64,000 bases of DNA from Chryseobacterium gallinarum (GTDB taxonomy: Bacteria; Bacteroidota; Bacteroidia; Flavobacteriales; Weeksellaceae), in assembly GCF_001021975.1 (NCBI RefSeq), contig NZ_CP009928.1, positions 62,001-126,000 of the forward strand, in the 5' to 3' direction. A program made the translations under genes and the position numbers. This document shows, one piece after another, positions 1 through 64,000 of this stretch. The notes under the pieces are model-generated. The model worked only from the letters and a program-made list of their open reading frames with translations. It was not told the origin of the DNA and ran no database searches. Within the stretch, counting starts at the first letter, position 1; the number at the start of each line of letters is the position of its first letter.

Positions 1-157
1 CCGGAAGAATCAATCCTTTTGTGTTTCCTGGAACATTGTTAAAATCCAAAACAGTGCTGCTTCCTTCCACAACATCTTTTCCGATAGCCACCTGAGCAAA
101 GGAAAAATTGAAAACAACCAAGGCAACCGCTATACTTATATTTTTTATATTTTTCAT
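1..157 (-). CDS. Exported protein of unknown function, N-terminal part only
   Basis: The gene starts at 157 on the minus strand and runs off the left edge, so only about 52 residues are visible. It opens with MKNIKNISIAVALVVF and a hydrophobic stretch ending in SFAQ, a typical Bacteroidetes Sec signal peptide. The mature part begins VAIGKDVVEGSS and goes on to NVPGNTKGLILP. This start is familiar in secreted proteins of unknown function from Chryseobacterium relatives (recollection, not a search). It lies 18 bp downstream of the next minus-strand gene and is probably cotranscribed with it. Function unknown. Confidence 0.7.
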   Translation of the reverse strand, partial: MKNIKNISIAVALVVFNFSFAQVAIGKDVVEGSSTVLDFNNVPGNTKGLILP

Positions 158-175
158 CGTATACAAATTATGAGA

Positions 176-1228
176 TTAATCGTTACAGCTTCTTTGAATA
201 CACTTCCATTCAGTTCCATTATACAACTTAATGCATTTATCCTGGATATCATAAAGAAGCATCCCTTCTTTTGGTTCAGCAATAGCATCTCCGGGTTGCG
301 GTGTCTGGCTTACATGCTGCACCCTGGTAACAACGAACCCTTTTCCTTTAGCTTCCATAGCAAGAAAGCCATTGGGAATATTTTCCGGCCATACACTGCT
401 CTTCTCCTGCACAGTAATTCCGAATTTAGTAAAGCTATCCGGTGTTCCTGAAGCGGCCGGCTTTGTACACACTCCATCTATATCATCAATGATAACAGGA
501 GCATTACCACACGCGTTTTTGTCTTCTGATAAACCTTCAGGCCATAAAGCGGGACACATTAATTTTGTTGCATTCGGGCCACAGAAACTGGCATTACCGG
601 GACCAAGATTTGTTACAGGTCCCATTGCAATAGCTATAATCTGACTGTCATTACTGAGAACGGATCCTGCGCCACCACCACTTACATCAGCTTTTGCAAT
701 GCAATAAGCTTTTCCGGTAGGAAGTCCTACATAATTTACAAACGGATAGGTTGTAGATTGCTGACTGAAAGTACCACAAATCTCCACCACACTATTTGTT
801 CCCATTTCCAGTGTAGAGGTTGTTCCCGGGAATGCTCCCATAAAAGACGGATCTCCCTGGTTAACAGACCCGGTAAGCGATAAAAATGATTTCGTACCCA
901 GCTTAACTTTTGAGCTTTGCTGAGTTCCAAATGTCCCAATGGTAATAGAACCAGTGGATCTTACACTGGCACCATCACTAATATCCAATACTCCGTTCAC
1001 ACCTATATTTACAGACTGCAGTTGACCAGACTGAATTATAAGAGTTGCTCCAAAAGGAATGTCAATTGTAGTTCCTACACTAAGGTTTCCATTCAGACAA
1101 TATGTATTTCCGGTGACCATAACCTGCCCGGTATACGGAATACATTGAGCGCTTATAACATTGTAGAATGCAAGGATTAATAAAAAAATAAATTTCTTAT
1201 TAATATTAGAAAAAATTAAGTTATTCAT
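176..1228 (-). CDS. Secreted repetitive protein of unknown function
   Basis: 350 aa. Residues 1-27 form a signal peptide (hydrophobic FIFLLILAFYNVISAQ, then cleavage before CIPY). Residues 40-130 are rich in G, S, T, V and I in short alternating strands (GVNGVLDISDGASV, SITIGTFG), which suggests a beta-helix-like passenger. A cysteine-rich middle (about 150-250) follows. The last 50 residues contain EGMLLYDIQDKCIKLYNGTEW, a C-terminal pattern seen in other Flavobacteriia secreted proteins. It sits just upstream of the truncated exported gene, with 17 bp between them, so they probably form a surface-protein operon. Host chromosome, not part of the mobile element. Specific function not recognised. 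Confidence 0.75.
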   Translation of the reverse strand: MNNLIFSNINKKFIFLLILAFYNVISAQCIPYTGQVMVTGNTYCLNGNLSVGTTIDIPFGATLIIQSGQLQSVNIGVNGVLDISDGASVRSTGSITIGTFGTQQSSKVKLGTKSFLSLTGSVNQGDPSFMGAFPGTTSTLEMGTNSVVEICGTFSQQSTTYPFVNYVGLPTGKAYCIAKADVSGGGAGSVLSNDSQIIAIAMGPVTNLGPGNASFCGPNATKLMCPALWPEGLSEDKNACGNAPVIIDDIDGVCTKPAASGTPDSFTKFGITVQEKSSVWPENIPNGFLAMEAKGKGFVVTRVQHVSQTPQPGDAIAEPKEGMLLYDIQDKCIKLYNGTEWKCIQRSCND

Positions 1229-1762
1229 ATTGTTTTAGACTAAATTAACAATTTATTCGTATTTTAATAATAATTACATAGCATTATTATATTTACCGAG
1301 GGCCTAATAAACAATTTATATACCAAACTGGTGTTTAATTTTTAAATATTCTTAAAATATGATAGCAATCTTTATTTTTGTGAAAAAAATAAAATTCACC
1401 AGGTTGAGATTAAAACAAACACAGTCAACACAATAATATTATAATAAAAATACATATAATTCAATCATATTGTTAAAAAAATAAACTATTATTTAAAAAA
1501 ACAATATAATATTTACTTTTCAGCATTAAAATATAACTTAATAGAAAAGAGCTATTGATTAGAAATTTTGTAATAATTCATAGAAATTAAAATATTTTCA
1601 ATGAATACACCTATTCTACACATATACTACACTATGATCCTCAACGGCTTTATTAAGTAAAATAAACTTCTATATATAATCTTTTATTATTGCTCATCGG
1701 TACAATAGATAATGTATATAATCCAAGACTGTAAATTAGGTTTAAAAACGTAAATTTGCAGC
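1229..1762. other. AT-rich intergenic region between divergent genes
   Basis: 534 bases between the start of the secreted-protein gene (minus) and mnmE (plus). It is strongly AT-rich with runs such as TAATAATAATTAC and no open frame worth calling. It should hold the two divergent promoters. Only the mnmE-side box at 1751-1758 could be matched to the Bacteroidetes consensus. No tRNA, hairpin terminator or repeat array was seen. Confidence 0.6.
1751..1758 (+). promoter_or_regulatory. -7 promoter box of mnmE
   Basis: TAAATTTG fits the Bacteroidetes -7 consensus TAnnTTTG exactly and ends only 4 bases before the mnmE ATG. No clear -33 TTG is visible at the usual distance. If used, transcription would begin at or next to the start codon, giving a leaderless or nearly leaderless mRNA. 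Confidence 0.4.
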
Positions 1763-3148
1763 ATGAATAACGATACTATTTGTGCACTGGCTACAGCCAA
1801 TGGAATAGGTGCTTTAGGCATTATCAGGATTTCCGGCGATGATGCATTACCCATAGTACAGAAAAGTTTTCCGGCAAAAAAACTGGAAAAACAAAAATCC
1901 CACACCATTCATTACGGATATTTTATGGATGGGGATGAAGCTATCGATGAAATCATGTTATCAATTTTTCTGGCCCCTAAAAGTTTTACTACAGAAAATT
2001 CTGTGGAAATTGCTTTCCACGGCTCACCGCATATTGGAAAGCGTATTCTTGAAACCCTGATTAAAAACGGAGCCAGAATGGCTAAAGCAGGAGAGTTTAC
2101 TCTTCGCGCTTTTATTAACGGAAGAATCGACCTATCCCAGGCAGAAGCAATTGCTGATGTAATAGCCTCCGAAAATGAGGCTTCCAGAAAAGTGGCCATT
2201 AATCAATTGAAAGGTGGTATTACCAATGAAATTTCGTTATTAAGAACAGACCTCCTTAATTTCGTCTCCCTCATTGAGCTTGAGCTGGATTTTGCAGAAG
2301 AAGATGTAGAATTTGCAGACAGAACTGCCTTAAACAGCTTATTGAATAAAATTGAGTTGAAGCTCAATTCTCTTATTGAAAGTTTCCAATACGGAAATGC
2401 CATTAAAAACGGAACAGCCGTTGCCATCATCGGAAAACCCAATGCAGGCAAATCCACACTTCTGAATGCTCTTCTCAAAGAAGAAAGAGCTATTGTAAGC
2501 AGTATTGCCGGAACCACCAGGGATACTATTGAGGAAGTCTTACACATCAAGGGTCATGCTTTCCGATTGATTGATACGGCCGGACTTCGTGAAACGGCAG
2601 ATGAAATAGAGGCTATCGGTGTAAAAAAGGCCAAAGAAAAAGTTGAAAATGCCAATATTCTGGTTTATCTGGCAGATGCTGCTACCAGAGATTTTTCGGA
2701 CGATATCGAAATGATCCGATCTTTATTGAGAGAAGACCTGAAGTTAATCATTTGTGCTACAAAGATTGATGAAGTTATCCCTACTCAATACGAAGCTATA
2801 GAAGACGTTTTCAGAGATGCCATTGCTCATGAATTTGATTTTATTAAAATTTCCGCGGTTGAGAACCAGAATATCCAGGATCTAAAAAATGAACTATCCT
2901 CTTATGTAGAACAGCTACAATCTGAAGAAAGCAATGTGGTAATTACTAACCAACGTCATTTTGAAGCCTTACAAAAATCCCTGGATGCCGTCAACAAAGT
3001 AAAAGAAGCTATTTCTTTCCAGATCTCTACAGAATTGCTGGCCTATGAATTGAGAAATGCATTAGAGCACCTCGGGACAATTTCAGGTGAAGTGACAAAT
3101 AACGAAATTTTAGGAAATATCTTCTCGAAATTCTGTATCGGCAAGTAA
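1763..3148 (+). CDS. mnmE: tRNA uridine-5-carboxymethylaminomethyl GTPase MnmE (TrmE)
   Basis: 461 aa, full length for the family. MnmE works with MnmG to install the cmnm5 group on U34 of certain tRNAs, using methylene-tetrahydrofolate, glycine and GTP hydrolysis. The N-terminal folate-binding domain (1-120) begins NNDTICALATANGIGALGIIR. The G domain carries the P-loop GKPNAGKS (224-231), the G2 TTRD (251-254) and the G3 DTAGLRET (271-278). The C-terminus is the invariant FSKFCIGK, whose cysteine is typical of the family. The gene is intact, yet foreign DNA begins directly after its stop codon. That is what is expected if an element integrates in the conserved 3' end and restores the codons. 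Single-copy host housekeeping gene. Confidence 0.98.
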   Translation: MNNDTICALATANGIGALGIIRISGDDALPIVQKSFPAKKLEKQKSHTIHYGYFMDGDEAIDEIMLSIFLAPKSFTTENSVEIAFHGSPHIGKRILETLIKNGARMAKAGEFTLRAFINGRIDLSQAEAIADVIASENEASRKVAINQLKGGITNEISLLRTDLLNFVSLIELELDFAEEDVEFADRTALNSLLNKIELKLNSLIESFQYGNAIKNGTAVAIIGKPNAGKSTLLNALLKEERAIVSSIAGTTRDTIEEVLHIKGHAFRLIDTAGLRETADEIEAIGVKKAKEKVENANILVYLADAATRDFSDDIEMIRSLLREDLKLIICATKIDEVIPTQYEAIEDVFRDAIAHEFDFIKISAVENQNIQDLKNELSSYVEQLQSEESNVVITNQRHFEALQKSLDAVNKVKEAISFQISTELLAYELRNALEHLGTISGEVTNNEILGNIFSKFCIGK

Positions 3149-3320
3149 ATAGGTAAAATAGAACAAACCAAAACAAACCAATCATCTATTTATCAACTAC
3201 TTACAAAATATCAGGTTTTGTATGGGTTTTCATGTATTTGGGTTGGTTTGTCGCAATTTGCCCCCTATTTGCCCTTCCAACGATTAATATTTTATTTTTT
3301 TTAATCCGGGAGAGATTATG
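3149..3320. other. Candidate left attachment region (attL)
   Basis: AT-rich non-coding DNA directly after the mnmE stop codon. It contains an imperfect A/C-rich repeat (ACAAACCAAAACAAACCAA, about 3164-3182) and two copies of ATTTGCCC 11 bp apart (3256-3263 and 3267-3274). Short direct repeats beside the crossover are usual arm-type integrase sites, but the roles here are inference. The core should overlap the final mnmE codons. Confidence 0.45.
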
Positions 3321-3382
3321 TCGCTTAAGGTACTTTATTGCACCTTATTGTATTTAAATGCATCTTATTGTATCTTAAGCGA
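3321..3382. repeat. 10-bp tandem repeats framed by a 9-bp inverted repeat
   Basis: TCGCTTAAG at 3321-3329 is matched by its exact inverse CTTAAGCGA at 3374-3382. Between them lie units of period 10: TACTTTATTG (3331), CACCTTATTG (3341), TATTTAAATG (3351) and CATCTTATTG (3361), with consensus YAYCTTATTG. One-turn spacing puts every unit on the same DNA face. It ends 27 bp before the zinc-finger/HTH gene, so it may be that protein's operator or an accessory recombination site. Confidence 0.6.
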
Positions 3383-3409
3383 TGATTGAACTCCCACAAA
3401 TAAAATATT

Positions 3410-4027
3410 ATGAGTTCAAACATCAAAATCAACAAATTCTGCCAACATTGCGGGCTTGAATTTATTGCCAGAACCACTGTGACAAAATACTGTTGTCATA
3501 AGTGCGCGCAGAGAGCTTACAAGGCTAATGTGAGAGAATTACGTTTGCAACTAAGCAAAACAGATTCACAAATCGAAGTAAAACAATCTAAACCGAAACA
3601 AAATCCAGACACCTATTTTGATATTAAAACGCTGGATTATCTAACTGTACGAGAAGCCGCTGTATTACTAAAATGTGACCGTCGAACTGTTTACAGGTTA
3701 ATTAAATCAGGTAGATTACCTGCTGGAAATCTTTCTATAAGACGAATAAGGATATTAAAAAAAGATATTGACGCTTTATTCGTAGTACAAAAGGAAAGTA
3801 TTCAAAAAACCATTATCCCAGATGAGGAATTAAAATACACTCCATTGAAAGATTGTTATACAATTGGACAGATTCTAAAAGAATACAAGCTGTCTCAGAC
3901 CTCACTCGATAACCTTATTAAAAGACATAATATTTATAAATTTCAAAAAGGTAGATTCGTCTATATTCCAAGAAAATTAATACAACCCATATTGGACAAA
4001 ATAATTCTCAACGAATATCGCGGGTAA
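3410..4027 (+). CDS. Zinc-finger and helix-turn-helix DNA-binding protein (excisionase-like)
   Basis: 205 aa. An N-terminal treble-clef-type zinc ribbon, CQHCGLEF followed by KYCCHKCAQRAY (residues 11-36), is linked to an excisionase/MerR-like HTH at about 77-115 (LTVREAAVLLKCDRRTVYRLIKSGRLPAG). A second HTH-like segment lies at 145-185 (YTIGQILKEYKLSQTSLDNLI). Proteins with this combination commonly sit beside the integrase of Bacteroidetes conjugative elements. It precedes the integrase gene by 106 bp on the same strand and follows the repeat cluster at 3321-3382. A role as recombination directionality factor or regulator of integration is likely from context. No experimental function is known to me for this family. 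Confidence 0.8.
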   Translation: MSSNIKINKFCQHCGLEFIARTTVTKYCCHKCAQRAYKANVRELRLQLSKTDSQIEVKQSKPKQNPDTYFDIKTLDYLTVREAAVLLKCDRRTVYRLIKSGRLPAGNLSIRRIRILKKDIDALFVVQKESIQKTIIPDEELKYTPLKDCYTIGQILKEYKLSQTSLDNLIKRHNIYKFQKGRFVYIPRKLIQPILDKIILNEYRG

Positions 4028-4133
4028 ACAAAACGCCTACCAATCGGCACAACTACGCCAAATAATGCCTCTCAGTACATAAAATACTTGATGCACAATA
4101 TCATTAATTAATATTACCAATAAACTAAATATT

Positions 4134-5306
4134 ATGTCGAAGGTTACATTAAGAAAGAAGCCTATTTCTCAAGGTAGGCAATCCTTGTATCTAGAGATTT
4201 ACCCCCCTATTTATAATCCGGATACTGGAATAATGCAGCGCAAGCAATATTTAAAACTATATATTTATAAGCGGCCGAAGAATGATATCGAGAAAGAACT
4301 GAATAAAGAAACTCTTGCATTAGCTGAATATATCAGGGCTCAGCGACAAATAGACCTACAGAGCAGAAGATTTGATTTTATATCCGATGCCAAAATGAAA
4401 TCAAACTTTCTTGATTTCTTTGAAGAACAAGCTGCTAAGAGAAAGAACTGTTATAATTGGACAATGTCTGTTCGGTACTTTAAAGCATTTGCTGGTTCAA
4501 ATGTCCCTTTTACTGCGCTGAATGAGACTTTATGCGAAGAGTATGCTGATTATTTATTATCCGGTCCGGCTCTTGGAAGATCTAAGATAAGTATAAAAAA
4601 GAACACAGCAGTAGCTTATTTTGGAAGATTCAAACTAACATTGGAAGAAGCCTTCAAAAAGCGCTTCTTACCAACAGATTTAGCCTCTATTATTGAAAGC
4701 ATAAGCCCGCAGGAAACCCATAGACCTTTTCTATTTATGGATGAGCTGGAAAGAATGGCGAACGCATTTTGTCCAAATCAAATTGTTAAAAAAGCAGGTT
4801 TGTTTTCTGCCATGACAGGCTTTCGCTATTCAGACGTAGAAACCCTATTATGGAAGGAAATTCACGGATCAGAAGGAAATTACTATATTCTATATAAGCA
4901 GGAAAAAACCGACAGTGCCGAATATTACCCAGTATCAGATCAAACGATAAAATTATTAGGAGATCGAGGTGAGCCCGATTCTAAAGTTTTTACAGGATTA
5001 AAATATGATCAAACAGTGACTTCATTAAAGAAGTGGCTGATAAATGCAGGAATAGAAAAACATTTTACTTTTCATGGCTTCAGACATACGTTTGCTACAC
5101 TTCAAATCGCCTCTGGAACTGATATCTATACGGTTTCAAAATTGTTAGGACATAAGGATATCAAAACCACCCAGATATATGCGAAAATAGTTGACAGCTT
5201 AAAAAAAGAAGCTTCGGAGAAAATAAAATTTAGCATTTATGATATCAGTAAAAATATTTCAGATATAAACAGTTCAATGGAACAAGTTACAACTATGAAC
5301 TGTTAG
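4134..5306 (+). CDS. int: Tyrosine site-specific recombinase (ICE integrase)
   Basis: 390 aa, usual size for Bacteroidetes ICE integrases. The N-terminal arm-binding region (1-85) and SAM-like core-binding domain (about 90-190) precede the catalytic domain. Catalytic residues visible are Arg231 in the AGLFSAMTGFRYSD box, His314-x-x-Arg317 (FTFHGFRHTF), His340 (KLLGHKD) and the nucleophile Tyr349 (TTQIYAKI). All are intact, so the enzyme should be active. It should join attP of the circular element with the 3' end of mnmE and, with an accessory factor, excise it. It is the first enzyme gene next to the junction, flanked on both sides by HTH genes. The C-terminal tail after Tyr349 (40 residues) is longer than minimal. 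Confidence 0.95.
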   Translation: MSKVTLRKKPISQGRQSLYLEIYPPIYNPDTGIMQRKQYLKLYIYKRPKNDIEKELNKETLALAEYIRAQRQIDLQSRRFDFISDAKMKSNFLDFFEEQAAKRKNCYNWTMSVRYFKAFAGSNVPFTALNETLCEEYADYLLSGPALGRSKISIKKNTAVAYFGRFKLTLEEAFKKRFLPTDLASIIESISPQETHRPFLFMDELERMANAFCPNQIVKKAGLFSAMTGFRYSDVETLLWKEIHGSEGNYYILYKQEKTDSAEYYPVSDQTIKLLGDRGEPDSKVFTGLKYDQTVTSLKKWLINAGIEKHFTFHGFRHTFATLQIASGTDIYTVSKLLGHKDIKTTQIYAKIVDSLKKEASEKIKFSIYDISKNISDINSSMEQVTTMNC

Positions 5307-5436
5307 AAATTCCTTCGCAAAAGAGATTTAATCTCGCAAAATAATTTTATAGTGCCATATGTAGACAAATTAAGACAGTGAAGACCAATTAGAAAAATGT
5401 AAGATAAAACCGTCATAAAATTGGAAAAAAGAACAT

Positions 5437-5778
5437 ATGAAATATACATTTGATCAGGTTCCAAACATTCTTAAAAGAATTGAAGATAGACTGGATAAAA
5501 TTGAAAAAATTTTGTTGGAGCGAATACAAAACGAATTTACTGACATTGAGTTTATAGGCGCAATGGAAGCTTGCAAAATTCTTAAAATATCTCTCCCTAC
5601 ACTTTATTCAAAAGTCAGTCTGCGTGAGGTTCCATTTTACAAAAAGGGAAATAGACTTCATTTTTCTAAAGTCGAGCTTTTGGAATGGATTCAAGAAGGG
5701 AAAAAAAGTTCACTTGCTGAGATTAATGAAAAGGGAAAAGATTTTATAAAAAATATGGAAAAAAATAAATGGCGTTAG
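5437..5778 (+). CDS. Small HTH protein, excisionase family
   Basis: 113 aa. Residues 1-33 form an amphipathic, probably coiled-coil segment rich in E, K, I and L (NILKRIEDRLDKIEKILLERI). Residues 38-92 are an excisionase-type winged HTH: FIGAMEACKILKISLPTLYSKVSLREVPFYKKGNRLHF, then SKVELLEWIQEGK. Such proteins are encoded next to integrases in Bacteroidetes elements and are annotated as helix-turn-helix domain proteins. It is the last gene of the integration module and is followed 15 bp later by a strong terminator. Likely a directionality factor or repressor of the integrase region; the choice between these is inference. Confidence 0.8.
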   Translation: MKYTFDQVPNILKRIEDRLDKIEKILLERIQNEFTDIEFIGAMEACKILKISLPTLYSKVSLREVPFYKKGNRLHFSKVELLEWIQEGKKSSLAEINEKGKDFIKNMEKNKWR

Positions 5779-5793
5779 TGAGGTAAATAGTAG

Positions 5794-5823
5794 TCCTTCC
5801 ATAAACTGGGAGGATTTTTTTTT
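5794..5823 (+). terminator. Rho-independent terminator of the integration module
   Basis: TCCTTCC (5794-5800) pairs with GGGAGGA (5808-5814), one G-U pair, loop ATAAACT, followed by nine T (5815-5823). It starts 15 bp after the stop of the small HTH gene. Confidence 0.85.
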
Positions 5824-6209
5824 ACCGACTGCCCTTGAACTGCTGGTATTTGATGCCAAACACATTTACCAGCCTTCCGCAGAGAATAAAAACGCAGTTT
5901 TCTGAAAGTTGCGCCAGAATCTTTATTTGCTGCTACAGACATGGAGAGGCCAAAATAAGCGAGGGCCATCGATATCCAACTAAATGACTAGATACTTCAA
6001 ACAAAAAGTCTCCCAAAACAAAAATGTAAACTTTAAGCTATTTCCGAAAGGAAAAAATTTTTGTTTTAGAACCAATTAAATTTTGTCACTCTTTTTTAGG
6101 GAAACAGCTTATACAAAAGTATTTTAAAATATTTCGGGACAATTTATTATTTCAATCGTCATATAAAAAGAACTATTAGAACTTAATATATCAATAATAA
6201 GAATCACAA
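5824..6209. other. Intergenic region without a recognisable gene
   Basis: 386 bases. The only open frame on the minus strand overlaps the terminator and has no family features. From about 6000 the sequence becomes very AT-rich and must hold the promoter of the three-gene exported-protein operon. No exact TAnnTTTG box was found; the nearest is TAAATTTTG around 6077-6085, one base too long. Confidence 0.5.
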
Positions 6210-6881
6210 ATGAAAAAAATGACAAGACGAAAACTAGTGTATTTTGGATTGGCGACATTTGCATTGATGTCATGTCGTCATGACGACATTCATCAGGAAA
6301 TCAATTCAGAGGGAGATGTCTTAACTATTCAAGATGTAAAAGAATTGGTCAGTTCTGATCCAACCCAAAAGAAATTAAATGTTAGATGGGCAGAGCCGAG
6401 CCAAAAAATCAGCAAAAAAGCCTCGATAAAATCCAGCTCCCCATCTTCTATCAACAGCTCGGTAAACTTTGAGTTTGATTGGGATAACTATTATGTAAAC
6501 AAAAGGGTATCCGACTATCCTGTTATGATGGTGCCCCTTAAAAACAATAGTGTTAACCGTTCGATACTAAAGGGAATGAATCCTAAAGGCTATAGGATAG
6601 TCGGTTTTCAGCATGACATGGATCACGCTGTAAGGGCTTGCCTTTTTGAAGTCCATCCGGACAAAGAATACTTGGAACGAAAGATGAAATCAAAAAAAAT
6701 TGCCACCATTGAAGGCGATGATTATTCGGACTATAAAGACCTTGTTTCCACGGAAGATTTTACGGGCTACACCTTCATTTGGTCAATTGACGGCGAATTT
6801 AAGAGTGCCTTCCATGCAACAAACGGACAGTTTGACAGGATTTACGATAAAAAGCTGAACCTAACACATACAAAGAAATGA
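6210..6881 (+). CDS. Lipoprotein of unknown function
   Basis: 223 aa. It starts MKKMTRRKLVYFGLATFALMSC; LMSC is a lipobox with Cys22, so the mature protein should be membrane anchored. The next 40 residues are polar and probably a linker. The C-terminal half has recurring aromatic residues (FDWDNYYVNKRVSDYPVMMVPLKN, then DFTGYTFIWSIDGEF) resembling the beta-rich repeats of secreted Bacteroidetes proteins. Its stop overlaps the start of the next gene (ATGA), so the two are translationally coupled. No known family recognised. Context (next to a secreted JAMM-motif protein) suggests a cell-envelope task. Confidence 0.7.
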   Translation: MKKMTRRKLVYFGLATFALMSCRHDDIHQEINSEGDVLTIQDVKELVSSDPTQKKLNVRWAEPSQKISKKASIKSSSPSSINSSVNFEFDWDNYYVNKRVSDYPVMMVPLKNNSVNRSILKGMNPKGYRIVGFQHDMDHAVRACLFEVHPDKEYLERKMKSKKIATIEGDDYSDYKDLVSTEDFTGYTFIWSIDGEFKSAFHATNGQFDRIYDKKLNLTHTKK

Positions 6882-7891
6882 AAACCATATATAAAATCTT
6901 CTTATTTATATCATTGATTGGAATTGTTCAAATTCTATATAGCCACATCTGTGGAGAGGACGGAATAATCTGTGTAGAAGGCATGCCCGGGTGTGAAAAC
7001 TGCGACTTTGGTGGCCCAGGCAACACCTATGATTTTCCGAAAAATGACCAAGGGCAATTTGTGTTTCCCGAAATAGATGTTTATGGAGTAACAAGTAGCC
7101 CCATATATCTACCTGACTATTGGCCAACCCTGATTGCGCCAATAGGTGGTGCCCCGGTAGAGCCCACACCCAATCAATTGATTTTACAACAAGCCAAATT
7201 CTCTGATTGTGATGGTGTGAAAAGGGCAAACGAACTAGCAAAAATCCAAGCTATCCGAGACGCTATTGCTCTGATTAAGAACAAAAATGTAGAATGGGGT
7301 GTTCCATTGCAACTTGATGATCCAAATGATGGACGAACGCCGAAGCCTGGAACTCCATATACCAATAATAAGACAAATAGTATAAGCTTTAAACCTACTT
7401 GGAATTCTGTAGATGGATATTTAATAGGTTTTATTCATAATCATCCTAGTGGGGGCGCTCCCAGCCCATCTGATCTCTTCAACCCCGCTATGAATATCAT
7501 GAAAATGGTCGATAATGGTTCTATTCCACCCTCCCAGATACAGAACTATCTACAAAATTTTGTATCCATCATTGTAAGCGGGGAGTATGTTTATACTGTT
7601 ACAATAAAGAATGCTTTATTATTTTCGATCATGGCCGGAGATTTTAACAAAGCACAAAGTGCAGCAACCATTCAGTACAAAAATTTATTAACGGACTACT
7701 TTGTCAATAATAACATCGGGGATCCTCCTTCTATCGCAGACAATCAAAAAGGAGGTGAAAAAGTATTACTAACATTATATGGAAAAATGTTTAATTTAAG
7801 TAAGCAAAAAATAAGCGACCTTGATAAGAATCAATCCGTACAAAGAGACAGTCAGGGAAATATAATTCTAAAAGATCCATGCACACCATAA
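6878..7891 (+). CDS. Exported protein with a JAMM (MPN+) metalloprotease motif
   Basis: 337 aa. Residues 1-22 are a hydrophobic export signal (IYKIFLFISLIGIVQILYS). A short Cys-rich stretch follows (residues 25-43: CGEDGIICVEGMPGCENC). The core region holds His187-x-His189-Pro190 and Ser196-x-x-Asp199 in GFIHNHPSGGAPSPSDL, the zinc-binding JAMM signature shared by RadC, JAB and deubiquitinating enzymes. Glu139 (NVEWGVPL) could supply the catalytic acid. JAMM enzymes cleave isopeptide or peptide bonds with a bound zinc; the substrate here is unknown. It overlaps the lipoprotein gene upstream by 4 bp, and its end overlaps an upstream start choice of the next gene. Export is unusual, because most JAMM proteins are cytoplasmic. 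It could also be an effector of a polymorphic toxin type. Confidence 0.7.
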   Translation: MKTIYKIFLFISLIGIVQILYSHICGEDGIICVEGMPGCENCDFGGPGNTYDFPKNDQGQFVFPEIDVYGVTSSPIYLPDYWPTLIAPIGGAPVEPTPNQLILQQAKFSDCDGVKRANELAKIQAIRDAIALIKNKNVEWGVPLQLDDPNDGRTPKPGTPYTNNKTNSISFKPTWNSVDGYLIGFIHNHPSGGAPSPSDLFNPAMNIMKMVDNGSIPPSQIQNYLQNFVSIIVSGEYVYTVTIKNALLFSIMAGDFNKAQSAATIQYKNLLTDYFVNNNIGDPPSIADNQKGGEKVLLTLYGKMFNLSKQKISDLDKNQSVQRDSQGNIILKDPCTP

Positions 7892-7902
7892 AAAAATTAA
7901 AA

Positions 7903-8604
7903 ATGAAAAATATTATTGCCACTATAATTTTTCTGTTTATCACAACAGGATTATTAGCACAACAGGATATAATTTCAAAGGTCTCAAACAAATATTATAG
8001 GACAAATGGACTTACAGATGTCAGAAAGATAGATTCAATAACAGATAAGATCGCTGACGAATTTTTTGATCCAAAATATAACAAATTAATGGATAATTCC
8101 ATAGAAAGAATATCCGACAAGATGTCATATCACGAAATTATGTATAGCGTAGCTGTACCTCTTGAAGGAGAATCACTTAGATCGTCATGGGGTACGAGCG
8201 TACGCTATTTTGGATTATTAAAAATATCATGGTCAAATCAACCTGTACCTGCAAAAAGTATTGAAGAATTAACAGGATATACTATCGACTATATTTTCGC
8301 ATTAGATAACCGAGAAGATCTGGTCGTGGAATATGTCAAGAATAGTGAGCTTGATGGAAGTTTTATTTACAATCCGAAAGATAACTTGATAAGTTTTAAT
8401 ATCTTATCAAAAACTAAACCCGAAAGGTTAAGAGGGACTATTATAATAAATTTGCCGATCGAAGAACGTTCAAAATTTGCAAGGGATTTCATTGAGAGCA
8501 CAAAATTTGATAATGGTCAAGAGACAAGGACTTTTAATGAAGCTACATCAAGTAGTGGTGGTTCGACAAGAACCACTGGTGGAAGAACAAGAGGTGGAGG
8601 ATAA
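7903..8604 (+). CDS. Exported protein with Gly/Ser/Thr-rich tail, unknown function
   Basis: About 233 aa from the ATG at 7903, chosen over 7879 because it begins directly with a signal peptide (MKNIIATIIFLFITTGLLAQ) after an A-rich leader. The middle is a mixed alpha/beta domain with no recognised motif. The tail is low complexity, with Ser, Gly, Thr and Arg (SSSGGSTRTTGGRTRGGG). The protein closes a tightly packed three-gene unit of exported proteins and is followed by a strong terminator. Its partnership with the JAMM protein upstream is inferred from gene overlap only. Function unknown. Confidence 0.65.
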   Translation: MKNIIATIIFLFITTGLLAQQDIISKVSNKYYRTNGLTDVRKIDSITDKIADEFFDPKYNKLMDNSIERISDKMSYHEIMYSVAVPLEGESLRSSWGTSVRYFGLLKISWSNQPVPAKSIEELTGYTIDYIFALDNREDLVVEYVKNSELDGSFIYNPKDNLISFNILSKTKPERLRGTIIINLPIEERSKFARDFIESTKFDNGQETRTFNEATSSSGGSTRTTGGRTRGGG

Positions 8605-8648
8605 TAACAATAAAACCCGCTAAATACATTTAAGTTTAAAGATTAAAA

Positions 8649-8685
8649 ACTCCCCGAGCAGTGCGTGTCGGGGAGTTTTTTTTTT
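8649..8685 (+). terminator. Rho-independent terminator of the exported-protein operon
   Basis: ACTCCCCGA (8649-8657) pairs perfectly with TCGGGGAGT (8668-8676), a 10-base loop, followed by ten T. The A run before the stem also makes it usable from the other strand. Confidence 0.9.
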
Positions 8686-8871
8686 CGCCTGCAATAAACC
8701 TCGTCAGTGCAATCAGCAAATACGCAGCAAGGGCACTGTAAATTGATTTGCTATTGTTTGGCCATTGATTATTGAAGTAGATTGAAAGTTATTTTTGATT
8801 GGTAAACAATAGTTTGATAGCAATAACGGCTCAGCACAACTGGATAAGATCAGAAATTATTTTAAATAAAT

Positions 8872-11571
8872 TTAATGAGCATGTTTGTCAACTATAGATT
8901 TTAAGTCGATTCCTTTTCCTAGAACGGGCTTGAAAATATCTCCCTCACTCTGCATTCTTTCAATGGCATTCAGGATGTGAAAATCGCTTATTTTCAAGCC
9001 TTCTTTGACCTCATCCCAATGGAGCGGCATTGATACAGTGGCTCCCGGTTTCGGCCTGACGGAATATGCAGCTGCAATGGTAGCATGGGGCCTGTTCTGT
9101 AAAAAATCAAGATACATCTTTCCCTTCCGGTCTTTGATAGCTCGTTCTATACTGGTAAATCTGGGAAGCTCATTATGGACAAGGGTAACAATGACCCGGG
9201 CAAACTCTTTCGACTGCTCGTAAGTATATTTTCCGCCAAGGGGAATATAAATGTGTAGTCCTGTAGAACCGCTGGTTTTACAGTAGCTCGGTACGCCCAT
9301 ATCATCGAGTATGCTCTTGGTAACCAGGGCGGCTTCGATCACTTGATCGAATGAATTTTGATCGGGGTCAAGATCGATGATACAGAAGCTCGGATGCTCC
9401 GGCTTTTTAACGGTGCTGCTCCAGGGGTTCATTTCTATACAACCCAGATTAGCCATGTAAAGAAGCGTTGCTTCATCTTTTCCCACAAGGTAATGACGGT
9501 CTTTATCATCAGCATCACTTTGATACAGGTACGTTTCTGCCCATTCGGGAGCAGTATCAGTTACATTCTTAAAGTAAAAACCTTCGCCTTCGATTCCATT
9601 GGGAAAACGGTTCATGCTCTGCGGACGGCCTTTTAAGTATGGCAATATAAAGGGAGCAGCCTGATAATAGTAATTGATGAGGTCACGTTTGGTGATGCCT
9701 TCTTTTGACCAGAAGACCTTATCCAGATTGCTAAACTTTAATTCATGACGGTTTATTTTCCGCACCTGCGTCTTATCTTTTGGGTTTAACAGGGTTTTCC
9801 GTTGTCCTTTCGCACCTGGCGTAACAATACGGTCTGCCCCTTCTTCTACCAGCTTTTCAGTCGGTGCCTCTTCTTCCAGAACAACTTTTCTGGCGCTTTT
9901 ATCCTCCCGCATGCCATCGAACGAAGGATGCCGCATGATCCCGTCGCTGGTCAGCTCCGTGCAGCTCACCTCACAGACAAGCTCGGGTTTCAGCCAGGTG
10001 ACCGCTGCATGTGGCGGATTTGGCCGAAAACGTGAAGGCTTATTGACGTCCGGTTCTTCGGAGAAAGGTACTTTATCGGTGATAAGCGGTTTGAAAAGTT
10101 TCATCATTTCCTTCTGCATTTTATCGTTGAAGCCTGTACCGACTTTACCGGTATAGATCAGTTTCTTCCCTTCATAAACGCCTACCAGAATACTGCTGAA
10201 TAATTTACTGGAATCATCGTTAAGCGTATATCCTCCGATCACAACTTCCTGTCGCTTATTGGCTTTGATCTTTAACCAGTCTTTGGACCGGTTGTGTGTA
10301 TGGTATCTGCTCTCCTTTCGCTTGGCCATGATCCCTTCCAGTCCCAGCTTTCTGGCTTCCTCTAGAAATTGTATACCGGATGTTTCAAAATGCTCGCTGA
10401 CCAGAATGCTGTTATTTTTAGGGAGAATTTCTCTTAAAATAGCTTTACGTTCCAGAAGAGTCAGCTCTGTGAGATCGTGTCCCTGATACCACAGGATATC
10501 AAAAACATAGTAGACCAGATCGCCATCGGCTTCACTGCGCCAGTTCTGTAGGGAGCCGAAATTGGCGGTACCGCTTTCTCCCAGCACAACCACCTCGCCG
10601 TCCAGTATGGCGTCAAATTCCAAGGCTTTCAAAGTATCATAGATCGGATAGAATTTCTCATTGAAGCTCTTGTCGTTACGGGATTTCAGTTCCACTTCAC
10701 CTTTATGCATAAAAGCAACAGCCCGGTAGCCATCCCACTTTACCTCGTAAACCCATTCTTCATCGTCAAAGGGTTTATTGACCAGTGTAGCAAGCATGGG
10801 TTCGATATGGGTATAGAACCGTTGTTTCGGCGCCTTTTTTAGTAAGGACTGTATGTTTGCTTTGTTTTTCGGACTATCCGAAGGAACTGCTTCCAGCTGG
10901 TCATTGATAAGTTCTGCTGCTTTCTTTTTTGTTGAACGCTTGTCTTTTACGGTGCTGTCCTTTTTGATAATATTTTCGCCATAAACTTTATCAGGCGATT
11001 TTTCCATCTGTGGAATGGTTTTACCCGAGATCACCGACTTATCTTTGGCCGTAATATCTTTTTCACTGGCGTATTTATCGTCAAGTTTCATCAGGAGCCA
11101 GCCGTTATCTCCCCTTCCGTGGGCCTTCACCAGTGCAAATTCACCTTTAAGCTTTTTGCCGTTGAGCTTAAATTTAAGCTTGCCGGAATAGAGCTGGTGT
11201 AAAAGTTCTTTTTCCTGTTTCGATACATCCTTCAGGTTACCTTCAGCTGGTTCGTAAGTCCCTTCGTCCCACACAATCACCGTTCCGCCTCCATATTGAC
11301 CTTTGGGTATGATCCCTTCAAAATTCCGGTAATCATAGGGATGATCCTCGACCATCATCGCAAGACGTTTCACACTGGGGTCCATCGAAGGCCCCTTAGG
11401 AACCGCCCAGCTTTTCAGTACCCCGTCCATTTCAAGGCGAAAATCATAATGCAAATGGGAAGCATCGTGCTTTTGTACCACAAAACGAAGTTCTGTTCCT
11501 GTTGGTTTTCCGCCAAAAGGTTCCGGGGTGTTCTCCTCTGAACGCTTCTCACGATATTTAGATAAGCCCAT
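8872..11571 (-). CDS. ligD: Non-homologous end-joining DNA ligase D
   Basis: 899 aa, three domains in the order phosphoesterase, ligase, polymerase. Residues 1-180 are the 3'-phosphoesterase domain (FVVQKHDASHLHYDFRLEMD, VPKGPSMDP). A charged linker follows. The ATP-dependent ligase domain begins near 250 and has the adenylation motif KWDG at 278-281. The C-terminal third is the primase-polymerase domain with the DLDPD metal site. LigD seals double-strand breaks with Ku, trimming and filling ends. No ku gene is in the window, so it must use host or more distant Ku, or act alone. It is carried by the ICE, in line with repair of the element or its host. A small DUF3606 gene lies 46 bp upstream on the same strand. 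Confidence 0.96.
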   Translation of the reverse strand: MGLSKYREKRSEENTPEPFGGKPTGTELRFVVQKHDASHLHYDFRLEMDGVLKSWAVPKGPSMDPSVKRLAMMVEDHPYDYRNFEGIIPKGQYGGGTVIVWDEGTYEPAEGNLKDVSKQEKELLHQLYSGKLKFKLNGKKLKGEFALVKAHGRGDNGWLLMKLDDKYASEKDITAKDKSVISGKTIPQMEKSPDKVYGENIIKKDSTVKDKRSTKKKAAELINDQLEAVPSDSPKNKANIQSLLKKAPKQRFYTHIEPMLATLVNKPFDDEEWVYEVKWDGYRAVAFMHKGEVELKSRNDKSFNEKFYPIYDTLKALEFDAILDGEVVVLGESGTANFGSLQNWRSEADGDLVYYVFDILWYQGHDLTELTLLERKAILREILPKNNSILVSEHFETSGIQFLEEARKLGLEGIMAKRKESRYHTHNRSKDWLKIKANKRQEVVIGGYTLNDDSSKLFSSILVGVYEGKKLIYTGKVGTGFNDKMQKEMMKLFKPLITDKVPFSEEPDVNKPSRFRPNPPHAAVTWLKPELVCEVSCTELTSDGIMRHPSFDGMREDKSARKVVLEEEAPTEKLVEEGADRIVTPGAKGQRKTLLNPKDKTQVRKINRHELKFSNLDKVFWSKEGITKRDLINYYYQAAPFILPYLKGRPQSMNRFPNGIEGEGFYFKNVTDTAPEWAETYLYQSDADDKDRHYLVGKDEATLLYMANLGCIEMNPWSSTVKKPEHPSFCIIDLDPDQNSFDQVIEAALVTKSILDDMGVPSYCKTSGSTGLHIYIPLGGKYTYEQSKEFARVIVTLVHNELPRFTSIERAIKDRKGKMYLDFLQNRPHATIAAAYSVRPKPGATVSMPLHWDEVKEGLKISDFHILNAIERMQSEGDIFKPVLGKGIDLKSIVDKHAH

Positions 11572-11617
11572 AGCGATTAAACTTAGATGGTTGAAGAAAG
11601 TAGCAAGTTACAAGACT

Positions 11618-11809
11618 TTATTTGTCGTGTCTTTTTTTCAGATATTCAGTCAGGACCTTTCTATCGTTTGATCCGGTAGCACGTATGGCTCCCGTAACTG
11701 CCTGCGAAGTTACGCCAAGCTTTTCTTTAAAATATTGGATTTCGTAATTTTCTGATCCGCTTACTCTGTTTCTGTCGGATTTACCCCTTTTCGATTTATT
11801 GTCTGCCAT
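11618..11809 (-). CDS. DUF3606 small protein
   Basis: 63 aa. After a basic, disordered start (ADNKSKRGKSDRNRVSG) it has the DUF3606 pattern: NYEIQYFKEKLGVTSQAVTGAI followed by RATGSNDRKVLTEYL. The fold looks like a small helix-turn-helix; the family has no known function to my knowledge. It reads in the same direction as ligD and ends 46 bp before it, so cotranscription is likely. Similar small basic proteins are often found near stress or repair genes, but that is context only. Confidence 0.8.
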   Translation of the reverse strand: MADNKSKRGKSDRNRVSGSENYEIQYFKEKLGVTSQAVTGAIRATGSNDRKVLTEYLKKRHDK

Positions 11810-12959
11810 GATTTGGTGATTTTAAGAATTAATATTTTGGTGAATTTAAAAAATACAAATATTAAGCCGTTGTACTATTAATAACTACTTTGGGAATCAA
11901 ATCGTTGGTTCATTTTTTAAATTTCAGATCATCTTATCACACAGTCTTTCTTACATACTTACATCTCAAGACCATGCACAGTCAAGTGTTTTTCAAGTCA
12001 GGGACCATAAAATAATGGCTGGCTAAAGGTTTTGATATACCTATAAGATGCCCTAAGGGTAATACAGGGTCGTAAAAGGCTTTTGCATATTCTTACTATA
12101 GGAGATCCTTAGGGAATTCACGTAATTAGTACTTACTGTGGAATATGTAAGCCCGTTGGGCCCACCGTCCGCGCATAAGGTATACTATATCGAGGTAGAC
12201 GAAACAATCAACTTTTTGCATCCGAATGGGTAATGAAATTGTTTGGCATGCCTAAAATAGTAACTATTCATCTCAAAAAGCAGGTCAAGACAGTAAGCAA
12301 TGCTTTTACAACTAAAATGAAAGCGCACAACGGCACTATCATGATCAATGGCGTGTCCCTCCCTGTCCGACTTACACCACCTCCAAGATGGCGAGGGCCG
12401 TGCTATCCGCTGTATCTTTTGTCCACAAAAGGATGCCGCTTCTATCACTCACGCAATAATAAATTTTTGCATTACGATAAGGCTTTTACCGTATTTATCC
12501 CTACCAAGGCCCGCGCCAAAGCACATTTACCAGCCTTTCCCTACCCAATTCGTAAAAGAGCTTTTTGGCTCCCCGACATAGCAAATTGAAAGCTGTCTCA
12601 CACAAGGCCTTTACGTTCACCTTCCAATTCCCTATGGATAACATTGCTCTTAATCTTAAAAATTTTTAGATAACAAGAATTTTGGGGATCATTCTTTCAA
12701 AAGAACAGTCGAAAAAGACATTCAAAGGTACATCGGGCAGCCTACCCCCATGCCGCAAAAGACTACGGCATAAACACAGTCCATCGGCACATCCCATCTT
12801 TTATTCCGTTTCCTTTTGCCTTCCGCCATTGCCCGGTGGCCTGATTGACTTTCTTTTTTTTCCTGTTTTTTCTTTTGAAAAAAATGATTTGGGGCCGGCC
12901 CGCAGGACTGAAAAGGAAGCGAAAGTAACAGGCTTGTATAACACTAAAAACAAAAAGTT
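11810..12959. other. 1.15-kb region without a convincing gene
   Basis: Open frames at 12233-12589 and 12682-12963 have no family signature, odd composition (many Pro, Arg, Lys, Ser), and no leader typical of this genome, so they are not called. Base composition is less AT-rich than the flanks. Visible structure: the pair CCCTAAGG (12051-12058) and CCTTAGGG (12107-12114), and a perfect palindrome GGGCCGGCCC (12892-12901) just before ssb. It may be a decayed gene remnant plus the leader of the maintenance operon; an origin of transfer cannot be excluded. Confidence 0.4.
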
Positions 12960-13371
12960 ATGAACATCATCGGAAGACTGACAAAAGATGCACAGGTCAG
13001 CAAAGCACCAAACGGACGGGAAGTGGTCAACTTCTCCATCGCAGTGAACGAAACTTACAAAAACAAAGAAGGGCAGCGCATCGAGCGAACCGAGTACGTG
13101 GACTGCTCCTACTGGCTGACCCCAAAGGTCGCTTCGTGGCTATCCCAGGGGCTACTCGTTGAACTCTGGACGTATAAGTGCAAGGGCATGGGTATCCAGT
13201 GACGGAACGGCAAAAGCAGGGCTGAATTTCCATACCTCATCCATTAAACCACTGGCAAAACCTGCACAGAAAAACAATGAGACAACGGTACAAACCAGTA
13301 CAGAAACAAAACAAGGCAAAGCTGTGCAGAAAAACGTTGCCACTGAAGACGATGAGCCACTGCCATTTTAA
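12960..13371 (+). pseudogene. ssb: Single-strand DNA-binding protein, frameshifted
   Basis: The first frame (12960-13202) encodes an OB-fold start, MNIIGRLTKDAQVSKAPNGR, up to VASWLSQGLLVEL, then meets a stop. The SSB sequence resumes in another frame (SGRISARAWVSSDGTAKAGLNFH) and runs to 13371, ending DDEPLPF, the acidic tip typical of SSB. Restoring one CT unit at GAACTCTGGA (13161-13170, to GAACTCTCTGGA) would join the parts as VEL-SGR in a 137-aa protein, normal for ICE-type SSBs. The break is therefore a 2-bp contraction in a CT repeat: a real pseudogene, phase variation, or a sequencing error. Role if intact: coating single-stranded DNA during transfer and replication of the element. 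Confidence 0.85.
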
Positions 13372-13429
13372 GGTACTCAGTCAAACAGCTAAATCTTAAC
13401 TAAACCAAAACACTTTAAAATCACAGATC

Positions 13430-14503
13430 ATGGCACACAACATCAATTACAACAGCAGAACAGGAAAATATTCATTTTTCAGTGTGAAAGAGAAGGCATG
13501 GCACGGCTTGGGACAAATCGTGCAGGACTACCCGACCAGTGCGGAGGCCATCCGCCACGCAGGACTGGACTACGAAGTAGAAAAAAGCCCACTATTTACC
13601 AAAGGTTCAGGAATTGTGCAGATTGCAGACGGGATCGTCCTTCAGGATACGGAAATCGAAGTTCCGAACTATTTTGCCAACATCCGCACGGATAACAATG
13701 AAGTACTGGGCGTAGTCGGCAAAGACTACCATATTGTACAGAACAAAGACGCCTTTACTTTTTTCGATTCCATTGTAGGTGGTGGAAGTGGCATTTTATA
13801 CGAGACTGCGGGCGCATTGGGAAAAGGTGAACGTATTTTTATTACTGCCAAGCTCCCGAACTATATACGCATTGGCAATTCAGATGATGTCATTGAAAAA
13901 TACATCTTCCTGACTACCTCCCATGATGGTAGCGGAAGCATTACGGCTGCTTTTACCCCTATTCGTATTGTCTGTCAGAATACACTCAACGCATCGCTTC
14001 GCAACATGAGCAACGTCGTGCGGATCAAGCATACCGCAGGAGCAAAACAACGCCTAAATGATGCGCATAAAGTGATGGGGCTTGCCAATACCATGACCAC
14101 GCAACTGGACGGTATTTTCAATCATTGGACGGCCATAAAAGTGAAAGACAGCGAAGTCCGTAAACTCATCCAGCTCGCGCTTTGCCCCAACAAGGAAACT
14201 TATAACCTGCTGAAAAAAGGTGCGGAAGAGGAACTTTCCACCATGTTCAAAAATACCGTGGATGATGCCTTTGCCTACGCCATGATGAATGATACCCAGC
14301 TTATGGAAACAACCAAAGGAACGCTGTTCGGAGCATACAATGCCGTAACTGGTTACTTTCAGAACGTCCGAAACTACAGCGATAAGGAAGCCAAATTAAA
14401 GAGTATTGTACTAGGTGGTACAGCACAATTGAAATCGCAGAAGGCATTTGAGCTATGCACTGCTTTTGAGAAGATCGGAGCGGATGTCTTTCAGATGAAT
14501 TAA
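13430..14503 (+). CDS. DUF932 phage/plasmid-like protein
   Basis: 357 aa. The N-terminus MAHNINYNSRTGKYSFFSVKE, with AWHGLGQIVQDYPTSAEAI after it, is the hallmark of the DUF932 family (also described as a phage/plasmid-like protein). The family is common on Bacteroidetes ICEs and on proteobacterial plasmids, close to ssb and PRTRC genes. No catalytic motif is evident. The protein is probably cytoplasmic, as no signal or membrane segment is seen. It begins 58 bp after the ssb remnant on the same strand and likely shares its operon. Role in element maintenance is inferred from this recurring company. Confidence 0.88.
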   Translation: MAHNINYNSRTGKYSFFSVKEKAWHGLGQIVQDYPTSAEAIRHAGLDYEVEKSPLFTKGSGIVQIADGIVLQDTEIEVPNYFANIRTDNNEVLGVVGKDYHIVQNKDAFTFFDSIVGGGSGILYETAGALGKGERIFITAKLPNYIRIGNSDDVIEKYIFLTTSHDGSGSITAAFTPIRIVCQNTLNASLRNMSNVVRIKHTAGAKQRLNDAHKVMGLANTMTTQLDGIFNHWTAIKVKDSEVRKLIQLALCPNKETYNLLKKGAEEELSTMFKNTVDDAFAYAMMNDTQLMETTKGTLFGAYNAVTGYFQNVRNYSDKEAKLKSIVLGGTAQLKSQKAFELCTAFEKIGADVFQMN

Positions 14504-14557
14504 TTACAAAATCTCAGGTGGCAGTCCTATACACTGCCACCTCTAAAAAACAAGACA

Positions 14558-14995
14558 ATGAAATCTTTGAACGAATTGAATAATACTGAAAGAGCCTACC
14601 TGATGGCGAGACTCTTTCCCGAGGAACTTAAGTCCCTCACCGACTTTATGCAGGCTGAAATCCAACATTTCAGAGAGCGGGAACTGCCGATTAGAAAAGC
14701 TTGGTCGAAAGAGTGCATTGCAACAGCGGACTACTGGTATTTGCTGATCCGTAATGCGGAGGAGATCCTACAAAAATTTAATGTACAACTGTACCGTAAC
14801 CCACGCGTTTTTGCAGACCAGTTTTTCTACTCCCACAATTCCGTGTTTGCCATCCACTGTCTTGTGCAGTATGTAGGTTCAGGCAAGGCTACCTACTTTA
14901 TGCGACTGGCCATCGACCTGTTTTTTGGAGATCACGAAGTAAAAACAATGGAATTTAAAATCAAGGAAAATGAAAACACTGAAACAAATGAATAA
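14558..14995 (+). CDS. ICE protein of unknown function, first of a tandem paralogue pair
   Basis: 145 aa, probably all-helical and cytoplasmic. Starts MKSLNELNNTERAYLMARLF. It matches the next protein along its length: LNNTERAYLMARLFPEELKSL against MNNLDRAYLIATLFPDKLKNL, then LYRNPRVFADQFF against LYRNKKTFRDQLF. This indicates an old tandem duplication. Its last 26 bases overlap the start of the second copy, so the two are translated together. Not a family I recognise; such short proteins are frequent in the ssb-DUF932-PRTRC interval of Bacteroidetes ICEs. Confidence 0.7.
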   Translation: MKSLNELNNTERAYLMARLFPEELKSLTDFMQAEIQHFRERELPIRKAWSKECIATADYWYLLIRNAEEILQKFNVQLYRNPRVFADQFFYSHNSVFAIHCLVQYVGSGKATYFMRLAIDLFFGDHEVKTMEFKIKENENTETNE

Positions 14996-15380
14996 CCTTG
15001 ACAGGGCTTACCTGATCGCAACCCTTTTTCCCGATAAGCTTAAAAACTTGACGGAATTTATGAAAAAGGAGTCGGAATACTTTCAGAAGAATAAGGAACT
15101 GATTGCCAACAGTTGGACTGAAAAACATATCACGGCGGAATTTTGGTACAAGCTTATAACGGATTTTGAAATAGCATATCATAAGAATGGTGCAAGGCTG
15201 TACAGGAATAAAAAGACTTTTCGAGATCAGTTATTTGACGGTTACGATGCGCTCTTTAGCATCCATGCTACTATACGTTTTGCTGAGCAAAAAGAATGTA
15301 GCTGTGAAATGAAATATGCCATTTACATGTTGTTTGGTACAAAAAAGTTGATTGACATTGACCTAAAATCTGTGCCATGA
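14970..15380 (+). CDS. ICE protein of unknown function, second of a tandem paralogue pair
   Basis: 136 aa, clearly related to the preceding protein (shared RAYL, LFP, LYRN and DQ.F blocks). Helical, soluble, no known motif. It starts inside the upstream gene, and its own TGA overlaps the ATG of the following (frameshifted) gene in the ATGA arrangement. This points to a tightly coupled operon. The two copies differ enough to have diverged in role. Function unknown. Confidence 0.7.
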   Translation: MKTLKQMNNLDRAYLIATLFPDKLKNLTEFMKKESEYFQKNKELIANSWTEKHITAEFWYKLITDFEIAYHKNGARLYRNKKTFRDQLFDGYDALFSIHATIRFAEQKECSCEMKYAIYMLFGTKKLIDIDLKSVP

Positions 15381-15798
15381 AGAAATCGGATAGAGTAACT
15401 GACTTTATGCTCATTAAAGCATTCAGTGAGCTTGGCCGCAGCAATCATGAGACTGGCTAAAAAAAACGCTCGAAACGACTGACCTGCTTGAATTGCTGAG
15501 CATAGAATCTTTTTCGGGATATATCTCCCGAAAAGATCATGGAGCTATTTTTCTACGGAGCAGAAATCAAAAAGTACCATTCTACGAACGATGGTTCGGA
15601 GAGAATAACCTCACTTTTTTGGAAGCACGGGCGGAAGAAATAGAACAGCTTTGCAGTCACTTTGAAAACATTAGAAGTGACAGCTTAATAGTTGGCGCAA
15701 ATGGATTGGCAAACTACGAAGGATTCGAGGACATCAAATACACAACTTTTGATTTTGATATCCACCTGATACAGCAAATATTAACATCTAAAAATTAA
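15377..15798 (+). pseudogene. ICE protein of unknown function, frameshifted
   Basis: A start overlapping the upstream stop (ATGA at 15377-15380) opens MKKSDRVTDFMLIKAFSELG and then reaches a stop at 15458-15460. A second frame picks up as DWLKKTLETTDLLELLSIES and runs to 15798. Adding one G at CATGAGACTGG (15446-15456, to CATGAGGACTGG) would join the halves as SNHE-DWLKK and give a 140-aa protein. The apparent lesion is loss of one G from a GG pair. The C-terminal part keeps normal protein character, so the change is recent or an error in the sequence. Function unknown. Confidence 0.75.
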
Positions 15799-15802
15799 CA
15801 TC

Positions 15803-16144
15803 ATGACACGATCAAATCTTTATATCACACTAAGCAACGGCAAAAAAATCACCTGTGTACTGGACACCAACAGCGCACCTGAACAGGGCTATATCGTTGA
15901 AGAAATTATTCTGCCCCTGCTTTCTTTCAATGACGACAACAGGGAACTTTTTCTGATCAAAAAGCACTGCAAATTGGACGAAAAAAGGGTAAATGCGTGC
16001 TACCGCTATTACATTGACCTCTGTACCAAAGAAGTACAGTTATTCGAGGAGCATTTCAACTATACAACGGAAAAGTTCAGAAAGGGAAAGGAGCTTACGG
16101 AACGGTATACAGACTACTTAAATAAAATTAATCTTGAAAAATGA
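15803..16144 (+). CDS. Small ICE protein of unknown function
   Basis: 113 aa, starts MTRSNLYITLSNGKKITCVLD. The N-terminal half looks beta-rich and the C-terminal half helical (YRYYIDLCTKEVQLFEEHFNY). No signal peptide or known motif. It lies 4 bp after the preceding frameshifted gene, and its stop overlaps the next start (ATGA at 16141), so it belongs to the same polycistronic unit leading into the PRTRC genes. Function unknown. Confidence 0.65.
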   Translation: MTRSNLYITLSNGKKITCVLDTNSAPEQGYIVEEIILPLLSFNDDNRELFLIKKHCKLDEKRVNACYRYYIDLCTKEVQLFEEHFNYTTEKFRKGKELTERYTDYLNKINLEK

Positions 16145-16515
16145 TAACAATGGACATACAGGCAAAAAACAAGTTCGCAGACTGGGTATATAACAGGTTT
16201 GTGGAAAACTATAAAAATCAGAATATCGTGGAAGCCTTTATTTTTTTGGACGTCCTTTCGCGTTATCAAATGTTCGCAATGGAAGTCCGTAAGCTTTCCG
16301 ACCAACGAAGACATATTAAAGAACTGTACAGGGATATTCATAAAGCCCTGAAAGACGGGACCGCTCATAAACTCTTTCTCACAGGCGAGGAAGGTACAGC
16401 GGAATTTAATAGAGAAATGAAAGCCTACGAGGATTTTTTAAGACAGGAAGGTTTTTCAGAAGAGAAAATCACAGAATTCGTAAGCAACAGAAAAATGAAC
16501 TATTATGGAAACTAA
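16141..16515 (+). CDS. Small ICE protein of unknown function
   Basis: 124 aa, helical and charged, no export signal. Starts at 16141 overlapping the previous stop; an ATG at 16150 is an equally possible start. It ends inside the first codons of the PRTRC protein E gene, an 11-bp overlap. This places it in the PRTRC operon. No family recognised. Confidence 0.65.
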   Translation: MITMDIQAKNKFADWVYNRFVENYKNQNIVEAFIFLDVLSRYQMFAMEVRKLSDQRRHIKELYRDIHKALKDGTAHKLFLTGEEGTAEFNREMKAYEDFLRQEGFSEEKITEFVSNRKMNYYGN

Positions 16516-17128
16516 TTTTTTCAAACAGATCAGGCAAATGGATATGAACAGCAAATTGACGCTATCCATTACCAAGGCGACAGAAACCCATCTAATCGTT
16601 TCTATCTTGATCGAAAACGACGGCTGTGGCGACAAAGCCATGAATATTATTCCGCCTTTTAATGTTACAGGAACGCCCGATGAACTTGATGACGGCTTTT
16701 TTGAACATATCAAAAAGCCTTTACAAAAAGCAGACGGTTTAATTTCCAACATGGGTAATTTTCTCAAACAACTGGAGATTGCCGAAGCGAATTCTGAAAT
16801 GAATAAAAAGAAAGCCGAACAGGAAAAGAAGGAAAAGGATGCTAAAAACAGGAAGTATAATGAAGCTATGTTAAAAGCCGAAATCTTTGAAAAAGAAGGT
16901 AAGTACAAAGAAGCATGGTCAGCTCTTCCCAAAGGCAGTGACTACCCCGAGCATGCGCAAACAATCCGTGAAAAACAGCAAGTGTACGAGCGGTTCTTTG
17001 CACCAAGTCTCTTTAACGCGACAGCAGAACAAAATCCCGGGCAAATTATCGATGAAACAGACAATGCGCATATGGACACTTTGCACAAAGACCAAGATGA
17101 CTTTTTGAATGATACTAATAACCCTTAA
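16505..17128 (+). CDS. PRTRC system protein E
   Basis: 207 aa. The N-terminal beta-rich domain (SKLTLSITKATETHLIVSILI, then PPFNVTGTPDELDDGFFEHI) followed by a long charged coiled-coil (about 90-130, EQEKKEKDAKNRKYNEAM) is characteristic of PRTRC protein E. PRTRC stands for ParB-related, ThiF-related cassette, found on plasmids and ICEs. The biochemical role of E is unknown. The gene overlaps the one upstream and precedes protein C by 11 bp. The last 35 residues are acidic and probably disordered. Confidence 0.88.
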   Translation: METNFFKQIRQMDMNSKLTLSITKATETHLIVSILIENDGCGDKAMNIIPPFNVTGTPDELDDGFFEHIKKPLQKADGLISNMGNFLKQLEIAEANSEMNKKKAEQEKKEKDAKNRKYNEAMLKAEIFEKEGKYKEAWSALPKGSDYPEHAQTIREKQQVYERFFAPSLFNATAEQNPGQIIDETDNAHMDTLHKDQDDFLNDTNNP

Positions 17129-17139
17129 AATAGATAATT

Positions 17140-17358
17140 ATGTTAGTAGCAACAGCACTTCAACGAGTATTTATACTCAAAGAAAAAGATCAGGAAATTT
17201 TCCTCAGCGATCCTGAACCAAAATGGAGCCTTCAAGCGGTCTTAAATTTCTATACTAGAATGTACCCCATTCTGGTGACCGCTAAAATTTCAAAACCTGA
17301 GATTATAGACGACAGTATCCAGTATCGCTTTGAATCTGTGATGGGTACTAAAGGTTAA
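17140..17358 (+). CDS. PRTRC system protein C, ubiquitin-like
   Basis: 72 aa, the size of a ubiquitin-fold protein. The segment LSDPEPKWSLQAVLNFYTRMYPILVTAKI followed by KPEIIDDSIQYRFE is the standard PRTRC-C core. To my knowledge this family has been placed among prokaryotic ubiquitin-like (Prok_Ub) domains. The chain ends GTKG, with a C-terminal glycine as in conjugated ubiquitin-like proteins; whether that glycine is used is inference. It sits in an operon with an E2-like protein (B) and an E1-like protein (ThiF). Confidence 0.88.
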   Translation: MLVATALQRVFILKEKDQEIFLSDPEPKWSLQAVLNFYTRMYPILVTAKISKPEIIDDSIQYRFESVMGTKG

Positions 17359-17375
17359 TTGTAAAACGCAAGAAT

Positions 17376-18533
17376 ATGAATCATGCAAAAGAATATACTG
17401 ATAACCGGAAGAATAAAGCTTCCGAAAAATCACCAACAGCAAAAGCTACACGGGCAACTCCTGAACTTTGCAAGGTCACTGGCAAGAACAAAAGATCAGC
17501 AGGAAATCCGCACAGATCAGAACTTGAGCGTTCCAAGAGCCATGTTACCGATGCTTTTCTAAAGTGTAGGTTTCTGCCTAAATTGCTGGAATCAAAATGC
17601 ATCACGAATTGTGCAGAAAATAAAAAAATGGAGCGGGACTTTTATAAGTCCCTCTCCTATCTGCACAAACAATACAATATTGAACAGGTGGATTATATGC
17701 ATCTCGGATTCCCTTATAATATTGCGGTTACCCTAGACGAAATTTCAAAGAATTATCGGGACAAAGCCGATTTTGAAAACCTGCATCTTTATATGCACGA
17801 TAATAATTACTGCCTGATAAATCAGGAAAAAGTCCATCAGAATGGTGTCCTGTATTATATTCCCGTTATGCCCTTGTTTAAATGGTTAAGAATTAAGAAA
17901 AGAAAAAAAGGTGCAATACTGCTGTTATCTGTTTTCAGCTATTTATACCAAATAGCAAAAATTCCCTACTATCGTGATGATGACAGTTTCCTGTATGAAG
18001 AATATGAAATGCTACAAGATTGGTTAATGGATGATCAGGATGAAGACCAGAAGCAGCGACAGATCGATTTTAAAAGGGCTGAAATGATCGGCGACATTAT
18101 CGGACAGAAAATCTATAACCTTAAAAATATTGATTTTTTCAAACAGCGGGTCCAGAAGTTTAAATGCCTAAATTCCTGGGATAAGAAAGTACTGGATATA
18201 GCGAAGCAAACACTTATGATTTATGAAAATTATCCCAATCAAAACATTTTTGAAAACACAGAATTAACTAACCTTTTTGAAGATGTTGAGCAGGATTTAC
18301 ATTACACTATGTATATGGAAAATTATGTTTCTTTCTATGCCGATCATTCGGATTGGCTGGGTGAAACGCTCATACAAAGCATCAATGATCAGTTTCAGGA
18401 ATATTCAGCAATTGAAGAACCTACCGTTACAACCATCTTCGATAAAGCTCGTAAAGTATACGGCAATCTTGATTTTGAAATACGCCTGTTCAAATTACTG
18501 GACAGACTGGCCTATTTATTAATAAACACTTAA
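17376..18533 (+). CDS. PRTRC-associated protein of unknown function
   Basis: 385 aa inserted between PRTRC C and PRTRC B. The first 75 residues are basic and low in hydrophobics (many K, R, S, T), probably disordered or nucleic-acid binding. The rest is helical with charged and aromatic stretches (YEEYEMLQDWLMDDQDEDQK) and no known motif. No signal peptide or transmembrane segment. Cysteines are concentrated near residues 63-83. It sits 17 bp after protein C and 11 bp before protein B, so it is part of the cassette. Function unknown. Confidence 0.7.
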   Translation: MNHAKEYTDNRKNKASEKSPTAKATRATPELCKVTGKNKRSAGNPHRSELERSKSHVTDAFLKCRFLPKLLESKCITNCAENKKMERDFYKSLSYLHKQYNIEQVDYMHLGFPYNIAVTLDEISKNYRDKADFENLHLYMHDNNYCLINQEKVHQNGVLYYIPVMPLFKWLRIKKRKKGAILLLSVFSYLYQIAKIPYYRDDDSFLYEEYEMLQDWLMDDQDEDQKQRQIDFKRAEMIGDIIGQKIYNLKNIDFFKQRVQKFKCLNSWDKKVLDIAKQTLMIYENYPNQNIFENTELTNLFEDVEQDLHYTMYMENYVSFYADHSDWLGETLIQSINDQFQEYSAIEEPTVTTIFDKARKVYGNLDFEIRLFKLLDRLAYLLINT

Positions 18534-18544
18534 AAAAAAGAAAA

Positions 18545-19246
18545 ATGGAAAATACAATAAAAAACTACGGACAACTTTACCATCCCTCTGCCATGCTTGT
18601 TTTCTATGAGGGGGAAAATCAAAAACAGGCTTATGTGGAACATTTTTCATTTGATTTCTATGGTTTGCCACACAATGCCCACCCTTTAACGGTTCAGGAA
18701 GCGGCAGAGCTTAGCAAAGCACTGGTGACGAATGACGTTAGCAGAAATTTCCTTAGCCAAAAGCTACTGCCTACTGAAATTCTTCATCTTGACCCAATCC
18801 ATTCAAAAGTTATCTGGTATAGCAAAGCACAGATAAGGGATCTGCATTTTTCAAAAGGTCTTGGTTTAACGGATGGCCCTGCCCATGTCCCCGCAATGCT
18901 GTGGATAGCAGACAGAAAAAAGCTTAATGTTTATGCCTTAAAAAGTAACAAAAGGCCCACCCTCACCACCGAGATTTATCATGCCCCGTTCTTCAATCTG
19001 TATGAAAATGGAAATGTCTGCATGGGAACAGTGAATGTCGATCAGGACAATACGGACACCGTCGTATTGTTTATAAAAAAATGGGAACAATATTTTTTTC
19101 ACAGCAATTTCAGCCATCTTATTGCAGGTCACAACCCGATTAAAGGGAACTGCATTCAGCTATGGGAGAACCTTATTTCCACAGGGGAAAAGTTCCCGAC
19201 TGAATTACTCATTAAAACAGGCTTTAAACTCAATGATCTATTGTAA
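18545..19246 (+). CDS. PRTRC system protein B, E2-like
   Basis: 233 aa. PRTRC protein B has been grouped with prokaryotic E2-like proteins (family knowledge). The sequence supports this: YHAPFFNLYENGNVCMGTV around 145-163 resembles the E2 active-site region (HPN...G.VC), with Cys159 as the likely thioester residue. The N-terminal half (Ala-Met-Leu-Val-Phe strands, then QEAAELSKAL helix) fits an alpha/beta fold. The stop codon overlaps the ThiF start by one base at 19246, so E1 and E2 homologues are translated together. Likely accepts the ubiquitin-like protein C; unproven. Confidence 0.88.
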   Translation: MENTIKNYGQLYHPSAMLVFYEGENQKQAYVEHFSFDFYGLPHNAHPLTVQEAAELSKALVTNDVSRNFLSQKLLPTEILHLDPIHSKVIWYSKAQIRDLHFSKGLGLTDGPAHVPAMLWIADRKKLNVYALKSNKRPTLTTEIYHAPFFNLYENGNVCMGTVNVDQDNTDTVVLFIKKWEQYFFHSNFSHLIAGHNPIKGNCIQLWENLISTGEKFPTELLIKTGFKLNDLL

Positions 19247-20052
19247 TGGAAACAAAAATCAAAGTTCATTTCTTGGACAACGAACTGATGCATGCAACCA
19301 ACCCTATCCGTATCAATGTAATCGGGGCAGGAGGTACGGGCTCCAAGGTAATCACCGCTCTGATGGAGCTTAATCTGAGCCTGATGGCTCTCGACCATCC
19401 GGGCATAGATGTGCATCTATGGGATAACGACATTGTGGAACAACCAAACATTGCACGTCAGCGTTTTGCCCAGTCCGAAATAGGACTTCCAAAAGCAATC
19501 GCACTCATCAACCGAGCAAACAGGTGGACTGGCTCAAACTGGAAGGCACATGTGCTGAAATTTGAGCGTGACAGATTGAGCGGGATTCCCCAACACGCAC
19601 AGGCATCTGTTTACCTTTCATGTGTAGATAATGTACAATCACGTTTCGATATTGCTGATATAATATCAAATGTAGATACGGGTTACATACAACGTGATAT
19701 TCCAAAATATTGGATGGACTTCGGAAACACAAAGCAGTCGGGACAGGTTATCCTTTCTACCGTTGGAAATATTGAGCAGCCTACATCCAATAAATTTATT
19801 CCGGTAAACAGTATGCCCTTTATTACAGACCAGTACGGGGATTTGCTCATAGAATCCCAAGAGACTGATAAAACACCAAGCTGTTCCGTTGCCGAAGCAC
19901 TCGAAAAGCAAGACCTTTATATCAATTCAACACTGGCCAACATGGGATGCTCCCTTCTTTGGAACCTACTCAGAACCGGAATGATAGAAAATCGTGGATT
20001 CTTTGTGAACTTACAAAATTTCAGGTCCCAACCCATTCCCGTAGGCAGTTGA
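19246..20052 (+). CDS. PRTRC system ThiF family protein, E1-like
   Basis: 268 aa. The nucleotide-binding loop is GAGGTGSK at 27-34 (NVIGAGGTGSKVITALMEL). The E1-type metal/adenylate residues appear as WDNDIVEQPNIARQRF (Asp60, Asp62, Asn68, Arg71), followed by CVDNVQSRFDI near 126-136. Cys213 in TPSCSVAEALE is placed where E1 enzymes carry the thioester cysteine. ThiF/E1 proteins adenylate the C-terminal glycine of a ubiquitin-like partner; the obvious candidate is PRTRC protein C in the same operon. The 3' end runs into a GC-rich hairpin region. All key positions look intact. Confidence 0.92.
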   Translation: METKIKVHFLDNELMHATNPIRINVIGAGGTGSKVITALMELNLSLMALDHPGIDVHLWDNDIVEQPNIARQRFAQSEIGLPKAIALINRANRWTGSNWKAHVLKFERDRLSGIPQHAQASVYLSCVDNVQSRFDIADIISNVDTGYIQRDIPKYWMDFGNTKQSGQVILSTVGNIEQPTSNKFIPVNSMPFITDQYGDLLIESQETDKTPSCSVAEALEKQDLYINSTLANMGCSLLWNLLRTGMIENRGFFVNLQNFRSQPIPVGS

Positions 20053-20066
20053 AGAAACTGCCGGCG

Positions 20067-20176
20067 GCCGAAAGCCGTTGGCTTTCGGCGCGGAAGCGGC
20101 TGCAACGGCTGTCCGCTGCGTGCCCTTGCCTACCCTACAGCCGTTGCGGATTCTATGTGGGATACAGAGTATCCCA
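20067..20176. repeat. Three consecutive hairpins after the PRTRC operon
   Basis: Perfect 10-bp stem GCCGAAAGCC / GGCTTTCGGC with GTT loop (20067-20089). An inverted pair GCAACGGCTG (20102-20111) / CAGCCGTTGC (20138-20147). A perfect 8-bp stem TGGGATAC / GTATCCCA with AGA loop (20158-20176). The GC content is far above the surroundings and no T tract follows, so these are not ordinary terminators. Candidates: structured RNA, transfer-origin element, or the footprint of a mobile hairpin. Confidence 0.6.
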
Positions 20177-20306
20177 GGGCTTCGCAAAATTGCTCTCAAT
20201 AATTTGAGTTTTTAGAAAAATTACGATCAAACAATTAACAATCAAACAATTACCTATGCTAAAAATACGCTTTTGTTGATAATTTTTGGTGCGGTTTTAG
20301 GACATC

Positions 20307-22025
20307 TTACACCTCTTCTGTATTCAATTCATTTTTAAGATTGTGTAAATATTGGCTAAACGATATGCCGTTTATTTCGCTGAAAAGTGCTGAAAAATTT
20401 GTCCGTGAAGCAATTCCACAGTGTTTTGCTAACGATGCACTATTGTATTTACGGTATAGAGGATCGTGACGCAACTTTTCCGTAATATAATGTATTCGTA
20501 GTTCACTTAAATATCGGTTAAAACTCGATCCCTTATGCTCATTGATTACATGTGAAAGATAATTGGGATTAACATCAAATTTCTTTGCTAAATTCTTGAG
20601 ATCAGTTTTGGCCTGAAGAAACTCTTCGTTCATTTCAAATCCGGCTAGCTTTCTCAGGATATCTTCGACAACATCTTTTCCAAGATCTGTAGGCTTATAA
20701 TGTCTGATTCTAAAAGTTCCGGTCGGAGCTAAATTTAGGGAACTTCCACTAAAATGTATTCCCATAAAACTGTTTTTCCCAAATACCTTTTTTCTTGATC
20801 TGACCCATATGACCCAGTAGCAGACAAAAATGATTATTGAAAAAGCAAGGCTGAGCCAGATCCAGCCTCTAACAGCTACTTTCCTTTCTAATTGTATTTT
20901 TTCTTGCAAAAGCCGCTGGGTATCATATTCTTTCTGGATCTTACTGGAAAGGTATCTGAAATCTTTCTCCATGATCTTATCAGCCTTGATAAGTTGCATT
21001 GTATAATAAAGGGCTGTAGAAAAATCATTCCTTTCCCTATAATAGGTAATCAGTTCTTCGTAAATATCTCTTACTTCGGGAAGCAAGAATGAATGTTTAG
21101 TAAAAATTGAGTCAATCTTTTTATAATTCTTTATGCCTTCCTCTTCATTTCCCAGTTTCCAATGTGCTTTACCTAAATAGGCATAGGATACCGACACCCA
21201 GGCAAAGTCATTAACGGCTATAAGAGCAGGCAAGGAACTCTTAAGCGATTTGATTGCGGCAGCGTAATCCCTGTTGCGGTAATCCCTTATACCAGCTTCT
21301 TTTATATAATAACTATATTCCTGCCTATAATCTGGATTTTTCCATGTGTTTGCCATCCCGAGAGCAACTAATGAATCTGCTTTCTTGAAATGATATAGAT
21401 TTCGGTAGCATACAGTCATTTGATGCAGTGTGTTATTATAGCCGCGTTGATTGCCATACATAACGTTAGGATGCAGATCTTTCTTGATTTCATTTTCAAA
21501 AAATCCTCTGGCCTCTTCAAAATTGTCTAAAGCATCGCTATAATAGCCAATATAACTTTTCATGACCCCAATATGGTAATTGATCTTATTTCGGTAATAG
21601 GGATCTTTGTTGTTTTTATTCTTTTCAAATGCTTTTAAGTATTGATTGAGTGCAAGATTGTACTTTTTCAGATAGAAATAATAAACCACTCCTTTGCTCA
21701 GGTAGGCACTGCTTATCAGACTGTCATTTTGTGTTTTTGTAGCAACATAAATTGCACTATCCGCATACTTTAGTTTCACATTCGGATCGGGAGAATAGTA
21801 TCTTGCATCTGTATAACCAAGATACAACTGCATTGGATTTTTTTCATTTTTTGCTTTTTTGATCAGTTTCTCAACAAGAGGTAATGCAGTGGAGTCATTT
21901 TCAACCCTGGTCTCGTACTGCCTCTGAAGCAAATAAAATTCACTCAAGTTTTTCTTCTGCGCAAATAATGATTCACACAGATAAAGTAATATGATTGACA
22001 GAAAACGAATAAATAGATGGTTCAT
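20307..22025 (-). CDS. TPR sensor with membrane segment and AraC-type HTH output
   Basis: 572 aa. Signal peptide-like start (FLSIILLYLCESLFAQ), then about 350 residues of TPR-like helices (ALNQYLKAFEKNKNNKDPYYRNK, AYLGKAHWKLGNEEEGIKNYKKI). One transmembrane segment lies near 396-418 (WLSLAFSIIIFVCYWVIW). A cytoplasmic AraC-type HTH follows at about 465-565 (AKKFDVNPNYLSHVINEHKG, SLAKHCGIASRTNFSALFSE). This layout, periplasmic TPR sensor to cytoplasmic HTH, is common in Flavobacteriia regulators. Divergent from the lipoprotein-MauE-peptide genes with 386 bp between, so it probably controls them. The ligand is unknown. Confidence 0.9.
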   Translation of the reverse strand: MNHLFIRFLSIILLYLCESLFAQKKNLSEFYLLQRQYETRVENDSTALPLVEKLIKKAKNEKNPMQLYLGYTDARYYSPDPNVKLKYADSAIYVATKTQNDSLISSAYLSKGVVYYFYLKKYNLALNQYLKAFEKNKNNKDPYYRNKINYHIGVMKSYIGYYSDALDNFEEARGFFENEIKKDLHPNVMYGNQRGYNNTLHQMTVCYRNLYHFKKADSLVALGMANTWKNPDYRQEYSYYIKEAGIRDYRNRDYAAAIKSLKSSLPALIAVNDFAWVSVSYAYLGKAHWKLGNEEEGIKNYKKIDSIFTKHSFLLPEVRDIYEELITYYRERNDFSTALYYTMQLIKADKIMEKDFRYLSSKIQKEYDTQRLLQEKIQLERKVAVRGWIWLSLAFSIIIFVCYWVIWVRSRKKVFGKNSFMGIHFSGSSLNLAPTGTFRIRHYKPTDLGKDVVEDILRKLAGFEMNEEFLQAKTDLKNLAKKFDVNPNYLSHVINEHKGSSFNRYLSELRIHYITEKLRHDPLYRKYNSASLAKHCGIASRTNFSALFSEINGISFSQYLHNLKNELNTEEV

Positions 22026-22166
22026 GGCTAGTATAATGATAAATTTAAGAAAAAAATCGACATAGCAGATAATTCACCTAAACTTCCAAAAGTTTCGATT
22101 AACAACTTTATCAAGCTATTGATTTTCAACATTATAATTAAATTAATAAAATAATTTATATCACTG

Positions 22167-22203
22167 TCCGAGGAAACAAATACACTTCCGAGGATTTCCG
22201 ATA
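22167..22203. repeat. Direct repeats TCCGAGGA, period 20 bp
   Basis: TCCGAGGA occurs at 22167-22174 and again at 22187-22194; TCCGATA follows at 22197-22203, half that spacing further on. About two helical turns separate the full copies, the layout expected for tandem binding of an AraC-type protein. The divergent TPR-AraC sensor is the natural candidate. Confidence 0.5.
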
Positions 22204-22377
22204 CACAAAAAACGCAAGCTCGAATTGCTATTTTTTTTATAGCACTAAAACTCCTTATTCTTTCATTCCATTACATAAGATAAGATGCCATTAAATCCGT
22301 TTGTCCGTGTGTATTCTGATACCCCAAACTGTTTTAACATGACGCTAAGACTGATAATTTGGTCAACAGAATTCATC

Positions 22378-22393
22378 ATCTCGGCGCCGAGAT
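22378..22393. promoter_or_regulatory. 16-bp perfect palindrome, candidate operator
   Basis: ATCTCGGC/GCCGAGAT is a perfect 16-bp dyad lying 18 bp upstream of the lipoprotein ATG. It is GC-rich in an AT-rich region. It could bind a dimeric repressor or fold as an mRNA hairpin over the leader. Confidence 0.5.
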
Positions 22394-22411
22394 AATCCTA
22401 AAAAATTTATC

Positions 22412-22675
22412 ATGAAAAAAACAACGGTTATCTCAATTACGATAATGCTCTTCTCCTTTTGCGCGCTACAAGCATGCAGGGAGTATGAAATGGATATTGA
22501 GCCAGATCATGGGAATCAGGCAAGTAAAGAATATCGACAGAGAATGTATCAAAAAATCGAAGCTGATTCGGTCAAAGCACCAGTTCTGTATTTCGATGGC
22601 AAGGAAAACCAGGTGGCAGATCCGCCTCCAAAAGATAAGGATCAATGGAGATACAAAAGTGACAAAGCTTTTTAG
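22412..22675 (+). CDS. Small lipoprotein of the first MauE locus
   Basis: 87 aa. MKKTTVISITIMLFSFCALQ then ACR: the LQAC lipobox puts the lipid on Cys22. The mature part (about 65 residues) is very polar, with no further cysteine, and ends KDQWRYKSDKAF. It starts 18 bp after the palindrome and is the first gene of a plus-strand unit leading to the MauE-like protein. The 153-bp gap to that gene holds no other start of note. Function unknown. Confidence 0.7.
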   Translation: MKKTTVISITIMLFSFCALQACREYEMDIEPDHGNQASKEYRQRMYQKIEADSVKAPVLYFDGKENQVADPPPKDKDQWRYKSDKAF

Positions 22676-22828
22676 TACAGTGTCCATAAGGTTTCTGAGA
22701 CTGCAAATGCTTGCATTTGATCTCAAAGGCAGTATAAATTTGAAGAAATCGAAATTAGGAAGCAGATTTTGGGCAAATCCAATTAGCGGCTGCCTTTCAG
22801 CTTATAACAACAACTAAATAACCAAATC

Positions 22829-23269
22829 ATGAGAATTAAGAACATCGTTGCTGAATCGACCATATTTATACTCATTCTTGTATGGGCATTTACCTTCGTG
22901 AGTAAAGTTCTGGATTTTGACACTTTTGCCCGTCAGATTAAAGGCGCATACCTTTTGTCTGCAGCTGGAGCTATCCTCCCTTACCTTTTACAGGTTGTCC
23001 ATGTTGGTATTGTTATCCTCCTTTTGAACAAGAGCTGGAGAAGGATGGGGCTTCTGGTTTCATTATCGGTCATCATTGCCTATACAGCTTATCTGATCTA
23101 TATCTTAAAATTTGCACCAAGCATCCCATGCTCTTGCATAGCCGTGCTTAGAAGTATGAACTGGACCGATCAGTTGTATTTCAACTCTGGTGTGCTTGCA
23201 ATTAACCTCATTGGCCTGATTACTTTCTCTTCGTTAAGACGAACCTCACACAGCATTCAGGCCACTTAG
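22829..23269 (+). CDS. MauE/DoxX-type redox-associated membrane protein
   Basis: 146 aa with four predicted membrane helices (about 8-26, 46-66, 73-93, 118-136). A Cys-Ser-Cys motif follows helix 3 at 101-103 (SIPCSCIAVL). The protein lines up with the N-terminus of the second locus's MauE protein: SKVLDFDTF against SKVLDFENF, and PCSC at nearly the same position (100-103 against 106-109). MauE of the methylamine dehydrogenase cluster is needed, with the thioredoxin-like MauD, to form the disulfides of the small subunit. Here a small Cys protein follows 100 bp downstream and a TlpA thioredoxin gene converges on it. A disulfide-handling role is therefore a reasonable inference. Confidence 0.82.
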   Translation: MRIKNIVAESTIFILILVWAFTFVSKVLDFDTFARQIKGAYLLSAAGAILPYLLQVVHVGIVILLLNKSWRRMGLLVSLSVIIAYTAYLIYILKFAPSIPCSCIAVLRSMNWTDQLYFNSGVLAINLIGLITFSSLRRTSHSIQAT

Positions 23270-23369
23270 ATTAAAATTAATATCTAAACTACAGGGGAAG
23301 CCGAAAACCTGAATCCAGAGTAGGCAAAAAACTAAAGTTTAGCTTTTTGATTTAAAAAGCACCAACATC

Positions 23370-23639
23370 ATGAAAAATTTAAGAGTAACAGTAGGAATTG
23401 CAGCCCTTGCAATTGGAAGTTTCGCAGCATTCTCTTTTGCTCCGGCAAGTAGCTATGCAAAAGTGGCTTTACAAGAATTTTACGTGAATCCTGACGGTTC
23501 ACGAGGACCTCAGGTTATTGGCGAAAATAAATGTTATGAATCTACAGATGATCTTTGTTCGCAGGAGTACAATACCACTACGGGGCAACCGACTAATGAT
23601 CCGAATAAAATGCACTACGGAGTACGTCCAAACAATTAA
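23370..23639 (+). CDS. Small exported two-cysteine protein
   Basis: 89 aa. Signal peptide 1-30 (VGIAALAIGSFAAFSFAPASSYA, cleavage after AYA or nearby). The mature chain of about 60 residues has exactly two cysteines, Cys-x8-Cys in NKCYESTDDLCSQEY, fitting a single disulfide. It resembles, in size, signal and setting, the DUF6520-type protein of the second locus (56130-56378), though sequence identity is low. It is next to the MauE-like gene and converges on the thioredoxin gene. Possible substrate of these redox proteins; not proven. Confidence 0.75.
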   Translation: MKNLRVTVGIAALAIGSFAAFSFAPASSYAKVALQEFYVNPDGSRGPQVIGENKCYESTDDLCSQEYNTTTGQPTNDPNKMHYGVRPNN

Positions 23640-23647
23640 TGTAATTT

Positions 23648-23677
23648 CAGCCATATCTAGGATATGGCTGACTTTTT
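23648..23677. terminator. Bidirectional terminator between convergent genes
   Basis: CAGCCATATC (23648-23657) pairs perfectly with GATATGGCTG (23661-23670), loop TAG, followed by ACTTTTT on the plus strand. It lies between the stops of the small Cys protein (plus) and the thioredoxin gene (minus). Confidence 0.85.
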
Positions 23678-23692
23678 AATGCATATATATAA

Positions 23693-25135
23693 TTACAATA
23701 ATTTTTCGACAAATTTTATAAAGTCTGCTTTTCTGGATCTTGGTTCCGGAGGCGCTTCCGCAATTTTACCCTCTTTATCAACAATAATTAGTCGCGGATA
23801 AGCAGAAATATTTAGATATTTCATCATTGGATGGTCCTTGCTTTGCCCTTCAGTATACAACTGTAAAGAATTGATACTGGAATACTTACCGATGCCTTCT
23901 AACCATAACCTTCTTTTATCAATTCCAATGGAAATAAATTGAACGTTCTTACCTTTCAATTCGTTTTCAGCCTGTTCTAAAGCAGGAACCATTAATTTAC
24001 ACCCCCCACATCCGTTATACCAGAAGTCTATCACTAAAACTTTTCCCTTAAAATCAGTCAACTTATGAATAGTTCCTGTGGAGTCCGGCAAAGCAAAATT
24101 ATAAAAGGGTTTCCCTGCAGCAAATTTCTTTTCGGTATTTTCATAAAGTTTAACAACTCCATTGTAATTAGGATTATTAAAATCTGCATTGTCACAATAA
24201 TATTGATATAGCTTTGTCGTCGTTGAATCAAAACCTCCCCTAATGCATGTCCACAAATGGTCTGATAAAAGATAATCCCTGATTTCAGGATATTTTTTAA
24301 GTCGCTTTACAAGAATTTCCGCATAACGAATCTTATGTTTTTTTTCGAAATCGTCAGCGCCGACAGTGACTGGATTTCTAAACTCCGATAAGATCAGATA
24401 CGACCCTATGGTTCTTCCATATTTTACCACATCCTTTTTAAAGAAAACATCCATTCGATTCTTAGAAACGATATATTTATCAAATAACGACCGGAGAGAA
24501 TCACTTTCGCTACGCTTACTTGATCTAAAAAGCATTGTCATCATTGTTCCATACATTTGTGCTTTTAACAAATCTTTAATATTTGAAGGTACAGTTTTAT
24601 CTCTGCTTAGCATCGAGTCAACTACACTTAATTTTTTATCGGTGGTTTCATATTTGTAGGTTATACTCTGTTTAGCATAGTCTGGGTCTTTCGCATAAAT
24701 TTCAAGACATTTGCCCATAGCCTTCTTGAACAAGTTTAGTTTCTCGCTTCCCTTTCCACTAACGTTAACTTTCCCAATTCCCCATCCGAAAAAACCCACT
24801 TCTTTTATCGAAGGAACATCAAAAGTCAGGTCATCATTTGGTTCAACCAAAACAGCGTAATCGCCTGGCATGGTGACGTATTTGTTATTAATAAGCAAGT
24901 AAATGTAACTTGTATGTTTGATATCAAAGGTAAATTGGCATTTTCCGTCCTTAATTACAGCGGTGTCCCTGTAATATTTTGAATCTAAATTAAGCATAGG
25001 GTCTAATATGCCTATTGTTGCTCGCAGCTGTGTGGTATCAACCTGCGGAATATTAATAGTTATTTTTGTATTGCCCTGTGCAAAAGTGCAAATGCCGTAC
25101 AAAAGCGAGATTAAGGTTATTATTATATTTTTCAT
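23693..25135 (-). CDS. TlpA-like thioredoxin with large N-terminal domain
   Basis: 480 aa from the ATG at 25135 (an ATG at 25147 would overlap susD by 11 bp). Signal peptide NIIITLISLLYGICTFAQ. Residues up to about 350 form a beta-rich then helical domain usual for Bacteroidetes TlpA/AhpC-type proteins. The C-terminal thioredoxin domain carries FWYNGCGGCK, active-site Cys-Gly-Gly-Cys (Cys376 and Cys379 counted from this start), and the cis-proline segment ISAYPRLIIVDKEGKI. Periplasmic disulfide reductase or isomerase is the likely activity. It is the last gene of the sigma-FecR-SusC-SusD operon and converges on MauE and the two-cysteine protein, matching the MauD/MauE pairing known from methylamine dehydrogenase maturation. 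Confidence 0.88.
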   Translation of the reverse strand: MKNIIITLISLLYGICTFAQGNTKITINIPQVDTTQLRATIGILDPMLNLDSKYYRDTAVIKDGKCQFTFDIKHTSYIYLLINNKYVTMPGDYAVLVEPNDDLTFDVPSIKEVGFFGWGIGKVNVSGKGSEKLNLFKKAMGKCLEIYAKDPDYAKQSITYKYETTDKKLSVVDSMLSRDKTVPSNIKDLLKAQMYGTMMTMLFRSSKRSESDSLRSLFDKYIVSKNRMDVFFKKDVVKYGRTIGSYLILSEFRNPVTVGADDFEKKHKIRYAEILVKRLKKYPEIRDYLLSDHLWTCIRGGFDSTTTKLYQYYCDNADFNNPNYNGVVKLYENTEKKFAAGKPFYNFALPDSTGTIHKLTDFKGKVLVIDFWYNGCGGCKLMVPALEQAENELKGKNVQFISIGIDKRRLWLEGIGKYSSINSLQLYTEGQSKDHPMMKYLNISAYPRLIIVDKEGKIAEAPPEPRSRKADFIKFVEKLL

Positions 25136-25136
25136 G

Positions 25137-26492
25137 TTATTGTTCATTTTGGGTAATCCCGTTAAAATTTATAATAAATTGAGGAATTGGCAGCACATAC
25201 CGTGGATCTCCTGCAGGTAAGCTATAGGTCTGATCACCGATGGTTCTTGTAAGTGTTTTAGCGTACCGAGGATCACGATTTAATCTTTTTAGGTCTTGCC
25301 ACCGGAGACATCTGGTCAGCAGCTCTTTTCTTCGTTCACTTAAAATAATGTCTAATGTTTCATTAGCGGTTCCAGCATAATAAGGTACAAATTGTCCTGT
25401 CTTAAATCTTTTTTCCAATAATATATTAAGTTGATGTATTGCGCCTTTACTATCCCCAAGTCTGGCTCTAGATTCAGCACCAATTAGTAAAATTTCTGGC
25501 GTCGAAGTTCCCGAAAAAAGCGCAGCTCTGTAATGTCCCTTGAAAGAATATCTTCCGTCTGTTTCTTTTTTAAAGAACAGTACTTTTCTCAGATCATTAC
25601 CATCGTAACTGTTATAGAGATCCTGATTGATCCTACCGACCGTAGCATAGCCAACACTCATCCTGGGGTTCAATGGAATATGCATTTCTTTGCTCTGAAT
25701 ATTTAAAGGACGAGATGCAGCAGGATTTAAAGCATTATAATCTTCAATATAATTATGATACTTATAGCTTGAATCGGCAGCATTTTTTGCATCTCTAAAA
25801 TTATCCATGTAAAGGTAAGAGCGTGCCAATAAAGCAAACGCTCCACCTTTTGCGATGTGGGTTGCTGATAACTTTTCAATAGGTAGAATTTCCGAAGCAA
25901 TGAGCAGATCCTGAACAATTCTTTGATAGGTTTCTTCCAAAGTGGACCTAAAAATTGGCTCTTCGATGTCATCAGTTAGCTTAAGTGGAATACCTAAATC
26001 ACTCGTCGAACTCCTAGCGTCATAATACTTACAAAAGGTCATCGCTAAATTTAGAAATTGCCGTGAACGATGATAGAGTGCTGTACCTTTTATACGATCA
26101 TACAGCTCTTTATTGTTTTCGTCTCGTACAATCTTATCGAGTCCGGTCAGAACAACATTACAAACCTGAATCTGACTGTAAGCGATATTCCATTCATTCT
26201 GATTTGTTGAAAGTTGCTCAAATTCTGTAACGGTCCATGTTGCCAAATTCCGCTGAAAAGGGAATGGTAAAGCATTAAACTGTGCTAATGTATAATCTGC
26301 TTCATCGGAACCGTTTTCCGTCGAACCACGGCCATCCTGTTCAAATGCTGAGGTGTTTAACAACAGGTCAAAATCGTTCAATGTTGTGGGAACAATAAGT
26401 TTGATGTCCTGTTTTTCTTCAAGCCATTCCTTGGAACAGGAAGTAAGAATAATAAGAATAACACATGAATAAATAGTAAATATCTTTTTCAT
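25137..26492 (-). CDS. susD: SusD/RagB family nutrient-binding lipoprotein
   Basis: About 451 aa from ATG 26492, which begins the signal peptide MKKIFTIYSCVILIILTSC (lipobox LTSC). The upstream ATG at 26516 would overlap susC. SusD features: the N-terminal EKQDIKLIVPTTLNDFDLLLNT, TPR-like helices with LARSYLYMDNFRDAKNAADSS, and the C-terminal LSERRKELLTRCLRWQDLKRLNRDP block. It sits as a lid over the SusC channel at the cell surface. Part of the five-gene minus-strand operon. Substrate is unknown; no glycosidase is nearby, so a non-glycan ligand (peptide?) is possible. Confidence 0.93.
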   Translation of the reverse strand: MKKIFTIYSCVILIILTSCSKEWLEEKQDIKLIVPTTLNDFDLLLNTSAFEQDGRGSTENGSDEADYTLAQFNALPFPFQRNLATWTVTEFEQLSTNQNEWNIAYSQIQVCNVVLTGLDKIVRDENNKELYDRIKGTALYHRSRQFLNLAMTFCKYYDARSSTSDLGIPLKLTDDIEEPIFRSTLEETYQRIVQDLLIASEILPIEKLSATHIAKGGAFALLARSYLYMDNFRDAKNAADSSYKYHNYIEDYNALNPAASRPLNIQSKEMHIPLNPRMSVGYATVGRINQDLYNSYDGNDLRKVLFFKKETDGRYSFKGHYRAALFSGTSTPEILLIGAESRARLGDSKGAIHQLNILLEKRFKTGQFVPYYAGTANETLDIILSERRKELLTRCLRWQDLKRLNRDPRYAKTLTRTIGDQTYSLPAGDPRYVLPIPQFIINFNGITQNEQ

Positions 26493-26503
26493 AATTTTAA
26501 TTC

Positions 26504-29500
26504 TTATAGTGTGCAATTAAGTCCAAAAGAAAAACTCCGTATAGGCTTCGAATTTGGATAATCCGGATCTATATAATCAACCTTAGTTGATTTCCACAAA
26601 ATACCTAGGTTGTTTGCCAAAAGAAAGAGTTTTAAGCTTTTTACGCCAACGTTTCTTAATTGACGTGCGGTAAAATCGTAGGAAATTACAAGATCTTGCA
26701 ATCGGATATGATCACCTTTTTCGACTAATGTCTCCGAATATCTATAGTATTGGTCAGCGAGACTATTTGCCGGATACAACATTGCAGGAACATTTGTGAA
26801 TGATTCATCTCCAGGCTTTTGCCATCTGTGATAATAATCCCCATGACCATAATAATTGCTATAGAGTCCAGAGTAAGAGACACTATTCCTTCTAAAATAA
26901 TAGCCCAATCGATAGGTTATATTAAAAGAAAGCTCAACTCTTTTATAATTGAACGTATTTCTTAATGCGCCAAAGTGAGTGGGTAACGCATTCCCATGAT
27001 AAACAAGATTATTCTCAGGGTCCTGACTTAAATATTGCTTTATTAAAGTATATTCGGCAGAAGGCTGGTTTTCAAGATACCCTTTTGCCTGACCAGTTTC
27101 CGGATCTAACCCCGCCCAGGGGTATGAGTAAATTCCAAACAGTGGTCTACCAACAACTGGTGAATAGGCAGATGCATTTCGGTAAATGCTGTTATCGGTA
27201 ATAAAATTATCAATGGTAGTTGACCTTTGGTATTTCATTACTTTATCCTTGGCTAAAGAAAATAGCGCAACAGTTTTCCAAGTAAAATCTTTATACTGTA
27301 AATTCGTAGAATTGATTTCTATATCTACACCTTTCCCTTTCATATCTGCAAGATTACCCCTAAAGGAGATAAATCCGGTTGTCGGATCTAATGGTCCATT
27401 ACCGATGAGATCAGTACCTTTCCTGTTGAAATATTCTACGCTGCCAGATATGCGATTGTTTTTTGTTGCAAAGTCCACTCCCATATTCCACATTCTGTTC
27501 TTTTCCCACCTTAGATTTCTATTGGGAGGATTAAGTAAATAGGCTGCTGGCATCTGATTGATGCTATTGCTAGAAAGTTTAGCAGTTGTGTACGCCGTAA
27601 TACTTCGATCCAGATTACCACTATAGCCGAAGGTAGATCTTAGGCTCAAAGAAGATAGCCAGTCCAAATGAAAAAATTTCTCTTTATCAACATTCCACTT
27701 TCCACCGACCGACCAAAGAGGAACGGATTTTTGGTTTGTATTTACACCAAATAAATTTGACTGGTCAATACGTGCGCTAGCCGACAGGATGTAACGAAGG
27801 TCGTAATTGTATGCTCCGTTAACGTAATATGACCGCATTCGGTCCAGCGTTTCGGTGTAGTCATTACCAGTAGCAATAGAAGCCTGACCACCATTTCCAT
27901 ATAGAGAAAATTGAGTTAGATAATCTACCATAGTACTTGAACCGACGTTTGGATCGAAACCATACATTCTGCTTGAATTTCCTGTAATTTTTGCCTCTCT
28001 AACTTCAAATCCAGCAATAGCATTCAATTGATGCTTATTCCATTTCTGATCAAAATTGATTTGAAATCTACCGTTTATTGAATTTAATTGAGAATGACTG
28101 TTGTCCAACATACCTCCTAATGGTATATTTCTCTGTACTGCACCATTATCAATAGACGTATATAGATTGATCAGATTTCGCATAAAATAACTTTGCTGGT
28201 CATAGTAATTCCGTCCATTTCCAATTTGGTTCTCATATTGCAATCTTGCCTCCGCAGATAAAGAAGGAAAGATTGAATATTTGATAGCAGTATTTAAGCG
28301 AATCTCAGATTGTTTTGATTTGTTATCCTGATAGTTCAGTTCATCCAGCGGAACAAAATCCCAGTTTAACAATCCTTCCGAAAGTGCTTTTTGCTTCAGC
28401 ACGGTACTATATTCTTTGATAACAACTGCAGGATCTCCAGTGTTATCAACAAGTCGTGCATACGGATACATCAACTGCTGTCCCATATTGCTAAGCATGG
28501 AAACCACGTTAGATATAGATTGAGAATTTTGGTTGTAGGAAAGTGCAGCTGAAAGCTCCAATTTTTCATTAGGGCGAAAGACCTGATTGCTGTTTAAACT
28601 TACCCGACTAAAACCGCTCTCCTTTTCTGAATTTTGGTTTTTGTCGTAACCTGCTGAAAAATAATAGGTATATTTATTTGTGCCACCGTTAAGATTTATG
28701 GCGTACTGCTGCTTTAGAGCTGGTCTGTAAAGATATTTGCTCATATCATCCCGCAGATTGTATTGCCTCAACGCGTCAATCCGGTTTGTAGCCTGTTGTT
28801 CTGTTAGCTTTCCGTTTCTTTGGTCATTTAAAATACTGACCACTGGCGAGTATGGGTTATTGGATGCTGTATTTCCGATCACGTCGTCATAAAATCCCTT
28901 TTCAAACAGCATTTTCTCAATATCAATGAAGTCCGTGGGTTTGATCTGGGGAATATAGTTCAGATCGGGCTTCTGCCCGATAGTAACATTGGCAGTAAAC
29001 CCAATGTTTATGGGCTGGTCTGCTCGTCCTTTTTTCGTTTTTATGACGATCACACCATTGCCGGCACGTACTCCCCAGATGGAAGCTGCAGCAGCATCTT
29101 TCAGAATGTCAATATCCTCTATGTCGTTGGGATTAATATTGTTGATGTCTCCTTCATACGGAAAATTGTCGACAACGATAAGTGGCTGGTCGTTTCCGAA
29201 GATTGTAGCCTGTCCTCTGATCGTTAATTTCGGAGAACCTGAACGCTCATCAAATAATATCGAAGGAGCGATACCTTTCAATCTGCTGATCACATCGGTG
29301 GATACCTGCCTATTGAATGTCGCATTGTCCACTTTGGAAAAAGACCCCGTGGCCCTCTCCCTTGGGATCGACTGATAACCACTGGCAACGACAGAAACCT
29401 CTTCGATTCTGTTGGAATTTGTTGTCAGTACAATCCTATCCGCATCCTTTGCGGCTACCTCAGTTTGACTAAAGCCTAAGTAAGAAATTTGCAATTCAGA

Positions 29501-30034
29501 TTGAGCATATTCGTCGGGAAGCTCAAAAGATCCTGAATTGTCCGAAGTTGTGATAAAATTGGTGCCTTTAACTTGGATCGTAGCACCAGCGAGGGGCTGC
29601 CCTTTTTCGTCAAAAACTCTGCCCCTGACTGGATCTGTTTTTTCGGGGTTCGCTGGTGCTGCCTTTTTGGGCTGTTTTTTTTCTTTGAGTATGATTGTAC
29701 CGTCTATGATTTCATAGATGATGTCCTGTCCGGACAGAAGCTGCTGCAAGGCTTTTTCAAACGGCACATTATTGAATTCAGCGGTCACGGGCTTTTTATC
29801 CCGAAGGAGCCTATCATTATACGCAAAGTCATAATTCGTCTGTTTCTTGATGCTCTCGATAGCTTTGGACAAAGGTGCCTTCTTCAGGGACAGGTTAATG
29901 GACTGTGCACTGACCTCGTATGGGTAATGCAGTCCCGAGGCCAAAAGAAACAGCAGTAACACTCTTTTGACCTTTTGCCTATTCTTTGGACCGGTGGTGT
30001 ATAATAGGCGTTGTTTAAAAACATGATTATTCAT
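26504..30034 (-). CDS. susC: SusC/RagA family TonB-dependent outer-membrane transporter with STN domain
   Basis: 1176 aa from ATG 30034, which directly precedes a leader peptide (VLLLFLLASGLHYPYEVSAQ). The ATG at 30085 would add 17 odd residues. N-terminal STN domain (about 45-125, SLKKAPLSKAIESIKKQTNYDF), then a CarboxypepD-reg-like domain (GRVFDEKGQPLAGATIQVKG). The plug follows (PNDIEDIDILKDAAAASIWG, GNGVIVIKTKKG), then a beta-barrel to the C-terminus. The STN domain receives the FecR signal, so import and the sigma factor are linked (transducer type). The ligand is unknown. Overlaps the antisense RNA called at 30047-30125. Confidence 0.95.
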   Translation of the reverse strand: MNNHVFKQRLLYTTGPKNRQKVKRVLLLFLLASGLHYPYEVSAQSINLSLKKAPLSKAIESIKKQTNYDFAYNDRLLRDKKPVTAEFNNVPFEKALQQLLSGQDIIYEIIDGTIILKEKKQPKKAAPANPEKTDPVRGRVFDEKGQPLAGATIQVKGTNFITTSDNSGSFELPDEYAQSELQISYLGFSQTEVAAKDADRIVLTTNSNRIEEVSVVASGYQSIPRERATGSFSKVDNATFNRQVSTDVISRLKGIAPSILFDERSGSPKLTIRGQATIFGNDQPLIVVDNFPYEGDINNINPNDIEDIDILKDAAAASIWGVRAGNGVIVIKTKKGRADQPINIGFTANVTIGQKPDLNYIPQIKPTDFIDIEKMLFEKGFYDDVIGNTASNNPYSPVVSILNDQRNGKLTEQQATNRIDALRQYNLRDDMSKYLYRPALKQQYAINLNGGTNKYTYYFSAGYDKNQNSEKESGFSRVSLNSNQVFRPNEKLELSAALSYNQNSQSISNVVSMLSNMGQQLMYPYARLVDNTGDPAVVIKEYSTVLKQKALSEGLLNWDFVPLDELNYQDNKSKQSEIRLNTAIKYSIFPSLSAEARLQYENQIGNGRNYYDQQSYFMRNLINLYTSIDNGAVQRNIPLGGMLDNSHSQLNSINGRFQINFDQKWNKHQLNAIAGFEVREAKITGNSSRMYGFDPNVGSSTMVDYLTQFSLYGNGGQASIATGNDYTETLDRMRSYYVNGAYNYDLRYILSASARIDQSNLFGVNTNQKSVPLWSVGGKWNVDKEKFFHLDWLSSLSLRSTFGYSGNLDRSITAYTTAKLSSNSINQMPAAYLLNPPNRNLRWEKNRMWNMGVDFATKNNRISGSVEYFNRKGTDLIGNGPLDPTTGFISFRGNLADMKGKGVDIEINSTNLQYKDFTWKTVALFSLAKDKVMKYQRSTTIDNFITDNSIYRNASAYSPVVGRPLFGIYSYPWAGLDPETGQAKGYLENQPSAEYTLIKQYLSQDPENNLVYHGNALPTHFGALRNTFNYKRVELSFNITYRLGYYFRRNSVSYSGLYSNYYGHGDYYHRWQKPGDESFTNVPAMLYPANSLADQYYRYSETLVEKGDHIRLQDLVISYDFTARQLRNVGVKSLKLFLLANNLGILWKSTKVDYIDPDYPNSKPIRSFSFGLNCTL

Positions 30035-30041
30035 ATTTTTG
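30011..30041 (+). promoter_or_regulatory. Predicted promoter of an antisense RNA over the susC start
   Basis: TTG (30011-30013), 20-bp spacing, TATTTTTG (30034-30041). This fits the Bacteroidetes -33/-7 pattern on the strand opposite susC. The -7 box overlaps the susC start codon, so an A-rich leader could mimic it by chance. Confidence 0.45.
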
Positions 30042-30046
30042 CTGTT

Positions 30047-30125
30047 AGGGTTAAAAATCTGTTTGTTGCAAAATAGTAGACCCATTGGAGCTGGAGTGCT
30101 ACGAACACCCCAGCTTCTTTTTTTT
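30047..30125 (+). ncRNA. Predicted cis-antisense RNA of the first susC (DonS-like)
   Basis: From the predicted start near 30047 to the T run is about 79 nt. It ends in the hairpin AGCTGGAGTG / CACCCCAGCT (30089-30098 and 30106-30115) followed by TCTTTTTTTT. It lies in the FecR-SusC gap, antisense to the susC leader. Bacteroides loci of this type carry cis-encoded repressor sRNAs in the same position (DonS class). The second locus has a matching element at 49051-49134. Confidence 0.45.
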
Positions 30126-30149
30126 GGGCCAACATATGAAACTAATTAA

Positions 30150-31310
30150 TTACTCTCTGATGCGTAACCTCCTTCCCTTCATTTCAAACTGGATATCGGT
30201 TGCTTTTTCGAGTATCTGCAGGACACTGCTCAGCTTTTTGTCTCTTTTTAGCGATGCACTGACCTCAAGACCGGTAGCCATAGTGCTGTAGTCGACTTCT
30301 ATATCATACCAGCGCTCAAGCTGGCGCAGAACCTCACCCATTGAAGCACTCCGGAAACTGAACTCATTTTCAGTCCAGGCGGTATAGGGTTCTGTATCAA
30401 GTGTGTTGACATCAAATCTGCCGCTGGTATAGATGGCCTGCTGCGAGGGTTTTAATAACAACGTTGTTTTATGGGCTACATCGCTCAGCTGCACACTTCC
30501 TTCCACCAAAGTGGTCAGGATATAGGGCTCATTGTTGTACGCATTGATGTTAAATCGTGTACCCAGAACTTTGACCTCCTGCCCGCCCGTGATGACAATA
30601 AATGGTCTAGTCTTATCATGCTCCACTTCAAAGTAGCCTTCTCCTGTAAGTTCGACCAATCGTTTATCCTGCGGAAACTGAGCTGGATATTTTAGCGAGG
30701 ACTCTGCATTGAGCCAGACTCTGGTGCCATCTGCCAGCGTTATTTTGTACTGTCCTTTACGTGGTGTGGATAGTGTGGCATATTTCATGGTATTTGAAGC
30801 GACTTTGGTGCCGTCCGCATACAAGACTGCGTCACCCTTAACGGTGACGGCCTGATGGGTAAGCTCAATTGTTTTTCCATCATCAAAAGTTAGTGTCGCC
30901 TGATCTTTACCCGGTAGTATATCTTCTGCGGATGAAGACGCTGTGACCGTTGGCTTGCTATTATTAATGCGGAAATCAAGGTATAGCATTACGGAAATGG
31001 AAACGGCAAGTAGGATGGCAGCCGCAACAAGCCAACGTTTCCAGTGTGATGCAGATCTGTGCATATTCAGCATAGTATGCAGCATGTGGAGGTTATCCTC
31101 GGTTTTTGATTGAGCGATATCAAAATTTACTAGATTTTGGGCTACCTGCTGCTGATTCTGAAGTTCCTCAAAGACTGCCCTATTATGCGCATTCTTATTG
31201 ATCCATATTTCAACAGCCTTGCTTTCCAGTGTGGACAGCTCCTCCCCCTGTACCAATTTGCTCAGAAGTGGGACAATTGTCAGTTCGTCAAAAAATTGTT
31301 GCTCTTCCAT
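30150..31310 (-). CDS. FecR family anti-sigma factor
   Basis: 386 aa. The cytoplasmic N-terminal sigma-binding part (1-90) precedes one transmembrane helix (WKRWLVAAAILLAVSISVMLYL). A periplasmic FecR domain follows (KGQYKITLADGTRVWLNAESSLKYPAQF, GEGYFEV). The C-terminal DUF4974/STN-like module ends FRSASMGEVLRQLERWYDIEVDYS. It holds the adjacent sigma factor until the SusC STN domain signals ligand binding. Encoded 69 bp after the sigma gene. The 115-bp gap to susC contains the antisense terminator hairpin. Confidence 0.94.
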   Translation of the reverse strand: MEEQQFFDELTIVPLLSKLVQGEELSTLESKAVEIWINKNAHNRAVFEELQNQQQVAQNLVNFDIAQSKTEDNLHMLHTMLNMHRSASHWKRWLVAAAILLAVSISVMLYLDFRINNSKPTVTASSSAEDILPGKDQATLTFDDGKTIELTHQAVTVKGDAVLYADGTKVASNTMKYATLSTPRKGQYKITLADGTRVWLNAESSLKYPAQFPQDKRLVELTGEGYFEVEHDKTRPFIVITGGQEVKVLGTRFNINAYNNEPYILTTLVEGSVQLSDVAHKTTLLLKPSQQAIYTSGRFDVNTLDTEPYTAWTENEFSFRSASMGEVLRQLERWYDIEVDYSTMATGLEVSASLKRDKKLSSVLQILEKATDIQFEMKGRRLRIRE

Positions 31311-31379
31311 CGGCTCCTTTTAATATAGAAACCGGAAAGCATATAGGTTTGTCCAAAAGAAATTGAAAAAAAGAAAATA

Positions 31380-31964
31380 TTAGAAGTATAGTAGTAAAAG
31401 TGCGATCCCAGCACCAGAAAGGCGGTTTCTCAGAATAGAAATTGCTCTTGCCTTTTGACTGTTGACGGTACTCACCGTAAGTGAAAGTTCCTCTGCAACT
31501 TCTTTGGCAGTTTTACCCTCCATTAACTGCGTCATAATGATCCGGCATTGTTCAGGCAGCAGCTCGATTGCCTGATAAAGTTCCCGATAGACTTCGGAGA
31601 GTACAATCTGGCTCAGGATATTGTTGTCGTCAGACTCGTTAAAATTTGATGTATAACCATCAAACCTTTTTAGGCGCACCTTCTCCTTTTCTATCGCATT
31701 AAAACAGGAATTTTTTGTCGATATATACAAAAATGCCTTGATACTGTTCAGGGATTCAAATGTCTCTCTTTTCTCATGAAGTTTCACAAAGATATCCAGA
31801 ACGATCTGCTGGGCATCGATTTGGTCAAAATTTACAAAAAGCCTCTTCGCAAAGAAGATTAATGAAGGATGGTAAAGACGGAAAATTTTATCAAAAGCAT
31901 GTTCTTCACCGCTTACAAAACTTTTTAGCAGTGCCCTTTCATCGATCACATTCGGGGTTATCAT
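31380..31964 (-). CDS. ECF RNA polymerase sigma-70 factor, Bacteroidetes type
   Basis: 194 aa. Region 2 (FDKIFRLYHPSLIFFAKRLF, QQIVLDIFVKLHEKRETF) and region 4 (LPEQCRIIMTQLMEGKTAKEVAEELSLTVSTVNSQ) are both clear. FecI-like factors of this group switch on the neighbouring susC-susD operon when released by FecR. First gene of the first locus operon; divergent from a small membrane protein. Only region 4's recognition helix is expected to bind the -35-like element. No consensus autoregulatory site was identified. Confidence 0.94.
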   Translation of the reverse strand: MITPNVIDERALLKSFVSGEEHAFDKIFRLYHPSLIFFAKRLFVNFDQIDAQQIVLDIFVKLHEKRETFESLNSIKAFLYISTKNSCFNAIEKEKVRLKRFDGYTSNFNESDDNNILSQIVLSEVYRELYQAIELLPEQCRIIMTQLMEGKTAKEVAEELSLTVSTVNSQKARAISILRNRLSGAGIALLLLYF

Positions 31965-32129
31965 TATAAGGCCATTGGCAATTGCTGTGTAAAGTTATGC
32001 AATTTTAATTTCGATAAAAAGTTATTTTGCTTTAAACTACTAAGGATTCAGGTAGTTCATGATTTCTACATCAATATTATGTATATTTGAAAGTATTGAA
32101 CCTAAAAAAACTAATATAAAAGCAGAATT

Positions 32130-32918
32130 ATGAATGGACAAAAAAAAGTTTGGATAATTTCTTTTCTAATACCCTTTCTCCTAGGACTTTTATTGATATT
32201 AGCTTACTGCTTATTTAAAGATAATTATACATTGGGATCTGTAACTCTGAGTGATTGGTTAAATTATTTTGTCGCCAGCGGTACTGTAGGAGCTTTTCTA
32301 AGTTTGATTGTAGATAAAATTTCCAATGAAAGAAGCGAAAATCACAAGAAATGGCAATCCGAAATACCGATGGTTACTTTGACGTCTCCCTGCGACCCTA
32401 CTTCAAATTATTGCGATATTAATATTGTCGAGTTTAATAATGATTACCAGCAAAGAGGAAGCCAGTATTTTTCAGTTAGTAACTTAGGCAAAACCAATGC
32501 ATATGATATTACTATAGAATTTTGTTCTGACGAGGTTTTTACAACTACAAAAATTTTTCATAGGCATTACATACCTTATTTAATGCCCCTCTCAAACGCA
32601 GGATATGAAGGGCAATTTCAGGATTTTATTTATTCTAAGTTTTCCGTTGATCCGGAAACGAAGGAAATTTCAAATAAAAATTTTGAAATTTGTGGTTGTT
32701 TAAACGATTGCCTGATTTCTTCAACTAGCCCGAATGAAAAATACTTTTATGTTAGAATTTCCTATTTTTCCAGCTTATCAAAAGAGCACCGTCACCTAAT
32801 TACAACAATTTTACGTATTAATTTAATCTGTGAAAAAATAACAATTCAAGAGGCCGATTCCAATACGAATAGTGTCAAAATAAAAGGAATTACTATTCTT
32901 GATTATGAATACTCATGA
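32130..32918 (+). CDS. Membrane-anchored protein of unknown function
   Basis: 262 aa. Transmembrane helix at about 9-27 (IISFLIPFLLGLLLILAYC) and a second hydrophobic segment near 44-62, then a C-terminal soluble domain of roughly 200 residues rich in beta strands and aromatics. Cysteines occur in CDPTSNYC and CGCLNDC. No family recognised. Base composition is lower in GC than its neighbours, which suggests a separate origin. It lies alone between the divergent sigma gene and the convergent polymerase gene. In such spots in ICEs defence or immunity genes are common, but nothing in the sequence proves that. Confidence 0.65.
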   Translation: MNGQKKVWIISFLIPFLLGLLLILAYCLFKDNYTLGSVTLSDWLNYFVASGTVGAFLSLIVDKISNERSENHKKWQSEIPMVTLTSPCDPTSNYCDINIVEFNNDYQQRGSQYFSVSNLGKTNAYDITIEFCSDEVFTTTKIFHRHYIPYLMPLSNAGYEGQFQDFIYSKFSVDPETKEISNKNFEICGCLNDCLISSTSPNEKYFYVRISYFSSLSKEHRHLITTILRINLICEKITIQEADSNTNSVKIKGITILDYEYS

Positions 32919-32938
32919 AACACTGAGCATAAAAATAC

Positions 32939-35900
32939 CTATTCAAATTTCTTTCTTGGAAGTCCAATTTCATGTTCCTGAGGATAAGGTAGTCTAAAAG
33001 TCATACTGACATCTTCCTTAATCCTTTGCTGGGCTTCATATTTCTTTTCTTCATCATGGGAATATCTCGGATCAGAGATAAAAGGCATCTTTGCCATCTT
33101 AGTGATCGTAATGGTTGGAAAATGGAAATCTACTTCCACTATACCAAGCAACAGATAACAGCCTCCCCCCTGGAAGGGATATTTTTCAAGACAGTCGGGA
33201 AAGTGCGCGGTATCAAAATAGTCACCGTTCACATCGATCCAGGTCCCGAAGTACATCGTTCCTCGTTTTGTAGGCACATGTTTTCTGGAAATTAGATAAG
33301 CCAGCATCTTGACCTGTTTTTTATGGTGATCCGTAAGATCTTTGGCCATGACAGTACCCCTGTATTTTGTTTTTAACAGATCAAACGGCGTACAGGAAAC
33401 AGGAAAACTAAGTATCTCGATTTCATCGAAAGCATCTTCAAATACATTCCGTTTCAGCTCAGGAAATTTAAACTCTTTTACTGGTTCATCGAATAGTGCC
33501 TCGAATCTTCGCTCCGATTTATAATCGCCAAGAAGGATTCTCGCCTTTAACAGCAATTCATTTTTGGTGACACCACTAAAACGGAATGCACCGATAAAGA
33601 TAAGCGTCTGTAGCGTTTCAATGCCAATTGGAATCCGTTTGATAAAATCTTCCAGTGATTTATAATCACCGTTTTTCCTCCTTTCCTCAGGAATCAGCTG
33701 GGCAATCTTTGATTCCACTTTTTCCAAAAGCATCAGACCTAGGTAAATCTCATCGCCATAAAGTGTCGTTTCATATTCACTTTTGTTTACACATGGATTC
33801 AAAATCCTTCCACCCGACATTCTGGCTTCATGCACGTACACCTCGGTCCTATAGAAACCGCCCATATTGTTGATGGCACAGACCATAAACTCTAGGGGAT
33901 AATAAACCTTCAGGTATAAGCTTTGATAACTCTCCACCGCATAGGAAGCTGAGTGGGCTTTGCAGAATGAGTATCCGGCAAAAGATTCAATCTGTCTATA
34001 AATTTCCCTGCTCAGCTCCTCTGGATGCCCTTTCTCCCTGCAAGATGCAAAAAAATGATCCTTAACCTTTTGAAGTGCACTTAATGACCTACCTTTTCCT
34101 GACATTGCTCTTCTGAGAATATCTCCATCAGCCGCTGAAAGCCCACCATAATGCAAGGCAATCTTGATGACATCTTCCTGATATACCATGATGCCATAAG
34201 TCTCCCCTAGCTGCTCTTCAAAAACTGGATGAAAGTACTCGAATTGATCCGGATTGTTGTGCCTAAAAATATATTCACGCATCATCCCGGATTGGGCTAC
34301 CCCCGGACGGATGATAGATGAGGCAGCAACTAGAACTTTGTAATTATCACATTTCAGCCTTCGGAGAAGACCGCGCATAGCGGGTGATTCGATATAGAAA
34401 CAGCCAATTGTCCTGCCTTGGCTCAAATACTCATTACATTTTTGCTCATCCTTGGACAGGGTCGTATCCTTAATATTTACTTTAATTCCTTTTTTCTCTT
34501 CGATAAGCTTAACGGTATCGTTGATCGTTCCCAGACCTCGCTGGGAAAGGATATCGAATTTCTCAAAACCGATGTCCTCTGCAACGTGCATATCCCATTG
34601 TACAATAGGGAAACCTTTGGGTGGCATCTCCAAAGCTGTGAAATTGATCAACGGTTCTTCTGATATTATAATACCACAAGAGTGCATGCTCCGCTGGTTT
34701 GGAAATTTTTCGAGAAGCTTTCCATATTTCTGTACTTGTTTTACAATATCGTCGCGAAATACCCGTTCTGGATTTTTACTCAGCTCATCGAGCTCTTCTT
34801 TCGGAAGGCCAAAAGCCTTTCCTACTTCACGGATAATAGATCGATATTTGAACTCAACATTTGTCCCACAGAATGCCACGTACTCTTTTCCGTAACGGTT
34901 GAAAATATAATCAAGGATAATATCACGCTCCTGCCATGACCAATCTATGTCAAAATCAGGCGGGCTTTTCCGGTTTTCATTGAGGAAGCGCTCAAAGTAC
35001 AGATCAAGTTCAATGGGACAAATATCGGTAATACCCAAGCAATAAGCTACAATTGAATTAGCTCCACTCCCTCGCCCCACATGCATAAAGCCCATAGAAT
35101 TGCTATACCTAATGATATCCCAGGTGATCAGAAAATAACCACTGAAATTCAGCTCATTGATCACTTTTAGCTCCTTTTCTACACGTTTACCAGCCTTTTC
35201 ATGATTCCTGCCATACCTTCGCTCCAATCCTGCATAGGCTAATCTGGTCAATAGTTTTAGATCATCTGCTTTACTACCTGTATAATACTTTCTATTTCGG
35301 GGCACATCGAATGAAAACTCAAAACTACATTGTGACAGGATCTTTTCTGTATTTTCAATAATCTGCGGAAAATTCTTGAAAGCATCCAACAGATCCTGTG
35401 GAGGCCGAAAATACTCTGACTTCCGGCACACTTCATTTTCCGCTAATTTTGATAACAGCACGTTGTTATCGATTGCCCTTAAAATCCTGTGCAGATTATA
35501 TTCCTTTTTTGTAGTAAATGTCACCGGATAAAATATCACCATTTTTGGAATCAGCTTTTTTAATTCGGGACGGATAAGCAGATTCAGTTCTTCTTCGCAG
35601 ATACCAATAAATTCATTTTCCCTAAGAGCTTTAGGAACATTACTCAAGGGATACACGATGAAATTATGTATGGTTTGAGGCTGTAAAGGAAGATCAGTTC
35701 CATGACAATTATAGGCTGTCAACAGTTTGTTGATTTCTCCCAGCCCTTCAAACTCCTTTGCAATACAGACATACAGTAACTTGTTTTCTTTTCTGACCTC
35801 AATGCCCACGATGGGTTTAATTCCATGCTCCTCACATTTTTTCTTGAATTCATAGACTCCGGTTACGGTGTTGATATCGGTAAGCACAATTTCCTTGATC

Positions 35901-35986
35901 CCCAGAGCAGATGCCTGAGCAACAAGATCGTCTATGGATAGTGTCCCATAACGCAAGCTGTGGAAAGAGTGACAATTCAGGTACAT
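32939..35986 (-). CDS. dnaE: DNA polymerase III alpha subunit-like protein (DnaE family, mutasome type)
   Basis: 1015 aa, shorter than replicative DnaE (about 1150-1450 aa). N-terminal PHP domain (NCHSFHSLRYGTLSIDDLV). The palm has GRGSGANS (304-311) and the metal site PDFDIDW with Asp344, Asp346 and Asp348. Finger motifs such as MVYQEDVI and FCKAHSASYA are present. The C-terminal part is short. It lies 10 bp after dinB on the same strand, so they form a two-gene unit, which resembles the DnaE2-type translesion system. Role inferred: extension past damaged bases. Being on the ICE it is extra to the host replicase. Confidence 0.92.
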   Translation of the reverse strand: MYLNCHSFHSLRYGTLSIDDLVAQASALGIKEIVLTDINTVTGVYEFKKKCEEHGIKPIVGIEVRKENKLLYVCIAKEFEGLGEINKLLTAYNCHGTDLPLQPQTIHNFIVYPLSNVPKALRENEFIGICEEELNLLIRPELKKLIPKMVIFYPVTFTTKKEYNLHRILRAIDNNVLLSKLAENEVCRKSEYFRPPQDLLDAFKNFPQIIENTEKILSQCSFEFSFDVPRNRKYYTGSKADDLKLLTRLAYAGLERRYGRNHEKAGKRVEKELKVINELNFSGYFLITWDIIRYSNSMGFMHVGRGSGANSIVAYCLGITDICPIELDLYFERFLNENRKSPPDFDIDWSWQERDIILDYIFNRYGKEYVAFCGTNVEFKYRSIIREVGKAFGLPKEELDELSKNPERVFRDDIVKQVQKYGKLLEKFPNQRSMHSCGIIISEEPLINFTALEMPPKGFPIVQWDMHVAEDIGFEKFDILSQRGLGTINDTVKLIEEKKGIKVNIKDTTLSKDEQKCNEYLSQGRTIGCFYIESPAMRGLLRRLKCDNYKVLVAASSIIRPGVAQSGMMREYIFRHNNPDQFEYFHPVFEEQLGETYGIMVYQEDVIKIALHYGGLSAADGDILRRAMSGKGRSLSALQKVKDHFFASCREKGHPEELSREIYRQIESFAGYSFCKAHSASYAVESYQSLYLKVYYPLEFMVCAINNMGGFYRTEVYVHEARMSGGRILNPCVNKSEYETTLYGDEIYLGLMLLEKVESKIAQLIPEERRKNGDYKSLEDFIKRIPIGIETLQTLIFIGAFRFSGVTKNELLLKARILLGDYKSERRFEALFDEPVKEFKFPELKRNVFEDAFDEIEILSFPVSCTPFDLLKTKYRGTVMAKDLTDHHKKQVKMLAYLISRKHVPTKRGTMYFGTWIDVNGDYFDTAHFPDCLEKYPFQGGGCYLLLGIVEVDFHFPTITITKMAKMPFISDPRYSHDEEKKYEAQQRIKEDVSMTFRLPYPQEHEIGLPRKKFE

Positions 35987-35996
35987 AGCTGTGCAT

Positions 35997-37145
35997 TTAA
36001 CGTAAAAAATTAAAACCTACAGCCCTGCCAACCGCATCCTTGCCAAATCGGTTTTTAATATGATCCATGGCCTGGTACAGATTAATTAATTCTGAGGTAT
36101 CTTCAAAAAGGTTCATCTGATAGCATCCATGCACCAGATCCGTAAACCGCAGGCCCACCAGTCTCAAACGCATCCTTCGCGTATACACTTTATCAAAAAG
36201 CTCCAATGCAACTCTTGCCAAGGTGTGATCTGCAGAAGTGTAGGTTATCCTGCACTGTTTGGTTTCTGTATCAAAATTGGAATAGCGGATCTTTATGACG
36301 ACCGTCGAGGTTAACCATTTCTCCTGCCTGAGCTGGTGGGCCAACTTCTCAGCCATTCCTGCAATGATACCTTTCACTTCATTGATATTCATCGTATCGC
36401 TACTAAATGTTCGCTCTTTTGAAATGGACTTTCTTTCCGAATATGGAATTACGGGGGTATCATCAATACCGTTTGCTTTTTTCCATAAATCAATGCCGTT
36501 CTTACCGATCATCTGCTGCAGAACCTCTACCGGCATTTCGGATAGGGTGCCTATCGTTCTGATCCCAACCCGGGATAGCAGCTGAAAGGTGGCATTACCT
36601 ACCATCGGCATTTTTTTGATCGGTAACGGATTGAGAAAAGAATGCACAGCCATCGAAGGAATCTCCCGATGTCCATGTGGTTTTGATTCTCCTGTAGCGA
36701 TCTTGCTAACCGTCTTATTGATGGATAAGGCATAACTGATCGGCAGCCCCGTCTCCTTTTCTATCCTTCTACCTAATTCGTTGGTCCACTTGTAAGCGCC
36801 AAAGAACTTATCCATGCCTGTGAGGTCAAGATAAAATTCGTCTATGGACGACTTTTCCATCAAAGGTGCACTTTCTTCAATAATTTCTGTCACGGTATGA
36901 GACATCTTGGAGTAAAGTTCCATATCTCCTTTAACCACTTTAGCCTGCGGACAGAGCCGCAACGCCATCCGCATCGGCATGGCTGACCGCACACCGAATG
37001 TTCGAGCCTCATAAGAACATGAAGAAACCACACCCCGGTCACCACCTCCAATAATCAACGGAATACCTTTAAGCTGTGAGTTTACCAGTCTTTCACAACT
37101 TACAAAAAAGGTGTCCAAATCCATGTGTACTATAGCGCGCTCCAT
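35997..37145 (-). CDS. dinB: Y-family DNA polymerase (DinB/Pol IV type)
   Basis: 382 aa. Begins ERAIVHMDLDTFFVSCERL; Asp8 or Asp10 provides the first catalytic metal ligand. SSIDEFYLDLTGMDKF supplies the second acidic pair. The little-finger region follows, ending GFNFLR. No clear beta-clamp box is seen at the tail. The enzyme copies damaged or unusual templates with low fidelity. It is transcribed divergently from a LexA/S24-like repressor gene whose operator region lies between them, and it precedes the DnaE-like gene. This is the expected design of a damage-inducible mutagenesis cassette. Confidence 0.93.
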   Translation of the reverse strand: MERAIVHMDLDTFFVSCERLVNSQLKGIPLIIGGGDRGVVSSCSYEARTFGVRSAMPMRMALRLCPQAKVVKGDMELYSKMSHTVTEIIEESAPLMEKSSIDEFYLDLTGMDKFFGAYKWTNELGRRIEKETGLPISYALSINKTVSKIATGESKPHGHREIPSMAVHSFLNPLPIKKMPMVGNATFQLLSRVGIRTIGTLSEMPVEVLQQMIGKNGIDLWKKANGIDDTPVIPYSERKSISKERTFSSDTMNINEVKGIIAGMAEKLAHQLRQEKWLTSTVVIKIRYSNFDTETKQCRITYTSADHTLARVALELFDKVYTRRMRLRLVGLRFTDLVHGCYQMNLFEDTSELINLYQAMDHIKNRFGKDAVGRAVGFNFLR

Positions 37146-37169
37146 TTTTTACTAACTTATTTAGCAAAA

Positions 37170-37222
37170 TTGATAATATTTATCACAAATTACATTACAT
37201 TTGTTGTGAATAATTTTCACAA
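37170..37222 (+). promoter_or_regulatory. Promoter and palindromic operator of the S24 repressor
   Basis: TTG (37170-37172), 23-bp gap, TACATTTG (37196-37203) matches the Bacteroidetes -33/-7 elements. The perfect dyad TTGTGAA-N5-TTCACAA (37204-37222) overlaps the expected start of transcription and ends one base before the ATG at 37224. A half-site like ATCACAA lies at 37182-37188 toward dinB. Autorepression, and repression of the divergent polymerases, is inferred. Confidence 0.6.
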
Positions 37223-37223
37223 A

Positions 37224-38003
37224 ATGTCAACACTCTCTATTTTAGCCGATAACATCAGGTATTTAAGAATGCAGCAGACACCCGAACTTACGCAAAGTAA
37301 GATCGCTGAGCATTTGAAGGTAACTCGTGAATCTTATGCAAAGTATGAAACGGCAAAAAGTGCTCCGCCACTGGACGTGCTATTGGCTATTTCCCGTTAT
37401 TACCATATTAGTGCCGATCTGTTGTTGACTGTCGATCTCAGGAAATATCCGATGGAAGAGCTTTTAAAACTTCCAGACAATAGGATCATCCTGCCTATTA
37501 AAACAGACCATAGGGGTGAAAATAAGATTGAAGTGGTCCCTTATAAGGCGTCTATGGGATATCTAGCGGGCCATGCTGACCCAGAATATATTGATAGTCT
37601 CCAGACAATGTCCCTACCCTTCCTTCATAATGGAAAGTATCGGGCATTTCCTGTGGAAGGTGATTCTATGCCTCCTTACAAGGATGGAACATACATTATT
37701 GGTAAATATGTGGAAAGCATAACGGATATGAAAACGGGAAAGACCTATTTACTGATGACGCGTACCGGATTTGTCTTCAAGCGTCTTGACAAAATAAACC
37801 AGAACTCCATAACCGTAAAATCTGATAATACCTTCTACGACAACTACGATATTCTATTTACTGACCTGCGTGAAGCCTGGCAATATGCGGGAAGCTTTTC
37901 CAGCCAGGAACAGGAAATTATCGACTTTAGCAACGAAGACGTTAAGGGTATGTTGCTAACATTAATGAACGAAATAAAGGACCTTAAAAATAAATTAAGC
38001 TAA
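37224..38003 (+). CDS. XRE/S24 LexA-like self-cleaving repressor
   Basis: 259 aa from ATG 37224; an earlier ATG at 37125 would cross the operator. Residues 5-65 are an XRE HTH (ADNIRYLRMQQTPELTQSKIA, VTRESYAKYETAKSAPPL). The C-terminal S24 peptidase domain has Ser148 in EGDSMPPY and Lys186 in GFVFKRLD, the catalytic pair, and a possible Ala115-Gly116 cleavage site (YLAGHADPEY). Proteins of this type cleave themselves on RecA filaments and derepress their targets. Divergent dinB-dnaE are the obvious regulon. The last 25 residues are a charged helix. Confidence 0.9.
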   Translation: MSTLSILADNIRYLRMQQTPELTQSKIAEHLKVTRESYAKYETAKSAPPLDVLLAISRYYHISADLLLTVDLRKYPMEELLKLPDNRIILPIKTDHRGENKIEVVPYKASMGYLAGHADPEYIDSLQTMSLPFLHNGKYRAFPVEGDSMPPYKDGTYIIGKYVESITDMKTGKTYLLMTRTGFVFKRLDKINQNSITVKSDNTFYDNYDILFTDLREAWQYAGSFSSQEQEIIDFSNEDVKGMLLTLMNEIKDLKNKLS

Positions 38004-38336
38004 CTTTAAGAAAAGAAAGAGCAAAAGTGATATTGTAAGAATCATTGATTAACAATCTTCTAAACCTCACGAAACTTTTCCTACTACATCTTTTTTTCTG
38101 ATGAAATGTATTCGAATATTCAATTCTATCAAGCTCCACAATATTATTGATTTTTTTTTCCAAGGTCCTTTATTGGTGTGCTCTCCAAACTTAAAATCAT
38201 TGATTACTCCTTTTGACGTATCGTGAACAAATAATAAGTCCCTCCTGATCTGATCAGGAGGGACTTTTTTAATGAAACAGAACCAGTCAGTAAACTGTAC
38301 CATAAGCAGGTATAGTACCGCTATTTTTTACTTTTC
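38004..38336. other. Intergenic region with a strong hairpin
   Basis: 333 bases between the S24 gene (plus) and the porin-like gene (minus). A minus-strand open frame at 38067-38303 overlaps the hairpin and shows no family features. The main feature is the terminator at 38236-38270. Confidence 0.5.
38236..38270. terminator. Long hairpin terminator, convergent position
   Basis: AAGTCCCTCCTGATC (38236-38250) and GATCAGGAGGGACTT (38252-38266) are exact inverse copies separated by one base, followed by T (up to 38270). Fifteen-base stem. It serves the plus strand best, ending the S24 transcript, and could also act on the porin gene from the other side. Confidence 0.8.
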
Positions 38337-38936
38337 TTAAAAAGAATAAGTCAGACCCAATTGGATATTTGTATTTTTTGAAGAATCACCAAATTCATCT
38401 TTTAGGATTTTAGTTAAGCCGGCTATATAACGAACATTGGCTCCTAGGTTTTCAGTGAATCTATATCCTAATCCAATCCCTGCTCCAAAATTAAAGGTTT
38501 TCATATTATCTTTATTCTTGCCCTTATAACTACTTCCATTGATATCACCTTTCGCCTGGGCATTTACAAGAAGTCCAAACTCAGGTCCTGCTTCCAGATA
38601 AAATTCAGGAGTGGCATTGTATTGAACCATTACAGGAACATTGATATAGTCAAGGTTTTGTTGCATATTCTTTACTACATAAGTTCCCATTTCATAATCA
38701 TATTTTGCTTTTGCCCCCTGTTGGCTGTAAACTACTTCTGGCTGAATACTAAATGTCTCAGATAATGGGACATTGACAAAGGCCCCGGCATAAAATCCAA
38801 TTTTAGATTTAGAGTCGCTGCCTGTAAAACCTGAAAGGTTCCCCCCTGCTTTTACACCAAATGTTGGTCCGTCAGTTGATTGAGCTAACGACATAGTTCC
38901 TATAACTATGCATAAGCTTAGTAATTGTTTTTTCAT
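38337..38936 (-). CDS. Outer-membrane beta-barrel protein (PorT-like family)
   Basis: 199 aa from ATG 38936, directly followed by a signal peptide (MKKQLLSLCIVIGTMSLAQ). Mature part: strands with alternating aromatic and small residues (GVKAGGNLSGFTG, FGAGIGLGYRFTENLGANVRYIAGL) and the C-terminal NTNIQLGLTYSF ending in Phe, the BAM recognition pattern. Matches the outer-membrane beta-barrel families widespread in Bacteroidetes. No operon partner is evident. It seems to be cargo or a remnant of an older insertion, as the DUF4304 remnant upstream reads straight into it. Confidence 0.88.
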   Translation of the reverse strand: MKKQLLSLCIVIGTMSLAQSTDGPTFGVKAGGNLSGFTGSDSKSKIGFYAGAFVNVPLSETFSIQPEVVYSQQGAKAKYDYEMGTYVVKNMQQNLDYINVPVMVQYNATPEFYLEAGPEFGLLVNAQAKGDINGSSYKGKNKDNMKTFNFGAGIGLGYRFTENLGANVRYIAGLTKILKDEFGDSSKNTNIQLGLTYSF

Positions 38937-39011
38937 AAGATAGGTTTTATAATTTTTAATAGTTTGAATAAGAAAAAAAGGATAGTACACCGAAAAAATC
39001 AATGTGTTACC

Positions 39012-39152
39012 TTAATTACTGTACTGATATTTTTGTTGATTAATTATTTTATTAATTTCATCTCCATTTATTACCCAATTATTTCCCTTTCTTTTAAATC
39101 CAGCATGAATAAATATACTGTCTAAAAATTTGATCAATTCTTGCTTTTCCAT
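39012..39152 (-). pseudogene. Truncated DUF4304 immunity-protein remnant
   Basis: 46 codons: MEKQELIKFLDSIFIHAGFK, then RKGNNWVINGDEINKIINQQK and a stop. This is the start of a DUF4304 domain (GFKrKGNnW...vIN.QK), which normally spans about 130 residues. It is cut off at the border with the porin-like gene. It lies downstream of the intact DUF4304 gene (39329-39781), as expected for immunity genes left behind when Rhs tips are exchanged. Confidence 0.6.
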
Positions 39153-39265
39153 AAAATTCTATTTTAACATTTATATTGCGCTGGTAAGGGATTCAAATAG
39201 AATGCGAAAGTGCGTAACGTCCTAAAATGCAATAAATAACTTCCTTTGGTATTCACAGAGCGTGT

Positions 39266-39298
39266 TTTTAAAGAGCCACCCGAAAATTCGGGTAGCTC
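39266..39298 (-). terminator. Hairpin terminator after the immunity gene
   Basis: Read on the minus strand, GAGCTACCCGAA pairs with TTCGGGTGGCTC (one U-G pair, loop TT) over 39298 to 39273, then a short TTT. It follows the stop of the DUF4304 gene by 31 bp. The U tract is weak. Confidence 0.6.
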
Positions 39299-39328
39299 CT
39301 GGTTAGATTAGTCAGAACCTTTGTTTAA

Positions 39329-39781
39329 CTAACTCAATAGCTTCTCAAGTTCCTGTTTTACAGCTGGTGGAAGAAAAATCTCTCCTCTCGATTCTAATTC
39401 CTTAATGCCAATTTTTGTGGAAGTTCTCGTAGTAAACGGGATAATATGATCTATAAATAGTTCATTCAGCTTTTCAATTCTATATTCATCGTTCAAAACA
39501 CGGTCAAAATCAAATACTTCTTTAAAGGATTGGGGTACCCCACCATTCACATCTCCCATTGGACTTTTAATTAATTCTTTTGTAGGAAGATAAGTTCTTC
39601 CAAAAGATTTCTGCATAAAAATTTTGATATTTAATTGGTAATAATCTCCATATTTTGATTTTTGCAATTCGAGTATCGCAATACATTCAGGACTATCTTT
39701 AAACCACCCACCAAAGGCTTGTAAAAAACCATTCTTCTTGGCAATTTCACCAAATACTTGCTTAAATTCTTTGCTATTCAT
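39329..39781 (-). CDS. DUF4304 protein, likely Rhs toxin immunity
   Basis: 150 aa. FGEIAKKNGFLQAFGGWFKD followed by SPECIAILELQKSKYGDYYQLNIKIF is the DUF4304 pattern. No signal peptide, so the protein stays in the cytoplasm where the nuclease toxin would act on self DNA. Its start is 6 bp after the stop of the Rhs gene, the usual place for a cognate immunity gene. DUF4304 proteins are frequent immunity candidates beside polymorphic toxins. The pair is inferred from position and has not been shown. Confidence 0.82.
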   Translation of the reverse strand: MNSKEFKQVFGEIAKKNGFLQAFGGWFKDSPECIAILELQKSKYGDYYQLNIKIFMQKSFGRTYLPTKELIKSPMGDVNGGVPQSFKEVFDFDRVLNDEYRIEKLNELFIDHIIPFTTRTSTKIGIKELESRGEIFLPPAVKQELEKLLS

Positions 39782-39787
39782 TGTAAA

Positions 39788-42700
39788 TTATTTTTTGTAA
39801 TATACTTCTAAGATTTTTTTCCATTGGATATCTTTCAATCTCGGATTCGCTTGAATTGCGGCTGGAGATTGTAGTTCCTCCATATACATTTGCAATTGTT
39901 TTGATCCTACTTTTAGCTGTGTGGGATTGAGAGGTTTTAACTCATAAATTTTTCCCTCGTTAATATCCAAAAAATCAATTCGTTTTCCACTTGGTAATCT
40001 ATATTCCTTAAATCTTCCTAGTTCTGGGGCGTGATAATCTGTTTTGTATGCTTTATGCAAATCTCTCCCCAGCTTTAAATTAGATTTTGTGTATTCTCCT
40101 TTGAAAACAGTTTTCATTCCCTCCTTCAGAATAGGCACCTGTTTCTCATCAATAATGTCATAGCCAACAACTTCGTCTATACTATAGTTTATATCTCCAA
40201 TTGTTATAGATGATGTTTTGGGTGCGGGTATCCCAACTGTTGTTGTTTTAGGAGTATTATATAAGGTCCATGCACTTCTTCCTGGTTGGATCTCAGCTCC
40301 TTTTAAAATTGTTCCTTGAGGCTCACCGATTTTTGCTGCTCGCGCATTTTTGGCCATCTGACCAATGGCCCCTGAAATACCTCCAACTACTCCTCCTATA
40401 GCTGCTCCGGATAAACCGCCAACCAAGGTTCCTTCAATTACGTCTTCACCAAACATCACTGCTGTAGCAAATCCATTGATAGCTCCAGCCGCTGCACCTC
40501 CTGCAGCACCCGCAATTGCGCCCCCTAAAAGGCCGCCCTGTATTCCTGAGGCCGCAGCAGCGGTAAGAGCAGCAGAACCTACAGCCGCACCGACTCCACC
40601 GGTGAATGCCCCAATGGCACCACCCATTGCAATTTTACCCCAGGTTGCTCCCCAGTCCCATTTAACCGGGTTCCAAGAACCATTGGCTTTAACTCCTGTC
40701 AAATAAGCACCAACAACAGCTCCAACCAGAATCCAGGCAAACTCACCGTTAGGATCGTTATAGATCAGCGGGTTATTCATTACATACCCATACCTGTTAT
40801 AAATCTGGGTATTGAACGGATCCTGGATATTTTCATCAGCATTAAGGAACCTTCTCAATACAGGGTCATATAATCGTCCATTCATATGGATGATCCCAAC
40901 CTCCAAGAAGTGCTCATGGCTGGTATAACCACGGTCAACTAATAATCCGCCATTTGCCTCAATGAGCCCGGCAATTTCAGCTTTATCAACAGCAAAATTG
41001 CTATTCCCAATCTGTAAATGAGTTAAATTACCCCATGCATCGAAATGCCTCTGCTCTAGCCTGGATCCGCTTTCATCGCTTAGCGCTAAGATACTACCAA
41101 GATAATCTTTATGCAAAAATTTAAAAGATCCGTTGCTCTCATCAAAGTTCTTTAAATATACAATATTACTTTCATATGGATTTCCACCAATATAAATGAT
41201 ATGCTTTTCCTTTCCATTGATGTTATTTCTAACAACTTCGAAGCTTCCATCCTCACTGTATATTTTAGTAAATTCACCATCTGCTCCGGGGTCAAACAGT
41301 CCTTTGTACGTGACCTTTTGCCGCATATTTGTTAGCCCGTAACCAAATCCAACAGAACCTTTCTCACCGCCAATAAAAATCGGGTCATTGTTCTCGTTGT
41401 ACAAAACAATTTGTACCAGATCCTGGTCGTAATTCTGAACACCGTTGTTGTTCAAAGTCATTCCCGTAGCCTGATAAATTTTGGTTGCATTATCAAACTT
41501 GATCAAACCAACCTGATCATTTTCCCTGATCCTGCCTTTTACATCGTAAATATTCCTATTTGTATTTGGTTTTATTCCTGTCACCGGATCTGTCCAGTTC
41601 ACCAGCCTGTTATTATCATCGTAATCAAAATATTCGGTGGCTATAGATCCGGACTTCCTGCTTTTGAGCTCATTTTTAACAGCATCAAAAGAGTAAGAGA
41701 TACTAATGATATCCGGTTTTGCGGATGAAGAATGATTTACGTTGGTCAGAAAGCCATTCAGATCATACTGATTATTAATTTCAGCTTCTCCTAACTTTGC
41801 TCTTAGCACCAGCCCTTTGGCATTTGTTTCCTTCAATTCCCATAGAACTTTACCAGAATTCTTCTCATTCAACTGGAAGAGTTCCCCATTCCATCCATTG
41901 TACTTGTTTTCAATGGAGACGGTAGTTGTTGCGACTTGAGTTTTTACTTCCTTATCATATGAACTAATTCTACCTTTGTTATCATATACAATATTTCTCT
42001 GTGAGAAGTAAGCCTCCGGAGTTTCCTGGAAATACGAAGTAGCTCTTCCCTGAGGGTCATAGCTTACTGCATAAGCGTAGTTTTTGCCATTTGAAGTTCC
42101 CGTTTTCGATGTAAGCCTACCCTTATCGTCGTATATAAAGCTAATCTCCTTATCTGTTTCATCCGGGGCAGTGGAATTTTCAAATTGGCTTACAAGCTGC
42201 CCTAAGCTGTTATACTCATATCGTTTCACTCCTTTTGGGCTTATAACCCTGGACAACGCTCCCATGTAACCGAAATATTGATACTCATAAATTCCAGTTG
42301 AAGGGTCATCAACCATTACTTTATTGCCCCATTCATCATACGATGTGGTTATTACGTTTTCAGCATACTTTGCCTGGATCTGCTGTCCTAAAGCGTTGTA
42401 GGAGAACTCCACAGTACCTCCCTTATCCGTAGATACCACAACATTTCCTAAAGCATCTATGGTCTGCGAGGTTGTCCTGCCATAATCTAGCGGACTGGTT
42501 TCCACTATCGTTGTGGTCAATCCCGAAACCGTAGTTTCCGTCTCCTTACCAGTAAATGCTGTCGCTTTTACTTTTGCCGGAAAAACATTGTCATCATAAT
42601 CAAACGTATTCCATTGGGTGGCCCCTTGTCCTTGAAAATAAGGTTCAGACTCCTTTATCTTCCTACCAAGGGGATCGTATTCTATTTCCTTGGAAAGAAA

Positions 42701-45700
42701 CTGCCCCTGTCCGAATGCTTTTGTCGATGTTTTATATTCCTGCCCAAGTTTGTCGATGGAGACTATAGAAACATCACCATCAGGATCGTTCTTGGTAACG
42801 ATCTCATTGTATTGCCCGTCTTTCTCATAATCATAAGTAGTGGTTCCTGCAAGACTTGAAACGGAGCTCATTAGTTTTCCCCACCCATCATAACTATTGG
42901 TAAGAGTATTACCATCTGGATCCGTGGTGGTCACCACCTGTCCAAAGTTATTATAGGTAAAACCAATTGTCAGTCCAAGATTATCGGTTTGGTTAATGAC
43001 AAACCTTCCCGCCGCGTCATACTCATCTTTCTGCTTTTTTGAATTTCCGTCAATTCCGGATGTTGTTTTCTTAAAGATGATATTCCCAAAGCCATCATAC
43101 GCATATTCTTCAGTAACAGCATTATTCGAATTACTCCCAGGGTAAAATTGGCTGCTCTTTAAAAGGTTGTTTTCATACGTATAAGTTGTAAACGTATTAT
43201 GAGTATCACCATATGCCTCGGTTATTTCAGTCTTCTTTGTTGGTCTTCCCACATAGTAATCTTTACCGGTTCCAAAGATATTGTGTACATAACCGAATTC
43301 AGTGGTCGTAACTCCGTAGCCATAGTTCGTATTGACCTCAATACGAATAGGAAGATAATAATCCCCGTAATGGGTTAATTTTTGAATAAACGTATCAGTT
43401 AAAAAATCTTTTGTCCTCGTAAACCTGGGAACAATAACTGTAACAATTTTATCCTCATATCCCGCAGGCACGGTAGTTATTAGGTAGCCATTCAGGCGCT
43501 TGTCCACTTTATATTCTACAGATTCAAAGCTTAAGAGTTGAGAATTATTCTCGGAAATATCGACCGGAAAAATATTATTTTCATTATTTGTCCTTATACT
43601 CCATTCTTTTACTGGAGCTCCATCTAATACTGGATCTATTTGTGATCCTGACCATATTTTGGTATTCTCAAAACCGTCGGCATACCAGGAAGAACGGGCA
43701 ATCTGGTGAAAGCCGTATAACTTTTTCCCGTGCAGATTGCCAAGTAAGCCTCTGTAACGGAAATCGCGCTTTCTACCCTCCTCCACAAGCTGGGATACAG
43801 CAAAGTGCTGATCCACTCTATCCATTGAATACTTCGGATATAGCTCAGCAACTTCTTTTTTATAAAAGGTAGGAATAACAGGATTATCGGGAACCACTTC
43901 CATGTATTTAACAGAAGTAGTAACTCCGCCTTGTGTAATTGAAGTCATCCTTGCCAGCTCGGAAACTGGGGTTGGTCCTTTTATCTTTTTCAGGAACTGC
44001 TTCCAGTAGATAAAGACATTGTAATAATTATTCCCAGATTTTATAGAGTTGGTAATCGGCACAAATAAAGTCAGATCAAGTAGGTCCTGAACCTCATATA
44101 ACGGACTTTGGAACGACCAGTTGGCTGTAAAGTTAGGAACACCCGAAACGTCTGCTCCATTAGCCATTTTAGCACTTACCCTATACCCAAAATTCCTGTA
44201 ATTAGTATTGAACAAATTGATCTGATTATAGGAAAATACCTGAACAATATCAGACTTCCCATCTTTATTCATGTCAGTAACAGAGAAGAAATACTGTTGG
44301 GCAAACTTGGCATAATTTCCCGTCATTTCTTTTTGGTACTTTCTAAACGTGAAGAATTCCTGCTTCAAAAAAGGAACAAATCCTTTCTCTGTTCCCATAT
44401 AGAACCTCCAATCGTCAGCCTTACCCACAGCATAATCTGTAATAGGAATAGCAAAGTCTACCTTTCCATCTCCGTTATAATCACCATATAAAACGGGAAA
44501 TTCGGAATCTCTGGTTTCTAACAAGTTTCCTGAAAACCTGATTTTCTGCAGGTAGTAGGTAGCGTCATACTTTACAAATTCAAAAACGGTGTAAGTACTA
44601 TTGGAAACATTTATGATTTCAACTTTTCCGTCACCGTCAATATCCATAAACTTCCGCTCGGTATAGGCATTTTCATTGATGCCATTGGCCAGAAGCAAAG
44701 GGGTAAACGGAAGTGATGAGCTCCTAAGATTAACGATCATTTTGGTATTAAATCCAACTGGCGAGCCGTCATCAAGAAAAGCGTCAGGAATACCATCTCC
44801 ATCAAAATCCCCAACTTCAAGAATGGTCCTATGATCACTACCATAAAAAGTTGTGTTAGCAAGACTTTTCTCGAACACTTTAACAAAAGTATTATCCCTG
44901 AAAATATAGCCGCAAACTTTACTGTCCAAAATTTCTACAATTCCATTTCCATTATATACCTGTCCTGTTTCGTCTAGTAGTGTGTTGACTACTTTAGCGT
45001 TATTTGCAAAAGTTTTACCAGTAGGTACTACTGTAAAAGTCTCATTGAACGCCCCCAGCTTTACTGTGCCGTTATTCATGACAAAATCCAGATAGGAATC
45101 GCCATTTAAATCTCCAACTAATTTTACATCATTAAATGGTTCAGGCTCTGCTACATATTCAGCATAGGAAGAGTTGACCATGGCCGGATAATTAAAAACA
45201 ACAGGATTGGCAGCTTCATTATTGGCGTTATACTCTGTAATCTTCCCAACAAATTGGTAACTTGTTCCGTTACCGGAATATTCGATATTGTATTTCTTAT
45301 ACTGCTGATTGTTCGTATATACCTTTATATCCGTGAGAATCCTATGTTGTAAAAATTTCAATCCTTTGATGTAGGATTCTTCTTTGAGTTCCCTGTCGCT
45401 ATAATTGAATTGGATAGAATTCATATGCGGCGTATTCAAGTCCTTATTGCCACCCCACTCTATAATGTATATCGGGGCAACCCTCTCGCTTTGCAGGTAG
45501 TTATAGGATATATAATTACCTTGCGCATCGCGCCATTCGCTTATATTATACTCATTGGGAGTCCTTGAATCAAGAGTTTTTCCATACCAGGCCTGGGATC
45601 CGTCTTCAAAAGTCACCTCCCAATACTCCGGCCCCAACCACGGTTGTGCGGTCTCAGCTCCTATGGACTTAAATTTTATATTAGAGTATTTCTCCGTTAC

Positions 45701-46099
45701 ATATTCTGCTCCGTCTTTACCATATTCGCCCGATTTTAACACTAATCGGTTGCCATTGAAACTATAGAGATCAGTATAGTCCATTTGAAGTCCCTTAACC
45801 TCTGCACTATTTTCTATATTTCTCGGGGTTCTGGTGATAGACGTTATACCAGAAATACTCCAACCATAGCCAGCAAGACCATTGCTGGATTCACTGTTGT
45901 ACACCAAGCTAATTTCCGGCGTGACATTTTTTACTCCTGGTGGAACGTCTATGGGTAAAGTGAACTGGAGTTGTCCTGCTTTATTGACGTCAATGTTTCC
46001 TTTGGTATCGTGAAAGCTCTGAGAAGAGCATAACACGGATATAAAAGATAAGACAAAGACGAACAATAATTTTGTTTTATTAAGATACTGTTTTTTCAT
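39788..46099 (-). CDS. SpvB/Rhs polymorphic toxin with restriction-endonuclease-like tip
   Basis: 2103 aa. Signal peptide (KLLFVFVLSFISVLCSSQ). SpvB-type domain (LPIDVPPGVKNVTPEISLVYN), then FG-GAP-like calcium loops (DLNGDSYLDF, DFDGDGIPDA, DIDGDGKVEI, DYNGDGKVDF). Long RHS/YD-repeat region, ending with the core motif DPVLRRFLNADE...YNRYGYVMNNPLIYNDPNGE at about 1740-1786. A Gly/Ala-rich segment follows (to about 1920). The tip (about 1990-2103) has GKRIDFLD and KIYELKPLN: Asp2042 and Glu2053-x-Lys2055 form a PD-(D/E)XK-like site. It likely cuts DNA in competing cells. The shell encloses the tip until release. Immunity gene follows directly. Confidence 0.9.
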   Translation of the reverse strand: MKKQYLNKTKLLFVFVLSFISVLCSSQSFHDTKGNIDVNKAGQLQFTLPIDVPPGVKNVTPEISLVYNSESSNGLAGYGWSISGITSITRTPRNIENSAEVKGLQMDYTDLYSFNGNRLVLKSGEYGKDGAEYVTEKYSNIKFKSIGAETAQPWLGPEYWEVTFEDGSQAWYGKTLDSRTPNEYNISEWRDAQGNYISYNYLQSERVAPIYIIEWGGNKDLNTPHMNSIQFNYSDRELKEESYIKGLKFLQHRILTDIKVYTNNQQYKKYNIEYSGNGTSYQFVGKITEYNANNEAANPVVFNYPAMVNSSYAEYVAEPEPFNDVKLVGDLNGDSYLDFVMNNGTVKLGAFNETFTVVPTGKTFANNAKVVNTLLDETGQVYNGNGIVEILDSKVCGYIFRDNTFVKVFEKSLANTTFYGSDHRTILEVGDFDGDGIPDAFLDDGSPVGFNTKMIVNLRSSSLPFTPLLLANGINENAYTERKFMDIDGDGKVEIINVSNSTYTVFEFVKYDATYYLQKIRFSGNLLETRDSEFPVLYGDYNGDGKVDFAIPITDYAVGKADDWRFYMGTEKGFVPFLKQEFFTFRKYQKEMTGNYAKFAQQYFFSVTDMNKDGKSDIVQVFSYNQINLFNTNYRNFGYRVSAKMANGADVSGVPNFTANWSFQSPLYEVQDLLDLTLFVPITNSIKSGNNYYNVFIYWKQFLKKIKGPTPVSELARMTSITQGGVTTSVKYMEVVPDNPVIPTFYKKEVAELYPKYSMDRVDQHFAVSQLVEEGRKRDFRYRGLLGNLHGKKLYGFHQIARSSWYADGFENTKIWSGSQIDPVLDGAPVKEWSIRTNNENNIFPVDISENNSQLLSFESVEYKVDKRLNGYLITTVPAGYEDKIVTVIVPRFTRTKDFLTDTFIQKLTHYGDYYLPIRIEVNTNYGYGVTTTEFGYVHNIFGTGKDYYVGRPTKKTEITEAYGDTHNTFTTYTYENNLLKSSQFYPGSNSNNAVTEEYAYDGFGNIIFKKTTSGIDGNSKKQKDEYDAAGRFVINQTDNLGLTIGFTYNNFGQVVTTTDPDGNTLTNSYDGWGKLMSSVSSLAGTTTYDYEKDGQYNEIVTKNDPDGDVSIVSIDKLGQEYKTSTKAFGQGQFLSKEIEYDPLGRKIKESEPYFQGQGATQWNTFDYDDNVFPAKVKATAFTGKETETTVSGLTTTIVETSPLDYGRTTSQTIDALGNVVVSTDKGGTVEFSYNALGQQIQAKYAENVITTSYDEWGNKVMVDDPSTGIYEYQYFGYMGALSRVISPKGVKRYEYNSLGQLVSQFENSTAPDETDKEISFIYDDKGRLTSKTGTSNGKNYAYAVSYDPQGRATSYFQETPEAYFSQRNIVYDNKGRISSYDKEVKTQVATTTVSIENKYNGWNGELFQLNEKNSGKVLWELKETNAKGLVLRAKLGEAEINNQYDLNGFLTNVNHSSSAKPDIISISYSFDAVKNELKSRKSGSIATEYFDYDDNNRLVNWTDPVTGIKPNTNRNIYDVKGRIRENDQVGLIKFDNATKIYQATGMTLNNNGVQNYDQDLVQIVLYNENNDPIFIGGEKGSVGFGYGLTNMRQKVTYKGLFDPGADGEFTKIYSEDGSFEVVRNNINGKEKHIIYIGGNPYESNIVYLKNFDESNGSFKFLHKDYLGSILALSDESGSRLEQRHFDAWGNLTHLQIGNSNFAVDKAEIAGLIEANGGLLVDRGYTSHEHFLEVGIIHMNGRLYDPVLRRFLNADENIQDPFNTQIYNRYGYVMNNPLIYNDPNGEFAWILVGAVVGAYLTGVKANGSWNPVKWDWGATWGKIAMGGAIGAFTGGVGAAVGSAALTAAAASGIQGGLLGGAIAGAAGGAAAGAINGFATAVMFGEDVIEGTLVGGLSGAAIGGVVGGISGAIGQMAKNARAAKIGEPQGTILKGAEIQPGRSAWTLYNTPKTTTVGIPAPKTSSITIGDINYSIDEVVGYDIIDEKQVPILKEGMKTVFKGEYTKSNLKLGRDLHKAYKTDYHAPELGRFKEYRLPSGKRIDFLDINEGKIYELKPLNPTQLKVGSKQLQMYMEELQSPAAIQANPRLKDIQWKKILEVYYKK

Positions 46100-46104
46100 G
46101 GCCG

Positions 46105-46593
46105 TTATCTTTTAGTGATGTTCTTACTCATTACCCTTCCGTCTTTAAGAGTGAACCGAAGCACATAAACACCCCACTCATAGCCAGACATATTAATCTT
46201 AAGCTGTCTGTTTAAATCAGGGATATTTTTCTGCTGAAATTTCCAATGCACTGTGCTATGCTGATAAAGTGAAACAGACTCGATTAATTTATCCGCATTT
46301 TCCGTCCAATCAATTGTAAGTACATCATTTACGGGTACTGGATACAGGCGTATCTCCTTAAAAAACGTCTTTTCATCTAACGTATTCGTTGTGGTCTGCG
46401 AACTGCTAGTACTCTTTTGTGAACTCTTTCTGGCAAAGTCGTCAGGCCCACGGTAGTACTGATTTCCAGCTCCATCATATTTAAAGTAGACTTCGGTTTG
46501 GGCATATCCTTTAACTCCTACCAAAAAAAGCATGACAGGAAGGACGATTTTAAGCACTTCTTTTATTTTTTTCTTTCTTCTTATTTTTTGCAT
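46105..46593 (-). CDS. Small exported protein with T9SS-type C-terminal sorting domain
   Basis: 162 aa. Signal peptide (VLPVMLFLVGVKGYAQ). A short linker with Ser/Thr runs (SSQKSTSSSQTTTNT), then the sorting-domain pattern IRLYPVPVNDVLTIDWTEN ... GVYVLRFTLKDGRVMSKNITKR, ending in basic residues. T9SS cargo normally bears this domain at the C-terminus of a larger protein. Here it is a free protein encoded 5 bp upstream of the Rhs toxin, so it may dock or escort the toxin at the surface. That is inference. Confidence 0.8.
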   Translation of the reverse strand: MQKIRRKKKIKEVLKIVLPVMLFLVGVKGYAQTEVYFKYDGAGNQYYRGPDDFARKSSQKSTSSSQTTTNTLDEKTFFKEIRLYPVPVNDVLTIDWTENADKLIESVSLYQHSTVHWKFQQKNIPDLNRQLKINMSGYEWGVYVLRFTLKDGRVMSKNITKR

Positions 46594-47127
46594 GTTGTTT
46601 AATTTTGATTAGTAATTTTTGCTTATTATCCCCTTTAGCTAAGGGTTCAAATTTTTTTTGCTCACAGTTAATCTGAATAATAGTACGATTTCATAGGTTG
46701 TGGTTTTGAAATGGTGAATCGCCTGATTAAATAAATCAGGATTAATAGAAATAGTCTAGAAAGACGCCTAGGCATTTTATGCCCCTACACGTCATAGATT
46801 GGGAATCTTACGTGTATCTCTAAAGAGATTAATAGTGTCTATTCAACCTCTTTATTCAATCATATACCAGGGACTTCGTTTTTTGAACGAAGTAAAAAAA
46901 AGTGGTGTCCTTACAGTTGAGAAAATATCGAGAAGGGTATCATTTTCCAGGTTGAATTTCACTGAAAATCATAGGAAAACTGGAAAATGGGAACATCAAA
47001 CAAATACGAATTGCATAATTTAGGTAATACATCTTTTTCATGGGTAATAAAATGTTTTTGGTTAGCACTATGAAACCTTCGAATTATAATATTCTTATAG
47101 CTTTACAGTAATAGCTTACCTTTTAAA
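46594..47127. other. Intergenic region between the Rhs and second sigma loci
   Basis: 534 bases. The Rhs operon promoter should lie at its left edge (A/T-rich, about 46600-46700). A small hairpin CCTGATT-AAATA-AATCAGG is at 46722-46740 without a T run. The plus-strand frame 46799-47023 has no family feature and was not called. Nothing else recognised. Confidence 0.45.
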
Positions 47128-47307
47128 TTATATCATCATCTGGTTTCTGTTGGTTTTGACAATATTAGCGAAAAAAAGCATTACGTCTCTGGGGGAAAAC
47201 ACCATTTTTTTCTCCGTGTTTTTACGGTGCCTATTAAAAAAGAATCCTAGCGCAAAGAAAATAGTATAGCTTCCAAAATCGCTGATCATAATAAATATTG
47301 TTTTCAT
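47128..47307 (-). CDS. Possible small membrane peptide
   Basis: 59 codons from ATG 47307: MKTIFIMISDFGSYTIFFAL, then GFFFNRHRKNTEKKM and a polar C-terminus. A hydrophobic N-terminal half and a basic second half make an anchored peptide plausible. The leader before the ATG (CTTAATT) is not typical. No known homologue and no neighbour on the same strand supports it. Called at low confidence. Confidence 0.3.
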   Translation of the reverse strand: MKTIFIMISDFGSYTIFFALGFFFNRHRKNTEKKMVFSPRDVMLFFANIVKTNRNQMMI

Positions 47308-47524
47308 AATTAAGGGTTAGAATTGTGTTTTAATACATATTATTATGTGAAAGAGTATGATGAAGTATTCTTACAATGTAAATCCTCCGATCTCTTACGT
47401 TAATGATGCAAATGTATACTGCACTCACGACAAAACACGTCGTATAATATTAATTAACAAAGTGATCTTACAATAATACTGGCATTTGCAGCATTTTGGA
47501 ATCCAACTATTTGTAAAATATTCA

Positions 47525-47532
47525 TAAATTTG
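47525..47532 (+). promoter_or_regulatory. -7 promoter box of the second sigma gene
   Basis: TAAATTTG matches TAnnTTTG and lies 28 bp before the sigma gene ATG. The nearest TTG upstream (47496-47498) is 26 bp away, longer than usual. Confidence 0.35.
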
Positions 47533-47560
47533 TTAATCACTCCCCTGCTAATAACAAAAA

Positions 47561-48079
47561 ATGCCACTTTTTGATGAACATAACAACAGTAATCAGGAAG
47601 ATATGTATAAAAAAATTTACTATACATATCAGCATCGTGTATTTCTTTATATTGCAGGAAAAATATCTGATAGAAATGATGTCCTGGACATTTTTCAAAA
47701 TGTCTTCATCCATTTATGGCAGTATAAAAAAGCACTAGGCGGGCCAAATACAGAAAATATTATTTTTAAAACCTGCAATCAGGAAATTGCTGACTTCTGC
47801 CATAAGAATAATAAACGATTCCAATCCCTGGAATCCGATTACCCCGATCGCTCTGAAGAGCAAATCCAGTACATTATTAAAGAAGAAGAGCGTATAGATG
47901 CTATTCAAAAAAATATTGACTTATTGCCTGATACGACAAAGCAAATTTTCACCATGAATAAGATCAATGGCATTAAACAAAAACAAATTGCCAGTGATCT
48001 TAAAATCACACAAAAAACCGTCGAAAAACAGGTTTCCAAGGCTATGACTCTACTTAGAAACGCCCTCAAAAATTCTTAA
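47561..48079 (+). CDS. ECF RNA polymerase sigma-70 factor, Bacteroidetes type
   Basis: 172 aa. Region 2 is KIYYTYQHRVFLYIAGKISDR then DIFQNVFIHLWQYK; region 4 is LPDTTKQIFTMNKINGIKQK and IASDLKITQKTVEKQVSKAM. Shorter than the sigma of the first locus and only distantly similar to it. Starts the plus-strand operon sigma-FecR-SusC-SusD-S9 peptidase. It likely activates its own susC when FecR is triggered. A TAAATTTG box lies 28 bp upstream. Confidence 0.93.
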   Translation: MPLFDEHNNSNQEDMYKKIYYTYQHRVFLYIAGKISDRNDVLDIFQNVFIHLWQYKKALGGPNTENIIFKTCNQEIADFCHKNNKRFQSLESDYPDRSEEQIQYIIKEEERIDAIQKNIDLLPDTTKQIFTMNKINGIKQKQIASDLKITQKTVEKQVSKAMTLLRNALKNS

Positions 48080-48169
48080 AATAAGTTAATATCAGTTAAA
48101 TTTTGTTAATTTCCATATTTTCAGCGGGGGATTTTCAATGTTCCCAGGTAAATGTAATAAAGACCTGTT

Positions 48170-48997
48170 ATGAACGAAAAGAATATTCACGAACCTCTGT
48201 CTCCCCAGGAGTCGGATGAAATGTGGCAAAAAATCATTTCGAGAATCCGTAATCAGGAAATTGAAAAGAAAAAGAAAAAACTGCGCCGGTACTATACATT
48301 AGTTTCTGCAGCAGCAATTATAATTATCGGTGTTTTGATTTTGGGATATAAAACAATGCTTACTCCTGAGGTTTATTATGCTGAAACGCAAAATGTCAGC
48401 ATTACTTTAAAAGACGGATCAACTGTTACGCTTTTAAAAGGGGCACAACTACAAGTGGACAGATCCTTTCCAACGGAAAATCGGGAGGTTTACCTGCAAG
48501 GCAACGCTATATTTCATGTTGCTAAATCTAAAACCCCTTTTATTGTTCATGGAAACAACTATCAGACAAAAGTTTTGGGTACTGTTTTTAAGGTTGTTCA
48601 GAATGGGCAAAGCTTTACCGTAGATTTGTACGAAGGAAAAGTACAGGTATCAAAAAATGATAAGCCTGATTATCAATATACCCTAAAGCCTAAAGAAACA
48701 TTTTCAAACCTAGGTTCTCTGAAGATGGCATCGGTGAAACCTACGGATCAGAAAGCTGAAATTGAAAGACAAAGAGTAACAACTCTTGCATTCAGTGACG
48801 CCACTCTTAACGAAGTAATATCAGCTATACAGGATATATACGGGATCCAGATCCGGTATCCTCAAGAAATAGGCTCTTCAAAAATTACTTTGAGCACGCA
48901 AACTACCGAAGAAGATGCATTAATCGAAATGATCGCGTTTCAGTTTAATCTAAAAGCCAAAAAAATAAATGATACCACATTTGAATTGGAGGAATAA
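48170..48997 (+). CDS. FecR family anti-sigma factor
   Basis: 275 aa, shorter than the first locus's FecR. Cytoplasmic start with ESDEMWQKIISRIRNQEIEK, membrane helix YTLVSAAAIIIIGVLILGY (about 44-62), FecR domain (VSITLKDGSTVTLLKGAQLQVD, NAIFHVAKSKTPFIVHGN) and a C-terminal DUF4974-like part (FSDATLNEVISAIQDIYGIQIRY). It should bind the sigma factor encoded 90 bp upstream. The 149-bp gap to susC carries the predicted antisense terminator. Confidence 0.92.
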   Translation: MNEKNIHEPLSPQESDEMWQKIISRIRNQEIEKKKKKLRRYYTLVSAAAIIIIGVLILGYKTMLTPEVYYAETQNVSITLKDGSTVTLLKGAQLQVDRSFPTENREVYLQGNAIFHVAKSKTPFIVHGNNYQTKVLGTVFKVVQNGQSFTVDLYEGKVQVSKNDKPDYQYTLKPKETFSNLGSLKMASVKPTDQKAEIERQRVTTLAFSDATLNEVISAIQDIYGIQIRYPQEIGSSKITLSTQTTEEDALIEMIAFQFNLKAKKINDTTFELEE

Positions 48998-49050
48998 TGG
49001 TTTAAGTCCTTATTACTCCTGCCGTGATCCCTGATACATAAAAATGGCTG

Positions 49051-49134
49051 AATATAATAAAGGCCGACGGTTGCACCCGTCAGCCATGTATTCAACTAAT
49101 AACGTAGATCAGAAGAGTTATTAATTTTTAAATA
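49051..49134 (-). ncRNA. Predicted cis-antisense RNA of the second susC (DonS-like)
   Basis: On the minus strand the box TATTTTTG (49147 to 49140) lies over the susC start codon. GTG, near the -33 TTG, is 19 bp further on. Transcription from about 49134 would end at the hairpin GGCTGACGG / CCGTCGGCC (49085 to 49062) plus TTTATTATATT, about 84 nt. Position and length match the first locus element at 30047-30125. Confidence 0.42.
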
Positions 49135-49146
49135 CAATGCAAAAAT

Positions 49147-52100
49147 ATGAAAATTTTATGCACTGCCACCGTATTGTTTTTTTTCGGATGGCACAGGCTT
49201 TATGCCCAACAGGAGCTCTCAAAAAAAAGAGTAAGTTTTGAGATCACCAAAAAGGAACCGGCCGATCAGGCTGTTAAAAAATTCCTGACGTCCACAAATA
49301 CTAGAAATTATGCATTTTCAGCAGAGGACCTGAAAAACCACTGGGCCCAGCCAACCAAATGTATCAATGAGCCCGTTGTAGACTGCATTCGCAAATTACT
49401 TAGGGATGTTCCAGTAGAAGTTATAATATTCAACAAAAGTGTTGTCATACGGAAGAAAAATAATCAGACAGCGTCCAGCCTGACTCCTGTAGTTTCCGAT
49501 CTCTCAAAGGCGGATACGATCCAGAAATCTGCAAGTGTAAACAAGATCGATGAAATTGTTGTGAATGCAGGATACTATGCCGTAAAGGATAAAGAACGGA
49601 CAGGAAGTATTGCTAAAGTTACAGCTAAAAATATAGAAAACCAGCCGGTTACCAATGTATTATCATCATTGCAAGGAAGAATGGCAGGTGTTAATATTAC
49701 ACAGAATTCCGGTCTTGCTGGTGGTGGTTTTGAAATCCAGATCCGAGGGCAAAATAGTTTACGCACAGGATCATTTACTTCTCCAAATGGTAATGTACCG
49801 CTCTATATAGTTGATGGCGTACCGATCATCGAAATTCCCACTGCTCAAATATCCTCTATAACTATTCCCAATGGTAGCATAAGCCCTTTAAACAGCATTA
49901 ATCCTAATGATATTGAAAGTATCGAAGTATTAAAGGATGCAGACGCCACTGCTATTTATGGCTCAAGAGGTTCAAATGGTGTTATCCTGATTACAACAAA
50001 AAAAGGAAAAAAAGGGAGAATACGCGTGAACCTTTCATCCAGCTATGGGATAAGTGAGGCAATATCCAACCTCAAATTATTGAATAAAGATCAGTATCTT
50101 GAAATGCGGCGCAAGGCCTATGCCAATGATGGTATTTCAAACTATCCTGCCAATGCATACGATATAAACGGCACCTGGGATAGGAACCATGAAACGGACT
50201 GGGTAAAAACTCTGATCGGAAGAAAAGCTACGCTCAGCAACACCCAGCTTTCCTTAAGCGGAGGTAGTGAAACAACAAACTTCATGCTCAGTCTCGGCCA
50301 TAATGAACAGACCACGGTATTTGGGCAGGGGTTCAAATATAGCAGCAATTCATTTAATTCGAACATCTCGCATCGTTCAGCAGACAATAAACTGTACATC
50401 AGTGTTTCCAATATGTTTACACAGCAGAAAAATAATGTGGTAAAAACTGATATGACAAGGAACGCTTATATGCTGGCTCCTGTATCACCGTTGATTTATT
50501 TGGGGGACGGAAGCCTGAATTGGGAAAACAACACATTTTCAAATCCACTGGCGGCGTATAATGCTTCTTATGACAACGATACAAAGCTGTTCCAAATGAA
50601 TGTGAATGCTGAGTATCGTATCTTCAGGGATTTTACAGTAAAGCTGAATACAGGACTTAATTATACTGCAGTTGATGAATTAGCCCTGACACCAAATACA
50701 GTATACAGCCCTTACCTCGCTACTGGAATGTCCAGTTCCAGTTCTCAGGCAGATAAACGGTCACAGCAAATATTTTCGTTTATTGCGGAACCGCAGGTAA
50801 ATTGGCAGAAGAAATGGGGAACTCACCAGCTAGATGCCTTGATCGGAGGTAGCTTCCAGAGGACCCAGAGGAGTGCAGATGAAAGACTTGGAATAGGCTT
50901 TGAGAGCAATCAATTCATCACCAATATTGGCGCTGCCAAATCGGTCATGACTTTAGAAGATTCCAATGTTGAATATCGTTATGTGGCCTTATTTGGCAGA
51001 CTGAATTATCAGTTCAAAAACAGGTATATCGTAAACTTAACTGGAAGAAGGGACGGAAGCAGCCGTTTTGGATCCAACAATCGCTTCGCAAATTTCGGTG
51101 CCGTAGGAGCAGCATGGTTGTTTTCAAATGAAGCATTTTTAAAAGATTTTAAATGGCTGACTTTTGGAAAACTTCGGGGAAGCTATGGTTCTGCAGGTAA
51201 CGACAACATCGGTGATTTTCAATATCTCGATAACTATATCGTCAATTCTACTCTGATCTATAACAATACCACTGGTATTACGCCCTCGCGTCTGTTTAAT
51301 CCCGATTATAGCTGGGAGATTACCCGTAAACTTGAAACAGCACTGGAGCTTGGTTTTTTCAAAAATCGCCTTAATTTGACAACGGCCTGGTATCGTAACC
51401 GATCCACCAGTCAGTTGGTTGGTTACCAGCTTTCCGCAGTAACAGGGTTTACCAGTGTTATCGCAAACTTAGCTGCAACAGTTGAAAATACGGGCTTGGA
51501 ATTTGAGCTTTCGGGACGCCCTGTTGTTGGCAAGAACTTCCGCTGGGAATCTTCTTTCAATATTAGCTTCCCGCGAAATAAACTGCTTGCGTTTCCCGGA
51601 CTTGCAGGTTCCACTTATGCGAATCAGTACATCATAGGACAACCTACCAATATTATTAAATTATATCAATTAGAAGGCATAAATCCAAAAACTGGCCAAT
51701 ACCAGTTTACTGATTTTAATGGAGATGGTAAAATTTCCACACCGGATGACCGGCAGGTAATAGAAGATGTAAGTGTAAGATATTTTGGTGGATGGGCGAA
51801 TACAGTACAATACAAAAACTGGGATCTTTCTTTTCTTTTTCAGTTTGTCAAAAAGAAAGCACGTAACTATATCGGTATTATGACGATGCCCGGAACAATG
51901 AATAATCAGCCGGTTCAGGTTCTTGATGTCTGGTCTCCCGGAAACCCCGGCGGATTGTATATGCCTTATAGCACATTAAATACGACCAGCCATAATTTAC
52001 TTCGCTCCAGTACAGCTGCATATTCAGATGCTTCTTTTATAAGGTTGAAAAATGTGCAGCTGGGCTATACAATTCCGCTCAAAAGCGGCCCGTTTAAAGA

Positions 52101-52233
52101 TGTCAAAATTTACTTTCAGGGACAGAATCTCTGGACATGGACCAGATTCTTCGGAGTGGACCCTGAATCCTCATCACTTGGTTTCCTTCCACCTCTCAGA
52201 ACCTATTCCTTTGGCGCACAATTTAATCTTTAA
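49147..52233 (+). CDS. susC: SusC/RagA family TonB-dependent outer-membrane transporter
   Basis: 1028 aa. Signal peptide (KILCTATVLFFFGWHRLYAQ). A degenerate STN-like domain (about 30-105, VSFEITKKEPADQAVKKFLTS). No CarboxypepD-reg-like domain is visible, unlike the first locus. Plug motifs: DEIVVNAGYYAVKDKERTGSI, SLQGRMAGVNI, INPNDIESIEVLKDADATAIYG, SNGVILITTKKG. The barrel ends FGAQFNL with a C-terminal hydrophobic residue. Works with the SusD encoded 11 bp downstream. The transported compound is unknown; the S9 peptidase in the operon hints at peptides. Confidence 0.95.
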   Translation: MKILCTATVLFFFGWHRLYAQQELSKKRVSFEITKKEPADQAVKKFLTSTNTRNYAFSAEDLKNHWAQPTKCINEPVVDCIRKLLRDVPVEVIIFNKSVVIRKKNNQTASSLTPVVSDLSKADTIQKSASVNKIDEIVVNAGYYAVKDKERTGSIAKVTAKNIENQPVTNVLSSLQGRMAGVNITQNSGLAGGGFEIQIRGQNSLRTGSFTSPNGNVPLYIVDGVPIIEIPTAQISSITIPNGSISPLNSINPNDIESIEVLKDADATAIYGSRGSNGVILITTKKGKKGRIRVNLSSSYGISEAISNLKLLNKDQYLEMRRKAYANDGISNYPANAYDINGTWDRNHETDWVKTLIGRKATLSNTQLSLSGGSETTNFMLSLGHNEQTTVFGQGFKYSSNSFNSNISHRSADNKLYISVSNMFTQQKNNVVKTDMTRNAYMLAPVSPLIYLGDGSLNWENNTFSNPLAAYNASYDNDTKLFQMNVNAEYRIFRDFTVKLNTGLNYTAVDELALTPNTVYSPYLATGMSSSSSQADKRSQQIFSFIAEPQVNWQKKWGTHQLDALIGGSFQRTQRSADERLGIGFESNQFITNIGAAKSVMTLEDSNVEYRYVALFGRLNYQFKNRYIVNLTGRRDGSSRFGSNNRFANFGAVGAAWLFSNEAFLKDFKWLTFGKLRGSYGSAGNDNIGDFQYLDNYIVNSTLIYNNTTGITPSRLFNPDYSWEITRKLETALELGFFKNRLNLTTAWYRNRSTSQLVGYQLSAVTGFTSVIANLAATVENTGLEFELSGRPVVGKNFRWESSFNISFPRNKLLAFPGLAGSTYANQYIIGQPTNIIKLYQLEGINPKTGQYQFTDFNGDGKISTPDDRQVIEDVSVRYFGGWANTVQYKNWDLSFLFQFVKKKARNYIGIMTMPGTMNNQPVQVLDVWSPGNPGGLYMPYSTLNTTSHNLLRSSTAAYSDASFIRLKNVQLGYTIPLKSGPFKDVKIYFQGQNLWTWTRFFGVDPESSSLGFLPPLRTYSFGAQFNL

Positions 52234-52244
52234 AATTCTTAAAA

Positions 52245-53606
52245 ATGAAAACAATACGATTTATCATTATACTTATTGCAATGACAGTAACTGCTTCATG
52301 CGAAAAAATGATTGAAGTGGACATCCCAAATGACCAGATCGATAAAGAAACAGTCTTTAGAAACGTTCAAACCGCAAATGCTGCCTTAGCTGGCCTGTAC
52401 GCTGATGTAATGAAGAGTTCCCCGATAGCCGGCGGTGATCTTGAATCTTATTTAAGCGCCTATACAGATGAACTTGACAACTATACTACGGTCGCATCCG
52501 ACAGCAGGGATATCTTCCTGAACCAACAGATCGACACCAATACTATTGTCTATAATGTCTGGGCTGGTGCCTATAAACATATTTATTCCTCTAATTCGAT
52601 AATAGAAGGTGTAACAGCCTCAACGGGAATTTCGCCATCCAACAAAAAATATTTAATAGGGGAAGCATTACTTGTTAGGTCCATCATGCTTTTCTACCTC
52701 AACCAGCTGTTTGGCGATATCCCCTACCCTCAATCAACCGATTACAAGGTCAATAATAGCATAGGCAAAACATCTTCTGTTCAAGTACTGTCAAACCTGC
52801 AGAAGGATCTTCTGGAGGTATCGTCCCTACTTGAAGATGGCTACAGGAATACTGAACGGATTTATCCAAACAGGATGGTTGCACGACTTCTGCTCGCGAA
52901 AGTTTATATGGCTAAACAGGATTGGAGTGAAGCTGAAAAAGTACTGAAAGAAATTATACAGAGTGGGCTATACCAGATGGAACCTGACATCACCAAAGTT
53001 TTTCAGAAAACTGGGAAACATATTTTGTGGCAAATGAAACCAAACAATAACCTGTCTGTACTGCAAGCTGGCCTATACTATTTTACCAATTCGGCGCCAT
53101 CATCTTATGCACTCACCAATGCCCTGGTAAATGTATTTCCAAATGAGGACCTGCGTAAACAGAAATGGATGGCACCAGTAATCTTCAACGGCCTGACTTA
53201 CTATAGAGCCGAGAAATATAAAAACCGCGGTGGTAATAACATGACCGAATACTCCATCATTTTTAGGCTTGAGGAGGTGTATCTGCTTCTTGGGGAAGTA
53301 CTGGCAGAACAGGATAAAATTGTAGAGGCAGTACCTTATATAAATGAAACGAGAACCCGTGCACAGCTTATGCCCCTGACTGCATCCATTACAAAAAGTG
53401 TCCTTCTGGATGAAATTCTTCTGGAAAATAAAAGAGAATACTTTACGGAGATGGGACACCGATTTCTTGATTTAAAAAGAACGGGCAAACTAAACATGCT
53501 GCAAACCACAAAACCCAACTGGAAGGATTACCATAAACTATGGCCAGTACCTCAAAAAGAGATTCTACTAAATACAAATCTTAAACCTCAAAATACGGGA
53601 TACTAA
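52245..53606 (+). CDS. susD: SusD/RagB family nutrient-binding lipoprotein
   Basis: 453 aa. MKTIRFIIILIAMTVTASC gives a lipobox (TASC) for surface anchoring. SusD body: VQTANAALAGLYADVMKSSP, ARLLLAKVYMAKQDWSEAEK, YSIIFRLEEVYLLLGEVLAEQD, and the C-terminal ILLENKREYFTEMGHRFLDL followed by KRTGKLN. Pairs with the SusC upstream. The intergenic gap to the S9 peptidase is only 2 bp, indicating one transcript and coupled translation. Confidence 0.93.
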   Translation: MKTIRFIIILIAMTVTASCEKMIEVDIPNDQIDKETVFRNVQTANAALAGLYADVMKSSPIAGGDLESYLSAYTDELDNYTTVASDSRDIFLNQQIDTNTIVYNVWAGAYKHIYSSNSIIEGVTASTGISPSNKKYLIGEALLVRSIMLFYLNQLFGDIPYPQSTDYKVNNSIGKTSSVQVLSNLQKDLLEVSSLLEDGYRNTERIYPNRMVARLLLAKVYMAKQDWSEAEKVLKEIIQSGLYQMEPDITKVFQKTGKHILWQMKPNNNLSVLQAGLYYFTNSAPSSYALTNALVNVFPNEDLRKQKWMAPVIFNGLTYYRAEKYKNRGGNNMTEYSIIFRLEEVYLLLGEVLAEQDKIVEAVPYINETRTRAQLMPLTASITKSVLLDEILLENKREYFTEMGHRFLDLKRTGKLNMLQTTKPNWKDYHKLWPVPQKEILLNTNLKPQNTGY

Positions 53607-53608
53607 TA

Positions 53609-56116
53609 ATGAAAAATATTTTGAAATTAATAATGTTTCTGGCAGGAGTCTTTTTATCATCCGCACAGCAACTTGAAGATACCATAGAAAATTGGAGGGC
53701 AAAATTTTCCTCTCTGTCAGATTTTGTATACAGATCCAAGAATGCAAATTGGATTGGCATCAGAAAAGTAAGCAAACTGCATGGTGACAGTATTTTTGTG
53801 GTCAACACGAAAGACCAAGGACAAACCGTGTACAGAATCATGAATTCACAGCTCACATTCTTGAATGAGGTAGGTGTATTGGGCAAGAAAGGACAACAGG
53901 TCGTATTTCTCAATCTTATTACCGGAAATACATTCAACTTTGACAATATAATCGATGTTTATCCGCTGCAACAACAAAACAGATTCGGGTTATTATCTAA
54001 TGACCATTCCCTCAGGTTCTATGATAGTACTGGCAAGCAGCTTTTCGAAATAGCCAATGTGGGTAACCTTGCCGCCACCGATTCTAAAAACACAATATAT
54101 CTTAACAGACAATATGATAGCAAATCCGAAATCATAGAGACCACTGGCTCCCAACAAAAGGTCCTTTACAAAACTGAGAATAAAATCCGCAAGATCTCGC
54201 TTATTGAAACTGGAAAACATTTGCTGGTTTTAGAGACAGCCCAAAATAACGATCAGGATAGATTAGTCCTACTGGAAGCGGGAAAATCCGGAAAAACTGT
54301 ACTGCAACTTGACATCTCCAAAAATGCAGTGGCCAAGCTTACCCCAATACAAAATGGCGACTCCTTCCTCATTAGCACATGTGTCGAAGGTCAGCCACAA
54401 GATAATACCCTTGTCGATATATGGTATGGGAACGATCCTTACGTCAATGAACATTTTAAAAAGCCTACTCATCAGCGTTTTTGGTTATGGCACCCAAAAA
54501 GAAACAAACTGCAGAATATTCCTGTACCGGAAAACTTTGAGGTCGGTTCGATCAACAATGACCGTTATTTTCTGACTTATCTTCCAAGACGGGGCCATAA
54601 TTTCATTACCAGTGAGCCCGAACTCAATGCTGCTCAGATCTACGATCTGAAATTAAATTCATACAGGGATATCGGAAATGTAAAGCTTGCCAGACAAATA
54701 GGCAAAGAATGGCCGGAACTATTAAACCATTCCATTTATACCTCATCTGATGGAAGATGGTTTGTCGCGAGTCACGATGGCTTAAGATGGTCGCTATATC
54801 GTCCCGATGGTAATAAAGTAACAACGATAGAAAAAGAAGGTTTGGAACAACCGGTATTCTCATCAAATTCAGAGAATATCTATTTTGAAAGCGTAGATGG
54901 CCTATGGACCTTTAACATCGGACTGAAGAAATTAACAGCTCTGGACATAGGAAGAGGAAAAATAACAAAGATCAAGAACTACACCCTTAAAATCGATGAT
55001 TATACAGCAATTTCCTTTTTACCAACAGAAAAACTTCTTGCCGAAATAAAGGATCGGGACGAAAATGTGATTTCATATCAGCTCTTGAAAAGGGGCAAAA
55101 TCTATCAGGTCATTCCATCGACAAAAAATAGAATTCATAAGCTGATCTATGATCCTGCAATGACATCCTTTTCTACACTGGAAGAGAATTTTAATCTTCC
55201 ACCCACATTGTATGCTTATGCTAAACCCAATGAAAAAAAACTACTTTTTGACGGAAGTATTAAGGACAATGGAGTAAAAAAAATAAAACAGGAAATGTAT
55301 AAATATTCCGCAGCAGGAAAGAATCTTAGCGGTATTTTGTATTATCCTGCCAACTTTGATCCCGCGAAAAAGTATCCGATGATCGTTCGCATTTATGATA
55401 TGCAGCGGCACCTTTCCAATTCATATCTATCTCCAAACAAGTCCCTTCCGGATGGATCTCAATTGAGAACCTTGTTGGAACGTGGGTATTTTGTATTTCT
55501 TCCGGACACTACTGTGGGCGATAAAGGTCCTGGACTTTCAGCACTTGAATGTGTCCACAAGGCACTGGATGCTGCGCTAAAAAATTCTTTTATTGATAAG
55601 GAAAAAATTGGACTCTTCGGTCAATCCTACGGCGGTTATAAGACCGATTTTATAGCAACCCATTCAGACCGTTTTGCAGCTTACATCTCCGGGGCAGGAA
55701 TCAGTGACATTATCAACGATTTTTACTCATATACTCATGGTTTTAATAAACCTCTATATTTTATATATAACACCGTTTATCAAATGAATACGACACCGGC
55801 TAATGATAAGGCAAGATTTCTGGCAAATAACCCCATCCTTAGTGTGGAAAGAGTAAATGCACCAATCTTACTGTGGACCAGTAACAAGGATCGCACCGTT
55901 CCGCCGACTCAAACGATGGAATTTTATATTGGGCTCCGCCGATATAAAAAAGATGTAGTTGCATTATTTTATCAAGACGGAAATCATTCATTTCCCGATG
56001 GTACTCCGGAGCAAGTAGACTTGAGTAAAAAAGTATTGGACTGGTGGGATTACTTTTTGAAAGGCAAAAAAGATATTGCCTGGATAAGTAAACAGATGAG
56101 AAAGGATGCCTTATAG
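53609..56116 (+). CDS. S9 family (prolyl oligopeptidase-like) serine peptidase
   Basis: 835 aa. Signal peptide (NILKLIMFLAGVFLSSAQ). The N-terminal two thirds form a beta-propeller-like region. The C-terminal alpha/beta hydrolase has the triad Ser673 (GLFGQSYGGY), Asp761 (SNKDRTVPP) and His793 (GNHSFPDG). S9 enzymes cut short peptides, often after proline; secretion to the periplasm or surface is expected. In the operon it replaces the TlpA gene of the first locus. Substrates may be peptides imported by SusCD or the small Cys protein encoded opposite; unproven. Confidence 0.93.
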   Translation: MKNILKLIMFLAGVFLSSAQQLEDTIENWRAKFSSLSDFVYRSKNANWIGIRKVSKLHGDSIFVVNTKDQGQTVYRIMNSQLTFLNEVGVLGKKGQQVVFLNLITGNTFNFDNIIDVYPLQQQNRFGLLSNDHSLRFYDSTGKQLFEIANVGNLAATDSKNTIYLNRQYDSKSEIIETTGSQQKVLYKTENKIRKISLIETGKHLLVLETAQNNDQDRLVLLEAGKSGKTVLQLDISKNAVAKLTPIQNGDSFLISTCVEGQPQDNTLVDIWYGNDPYVNEHFKKPTHQRFWLWHPKRNKLQNIPVPENFEVGSINNDRYFLTYLPRRGHNFITSEPELNAAQIYDLKLNSYRDIGNVKLARQIGKEWPELLNHSIYTSSDGRWFVASHDGLRWSLYRPDGNKVTTIEKEGLEQPVFSSNSENIYFESVDGLWTFNIGLKKLTALDIGRGKITKIKNYTLKIDDYTAISFLPTEKLLAEIKDRDENVISYQLLKRGKIYQVIPSTKNRIHKLIYDPAMTSFSTLEENFNLPPTLYAYAKPNEKKLLFDGSIKDNGVKKIKQEMYKYSAAGKNLSGILYYPANFDPAKKYPMIVRIYDMQRHLSNSYLSPNKSLPDGSQLRTLLERGYFVFLPDTTVGDKGPGLSALECVHKALDAALKNSFIDKEKIGLFGQSYGGYKTDFIATHSDRFAAYISGAGISDIINDFYSYTHGFNKPLYFIYNTVYQMNTTPANDKARFLANNPILSVERVNAPILLWTSNKDRTVPPTQTMEFYIGLRRYKKDVVALFYQDGNHSFPDGTPEQVDLSKKVLDWWDYFLKGKKDIAWISKQMRKDAL

Positions 56117-56124
56117 GCATCCTT
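56102..56124. terminator. Bidirectional terminator overlapping a stop codon
   Basis: AAGGATGCCT (56102-56111) pairs with AGGCATCCTT (56115-56124), loop TAT. The S9 peptidase stop codon lies in the loop and second arm. The minus-strand Cys protein ends at 56130, so the hairpin separates the two convergent transcripts. Confidence 0.7.
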
Positions 56125-56129
56125 CTTAA

Positions 56130-56378
56130 TTACTGTATGCTTCTACGAAGTTCTTGAGAACAGGTTGTTTCGTCCGCGCTCCGGAATTTATAGAGCTGAG
56201 AACCATCAACACTCCAAGTACATAGCTCGCCAGGATTTTCATCACATTCCTGCTGAACGACATCACAATGGCTACCGTTGATACGATAAGTTGGCATAGC
56301 AGTTTTCATTTTGCTGGTTGCGAAAGCACCTCCAAATCCCATTGCTACAATGAGACCGGGTAATAATAATTTTTTCAT
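56130..56378 (-). CDS. Small exported four-cysteine protein (DUF6520-like)
   Basis: 82 aa from ATG 56378; a longer frame start at 56471 would overlap the MauE gene. Signal peptide MKKLLLPGLIVAMGFGGAFA. The mature part has four cysteines in CDVVQQEC, ENPGELC and TTCSQEL, an even number suited to two disulfides. The leader and spacing fit the DUF6520 small-protein family of Bacteroidetes as I know it. It follows the MauE-like gene by 56 bp in the same direction and converges on the S9 peptidase. Function unknown; a disulfide-bonded secreted product is inferred. Confidence 0.78.
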   Translation of the reverse strand: MKKLLLPGLIVAMGFGGAFATSKMKTAMPTYRINGSHCDVVQQECDENPGELCTWSVDGSQLYKFRSADETTCSQELRRSIQ

Positions 56379-56434
56379 GCTATCATAATTTAATTGGTTA
56401 CTGCCTAATCTGTTACAGGGTTTTCGGCAATCCC

Positions 56435-57985
56435 CTATATATCCCGATCCACCAGCGGTTCCTCGAACCACTGGTTTCGTTTTATGTTAAACTTAAACGC
56501 GCCATCCCTTATGCGGTACCGCTGTAATTCGTTGCCAATTAGAACATACAGGTAACGGCCATCAGAGATCATCGATGACATCGCATTGCCGTCTTTATGG
56601 CGTATATAGAAGCTGCCTAAGTAATATTGTTCATCCGTGCTGTAGACATCGATGATGGAGGAATTTTTCCACGAACTTGATGGTTCGTGCTTCCCTTTTA
56701 GGTTGGAACGGTTGAAGATCAGTCCGCAGAACAAGGTTTGGCTCTTATTCACGCTGAAGGACGGGGCATTCATTTTGTTTCTTCCATCCGAAAGCTTGGT
56801 TACCGATAAATTTGCTCTTGTCGTAGTATCTATGGTATTAAGTCTACTCTGAACATTCAAGGAGGTATCCATTACAATGAATTGGTTCCGGTAAAAGTAT
56901 GTGTAGACCAGCTTACCGTTTTCCGGATCAGAAGTTAATACGCCGTCCACATCAAATACCCCGTCGATCTGCTTTTGTAGAACCTCTGGCTTAAGGGATA
57001 GCTTTGGGTTCCTATTGAGATCAAGTAAAGCAATGCTATATTGATTATCGTCACGTTTTTGTGTACGAATTCCGAACTTCATGGAATCGATGACTGAAAG
57101 CTGGTTAAAGAATGCATCTCCATAGCTTATAGTGTTTGCTGTCGAATTTCCGAGATTCCCTCTATAAATTACAGGAACGTTTCCGTCGTAAATGTAAAAG
57201 TACGGAGATTTTACCCTGATCTGTACGTTCCTGAAGGGATGATCCATGTGATCCAAAGCAATCTTTGTACGAGTAAGATTCTGCAGTCCAGTATCAATTT
57301 GTGAAATAAAAAGCGGTGTGGTCACATTGCCGAGGTATATTTTTCCATCAGCAATTCCGGCAAAGTAATACGAGTTCACCCCAAGGTCATAGATCTTATC
57401 ATCAAAAATCGGATGCTGCAGGAAACGGCGCGTAAAATTGTTCTCTTTCTTCATGATGTGCTCTGACCGTACAAACATTGCAACGACGGCACCACAGCAA
57501 AGGGTTATGCTAAACAACTGTAAAGAAAGCAAAAGGCCCAGCTTCTTCTGAGGATTATCTTTTTTCTCCTTATAAAATATGGCGGCGGAGATAAGCAGAA
57601 CAAATGCAATATTAAAAATCAGGTGCTCTGTCCAGCCCAGCTTCTCTAAGATTCCTCCGCAGCTGCATGGTACAAAATCGCTATAATTGAGGATAAGAAA
57701 AATGTAAATGGTAAAGGCGGACATCAATCCCAACGAAAAATATAAAGCCAGTTTCTGATAGGTTGGAAGACAGAGGTAAAGAGCCAAAGTAAGCTCTGTA
57801 ATGACTACAGCAAATGAAATATAGTGCGCATAGGCACTTAACAAGGGTGATTGTGCCAGCTGAACCTGAAAGTTCTCAAAATCCAGAACTTTACTCATAG
57901 CGGCATACACAAATAGAAACGCCACCAGAATACAGACCGCCGTCACATAATATTCTTTAACGAGTTTTATCATAATCATTGGCAT
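56435..57985 (-). CDS. MauE-type redox membrane protein fused to a beta-propeller-like domain
   Basis: 516 aa. Residues 1-170 hold four membrane helices and the Cys-Ser-Cys motif at 107-109 (FVPCSCGGILEKLGW), aligned with the first locus's MauE (SKVLDFENF). From about 180 a soluble domain of beta strands follows (YDLGVNSYYFAGIADGKIYL, then NGKLVYTYFYRNQFIVMD and RYLYVLIGNELQRYRI), propeller-like and periplasmic. The fusion is absent in the first locus. The start is placed at 57985; ATG at 57973 is possible. The operator-like repeats (58025-58101) lie 40 bp upstream. Likely oxidises or senses thiols of exported proteins. Confidence 0.8.
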   Translation of the reverse strand: MPMIMIKLVKEYYVTAVCILVAFLFVYAAMSKVLDFENFQVQLAQSPLLSAYAHYISFAVVITELTLALYLCLPTYQKLALYFSLGLMSAFTIYIFLILNYSDFVPCSCGGILEKLGWTEHLIFNIAFVLLISAAIFYKEKKDNPQKKLGLLLSLQLFSITLCCGAVVAMFVRSEHIMKKENNFTRRFLQHPIFDDKIYDLGVNSYYFAGIADGKIYLGNVTTPLFISQIDTGLQNLTRTKIALDHMDHPFRNVQIRVKSPYFYIYDGNVPVIYRGNLGNSTANTISYGDAFFNQLSVIDSMKFGIRTQKRDDNQYSIALLDLNRNPKLSLKPEVLQKQIDGVFDVDGVLTSDPENGKLVYTYFYRNQFIVMDTSLNVQSRLNTIDTTTRANLSVTKLSDGRNKMNAPSFSVNKSQTLFCGLIFNRSNLKGKHEPSSSWKNSSIIDVYSTDEQYYLGSFYIRHKDGNAMSSMISDGRYLYVLIGNELQRYRIRDGAFKFNIKRNQWFEEPLVDRDI

Positions 57986-58024
57986 TGATTAAGACAAATT
58001 TCGCTATATAAAGAAAATTAAATA

Positions 58025-58101
58025 TTGCAAATAGTACCTTTGATATTTCAAATAGTAACATTTACATTCCAAAAAGTACCAAAAGCATTTCAATAAGTAA
58101 T
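58025..58101. repeat. Four 14-bp direct repeats with an exact 21-bp period
   Basis: TTGCAAATAGTACC (58025), TTTCAAATAGTAAC (58046), TTCCAAAAAGTACC (58067), TTTCAATAAGTAAT (58088). Spacings are 21, 21 and 21, two helical turns. They fill the 120-bp gap between the AraC-like regulator (stop 58106) and the start of the MauE gene (57985). Best explained as tandem operator sites for the operon MauE-small Cys protein. Confidence 0.8.
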
Positions 58102-58105
58102 CGGA

Positions 58106-58861
58106 CTATAAATTTGCCAGGCGGGGGATATCAGTCAACGATACTCCGTATTTCGAAAAAGTCTTATACATATTGGGATAATCGACAAATCTATTCTTAA
58201 AAGCTACTTCTTTGAAACTCATCCGGGTGAAAATAATATCTCCCGCAGCCTCTATACTTTTCTTTTTCTGGATAAAACTGTAAAACGTATCTCCAAAAAA
58301 AATCTTGCAGTCCTTTTGGAATTGATTGTAATTGTAACCCATTGATTTGACAAGATCACGTACGGATTGTTTGCTATCTGTTTCATAGTGCGTAAAAATT
58401 TCCCGCACATAGGAAATATTCGACGGGATCGTATTGATCAAATTCTTTGGAATATGAAGGTCAACCAAATGGAGGAAAGTAACTTTCCTCTCTTCAATCT
58501 TCATGATCCCAGCAACAAGATGTACAGCTTCCTGATCAGAGTAACGGAGATGTACCGGGTAGATATCATAGTTATTCAGATTCTTATTTTCTAAATCGCC
58601 AAATATCTTGTGTAAATGGTGGTCAGTATTTTTCATAATCGCTTCCAGATCCGGTACGAAATCAACTTTAAATATCCCTGCCCGAAGGAAGGCAATCTGG
58701 TGCAGGAACCTGAAATAAAAGTCTGCAACGGTCTGCAATCGGGCAGACACTTCACCCAGATCGGCAAGATACAGCGCCGATTTTACAAAATCCATTCTGC
58801 AGAACATTTCAATATTTCGTTCCACCATCGTGTCGAGTAATGAAATCAGGAATAAGTTCAT
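58106..58861 (-). CDS. AraC-type transcriptional regulator
   Basis: 251 aa. Residues 1-150 form a non-canonical sensor domain (helical, no membrane segment). The C-terminal half resembles the AraC double HTH: SVRDLVKSMGYNYNQFQKDC then KIFFGDTFYSFI, and DIIFTRMSFKEVAFKNRFVDYPNMYKTF. The second HTH follows the usual pattern of the family, with low conservation. It lies directly upstream of the four 21-bp-period repeats and the MauE gene and probably binds them. Different in design from the membrane TPR-AraC protein of the first locus. Confidence 0.8.
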   Translation of the reverse strand: MNLFLISLLDTMVERNIEMFCRMDFVKSALYLADLGEVSARLQTVADFYFRFLHQIAFLRAGIFKVDFVPDLEAIMKNTDHHLHKIFGDLENKNLNNYDIYPVHLRYSDQEAVHLVAGIMKIEERKVTFLHLVDLHIPKNLINTIPSNISYVREIFTHYETDSKQSVRDLVKSMGYNYNQFQKDCKIFFGDTFYSFIQKKKSIEAAGDIIFTRMSFKEVAFKNRFVDYPNMYKTFSKYGVSLTDIPRLANL

Positions 58862-59044
58862 GGTTCCCCAAATTAGTTGTATTTGATTCAGACCTATGGC
58901 AAGAGCAATTAAATATATGGCGTTTATACTTCGAATAGTTTATGGCCTGTTTACCAAATTAATTATTTTATATCTAAAAGCGAAATAAATACAATATTAT
59001 TACCATTTGGTTAATCCATAAAATCCATTTCTTTTAATTGCAAC

Positions 59045-59071
59045 AAAAAAAGGACAGCCAATGGCTGCCCT
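59045..59071 (-). terminator. Terminator of the tra operon
   Basis: On the minus strand AGGGCAGCC pairs with GGCTGTCCT (one G-U pair, loop ATT), then seven T. It follows the TraQ-type gene stop at 59141 by about 70 bp and ends the transfer operon. Confidence 0.85.
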
Positions 59072-59140
59072 AAGTGTGCTTTCAACTGGTAGTGTAGTGT
59101 TTTGGGGCGTTAACTGCTGTGAGTTATTTCAAATATAGGA

Positions 59141-59611
59141 TTATCTGATCGGTTCGGTAAAAATTGGATCAGTTTTTTTATTGTTGAACTGAAAAGAAAA
59201 TTGCTTTTCGTTTCCAAAACTGTCGGAGATCCAGACATCAAATTGTGACGGTGCAATAGAAGCGGAACTATAGTAAATCCTGAATTCTTTATCAGGTACC
59301 GTATAATAGTCGTTGGGGATAAACGGCTTTCCATATAAATAACCAAGCTGCCCTTGTCCGTCATTTTGAAAGTACCGAAGGCGATACAAATTTCCACTAT
59401 AATTACCTCCTGAAATAATGGTAAATCTGATTTCAACCCACTCCCCTACAGCTATCGCCTTTGGAACCGGCATAATTCTAACATCAAATGGAAATTCCTC
59501 CTGCACATCAAGGTTAGCTTTGCTACAGCCTGATAAGATTAAAGTACCAGAGACGGTGAGTAAAGCCATAATCAATGATCTAAAAGTGAGCGGATTTTTT
59601 TTTGTTCTCAT
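59141..59611 (-). CDS. traQ: Conjugal transfer protein TraQ-type lipoprotein (DUF3872)
   Basis: 156 aa. Lipobox ILSGC after a hydrophobic segment (ALLTVSGTLILSG) puts the lipid on a Cys near residue 29. The rest matches DUF3872: FPFDVRIMPVPKAIAVGEWV, NLYRLRYFQNDGQGQLGYLYG and SFGNEKQFSFQF. In CTnDOT-type elements this protein, TraQ, is the last of the tra operon, as here. Part of the outer mating-channel assembly by family role; exact function not known. Followed by the operon terminator. Confidence 0.88.
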   Translation of the reverse strand: MRTKKNPLTFRSLIMALLTVSGTLILSGCSKANLDVQEEFPFDVRIMPVPKAIAVGEWVEIRFTIISGGNYSGNLYRLRYFQNDGQGQLGYLYGKPFIPNDYYTVPDKEFRIYYSSASIAPSQFDVWISDSFGNEKQFSFQFNNKKTDPIFTEPIR

Positions 59612-59628
59612 TGTATAAAAAATGTTTA

Positions 59629-60186
59629 TTAAAAATTAAACCTCAGTCCAATGCCCAGCGAAGGGCGAAATTGTTCCAAATCAGTGCCCCAAAGGACTTT
59701 AGTTCGGCCCTGTATCAGAAAGACAACACGGTCGGAAAAATAAATTTCCATTGAAAGCCTCCCTCCTGTTCCGTATACAAATTGATTCCTGTTCTTCAGT
59801 ATCCCGCCATCCATAAGAATAGTATCTCCCTTATTGACCACTTCGTAACCACCGGCCGCACTCAATCCTGCATATAAGGTGACAAACTTCTTCCGGTCAG
59901 AAAGCAGCCGAAAACTGTAACCTGCTTCGCCCAGGAAATTTTCTGTGGGTATCTGCCAGTTCTTGTACAACGCTGTTTGCTTTTGGTATTCGACACTGTA
60001 CATCCAGTAATTTCCGTGTCTAACGAATCTGTTTAAACCGAGGCCTATGTAAAAATTTTGATCGGGACGCTTATTATTCATCAAACCAAAATTCACTTCC
60101 ACGGACTGTTGCTTGTATACCATCCGCTGCGCCCGCACATATATGGTGGAAATGACCAGCATTAATAATGTGATATATTTTTTCAT
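59629..60186 (-). CDS. traO: Conjugal transfer protein TraO
   Basis: 185 aa. Signal peptide (TLLMLVISTIYVRAQ). A short barrel-like body with RMVYKQQSVEVNFGLMNN near the N-terminus and SLGIGLRFNF at the C-terminus, the expected end of an outer-membrane protein. TraO proteins of Bacteroides conjugative transposons have this size and layout. Seventeen bp separate it from the TraQ gene. Probably an outer-membrane part of the type IV-like transfer apparatus. Confidence 0.88.
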   Translation of the reverse strand: MKKYITLLMLVISTIYVRAQRMVYKQQSVEVNFGLMNNKRPDQNFYIGLGLNRFVRHGNYWMYSVEYQKQTALYKNWQIPTENFLGEAGYSFRLLSDRKKFVTLYAGLSAAGGYEVVNKGDTILMDGGILKNRNQFVYGTGGRLSMEIYFSDRVVFLIQGRTKVLWGTDLEQFRPSLGIGLRFNF

Positions 60187-60197
60187 AAAGAACGCAT

Positions 60198-61082
60198 TTA
60201 TGGATTAAGCATTAGTTTCATGTCTGAAACCCGCTTCGCAGCGATCAGATCAGCATTTTCTACGTCCAGAACCTGGCTCCTTGCCCCGTTTTTCTCAAAT
60301 ACTTCAATCCGTAAAATCTGGTCATCTGAAATGGTAAACTGGTCCAATAACACAACGCTGCTGGCAACGGAATGATCTGAAATGATTTCCAGCCCAGGAT
60401 ACTGCCGCAAAGGAACCAGCTGTTTTTCCTGCGAAACGGTTCTTTTTGCAATCTGTTTATCGGAAACTTTATAGGTGCAGAAGTCCACCGCAAACGGGAC
60501 ATTCGAACTGTTCTTAAGCTGCAGATGGATGTAGTATTTTCCATTATGGGAATATAATCCGCGTAGTGCGAGCTGGATGCCATAAGATTTGGAGGCAATA
60601 TGCCGGATGAATCTTTTGTTCTGCTGGTAGATCGTTCTTAACACTTCATCCGTTAATGATGGCGGATTAAAACCGAGCTCATCGAATTTCACATTCTTCC
60701 CTGCCTCGCGCCCAGCATCATTTTTCATTTTCTGCAAATCGTAACTTAGAATTTGTGGATCATTGTTGTAGAGGACATTAAAGCTGTAAAAATGTCCATC
60801 CTCCGTAATTACACTAAAGTTGGTTTCTTCAGCAAAATCCCGAACAGCAGCCTTTATACGTAAAACGTTCGGCGCGTCTTCCGCTTTTTCCCCGATGAGG
60901 TACACCGACCCCAGGTCAACGTAACGAATGGCTACTGGGAAAATCAGGTGACAGGTCTTATTATAAGTCACCTCTAAGCGGTAAGGTTCGACCCTGCCCG
61001 CTTCAAGTGACTGCTGGCCAAAAGTCTTAAAAAAGACCCCCACCAACAGGACTATAGCCAGGAATTTTTGTATTAATTTCAT
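60198..61082 (-). CDS. traN: Conjugal transfer protein TraN
   Basis: 294 aa. Signal peptide (FLAIVLLVGVFFKTFGQ). The N-terminal TYNKTCHLIFPVAIRYVDLGS is the standard start of Bacteroides TraN proteins. The rest is beta-rich (YGIQLALRGLYSHNGKYYIH, PFAVDFCTYKVSDKQIAKRT), similar in plan to VirB9-type outer-complex proteins. Encoded 11 bp upstream of traO and 24 bp after traM. Periplasmic/outer-membrane part of the mating channel. Confidence 0.92.
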   Translation of the reverse strand: MKLIQKFLAIVLLVGVFFKTFGQQSLEAGRVEPYRLEVTYNKTCHLIFPVAIRYVDLGSVYLIGEKAEDAPNVLRIKAAVRDFAEETNFSVITEDGHFYSFNVLYNNDPQILSYDLQKMKNDAGREAGKNVKFDELGFNPPSLTDEVLRTIYQQNKRFIRHIASKSYGIQLALRGLYSHNGKYYIHLQLKNSSNVPFAVDFCTYKVSDKQIAKRTVSQEKQLVPLRQYPGLEIISDHSVASSVVLLDQFTISDDQILRIEVFEKNGARSQVLDVENADLIAAKRVSDMKLMLNP

Positions 61083-61106
61083 AACTGATTGTTTGTTTTG
61101 ATAATG

Positions 61107-62423
61107 TTATTTTTTACTGTAAAGCAAAACCGGATGGCCAGATCTGACCGTCACCTTAACCGTTCTCAGCTTTTTCGAAAAAAAACCTGAAACGCCCTGT
61201 ATAAGCCCCCGGCTAACATCCCCGGCGATCTGCTGGCCTGCTGATCTCGACATGGAAATGTTCATACCTGAGCTCTGGCTCATGTTGGCCGCAATTTCAG
61301 AAGCTGCATTTATTTCGTCGGATCTTGGGACCGGTAATCCGGGCTGCCCGTCGGTGCTATAGACCAGGATCTCAACAGGGATTATATTTCCGGACACTTC
61401 AATCGAGCTGATCTTGAGCTGCAATCTGCTCCCTTGTATTTTTGCGTCTGCCGTCATTTCTGCGCCGTTCTCAAGCCGATGATCTCCAATAATTGCACTT
61501 TCGGATAAACGTAATTTTATAGTGCCATCACCAGACAAAGTTTTAGTTTCAGTGATCATCGCAGGGATACTGTTTCGAACAATATCTGACTGTACTTTCT
61601 GTCCCGGTGTAATGAAACCCACGTTACGATCTCCGATACCGCTGAGCAAAGATTCCTGATCCTGCTCCCGGAATAATGCAGAGACCACATTTTTCCGTTT
61701 ACTTTGTACTGCTGCTACCTTTTCTTTTCTATCGGGAATGCCGGCATGTTTCACTTCGGAAGAATCTTTTCTCACACTCGAAGTTGATTGCGGCATTGCC
61801 TGTATGGCCGGGCCGGTAGGCAAATAGCGTGATGCCATCTCATATGATTTTTCCATTAATGCCAGTTGATCGTTAAGCGTTGGTGTCTGCGGAACATCCT
61901 TTTCCGAGAGTCTTTCCTTTAATTGATCCACCTGTTTCCGCAGTTCGATTTTTTCGTGGTCATCGTCACGGTAAAAGGATCCTAAGGTATATTGTGCATT
62001 TTGATAGCTGGTCAAGGGGTTATTTTGTGCCGGTACCGTTCTCGAATAGCCTGTTACGCTATTTGACAGCTGAGCTGCATTCACATTTCCCGAATCGGCA
62101 TTATTCCAGTAATCGGAAAGCGACATAAGTGTATTCCTTTTTTCAGCTTCTTTTTCTTCAAGCATTTCTTTTTCATAGGCTTTCTTTTTATCCGACTGGA
62201 GTCCTTTGTCCGTGGCTTCGGGAACCGCATTGTTTAATCCGACATCCGGACTTTCCGATTCACCTTTCGGCTGGAATATTAAATATAGACAGGCCAGAAA
62301 AACAATGCCCATCAGGCAAAAAATAACAGGCTTTTTAAGCTTTTCCCGTTTGAGCCCTTCGGGACGTTCAGCTCTTTCCTCGTCAACAATTATGCTGACC
62401 CGTTTATTCTCTTTCTCTTCCAT
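61107..62423 (-). CDS. traM: Conjugal transfer protein TraM
   Basis: 438 aa. A cytoplasmic start rich in charge, one membrane helix (about 30-50, VIFCLMGIVFLACLYLIF), a long polar linker, then the C-terminal conserved domain with IGDHRLENGAEMTADAKIQG and IPVEILVYSTDGQPGLPVPR. It is the VirB10-like part that spans the envelope. The gene overlaps traL by 20 bp and lies 24 bp before traN. Length is typical for the family. No breaks. Confidence 0.92.
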   Translation of the reverse strand: MEEKENKRVSIIVDEERAERPEGLKREKLKKPVIFCLMGIVFLACLYLIFQPKGESESPDVGLNNAVPEATDKGLQSDKKKAYEKEMLEEKEAEKRNTLMSLSDYWNNADSGNVNAAQLSNSVTGYSRTVPAQNNPLTSYQNAQYTLGSFYRDDDHEKIELRKQVDQLKERLSEKDVPQTPTLNDQLALMEKSYEMASRYLPTGPAIQAMPQSTSSVRKDSSEVKHAGIPDRKEKVAAVQSKRKNVVSALFREQDQESLLSGIGDRNVGFITPGQKVQSDIVRNSIPAMITETKTLSGDGTIKLRLSESAIIGDHRLENGAEMTADAKIQGSRLQLKISSIEVSGNIIPVEILVYSTDGQPGLPVPRSDEINAASEIAANMSQSSGMNISMSRSAGQQIAGDVSRGLIQGVSGFFSKKLRTVKVTVRSGHPVLLYSKK

Positions 62424-62670
62424 TTTTGTTACTTTTTACTTTATTGCTAATCGGATCTCCTTTGATTACTGCGGGAGCTTCTATATGACGTATTTCCATC
62501 CCATCATCCTTTCCCAGGTCATAAAAAACTTTTATCATGACTCCCACACCAAGGAGCATATAAAATGCAAAAAGGTAGAGTACATATCTGATCTGCTTCC
62601 TGACGGGTAAATTCCGCCATTTTAGATCGAGCTTCTCAAGCTCGTTATCAATTGTTGTTCTAATTTTCAT
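62404..62670 (-). CDS. traL: Conjugal transfer protein TraL (DUF3989)
   Basis: 88 aa. Positively charged start (ELEKLDLKWRNLPVRKQIRY), one membrane helix (VLYLFAFYMLLGVGVMIKVF), a short polar tail. This size and pattern fit the TraL/DUF3989 family of CTnDOT-type elements. It overlaps traM by 20 bp and follows a 144-aa unknown gene by 17 bp. Small inner-membrane component of the transfer complex. Confidence 0.8.
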   Translation of the reverse strand: MKIRTTIDNELEKLDLKWRNLPVRKQIRYVLYLFAFYMLLGVGVMIKVFYDLGKDDGMEIRHIEAPAVIKGDPISNKVKSNKNGRERE

Positions 62671-62687
62671 TTTATTTTTCCTTTAAA

Positions 62688-63122
62688 TTATAAGCGGAAA
62701 CTATTTCTTTTTTTGAGTTTTGGGTTCAAACGCTCTTTAAAGCTGCTTCTCACCAATTTCACTGCGTCAGGTAATTCCGGTATCGTTCTGGTTGAAAGAT
62801 CTTCTAAATTCACGCCTTGTAACAAATGATAATAACGGTTCTTAAAAGAGATTTTCATTCCAGTTATATCCAGTTTAAAATCCTCGCCCACTTCTCCATT
62901 ATGTTTTAAAGCAAAGCTAGCCGTAATGAAATCCTTCTTTTCTCCTTTATCTTCCAAAAAGGTAAACAACTTGATATCTTTAAAGTCTGTAGGATTATAT
63001 TGTTGTTTCACATAATTTGAAAGTGACTCTTCTAGTAATTTCGGTTCCATTCCGTTTGTTGTAAACCAACCATTGTATCCCTTTCTGGCCAGGATTGCAA
63101 CAGTATCTCTCAGTGTTTCCAT
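62688..63122 (-). CDS. Unknown protein inserted in the tra operon
   Basis: 144 aa, soluble, no signal peptide. N-terminus METLRDTVAILARKGYNGWF, C-terminus ends in basic KLKKRNSFRL. Not present between traK and traL in CTnDOT as I know it, but the flanking spacing (12 bp to traK, 17 bp to traL) shows that it is cotranscribed. A role in regulation or in the mating complex is possible. Not recognised. Confidence 0.7.
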   Translation of the reverse strand: METLRDTVAILARKGYNGWFTTNGMEPKLLEESLSNYVKQQYNPTDFKDIKLFTFLEDKGEKKDFITASFALKHNGEVGEDFKLDITGMKISFKNRYYHLLQGVNLEDLSTRTIPELPDAVKLVRSSFKERLNPKLKKRNSFRL

Positions 63123-63134
63123 AACTTTAAAGTA

Positions 63135-63758
63135 TTATCGTTCCATAGTCTCCTCGTCTTTATTGGACAGGACAGCAAACTTTAAAATCTGAAAGCCTTG
63201 TGGATTATTGTCTGAACGCACGCTGTTGAGCAGATTGCAGCTTGTGACAAGACTCCTCCGGGTGAGGTTACTTGACCGGATGATAATCTGTCTGGCATAG
63301 GTGGTCACCGAATACGGGTATGAATTGAAGTTGCAGACTACACTGTCAACCTCTATCCGCTGCTGGACGTTGCCAGAAATAATTCTGTTGTAGTAACCCT
63401 TTTCAGATAAATCCTTATAGTAATCAAATGCACTTTTATCCGCCAGGTCAAAAGCCCTTTTCATGTTACTTTCGATGGCAGCCTTATCCGGTGCAAGGGT
63501 AAAAAAGAGTTCATGAAATCGTTTGACATGTTCACGCGCCTCTACGGGTCTGTTGATACTTGCATCCTGCGACAAAGCTAGCATCAACGATTTTCCATTA
63601 TCCAGCACATAAATCTTCTCCCTTTGTGTGTTGGCAAAGGAGTACGATTTCCACACAGAAAATCCGGTGACTGCCATGCAGAACATTGCAAATACAATGG
63701 CATATAGCCGAATCTTCCGGAAGCTGTTTTCAATATTTCTTAGGGTTCTGAATTCCAT
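63135..63758 (-). CDS. traK: Conjugal transfer protein TraK
   Basis: 207 aa. Membrane helix near the N-terminus (IVFAMFCMAVTGFSVW, about 20-36), then a periplasmic domain with DNGKSLMLALSQDASINRPV and REHVKRFHELFF. TraK has this length and early helix in CTnDOT-type operons, similar to VirB8-like proteins. It begins 5 bp after the traJ stop and ends 12 bp before the 144-aa gene. Confidence 0.9.
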   Translation of the reverse strand: MEFRTLRNIENSFRKIRLYAIVFAMFCMAVTGFSVWKSYSFANTQREKIYVLDNGKSLMLALSQDASINRPVEAREHVKRFHELFFTLAPDKAAIESNMKRAFDLADKSAFDYYKDLSEKGYYNRIISGNVQQRIEVDSVVCNFNSYPYSVTTYARQIIIRSSNLTRRSLVTSCNLLNSVRSDNNPQGFQILKFAVLSNKDEETMER

Positions 63759-63763
63759 CTTTT

Positions 63764-64000
63764 TTAACTTTTTTGTCCATTATTTAAGAGTTGACCAGAA
63801 ACATTTCCTGCGACAGCACCTGCCCCAGCTGCTGCAACATTGCCGCTGCGCATTGCCGCCTGGCTGACATTACGGGTGAAGTTTCCGGCTCCACCGGCCT
63901 GTATGATCCAGCCCGTCACGGTAGGGATGGTAAAGTACCCGACAATCCCGATAATCATAAAGATGACGTAAACGGTATTTCCGGTGTCTGGAATGAAAGT
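63764..64000 (-). CDS. traJ: Conjugal transfer protein TraJ, C-terminal part
   Basis: Open to the right edge of the window; 78 codons plus stop are visible. Hydrophobic segment (VYVIFMIIGIVGYFTIPTVTGWII) then a Gly/Ala/Asn tail ending NVSGQLLNNGQKS. This end is typical of the polytopic TraJ (VirB6-like) membrane protein and lies directly before traK. The remaining transmembrane part is beyond base 64000. Confidence 0.8.
   Translation of the reverse strand, partial: TFIPDTGNTVYVIFMIIGIVGYFTIPTVTGWIIQAGGAGNFTRNVSQAAMRSGNVAAAGAGAVAGNVSGQLLNNGQKS

Follow-up and report, generated by a model that had tools for sequence, protein, structure and literature searches.

Isopeptidase-type lasso clusters of Proteobacteria, as outlined for AtxE2 and SpI-IsoP, combine a prolyl-oligopeptidase (POP)-type isopeptidase that carries an N-terminal propeller with a TonB transporter and a sigma/anti-sigma pair, and the cognate peptide, which the cluster itself encodes, is cleaved (PMC9266682). 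Measured against that outline, a POP-type peptidase, a TonB transporter and sigma/anti-sigma genes are also found at locus 2, one of two loci in the window (the whole 64,000 nucleotide stretch of Chryseobacterium gallinarum DNA analysed here). The cassette differs in its lack of lasso maturation enzymes, as no lasso leader protease or cyclase domains were found among the 17 cassette genes over both loci, in the Sec-type signal on a putatively disulfide-bonded mini-protein, and in the addition of a SusD partner, MauE and a location on a conjugative element; its S9 peptidase scores 52 bits against the NCBIfam lasso_peptidase model, far below the cut-off of 400.

Peptide-uptake loci of the SusCD/RagAB kind have in common with the cassette a SusC/SusD pair and a peptidase or thioredoxin, the difference being that the cassette also encodes MauE and an exported protein that is itself a candidate ligand. 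The SusC/SusD pair expected of a glycan utilisation locus (PUL) is present at both loci, but no carbohydrate-active enzymes were found among the 17 cassette genes. In arrays of NVEALA proteins with six-bladed propellers (DUF4221, DUF5128, TolB_like) a small exported Cys protein likewise adjoins a propeller, and DUF4221 is among the top fold matches of the MauE-fused propeller of locus 2; one NVEALA locus of 15.5 kb gave no match to the cassette MauE, SusC and SusD profiles, and NVEALA (PF14055) had 0 matches at E 0.001 in the genome containing the window. The MauE/MauD proteins of methylamine dehydrogenase have their likeness in a MauE family membrane protein and, in one subtype, a TlpA-like partner, but the cassette has no TTQ-type light chain.

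Two loci on one conjugative element

The two loci, at 20307..31964 and 47561..58861, have the gene plan originally predicted for them, one plan in unlike sequences, with only 24% identity between their SusC proteins, 21% between SusD and 31% between MauE.

Locus 1 contains a regulatory block consisting of a TPR-AraC membrane regulator (20307..22025, minus strand; Pfam HTH_18 and HTH_AraC above cut-off, TPR_12 below) and a small lipoprotein (22412..22675, plus) with a lipobox-like Cys and a C-terminal PPPKDKDQW tail. The regulator runs from an N-terminal hydrophobic segment through TPR and an internal hydrophobic segment to the AraC HTH, with hydrophobic 19-mers at 4 and 388. Also on the plus strand are an unfused MauE, a redox membrane protein (22829..23269; PF07291 77.1 bits, cut-off 27) whose CSC motif was read from an alignment of both loci's MauE, and an exported 2-Cys mini-protein (CX7C; 23370..23639) with a precursor of 89 aa. 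On the minus strand lie a TlpA-type thioredoxin with a CGGC motif (23693..25147; Redoxin, AhpC-TSA and Thioredoxin_8 above cut-off) and a DUF4369-like part narrowly under its cut-off, a SusD surface lipoprotein (25137..26516; SusD-like_3 82 bits), a SusC TonB-dependent transporter with an STN signalling domain (26504..30085; STN, CarbopepD_reg_2 and Plug above cut-off), a FecR anti-sigma (30150..31310; FecR 65 bits, FecR_C 61 bits) and an ECF sigma factor (31380..31964; Sigma70_r4_2 and r2 above cut-off).

Locus 2 has on its plus strand an ECF sigma factor (47561..48079; Sigma70_r4_2 above cut-off), FecR (48170..48997; 52 bits), SusC (49147..52233; Plug 75 bits, barrel 53 bits), SusD (52245..53606; SusD-like_3, SusD_RagB) and an S9 (prolyl-oligopeptidase type) peptidase with an N-terminal signal-like segment (53609..56116; Peptidase_S9 86 bits), whose catalytic triad S673/D761/H793 is invariant in 53 relatives. 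The minus strand encodes an exported 4-Cys mini-protein of the DUF6520 family (56130..56378; precursor 82 aa), with an A-x-A cleavage site, four Cys invariant in 18 sequences and a start codon picked by comparison with relatives. It also encodes a fusion of MauE to a beta-propeller (56435..57985; PF07291 101 bits, cut-off 27) that is probably six-bladed and has DUF4221 and NHL propellers as its top fold matches, and an AraC-type regulator (58106..58861) with HTH_18 at 26.7 bits (E 6.9e-6), below the cut-off of 33.6, in which a scan for a hydrophobic segment found none.

Both loci sit on a single CTnDOT-type conjugative element with a tyrosine integrase, Tra proteins, a relaxase, a coupling protein and RteC. 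The integrase gene (4134..5306, plus; Phage_integrase 76 bits, Arm-DNA-bind_5) adjoins mnmE. At 59141..63758 on the minus strand are genes for TraQ, TraO, TraN, TraM and TraK, identified through TraQ_transposon, DUF4138, TIGR03779 (TraM) and TIGR03780 (TraN), the latter two both above cut-off; the labels TraO and TraK are presumed from the usual tra gene order, and a Pfam scan gave no match for TraK. Locus 2 lies directly downstream of traQ, and rteC is found ~24 kb past the right end of the window, adjoining neither locus. In a check for direct repeats at the two ends of the element, 20 bases from the 3' end of mnmE had no second copy in the genome, and the right end of the element was not located. 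The same set of functions is held by CTnDOT-type elements such as ICEEa1, although the cargo named in the description of ICEEa1 differs and does not include the present cassette (PMC5458099).

The mini-proteins

The PF20130 (DUF6520) cut-off of 25.4 is passed by the locus-2 mini-protein (32.4 bits) but not by that of locus 1 (17.0 bits), whilst both window MauE proteins exceed the cut-off of PF07291; comparison of the two mini-protein families by hhalign gave 4.7%. A literature search for DUF6520 found no paper on the family. Relatives of the locus-1 mini-protein number 81; C55 and C63 do not vary among 30 sequences, and further residues, e.g. Q65, E66 and Y67, are conserved in its subtype. 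Across 53 fused loci only the Cys, a G-Y, a Thr and a Leu reach at least 70% conservation in the mature part, and the CSC of MauE is invariant. Median identity is 25% for the mature part and 48% for the signal peptide. The AlphaFold2 model of the mini-protein was poor (mean pLDDT 52.7).

Distribution and subtypes

A survey of 148 related genomes found DUF6520, the small Cys protein family, on the same strand as MauE and at most 2 kb downstream of it in 68 of 75 matches. SusC and SusD occur in the same stretch at 74/77 strong MauE loci for which at least 19 kb was fetched, at 28/31 DUF6520 loci from other families and at all 12 locus-1-type loci, which contradicts the idea that MauE and Cys-protein genes are rarely found beside SusCD and supports the proposed tie between an exported Cys-bearing protein and this importer. 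The layout is a conserved system, and the suggested selection for the arrangement is supported. One genome holds six loci, among which five mini-proteins are clearly different.

Two subtypes can be recognised. In the first MauE is fused to the propeller, the small protein mostly has 4 Cys and an S9 peptidase is present in 65/65 loci; in the second MauE is unfused, the small protein has 2 Cys and TlpA is present in 11/12. S9 was absent from all 17 unfused loci, and across the 77 fused loci a single TlpA-like ORF was found, at the outermost end of its locus. The pairing extends to other families, where all 20 S9 loci are fused and all five TlpA loci unfused, with four loci carrying no labelled enzyme. 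As the mini-protein has just 2 Cys at eight fused loci with S9, there is no strict link between the number of Cys and the enzyme. The sigma-FecR pair that had been taken as part of the shared plan is indeed present at both window loci and constant in the locus-1 subtype (12/12), but at 4/94 loci overall it is not core.

Covariation of the cassette parts

Sequence covariation divides the locus into two blocks. One joins the mature Cys protein to the fused propeller, S9, SusD and SusC (rho 0.70-0.85), the other joins the AraC regulator to its small lipoprotein and to RteC (0.46-0.58), and correlation between the two is -0.08 to 0.19. For 30 loci the mature mini-protein gave 0.70-0.76 with the first, or specificity, block, compared with 0.05 for AraC and 0.02 for RteC; its correlation with the lipoprotein was -0.01. 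Among 45 non-redundant loci the values were 0.66 for the propeller, 0.64 for SusD, 0.62 for SusC and 0.56/0.59 for the S9 halves, against 0.28 for its own signal peptide and 0.26 for the MauE membrane part, differences that remain above 0 in 70% subsamples. The two latter correlations are weak but significant (Mantel p 0.002), and that of the signal peptide is reduced by noise as it is short, while the MauE membrane part is more constrained. Covariation does not imply binding, since genes that move together co-vary without contact, and the five co-varying parts may all track an outside ligand.

Relatives of the TPR-AraC protein are present in 74/94 loci, and an ORF with a lipobox Cys and a PP/EP-x-D-x-[WYF] tail, a pattern defined after the sequences had been inspected, in 62/94, comprising 60 of the 74 loci with TPR-AraC and two of the 20 without. 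The AraC regulator and lipoprotein, which the original prediction had placed among the members of the locus, are present but co-vary with the RteC of the element; neither follows the Cys protein or SusCD.

Proposed function and alternatives

We favour, with a probability of about 0.43, the explanation that a conserved cassette of Bacteroidota conjugative elements makes and takes back a disulfide-bonded mini-protein, and we infer that the cassette's SusCD has this mini-protein as its cognate ligand. A mini-protein of ~55-70 residues, 2 or 4 of them Cys, made with the Sec-type signal peptide seen in its sequence, would have its disulfides formed or reshuffled by MauE through the invariant CSC, as the family suggests, and in the 4-Cys type the MauE-fused propeller, to judge from the covariation, may hold it or hand it over. 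The mature mini-protein would act outside the cell and be bound and imported by the cognate SusCD. In the periplasm it would be opened by S9 cleavage in the propeller type and by TlpA reduction in the 2-Cys unfused type, reactions suggested by the observed pairing; isopeptidase-type lasso clusters offer a parallel. The specificity block of propeller, mini-protein, S9, SusD and SusC would be swapped as a unit on top of the element's RteC/TPR-AraC/lipoprotein block, or arrive with its own sigma/FecR relay as at both window loci. Such a system may serve self-recognition, or supply a carrier, scavenger or signal as a private public good, among cells with the same cassette.

The linkage and covariation data also fit a periplasmic mini-protein that is the partner of the MauE-propeller (or TlpA), in an assembly that captures and oxidises or reduces an outside peptide or glycopeptide imported by SusCD and degraded by S9, all parts co-varying because they face one ligand. 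The SusC relatives of solved structure include RagA, a peptide transporter, as this explanation would anticipate; as several other SusC homologues are also among them, they do not reveal the ligand. The NVEALA locus, where mini-proteins adjoin separate propellers with no SusCD match, indicates that a mini-protein and propeller can exist without an importer. Nevertheless we consider the periplasmic role rather unlikely, as the mature mini-protein of the fused type is very variable with little kept beyond the Cys, which fits a ligand better than the core of an adaptor. Immunity through an importer would be unusual, and this makes it improbable that the mini-protein is a bacteriocin harming cassette-free cells, with the propeller and SusCD/S9 disposing of it in those that hold the cassette. 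In favour of a bacteriocin, the exported Cys peptide is hypervariable and lies with its co-varying block on a mobile element, and decRiPPter is described as listing candidate peptide clusters in Streptomyces that contain MauE and have Cys-rich precursors (PMC7794033).

A mating pheromone, in which the mini-protein would signal through TPR-AraC to a downstream rteC and so to excision and transfer of the element, is similarly doubtful. At 49 of 51 loci with RteC, TPR-AraC precedes rteC and is read in the same direction (gap 5-57 bp in 40/49), an arrangement seen at none of 20 rteC loci outside the cassette, although these were hand-picked, mostly highest-scoring and non-random, and RteC is enriched in cassette genomes (48/58 against 33/90 without). 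Same-strand genes precede other rteC genes as well, the rteC of the window's genome is beside neither locus, and the absence of covariation of the mature mini-protein with AraC, lipoprotein or RteC indicates that the regulator does not track its sequence. Finally, the co-occurrence of the MauE family, a propeller and a small Cys protein recalls a methylamine-dehydrogenase-like enzyme, in which the propeller would be the heavy chain, the Cys-rich protein would be the light chain bearing a protein-derived cofactor, and MauE with a TlpA/MauD-like partner would serve the disulfides. The parallel, drawn previously, stands for MauE (PF07291 at 77 and 101 bits, cut-off 27) but is not supported for the small proteins, which have 2-4 Cys and in neither type a conserved Trp, where a light chain of methylamine dehydrogenase has a conserved Trp pair for TTQ and many disulfides. 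The propeller is best matched by DUF4221/NHL, and such an enzyme is very hard to credit.

Implications

The cassette is widespread in bacteria and combines a tiny exported Cys protein with the outer-membrane importer that matches it and with an enzyme potentially able to open the Cys protein, which may serve as a private signalling peptide or as a scavenger. More tentatively than a ligand for its own SusCD, the mini-proteins may represent a new class of ribosomal signals or carriers in Bacteroidota, hypervariable, MauE-matured and element-encoded, each with a co-evolving SusCD and opening enzyme, by which cells with the same cassette recognise one another or share. To our knowledge secreted peptides that are recaptured by a dedicated importer have hardly been described in Bacteroidota. 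A self-encoded ligand is thereby proposed for a set of orphan-substrate SusCD importers, and testable functions are gained by MauE beyond methylamine metabolism, by DUF6520 and, by analogy, by NVEALA/propeller pairs. As the cassette is carried on conjugative elements, such a peptide could govern a cell's choice of the elements or neighbours that it will tolerate or share goods with.

The twin loci of Chryseobacterium gallinarum

Two loci of one architecture had been predicted in the window, and an ORF listing together with Pfam scans gave gene-by-gene agreement for both. Locus 1 (20307-31964) carries a TPR-AraC regulator, a lipoprotein, MauE, a small exported protein with two cysteines (a "mini-protein"), TlpA, SusD, SusC, FecR and a sigma factor; locus 2 (47561-58861) carries sigma, FecR, SusC, SusD, an S9 peptidase, a four-cysteine mini-protein of the Pfam family DUF6520, a MauE fused to a propeller, and AraC. 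The predicted coordinates were correct with the exception of the start of the locus-2 small gene, for which 56378 is more likely than 56471. That the same design is built from unlike sequences was also borne out, the identity between the loci being 31% for MauE, 24% for SusC and 21% for SusD, a pair whose local score is weak. Direct comparison found no secure homology between the two small proteins, and in Pfam the locus-2 protein reaches the DUF6520 cut-off, which the locus-1 protein misses. Judged from sequence, the pattern by which the twin loci represent a conserved system is strong and the function proposed for it is plausible; no description of such a system was found in the open-access literature searched, including searches for MauE with SusD, DUF6520, NVEALA and DUF4221.

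Conservation of the arrangement

A search of 148 genomes of the same family gave 75 DUF6520 matches in 48 of them. Of these 75, 68 lie on the same strand as, and downstream of, a strong MauE among the matches listed, at a midpoint distance of 486-1952 bases; for the other seven, MauE on the same contig was not among the matches listed. In 67 of the 68 cases the MauE frame exceeds 400 aa and so is of the type fused to the propeller. Up to 20 kb was fetched around each of 94 strong MauE loci, 77 of them with at least 19 kb; these are the strongest of the matches listed, after removal of frames whose length (353-412 aa) resembles that of BT_3928, and weaker cassette loci may be missing. With gene labels scored at any position within the fetched stretch, SusC and SusD both occur at 74 of the 77 longer loci, so that the predicted association with MauE extends well beyond this window. 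In the usual map TPR-AraC is divergent, the lipoprotein, MauE and mini-protein are co-directional, and S9, SusD and SusC (or SusD, SusC and TlpA) converge upon them.

Phylum-wide, DUF6520 was found in 27 of 395 genomes, and the 31 DUF6520 loci outside the family have MauE upstream in 29 cases and SusC with SusD in 28; neither MauE nor SusCD was seen at L208 and L217, and at L225 the contig end is reached with SusD alone. Relatives of the locus-2 MauE-propeller that carry organism names come mainly from Chryseobacterium and Sphingobacterium, and the locus-1 type was found on 12 contigs of these two genera. All 12 have MauE, mini-protein, TlpA, SusD, SusC, FecR and sigma ordered as in the window, the deviations being two extra ORFs in L261 and a TlpA split in two in L255 and L257, with TPR-AraC in place in 11, a labelled lipoprotein in nine and flanking PRTRC genes in six. 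Directly downstream of TPR-AraC, one of these loci has a VgrG-like spike gene (L250:4186-6291; Phage_base_V, Phage_GPD), and ORFs of 680-722 aa occupy the same spot in 8 of the 12, the domain scan covering L250 alone.

The twin loci probably recur together in other genomes: among the matches listed, nine contigs longer than 20 kb, paired by their length, are apparently common to the 118 contigs with a locus-2 MauE and the 77 with a locus-1 mini-protein, and the organism names in both lists agree for eight of the nine. Some genomes also have several cassettes, with six loci in G121, encoding five clearly different mini-proteins, and four each in G092 and G124.

Two subtypes of cassette

At loci with at least 19 kb, S9 accompanies the fused MauE in 65 of 65 cases and TlpA accompanies the unfused MauE in 11 of 12, the exception (L087) being without SusC. 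Across all 94 loci no S9 match was found at the 17 unfused ones, and a TlpA-like ORF is present at one of the 77 fused ones (L075), at the far edge of the stretch beyond AraC. In other families, all 20 S9 loci have the fused MauE and all five TlpA loci the unfused one, with four loci having no labelled enzyme; the TlpA label here excludes the locus-1-type TlpA. The gene for TlpA lies upstream of SusC in most family TlpA loci and behind SusD in locus 1.

The mini-proteins of the 77 fused loci have four cysteines in 58 cases, two in eight and five or six in two, no small ORF being picked in nine; the six-cysteine case is the window's own locus 2, which has four with the likelier start. At unfused loci there are two cysteines in 17 of 17, the ORF of L146 being doubtful. 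Tandem mini-protein genes, two copies behind one MauE-propeller, were seen at L099, L137, L140 and L147.

The conjugative element and regulation

Both loci are carried by one conjugative element; the window spans bases 62001-126000 of the 4.63 Mb contig. A tyrosine integrase (4134-5306) adjoins mnmE, PRTRC genes lie at 16505-20052 (E and ThiF over the cut-off, B just below), and domain scans placed TraQ, TraN and TraM at 59141-62423, with locus 2 beginning ~280 bases downstream of traQ. Outside the window the same element carries a TraG ATPase, a relaxase, a coupling protein and RteC. The right end was searched for and not found, a 20-base piece of the mnmE 3' end has no second match in the genome, and a 16-base match between position 3167 of the window and L227 is unconvincing as a possible element end. 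Other cargo includes a DnaE-type polymerase (32939-35986) and a LigD-type ligase (8872-11571), and between the two loci there is a 2103 aa protein judged by eye to be Rhs/YD-repeat-like (39788-46099), with a small secreted-looking protein upstream.

Our clustering found rteC, a gene linked to excision and transfer of the element, at 51 of the 94 loci, with a separate adjacency count giving at least 40 of 94, and RteC is enriched in cassette genomes (48/58 versus 33/90 in others, among the matches listed). TPR-AraC is followed by rteC in the same direction at 49 of the 51, compared with none of 20 hand-picked rteC loci away from the cassette; the two genes are separated by 5-57 bp in 40 of the 49. 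Non-cassette rteC genes likewise follow same-strand genes, so that position alone argues only weakly for a role in controlling excision. A lipoprotein family of ~65-90 aa with a C-terminal tail of the PP-[KR]-D-x-x-x-W type (22412-22675 in the window, and loci L071-L164) goes together with TPR-AraC and RteC and, by a search pattern defined after inspecting sequences, occurs at 60 of 74 loci with TPR-AraC versus 2 of 20 without; the two members scanned gave no Pfam match over the cut-off.

Sigma and FecR were rejected as core components, since searches with one window protein each found them at 4 of the 94 family loci. For the STN domain, eight fetched SusCs were scanned with Pfam: L143, the one with FecR, scored 24.4 bits (cut-off 28.4) and none of the seven without FecR matched. 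In the window STN is present in the SusC of locus 1, with no match in that of locus 2.

Covariation within the cassette

Pairwise identities were compared between loci, the 77 fused loci being reduced to 53 with all parts intact and to 45 after near-duplicates were dropped. The mature mini-protein covaries with SusC (rho 0.62), SusD (0.64), the two S9 parts (0.56 and 0.59) and the propeller (0.66), and more weakly with its own signal peptide (0.28) and the membrane part of MauE (0.26). For these last two the Mantel p is 0.002, as for the other parts, and the gaps in rho that separate them from the block stay above zero in 70% subsamples. Among the 30 loci with TPR-AraC and RteC, the block of propeller, mature mini-protein, S9, SusD and SusC has internal rho values of 0.70-0.85, whereas AraC and RteC reach 0.05 and 0.02 with the mature mini-protein and no more than 0.19 with any part of the block. 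Between AraC and RteC themselves rho is 0.51. The lipoprotein (28 loci) follows AraC (0.58) and RteC (0.46) and not the other block (-0.08 to 0.06). TPR-AraC as a specific reader of the mini-protein was rejected, as the two do not covary despite the tandem with rteC in 49 of 51.

The split of covariation into two blocks suggests that the specificity genes are swapped together as a single cassette, over a regulatory part that belongs to the element itself, and linkage alone could suffice as the cause of covariation within the specificity block. Sliding windows of MauE-propeller against the mini-protein gave rho of 0.22-0.39 over the membrane part and 0.35-0.69 over the propeller. This split speaks for exchange at the junction of the two parts, or else for a membrane part under tighter constraint.

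Possible function and relatives of the cassette

The original interpretation likened the genes to those of methylamine dehydrogenase. That interpretation is partly supported: the conserved arrangement with SusCD stood (74/77 loci). The idea of a TTQ enzyme was rejected, as the small proteins have no conserved Trp. One account describes MauE and MauD as acting in methylamine dehydrogenase maturation, with MauE speculated to form its disulfides, and candidate peptide clusters with Cys-rich precursors as containing MauE genes (PMC7794033). According to another, isopeptidase lasso clusters bring together a peptide, a TonB transporter, sigma/anti-sigma genes and a POP-type propeller peptidase that cuts the cognate peptide (PMC9266682). 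Locus 2 contains the same functions, except that a disulfide mini-protein takes the place of the lasso peptide.

On the strength of this match we favour, tentatively and with a probability of about 0.43, the reading in which SusCD takes up the mini-protein of its own cassette as cargo, to be opened after import by S9 or TlpA. MauE would oxidise the mini-protein, which would be released from the cell, bound, imported and opened. Direct support exists for the linkage, pairing, covariation, intact active sites and signal peptide. The mini-protein might instead stay periplasmic whilst SusCD imports an outside ligand, an explanation that we consider less likely, and one that gains slightly at the expense of the cargo reading from a tied fold match and from the conserved residues besides Cys in the locus-1 protein. 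The predicted structure of the mini-protein is poor (mean pLDDT 52.7).

Mini-proteins of another family, NVEALA, were found in 4 of 390 genomes. In one distant genome (L262:476-14153) they alternate with the six-bladed propellers DUF4221, DUF5128 and TolB_like in an array that includes a signal peptidase S26. This array shares the mini-protein and propeller with the cassette but differs in that the 15.5 kb read has no match to the cassette MauE, SusC, SusD or S9 profiles. Going by this single locus, mini-protein and propeller may have formed a pair first, with MauE and SusCD joining them later in the cassette.
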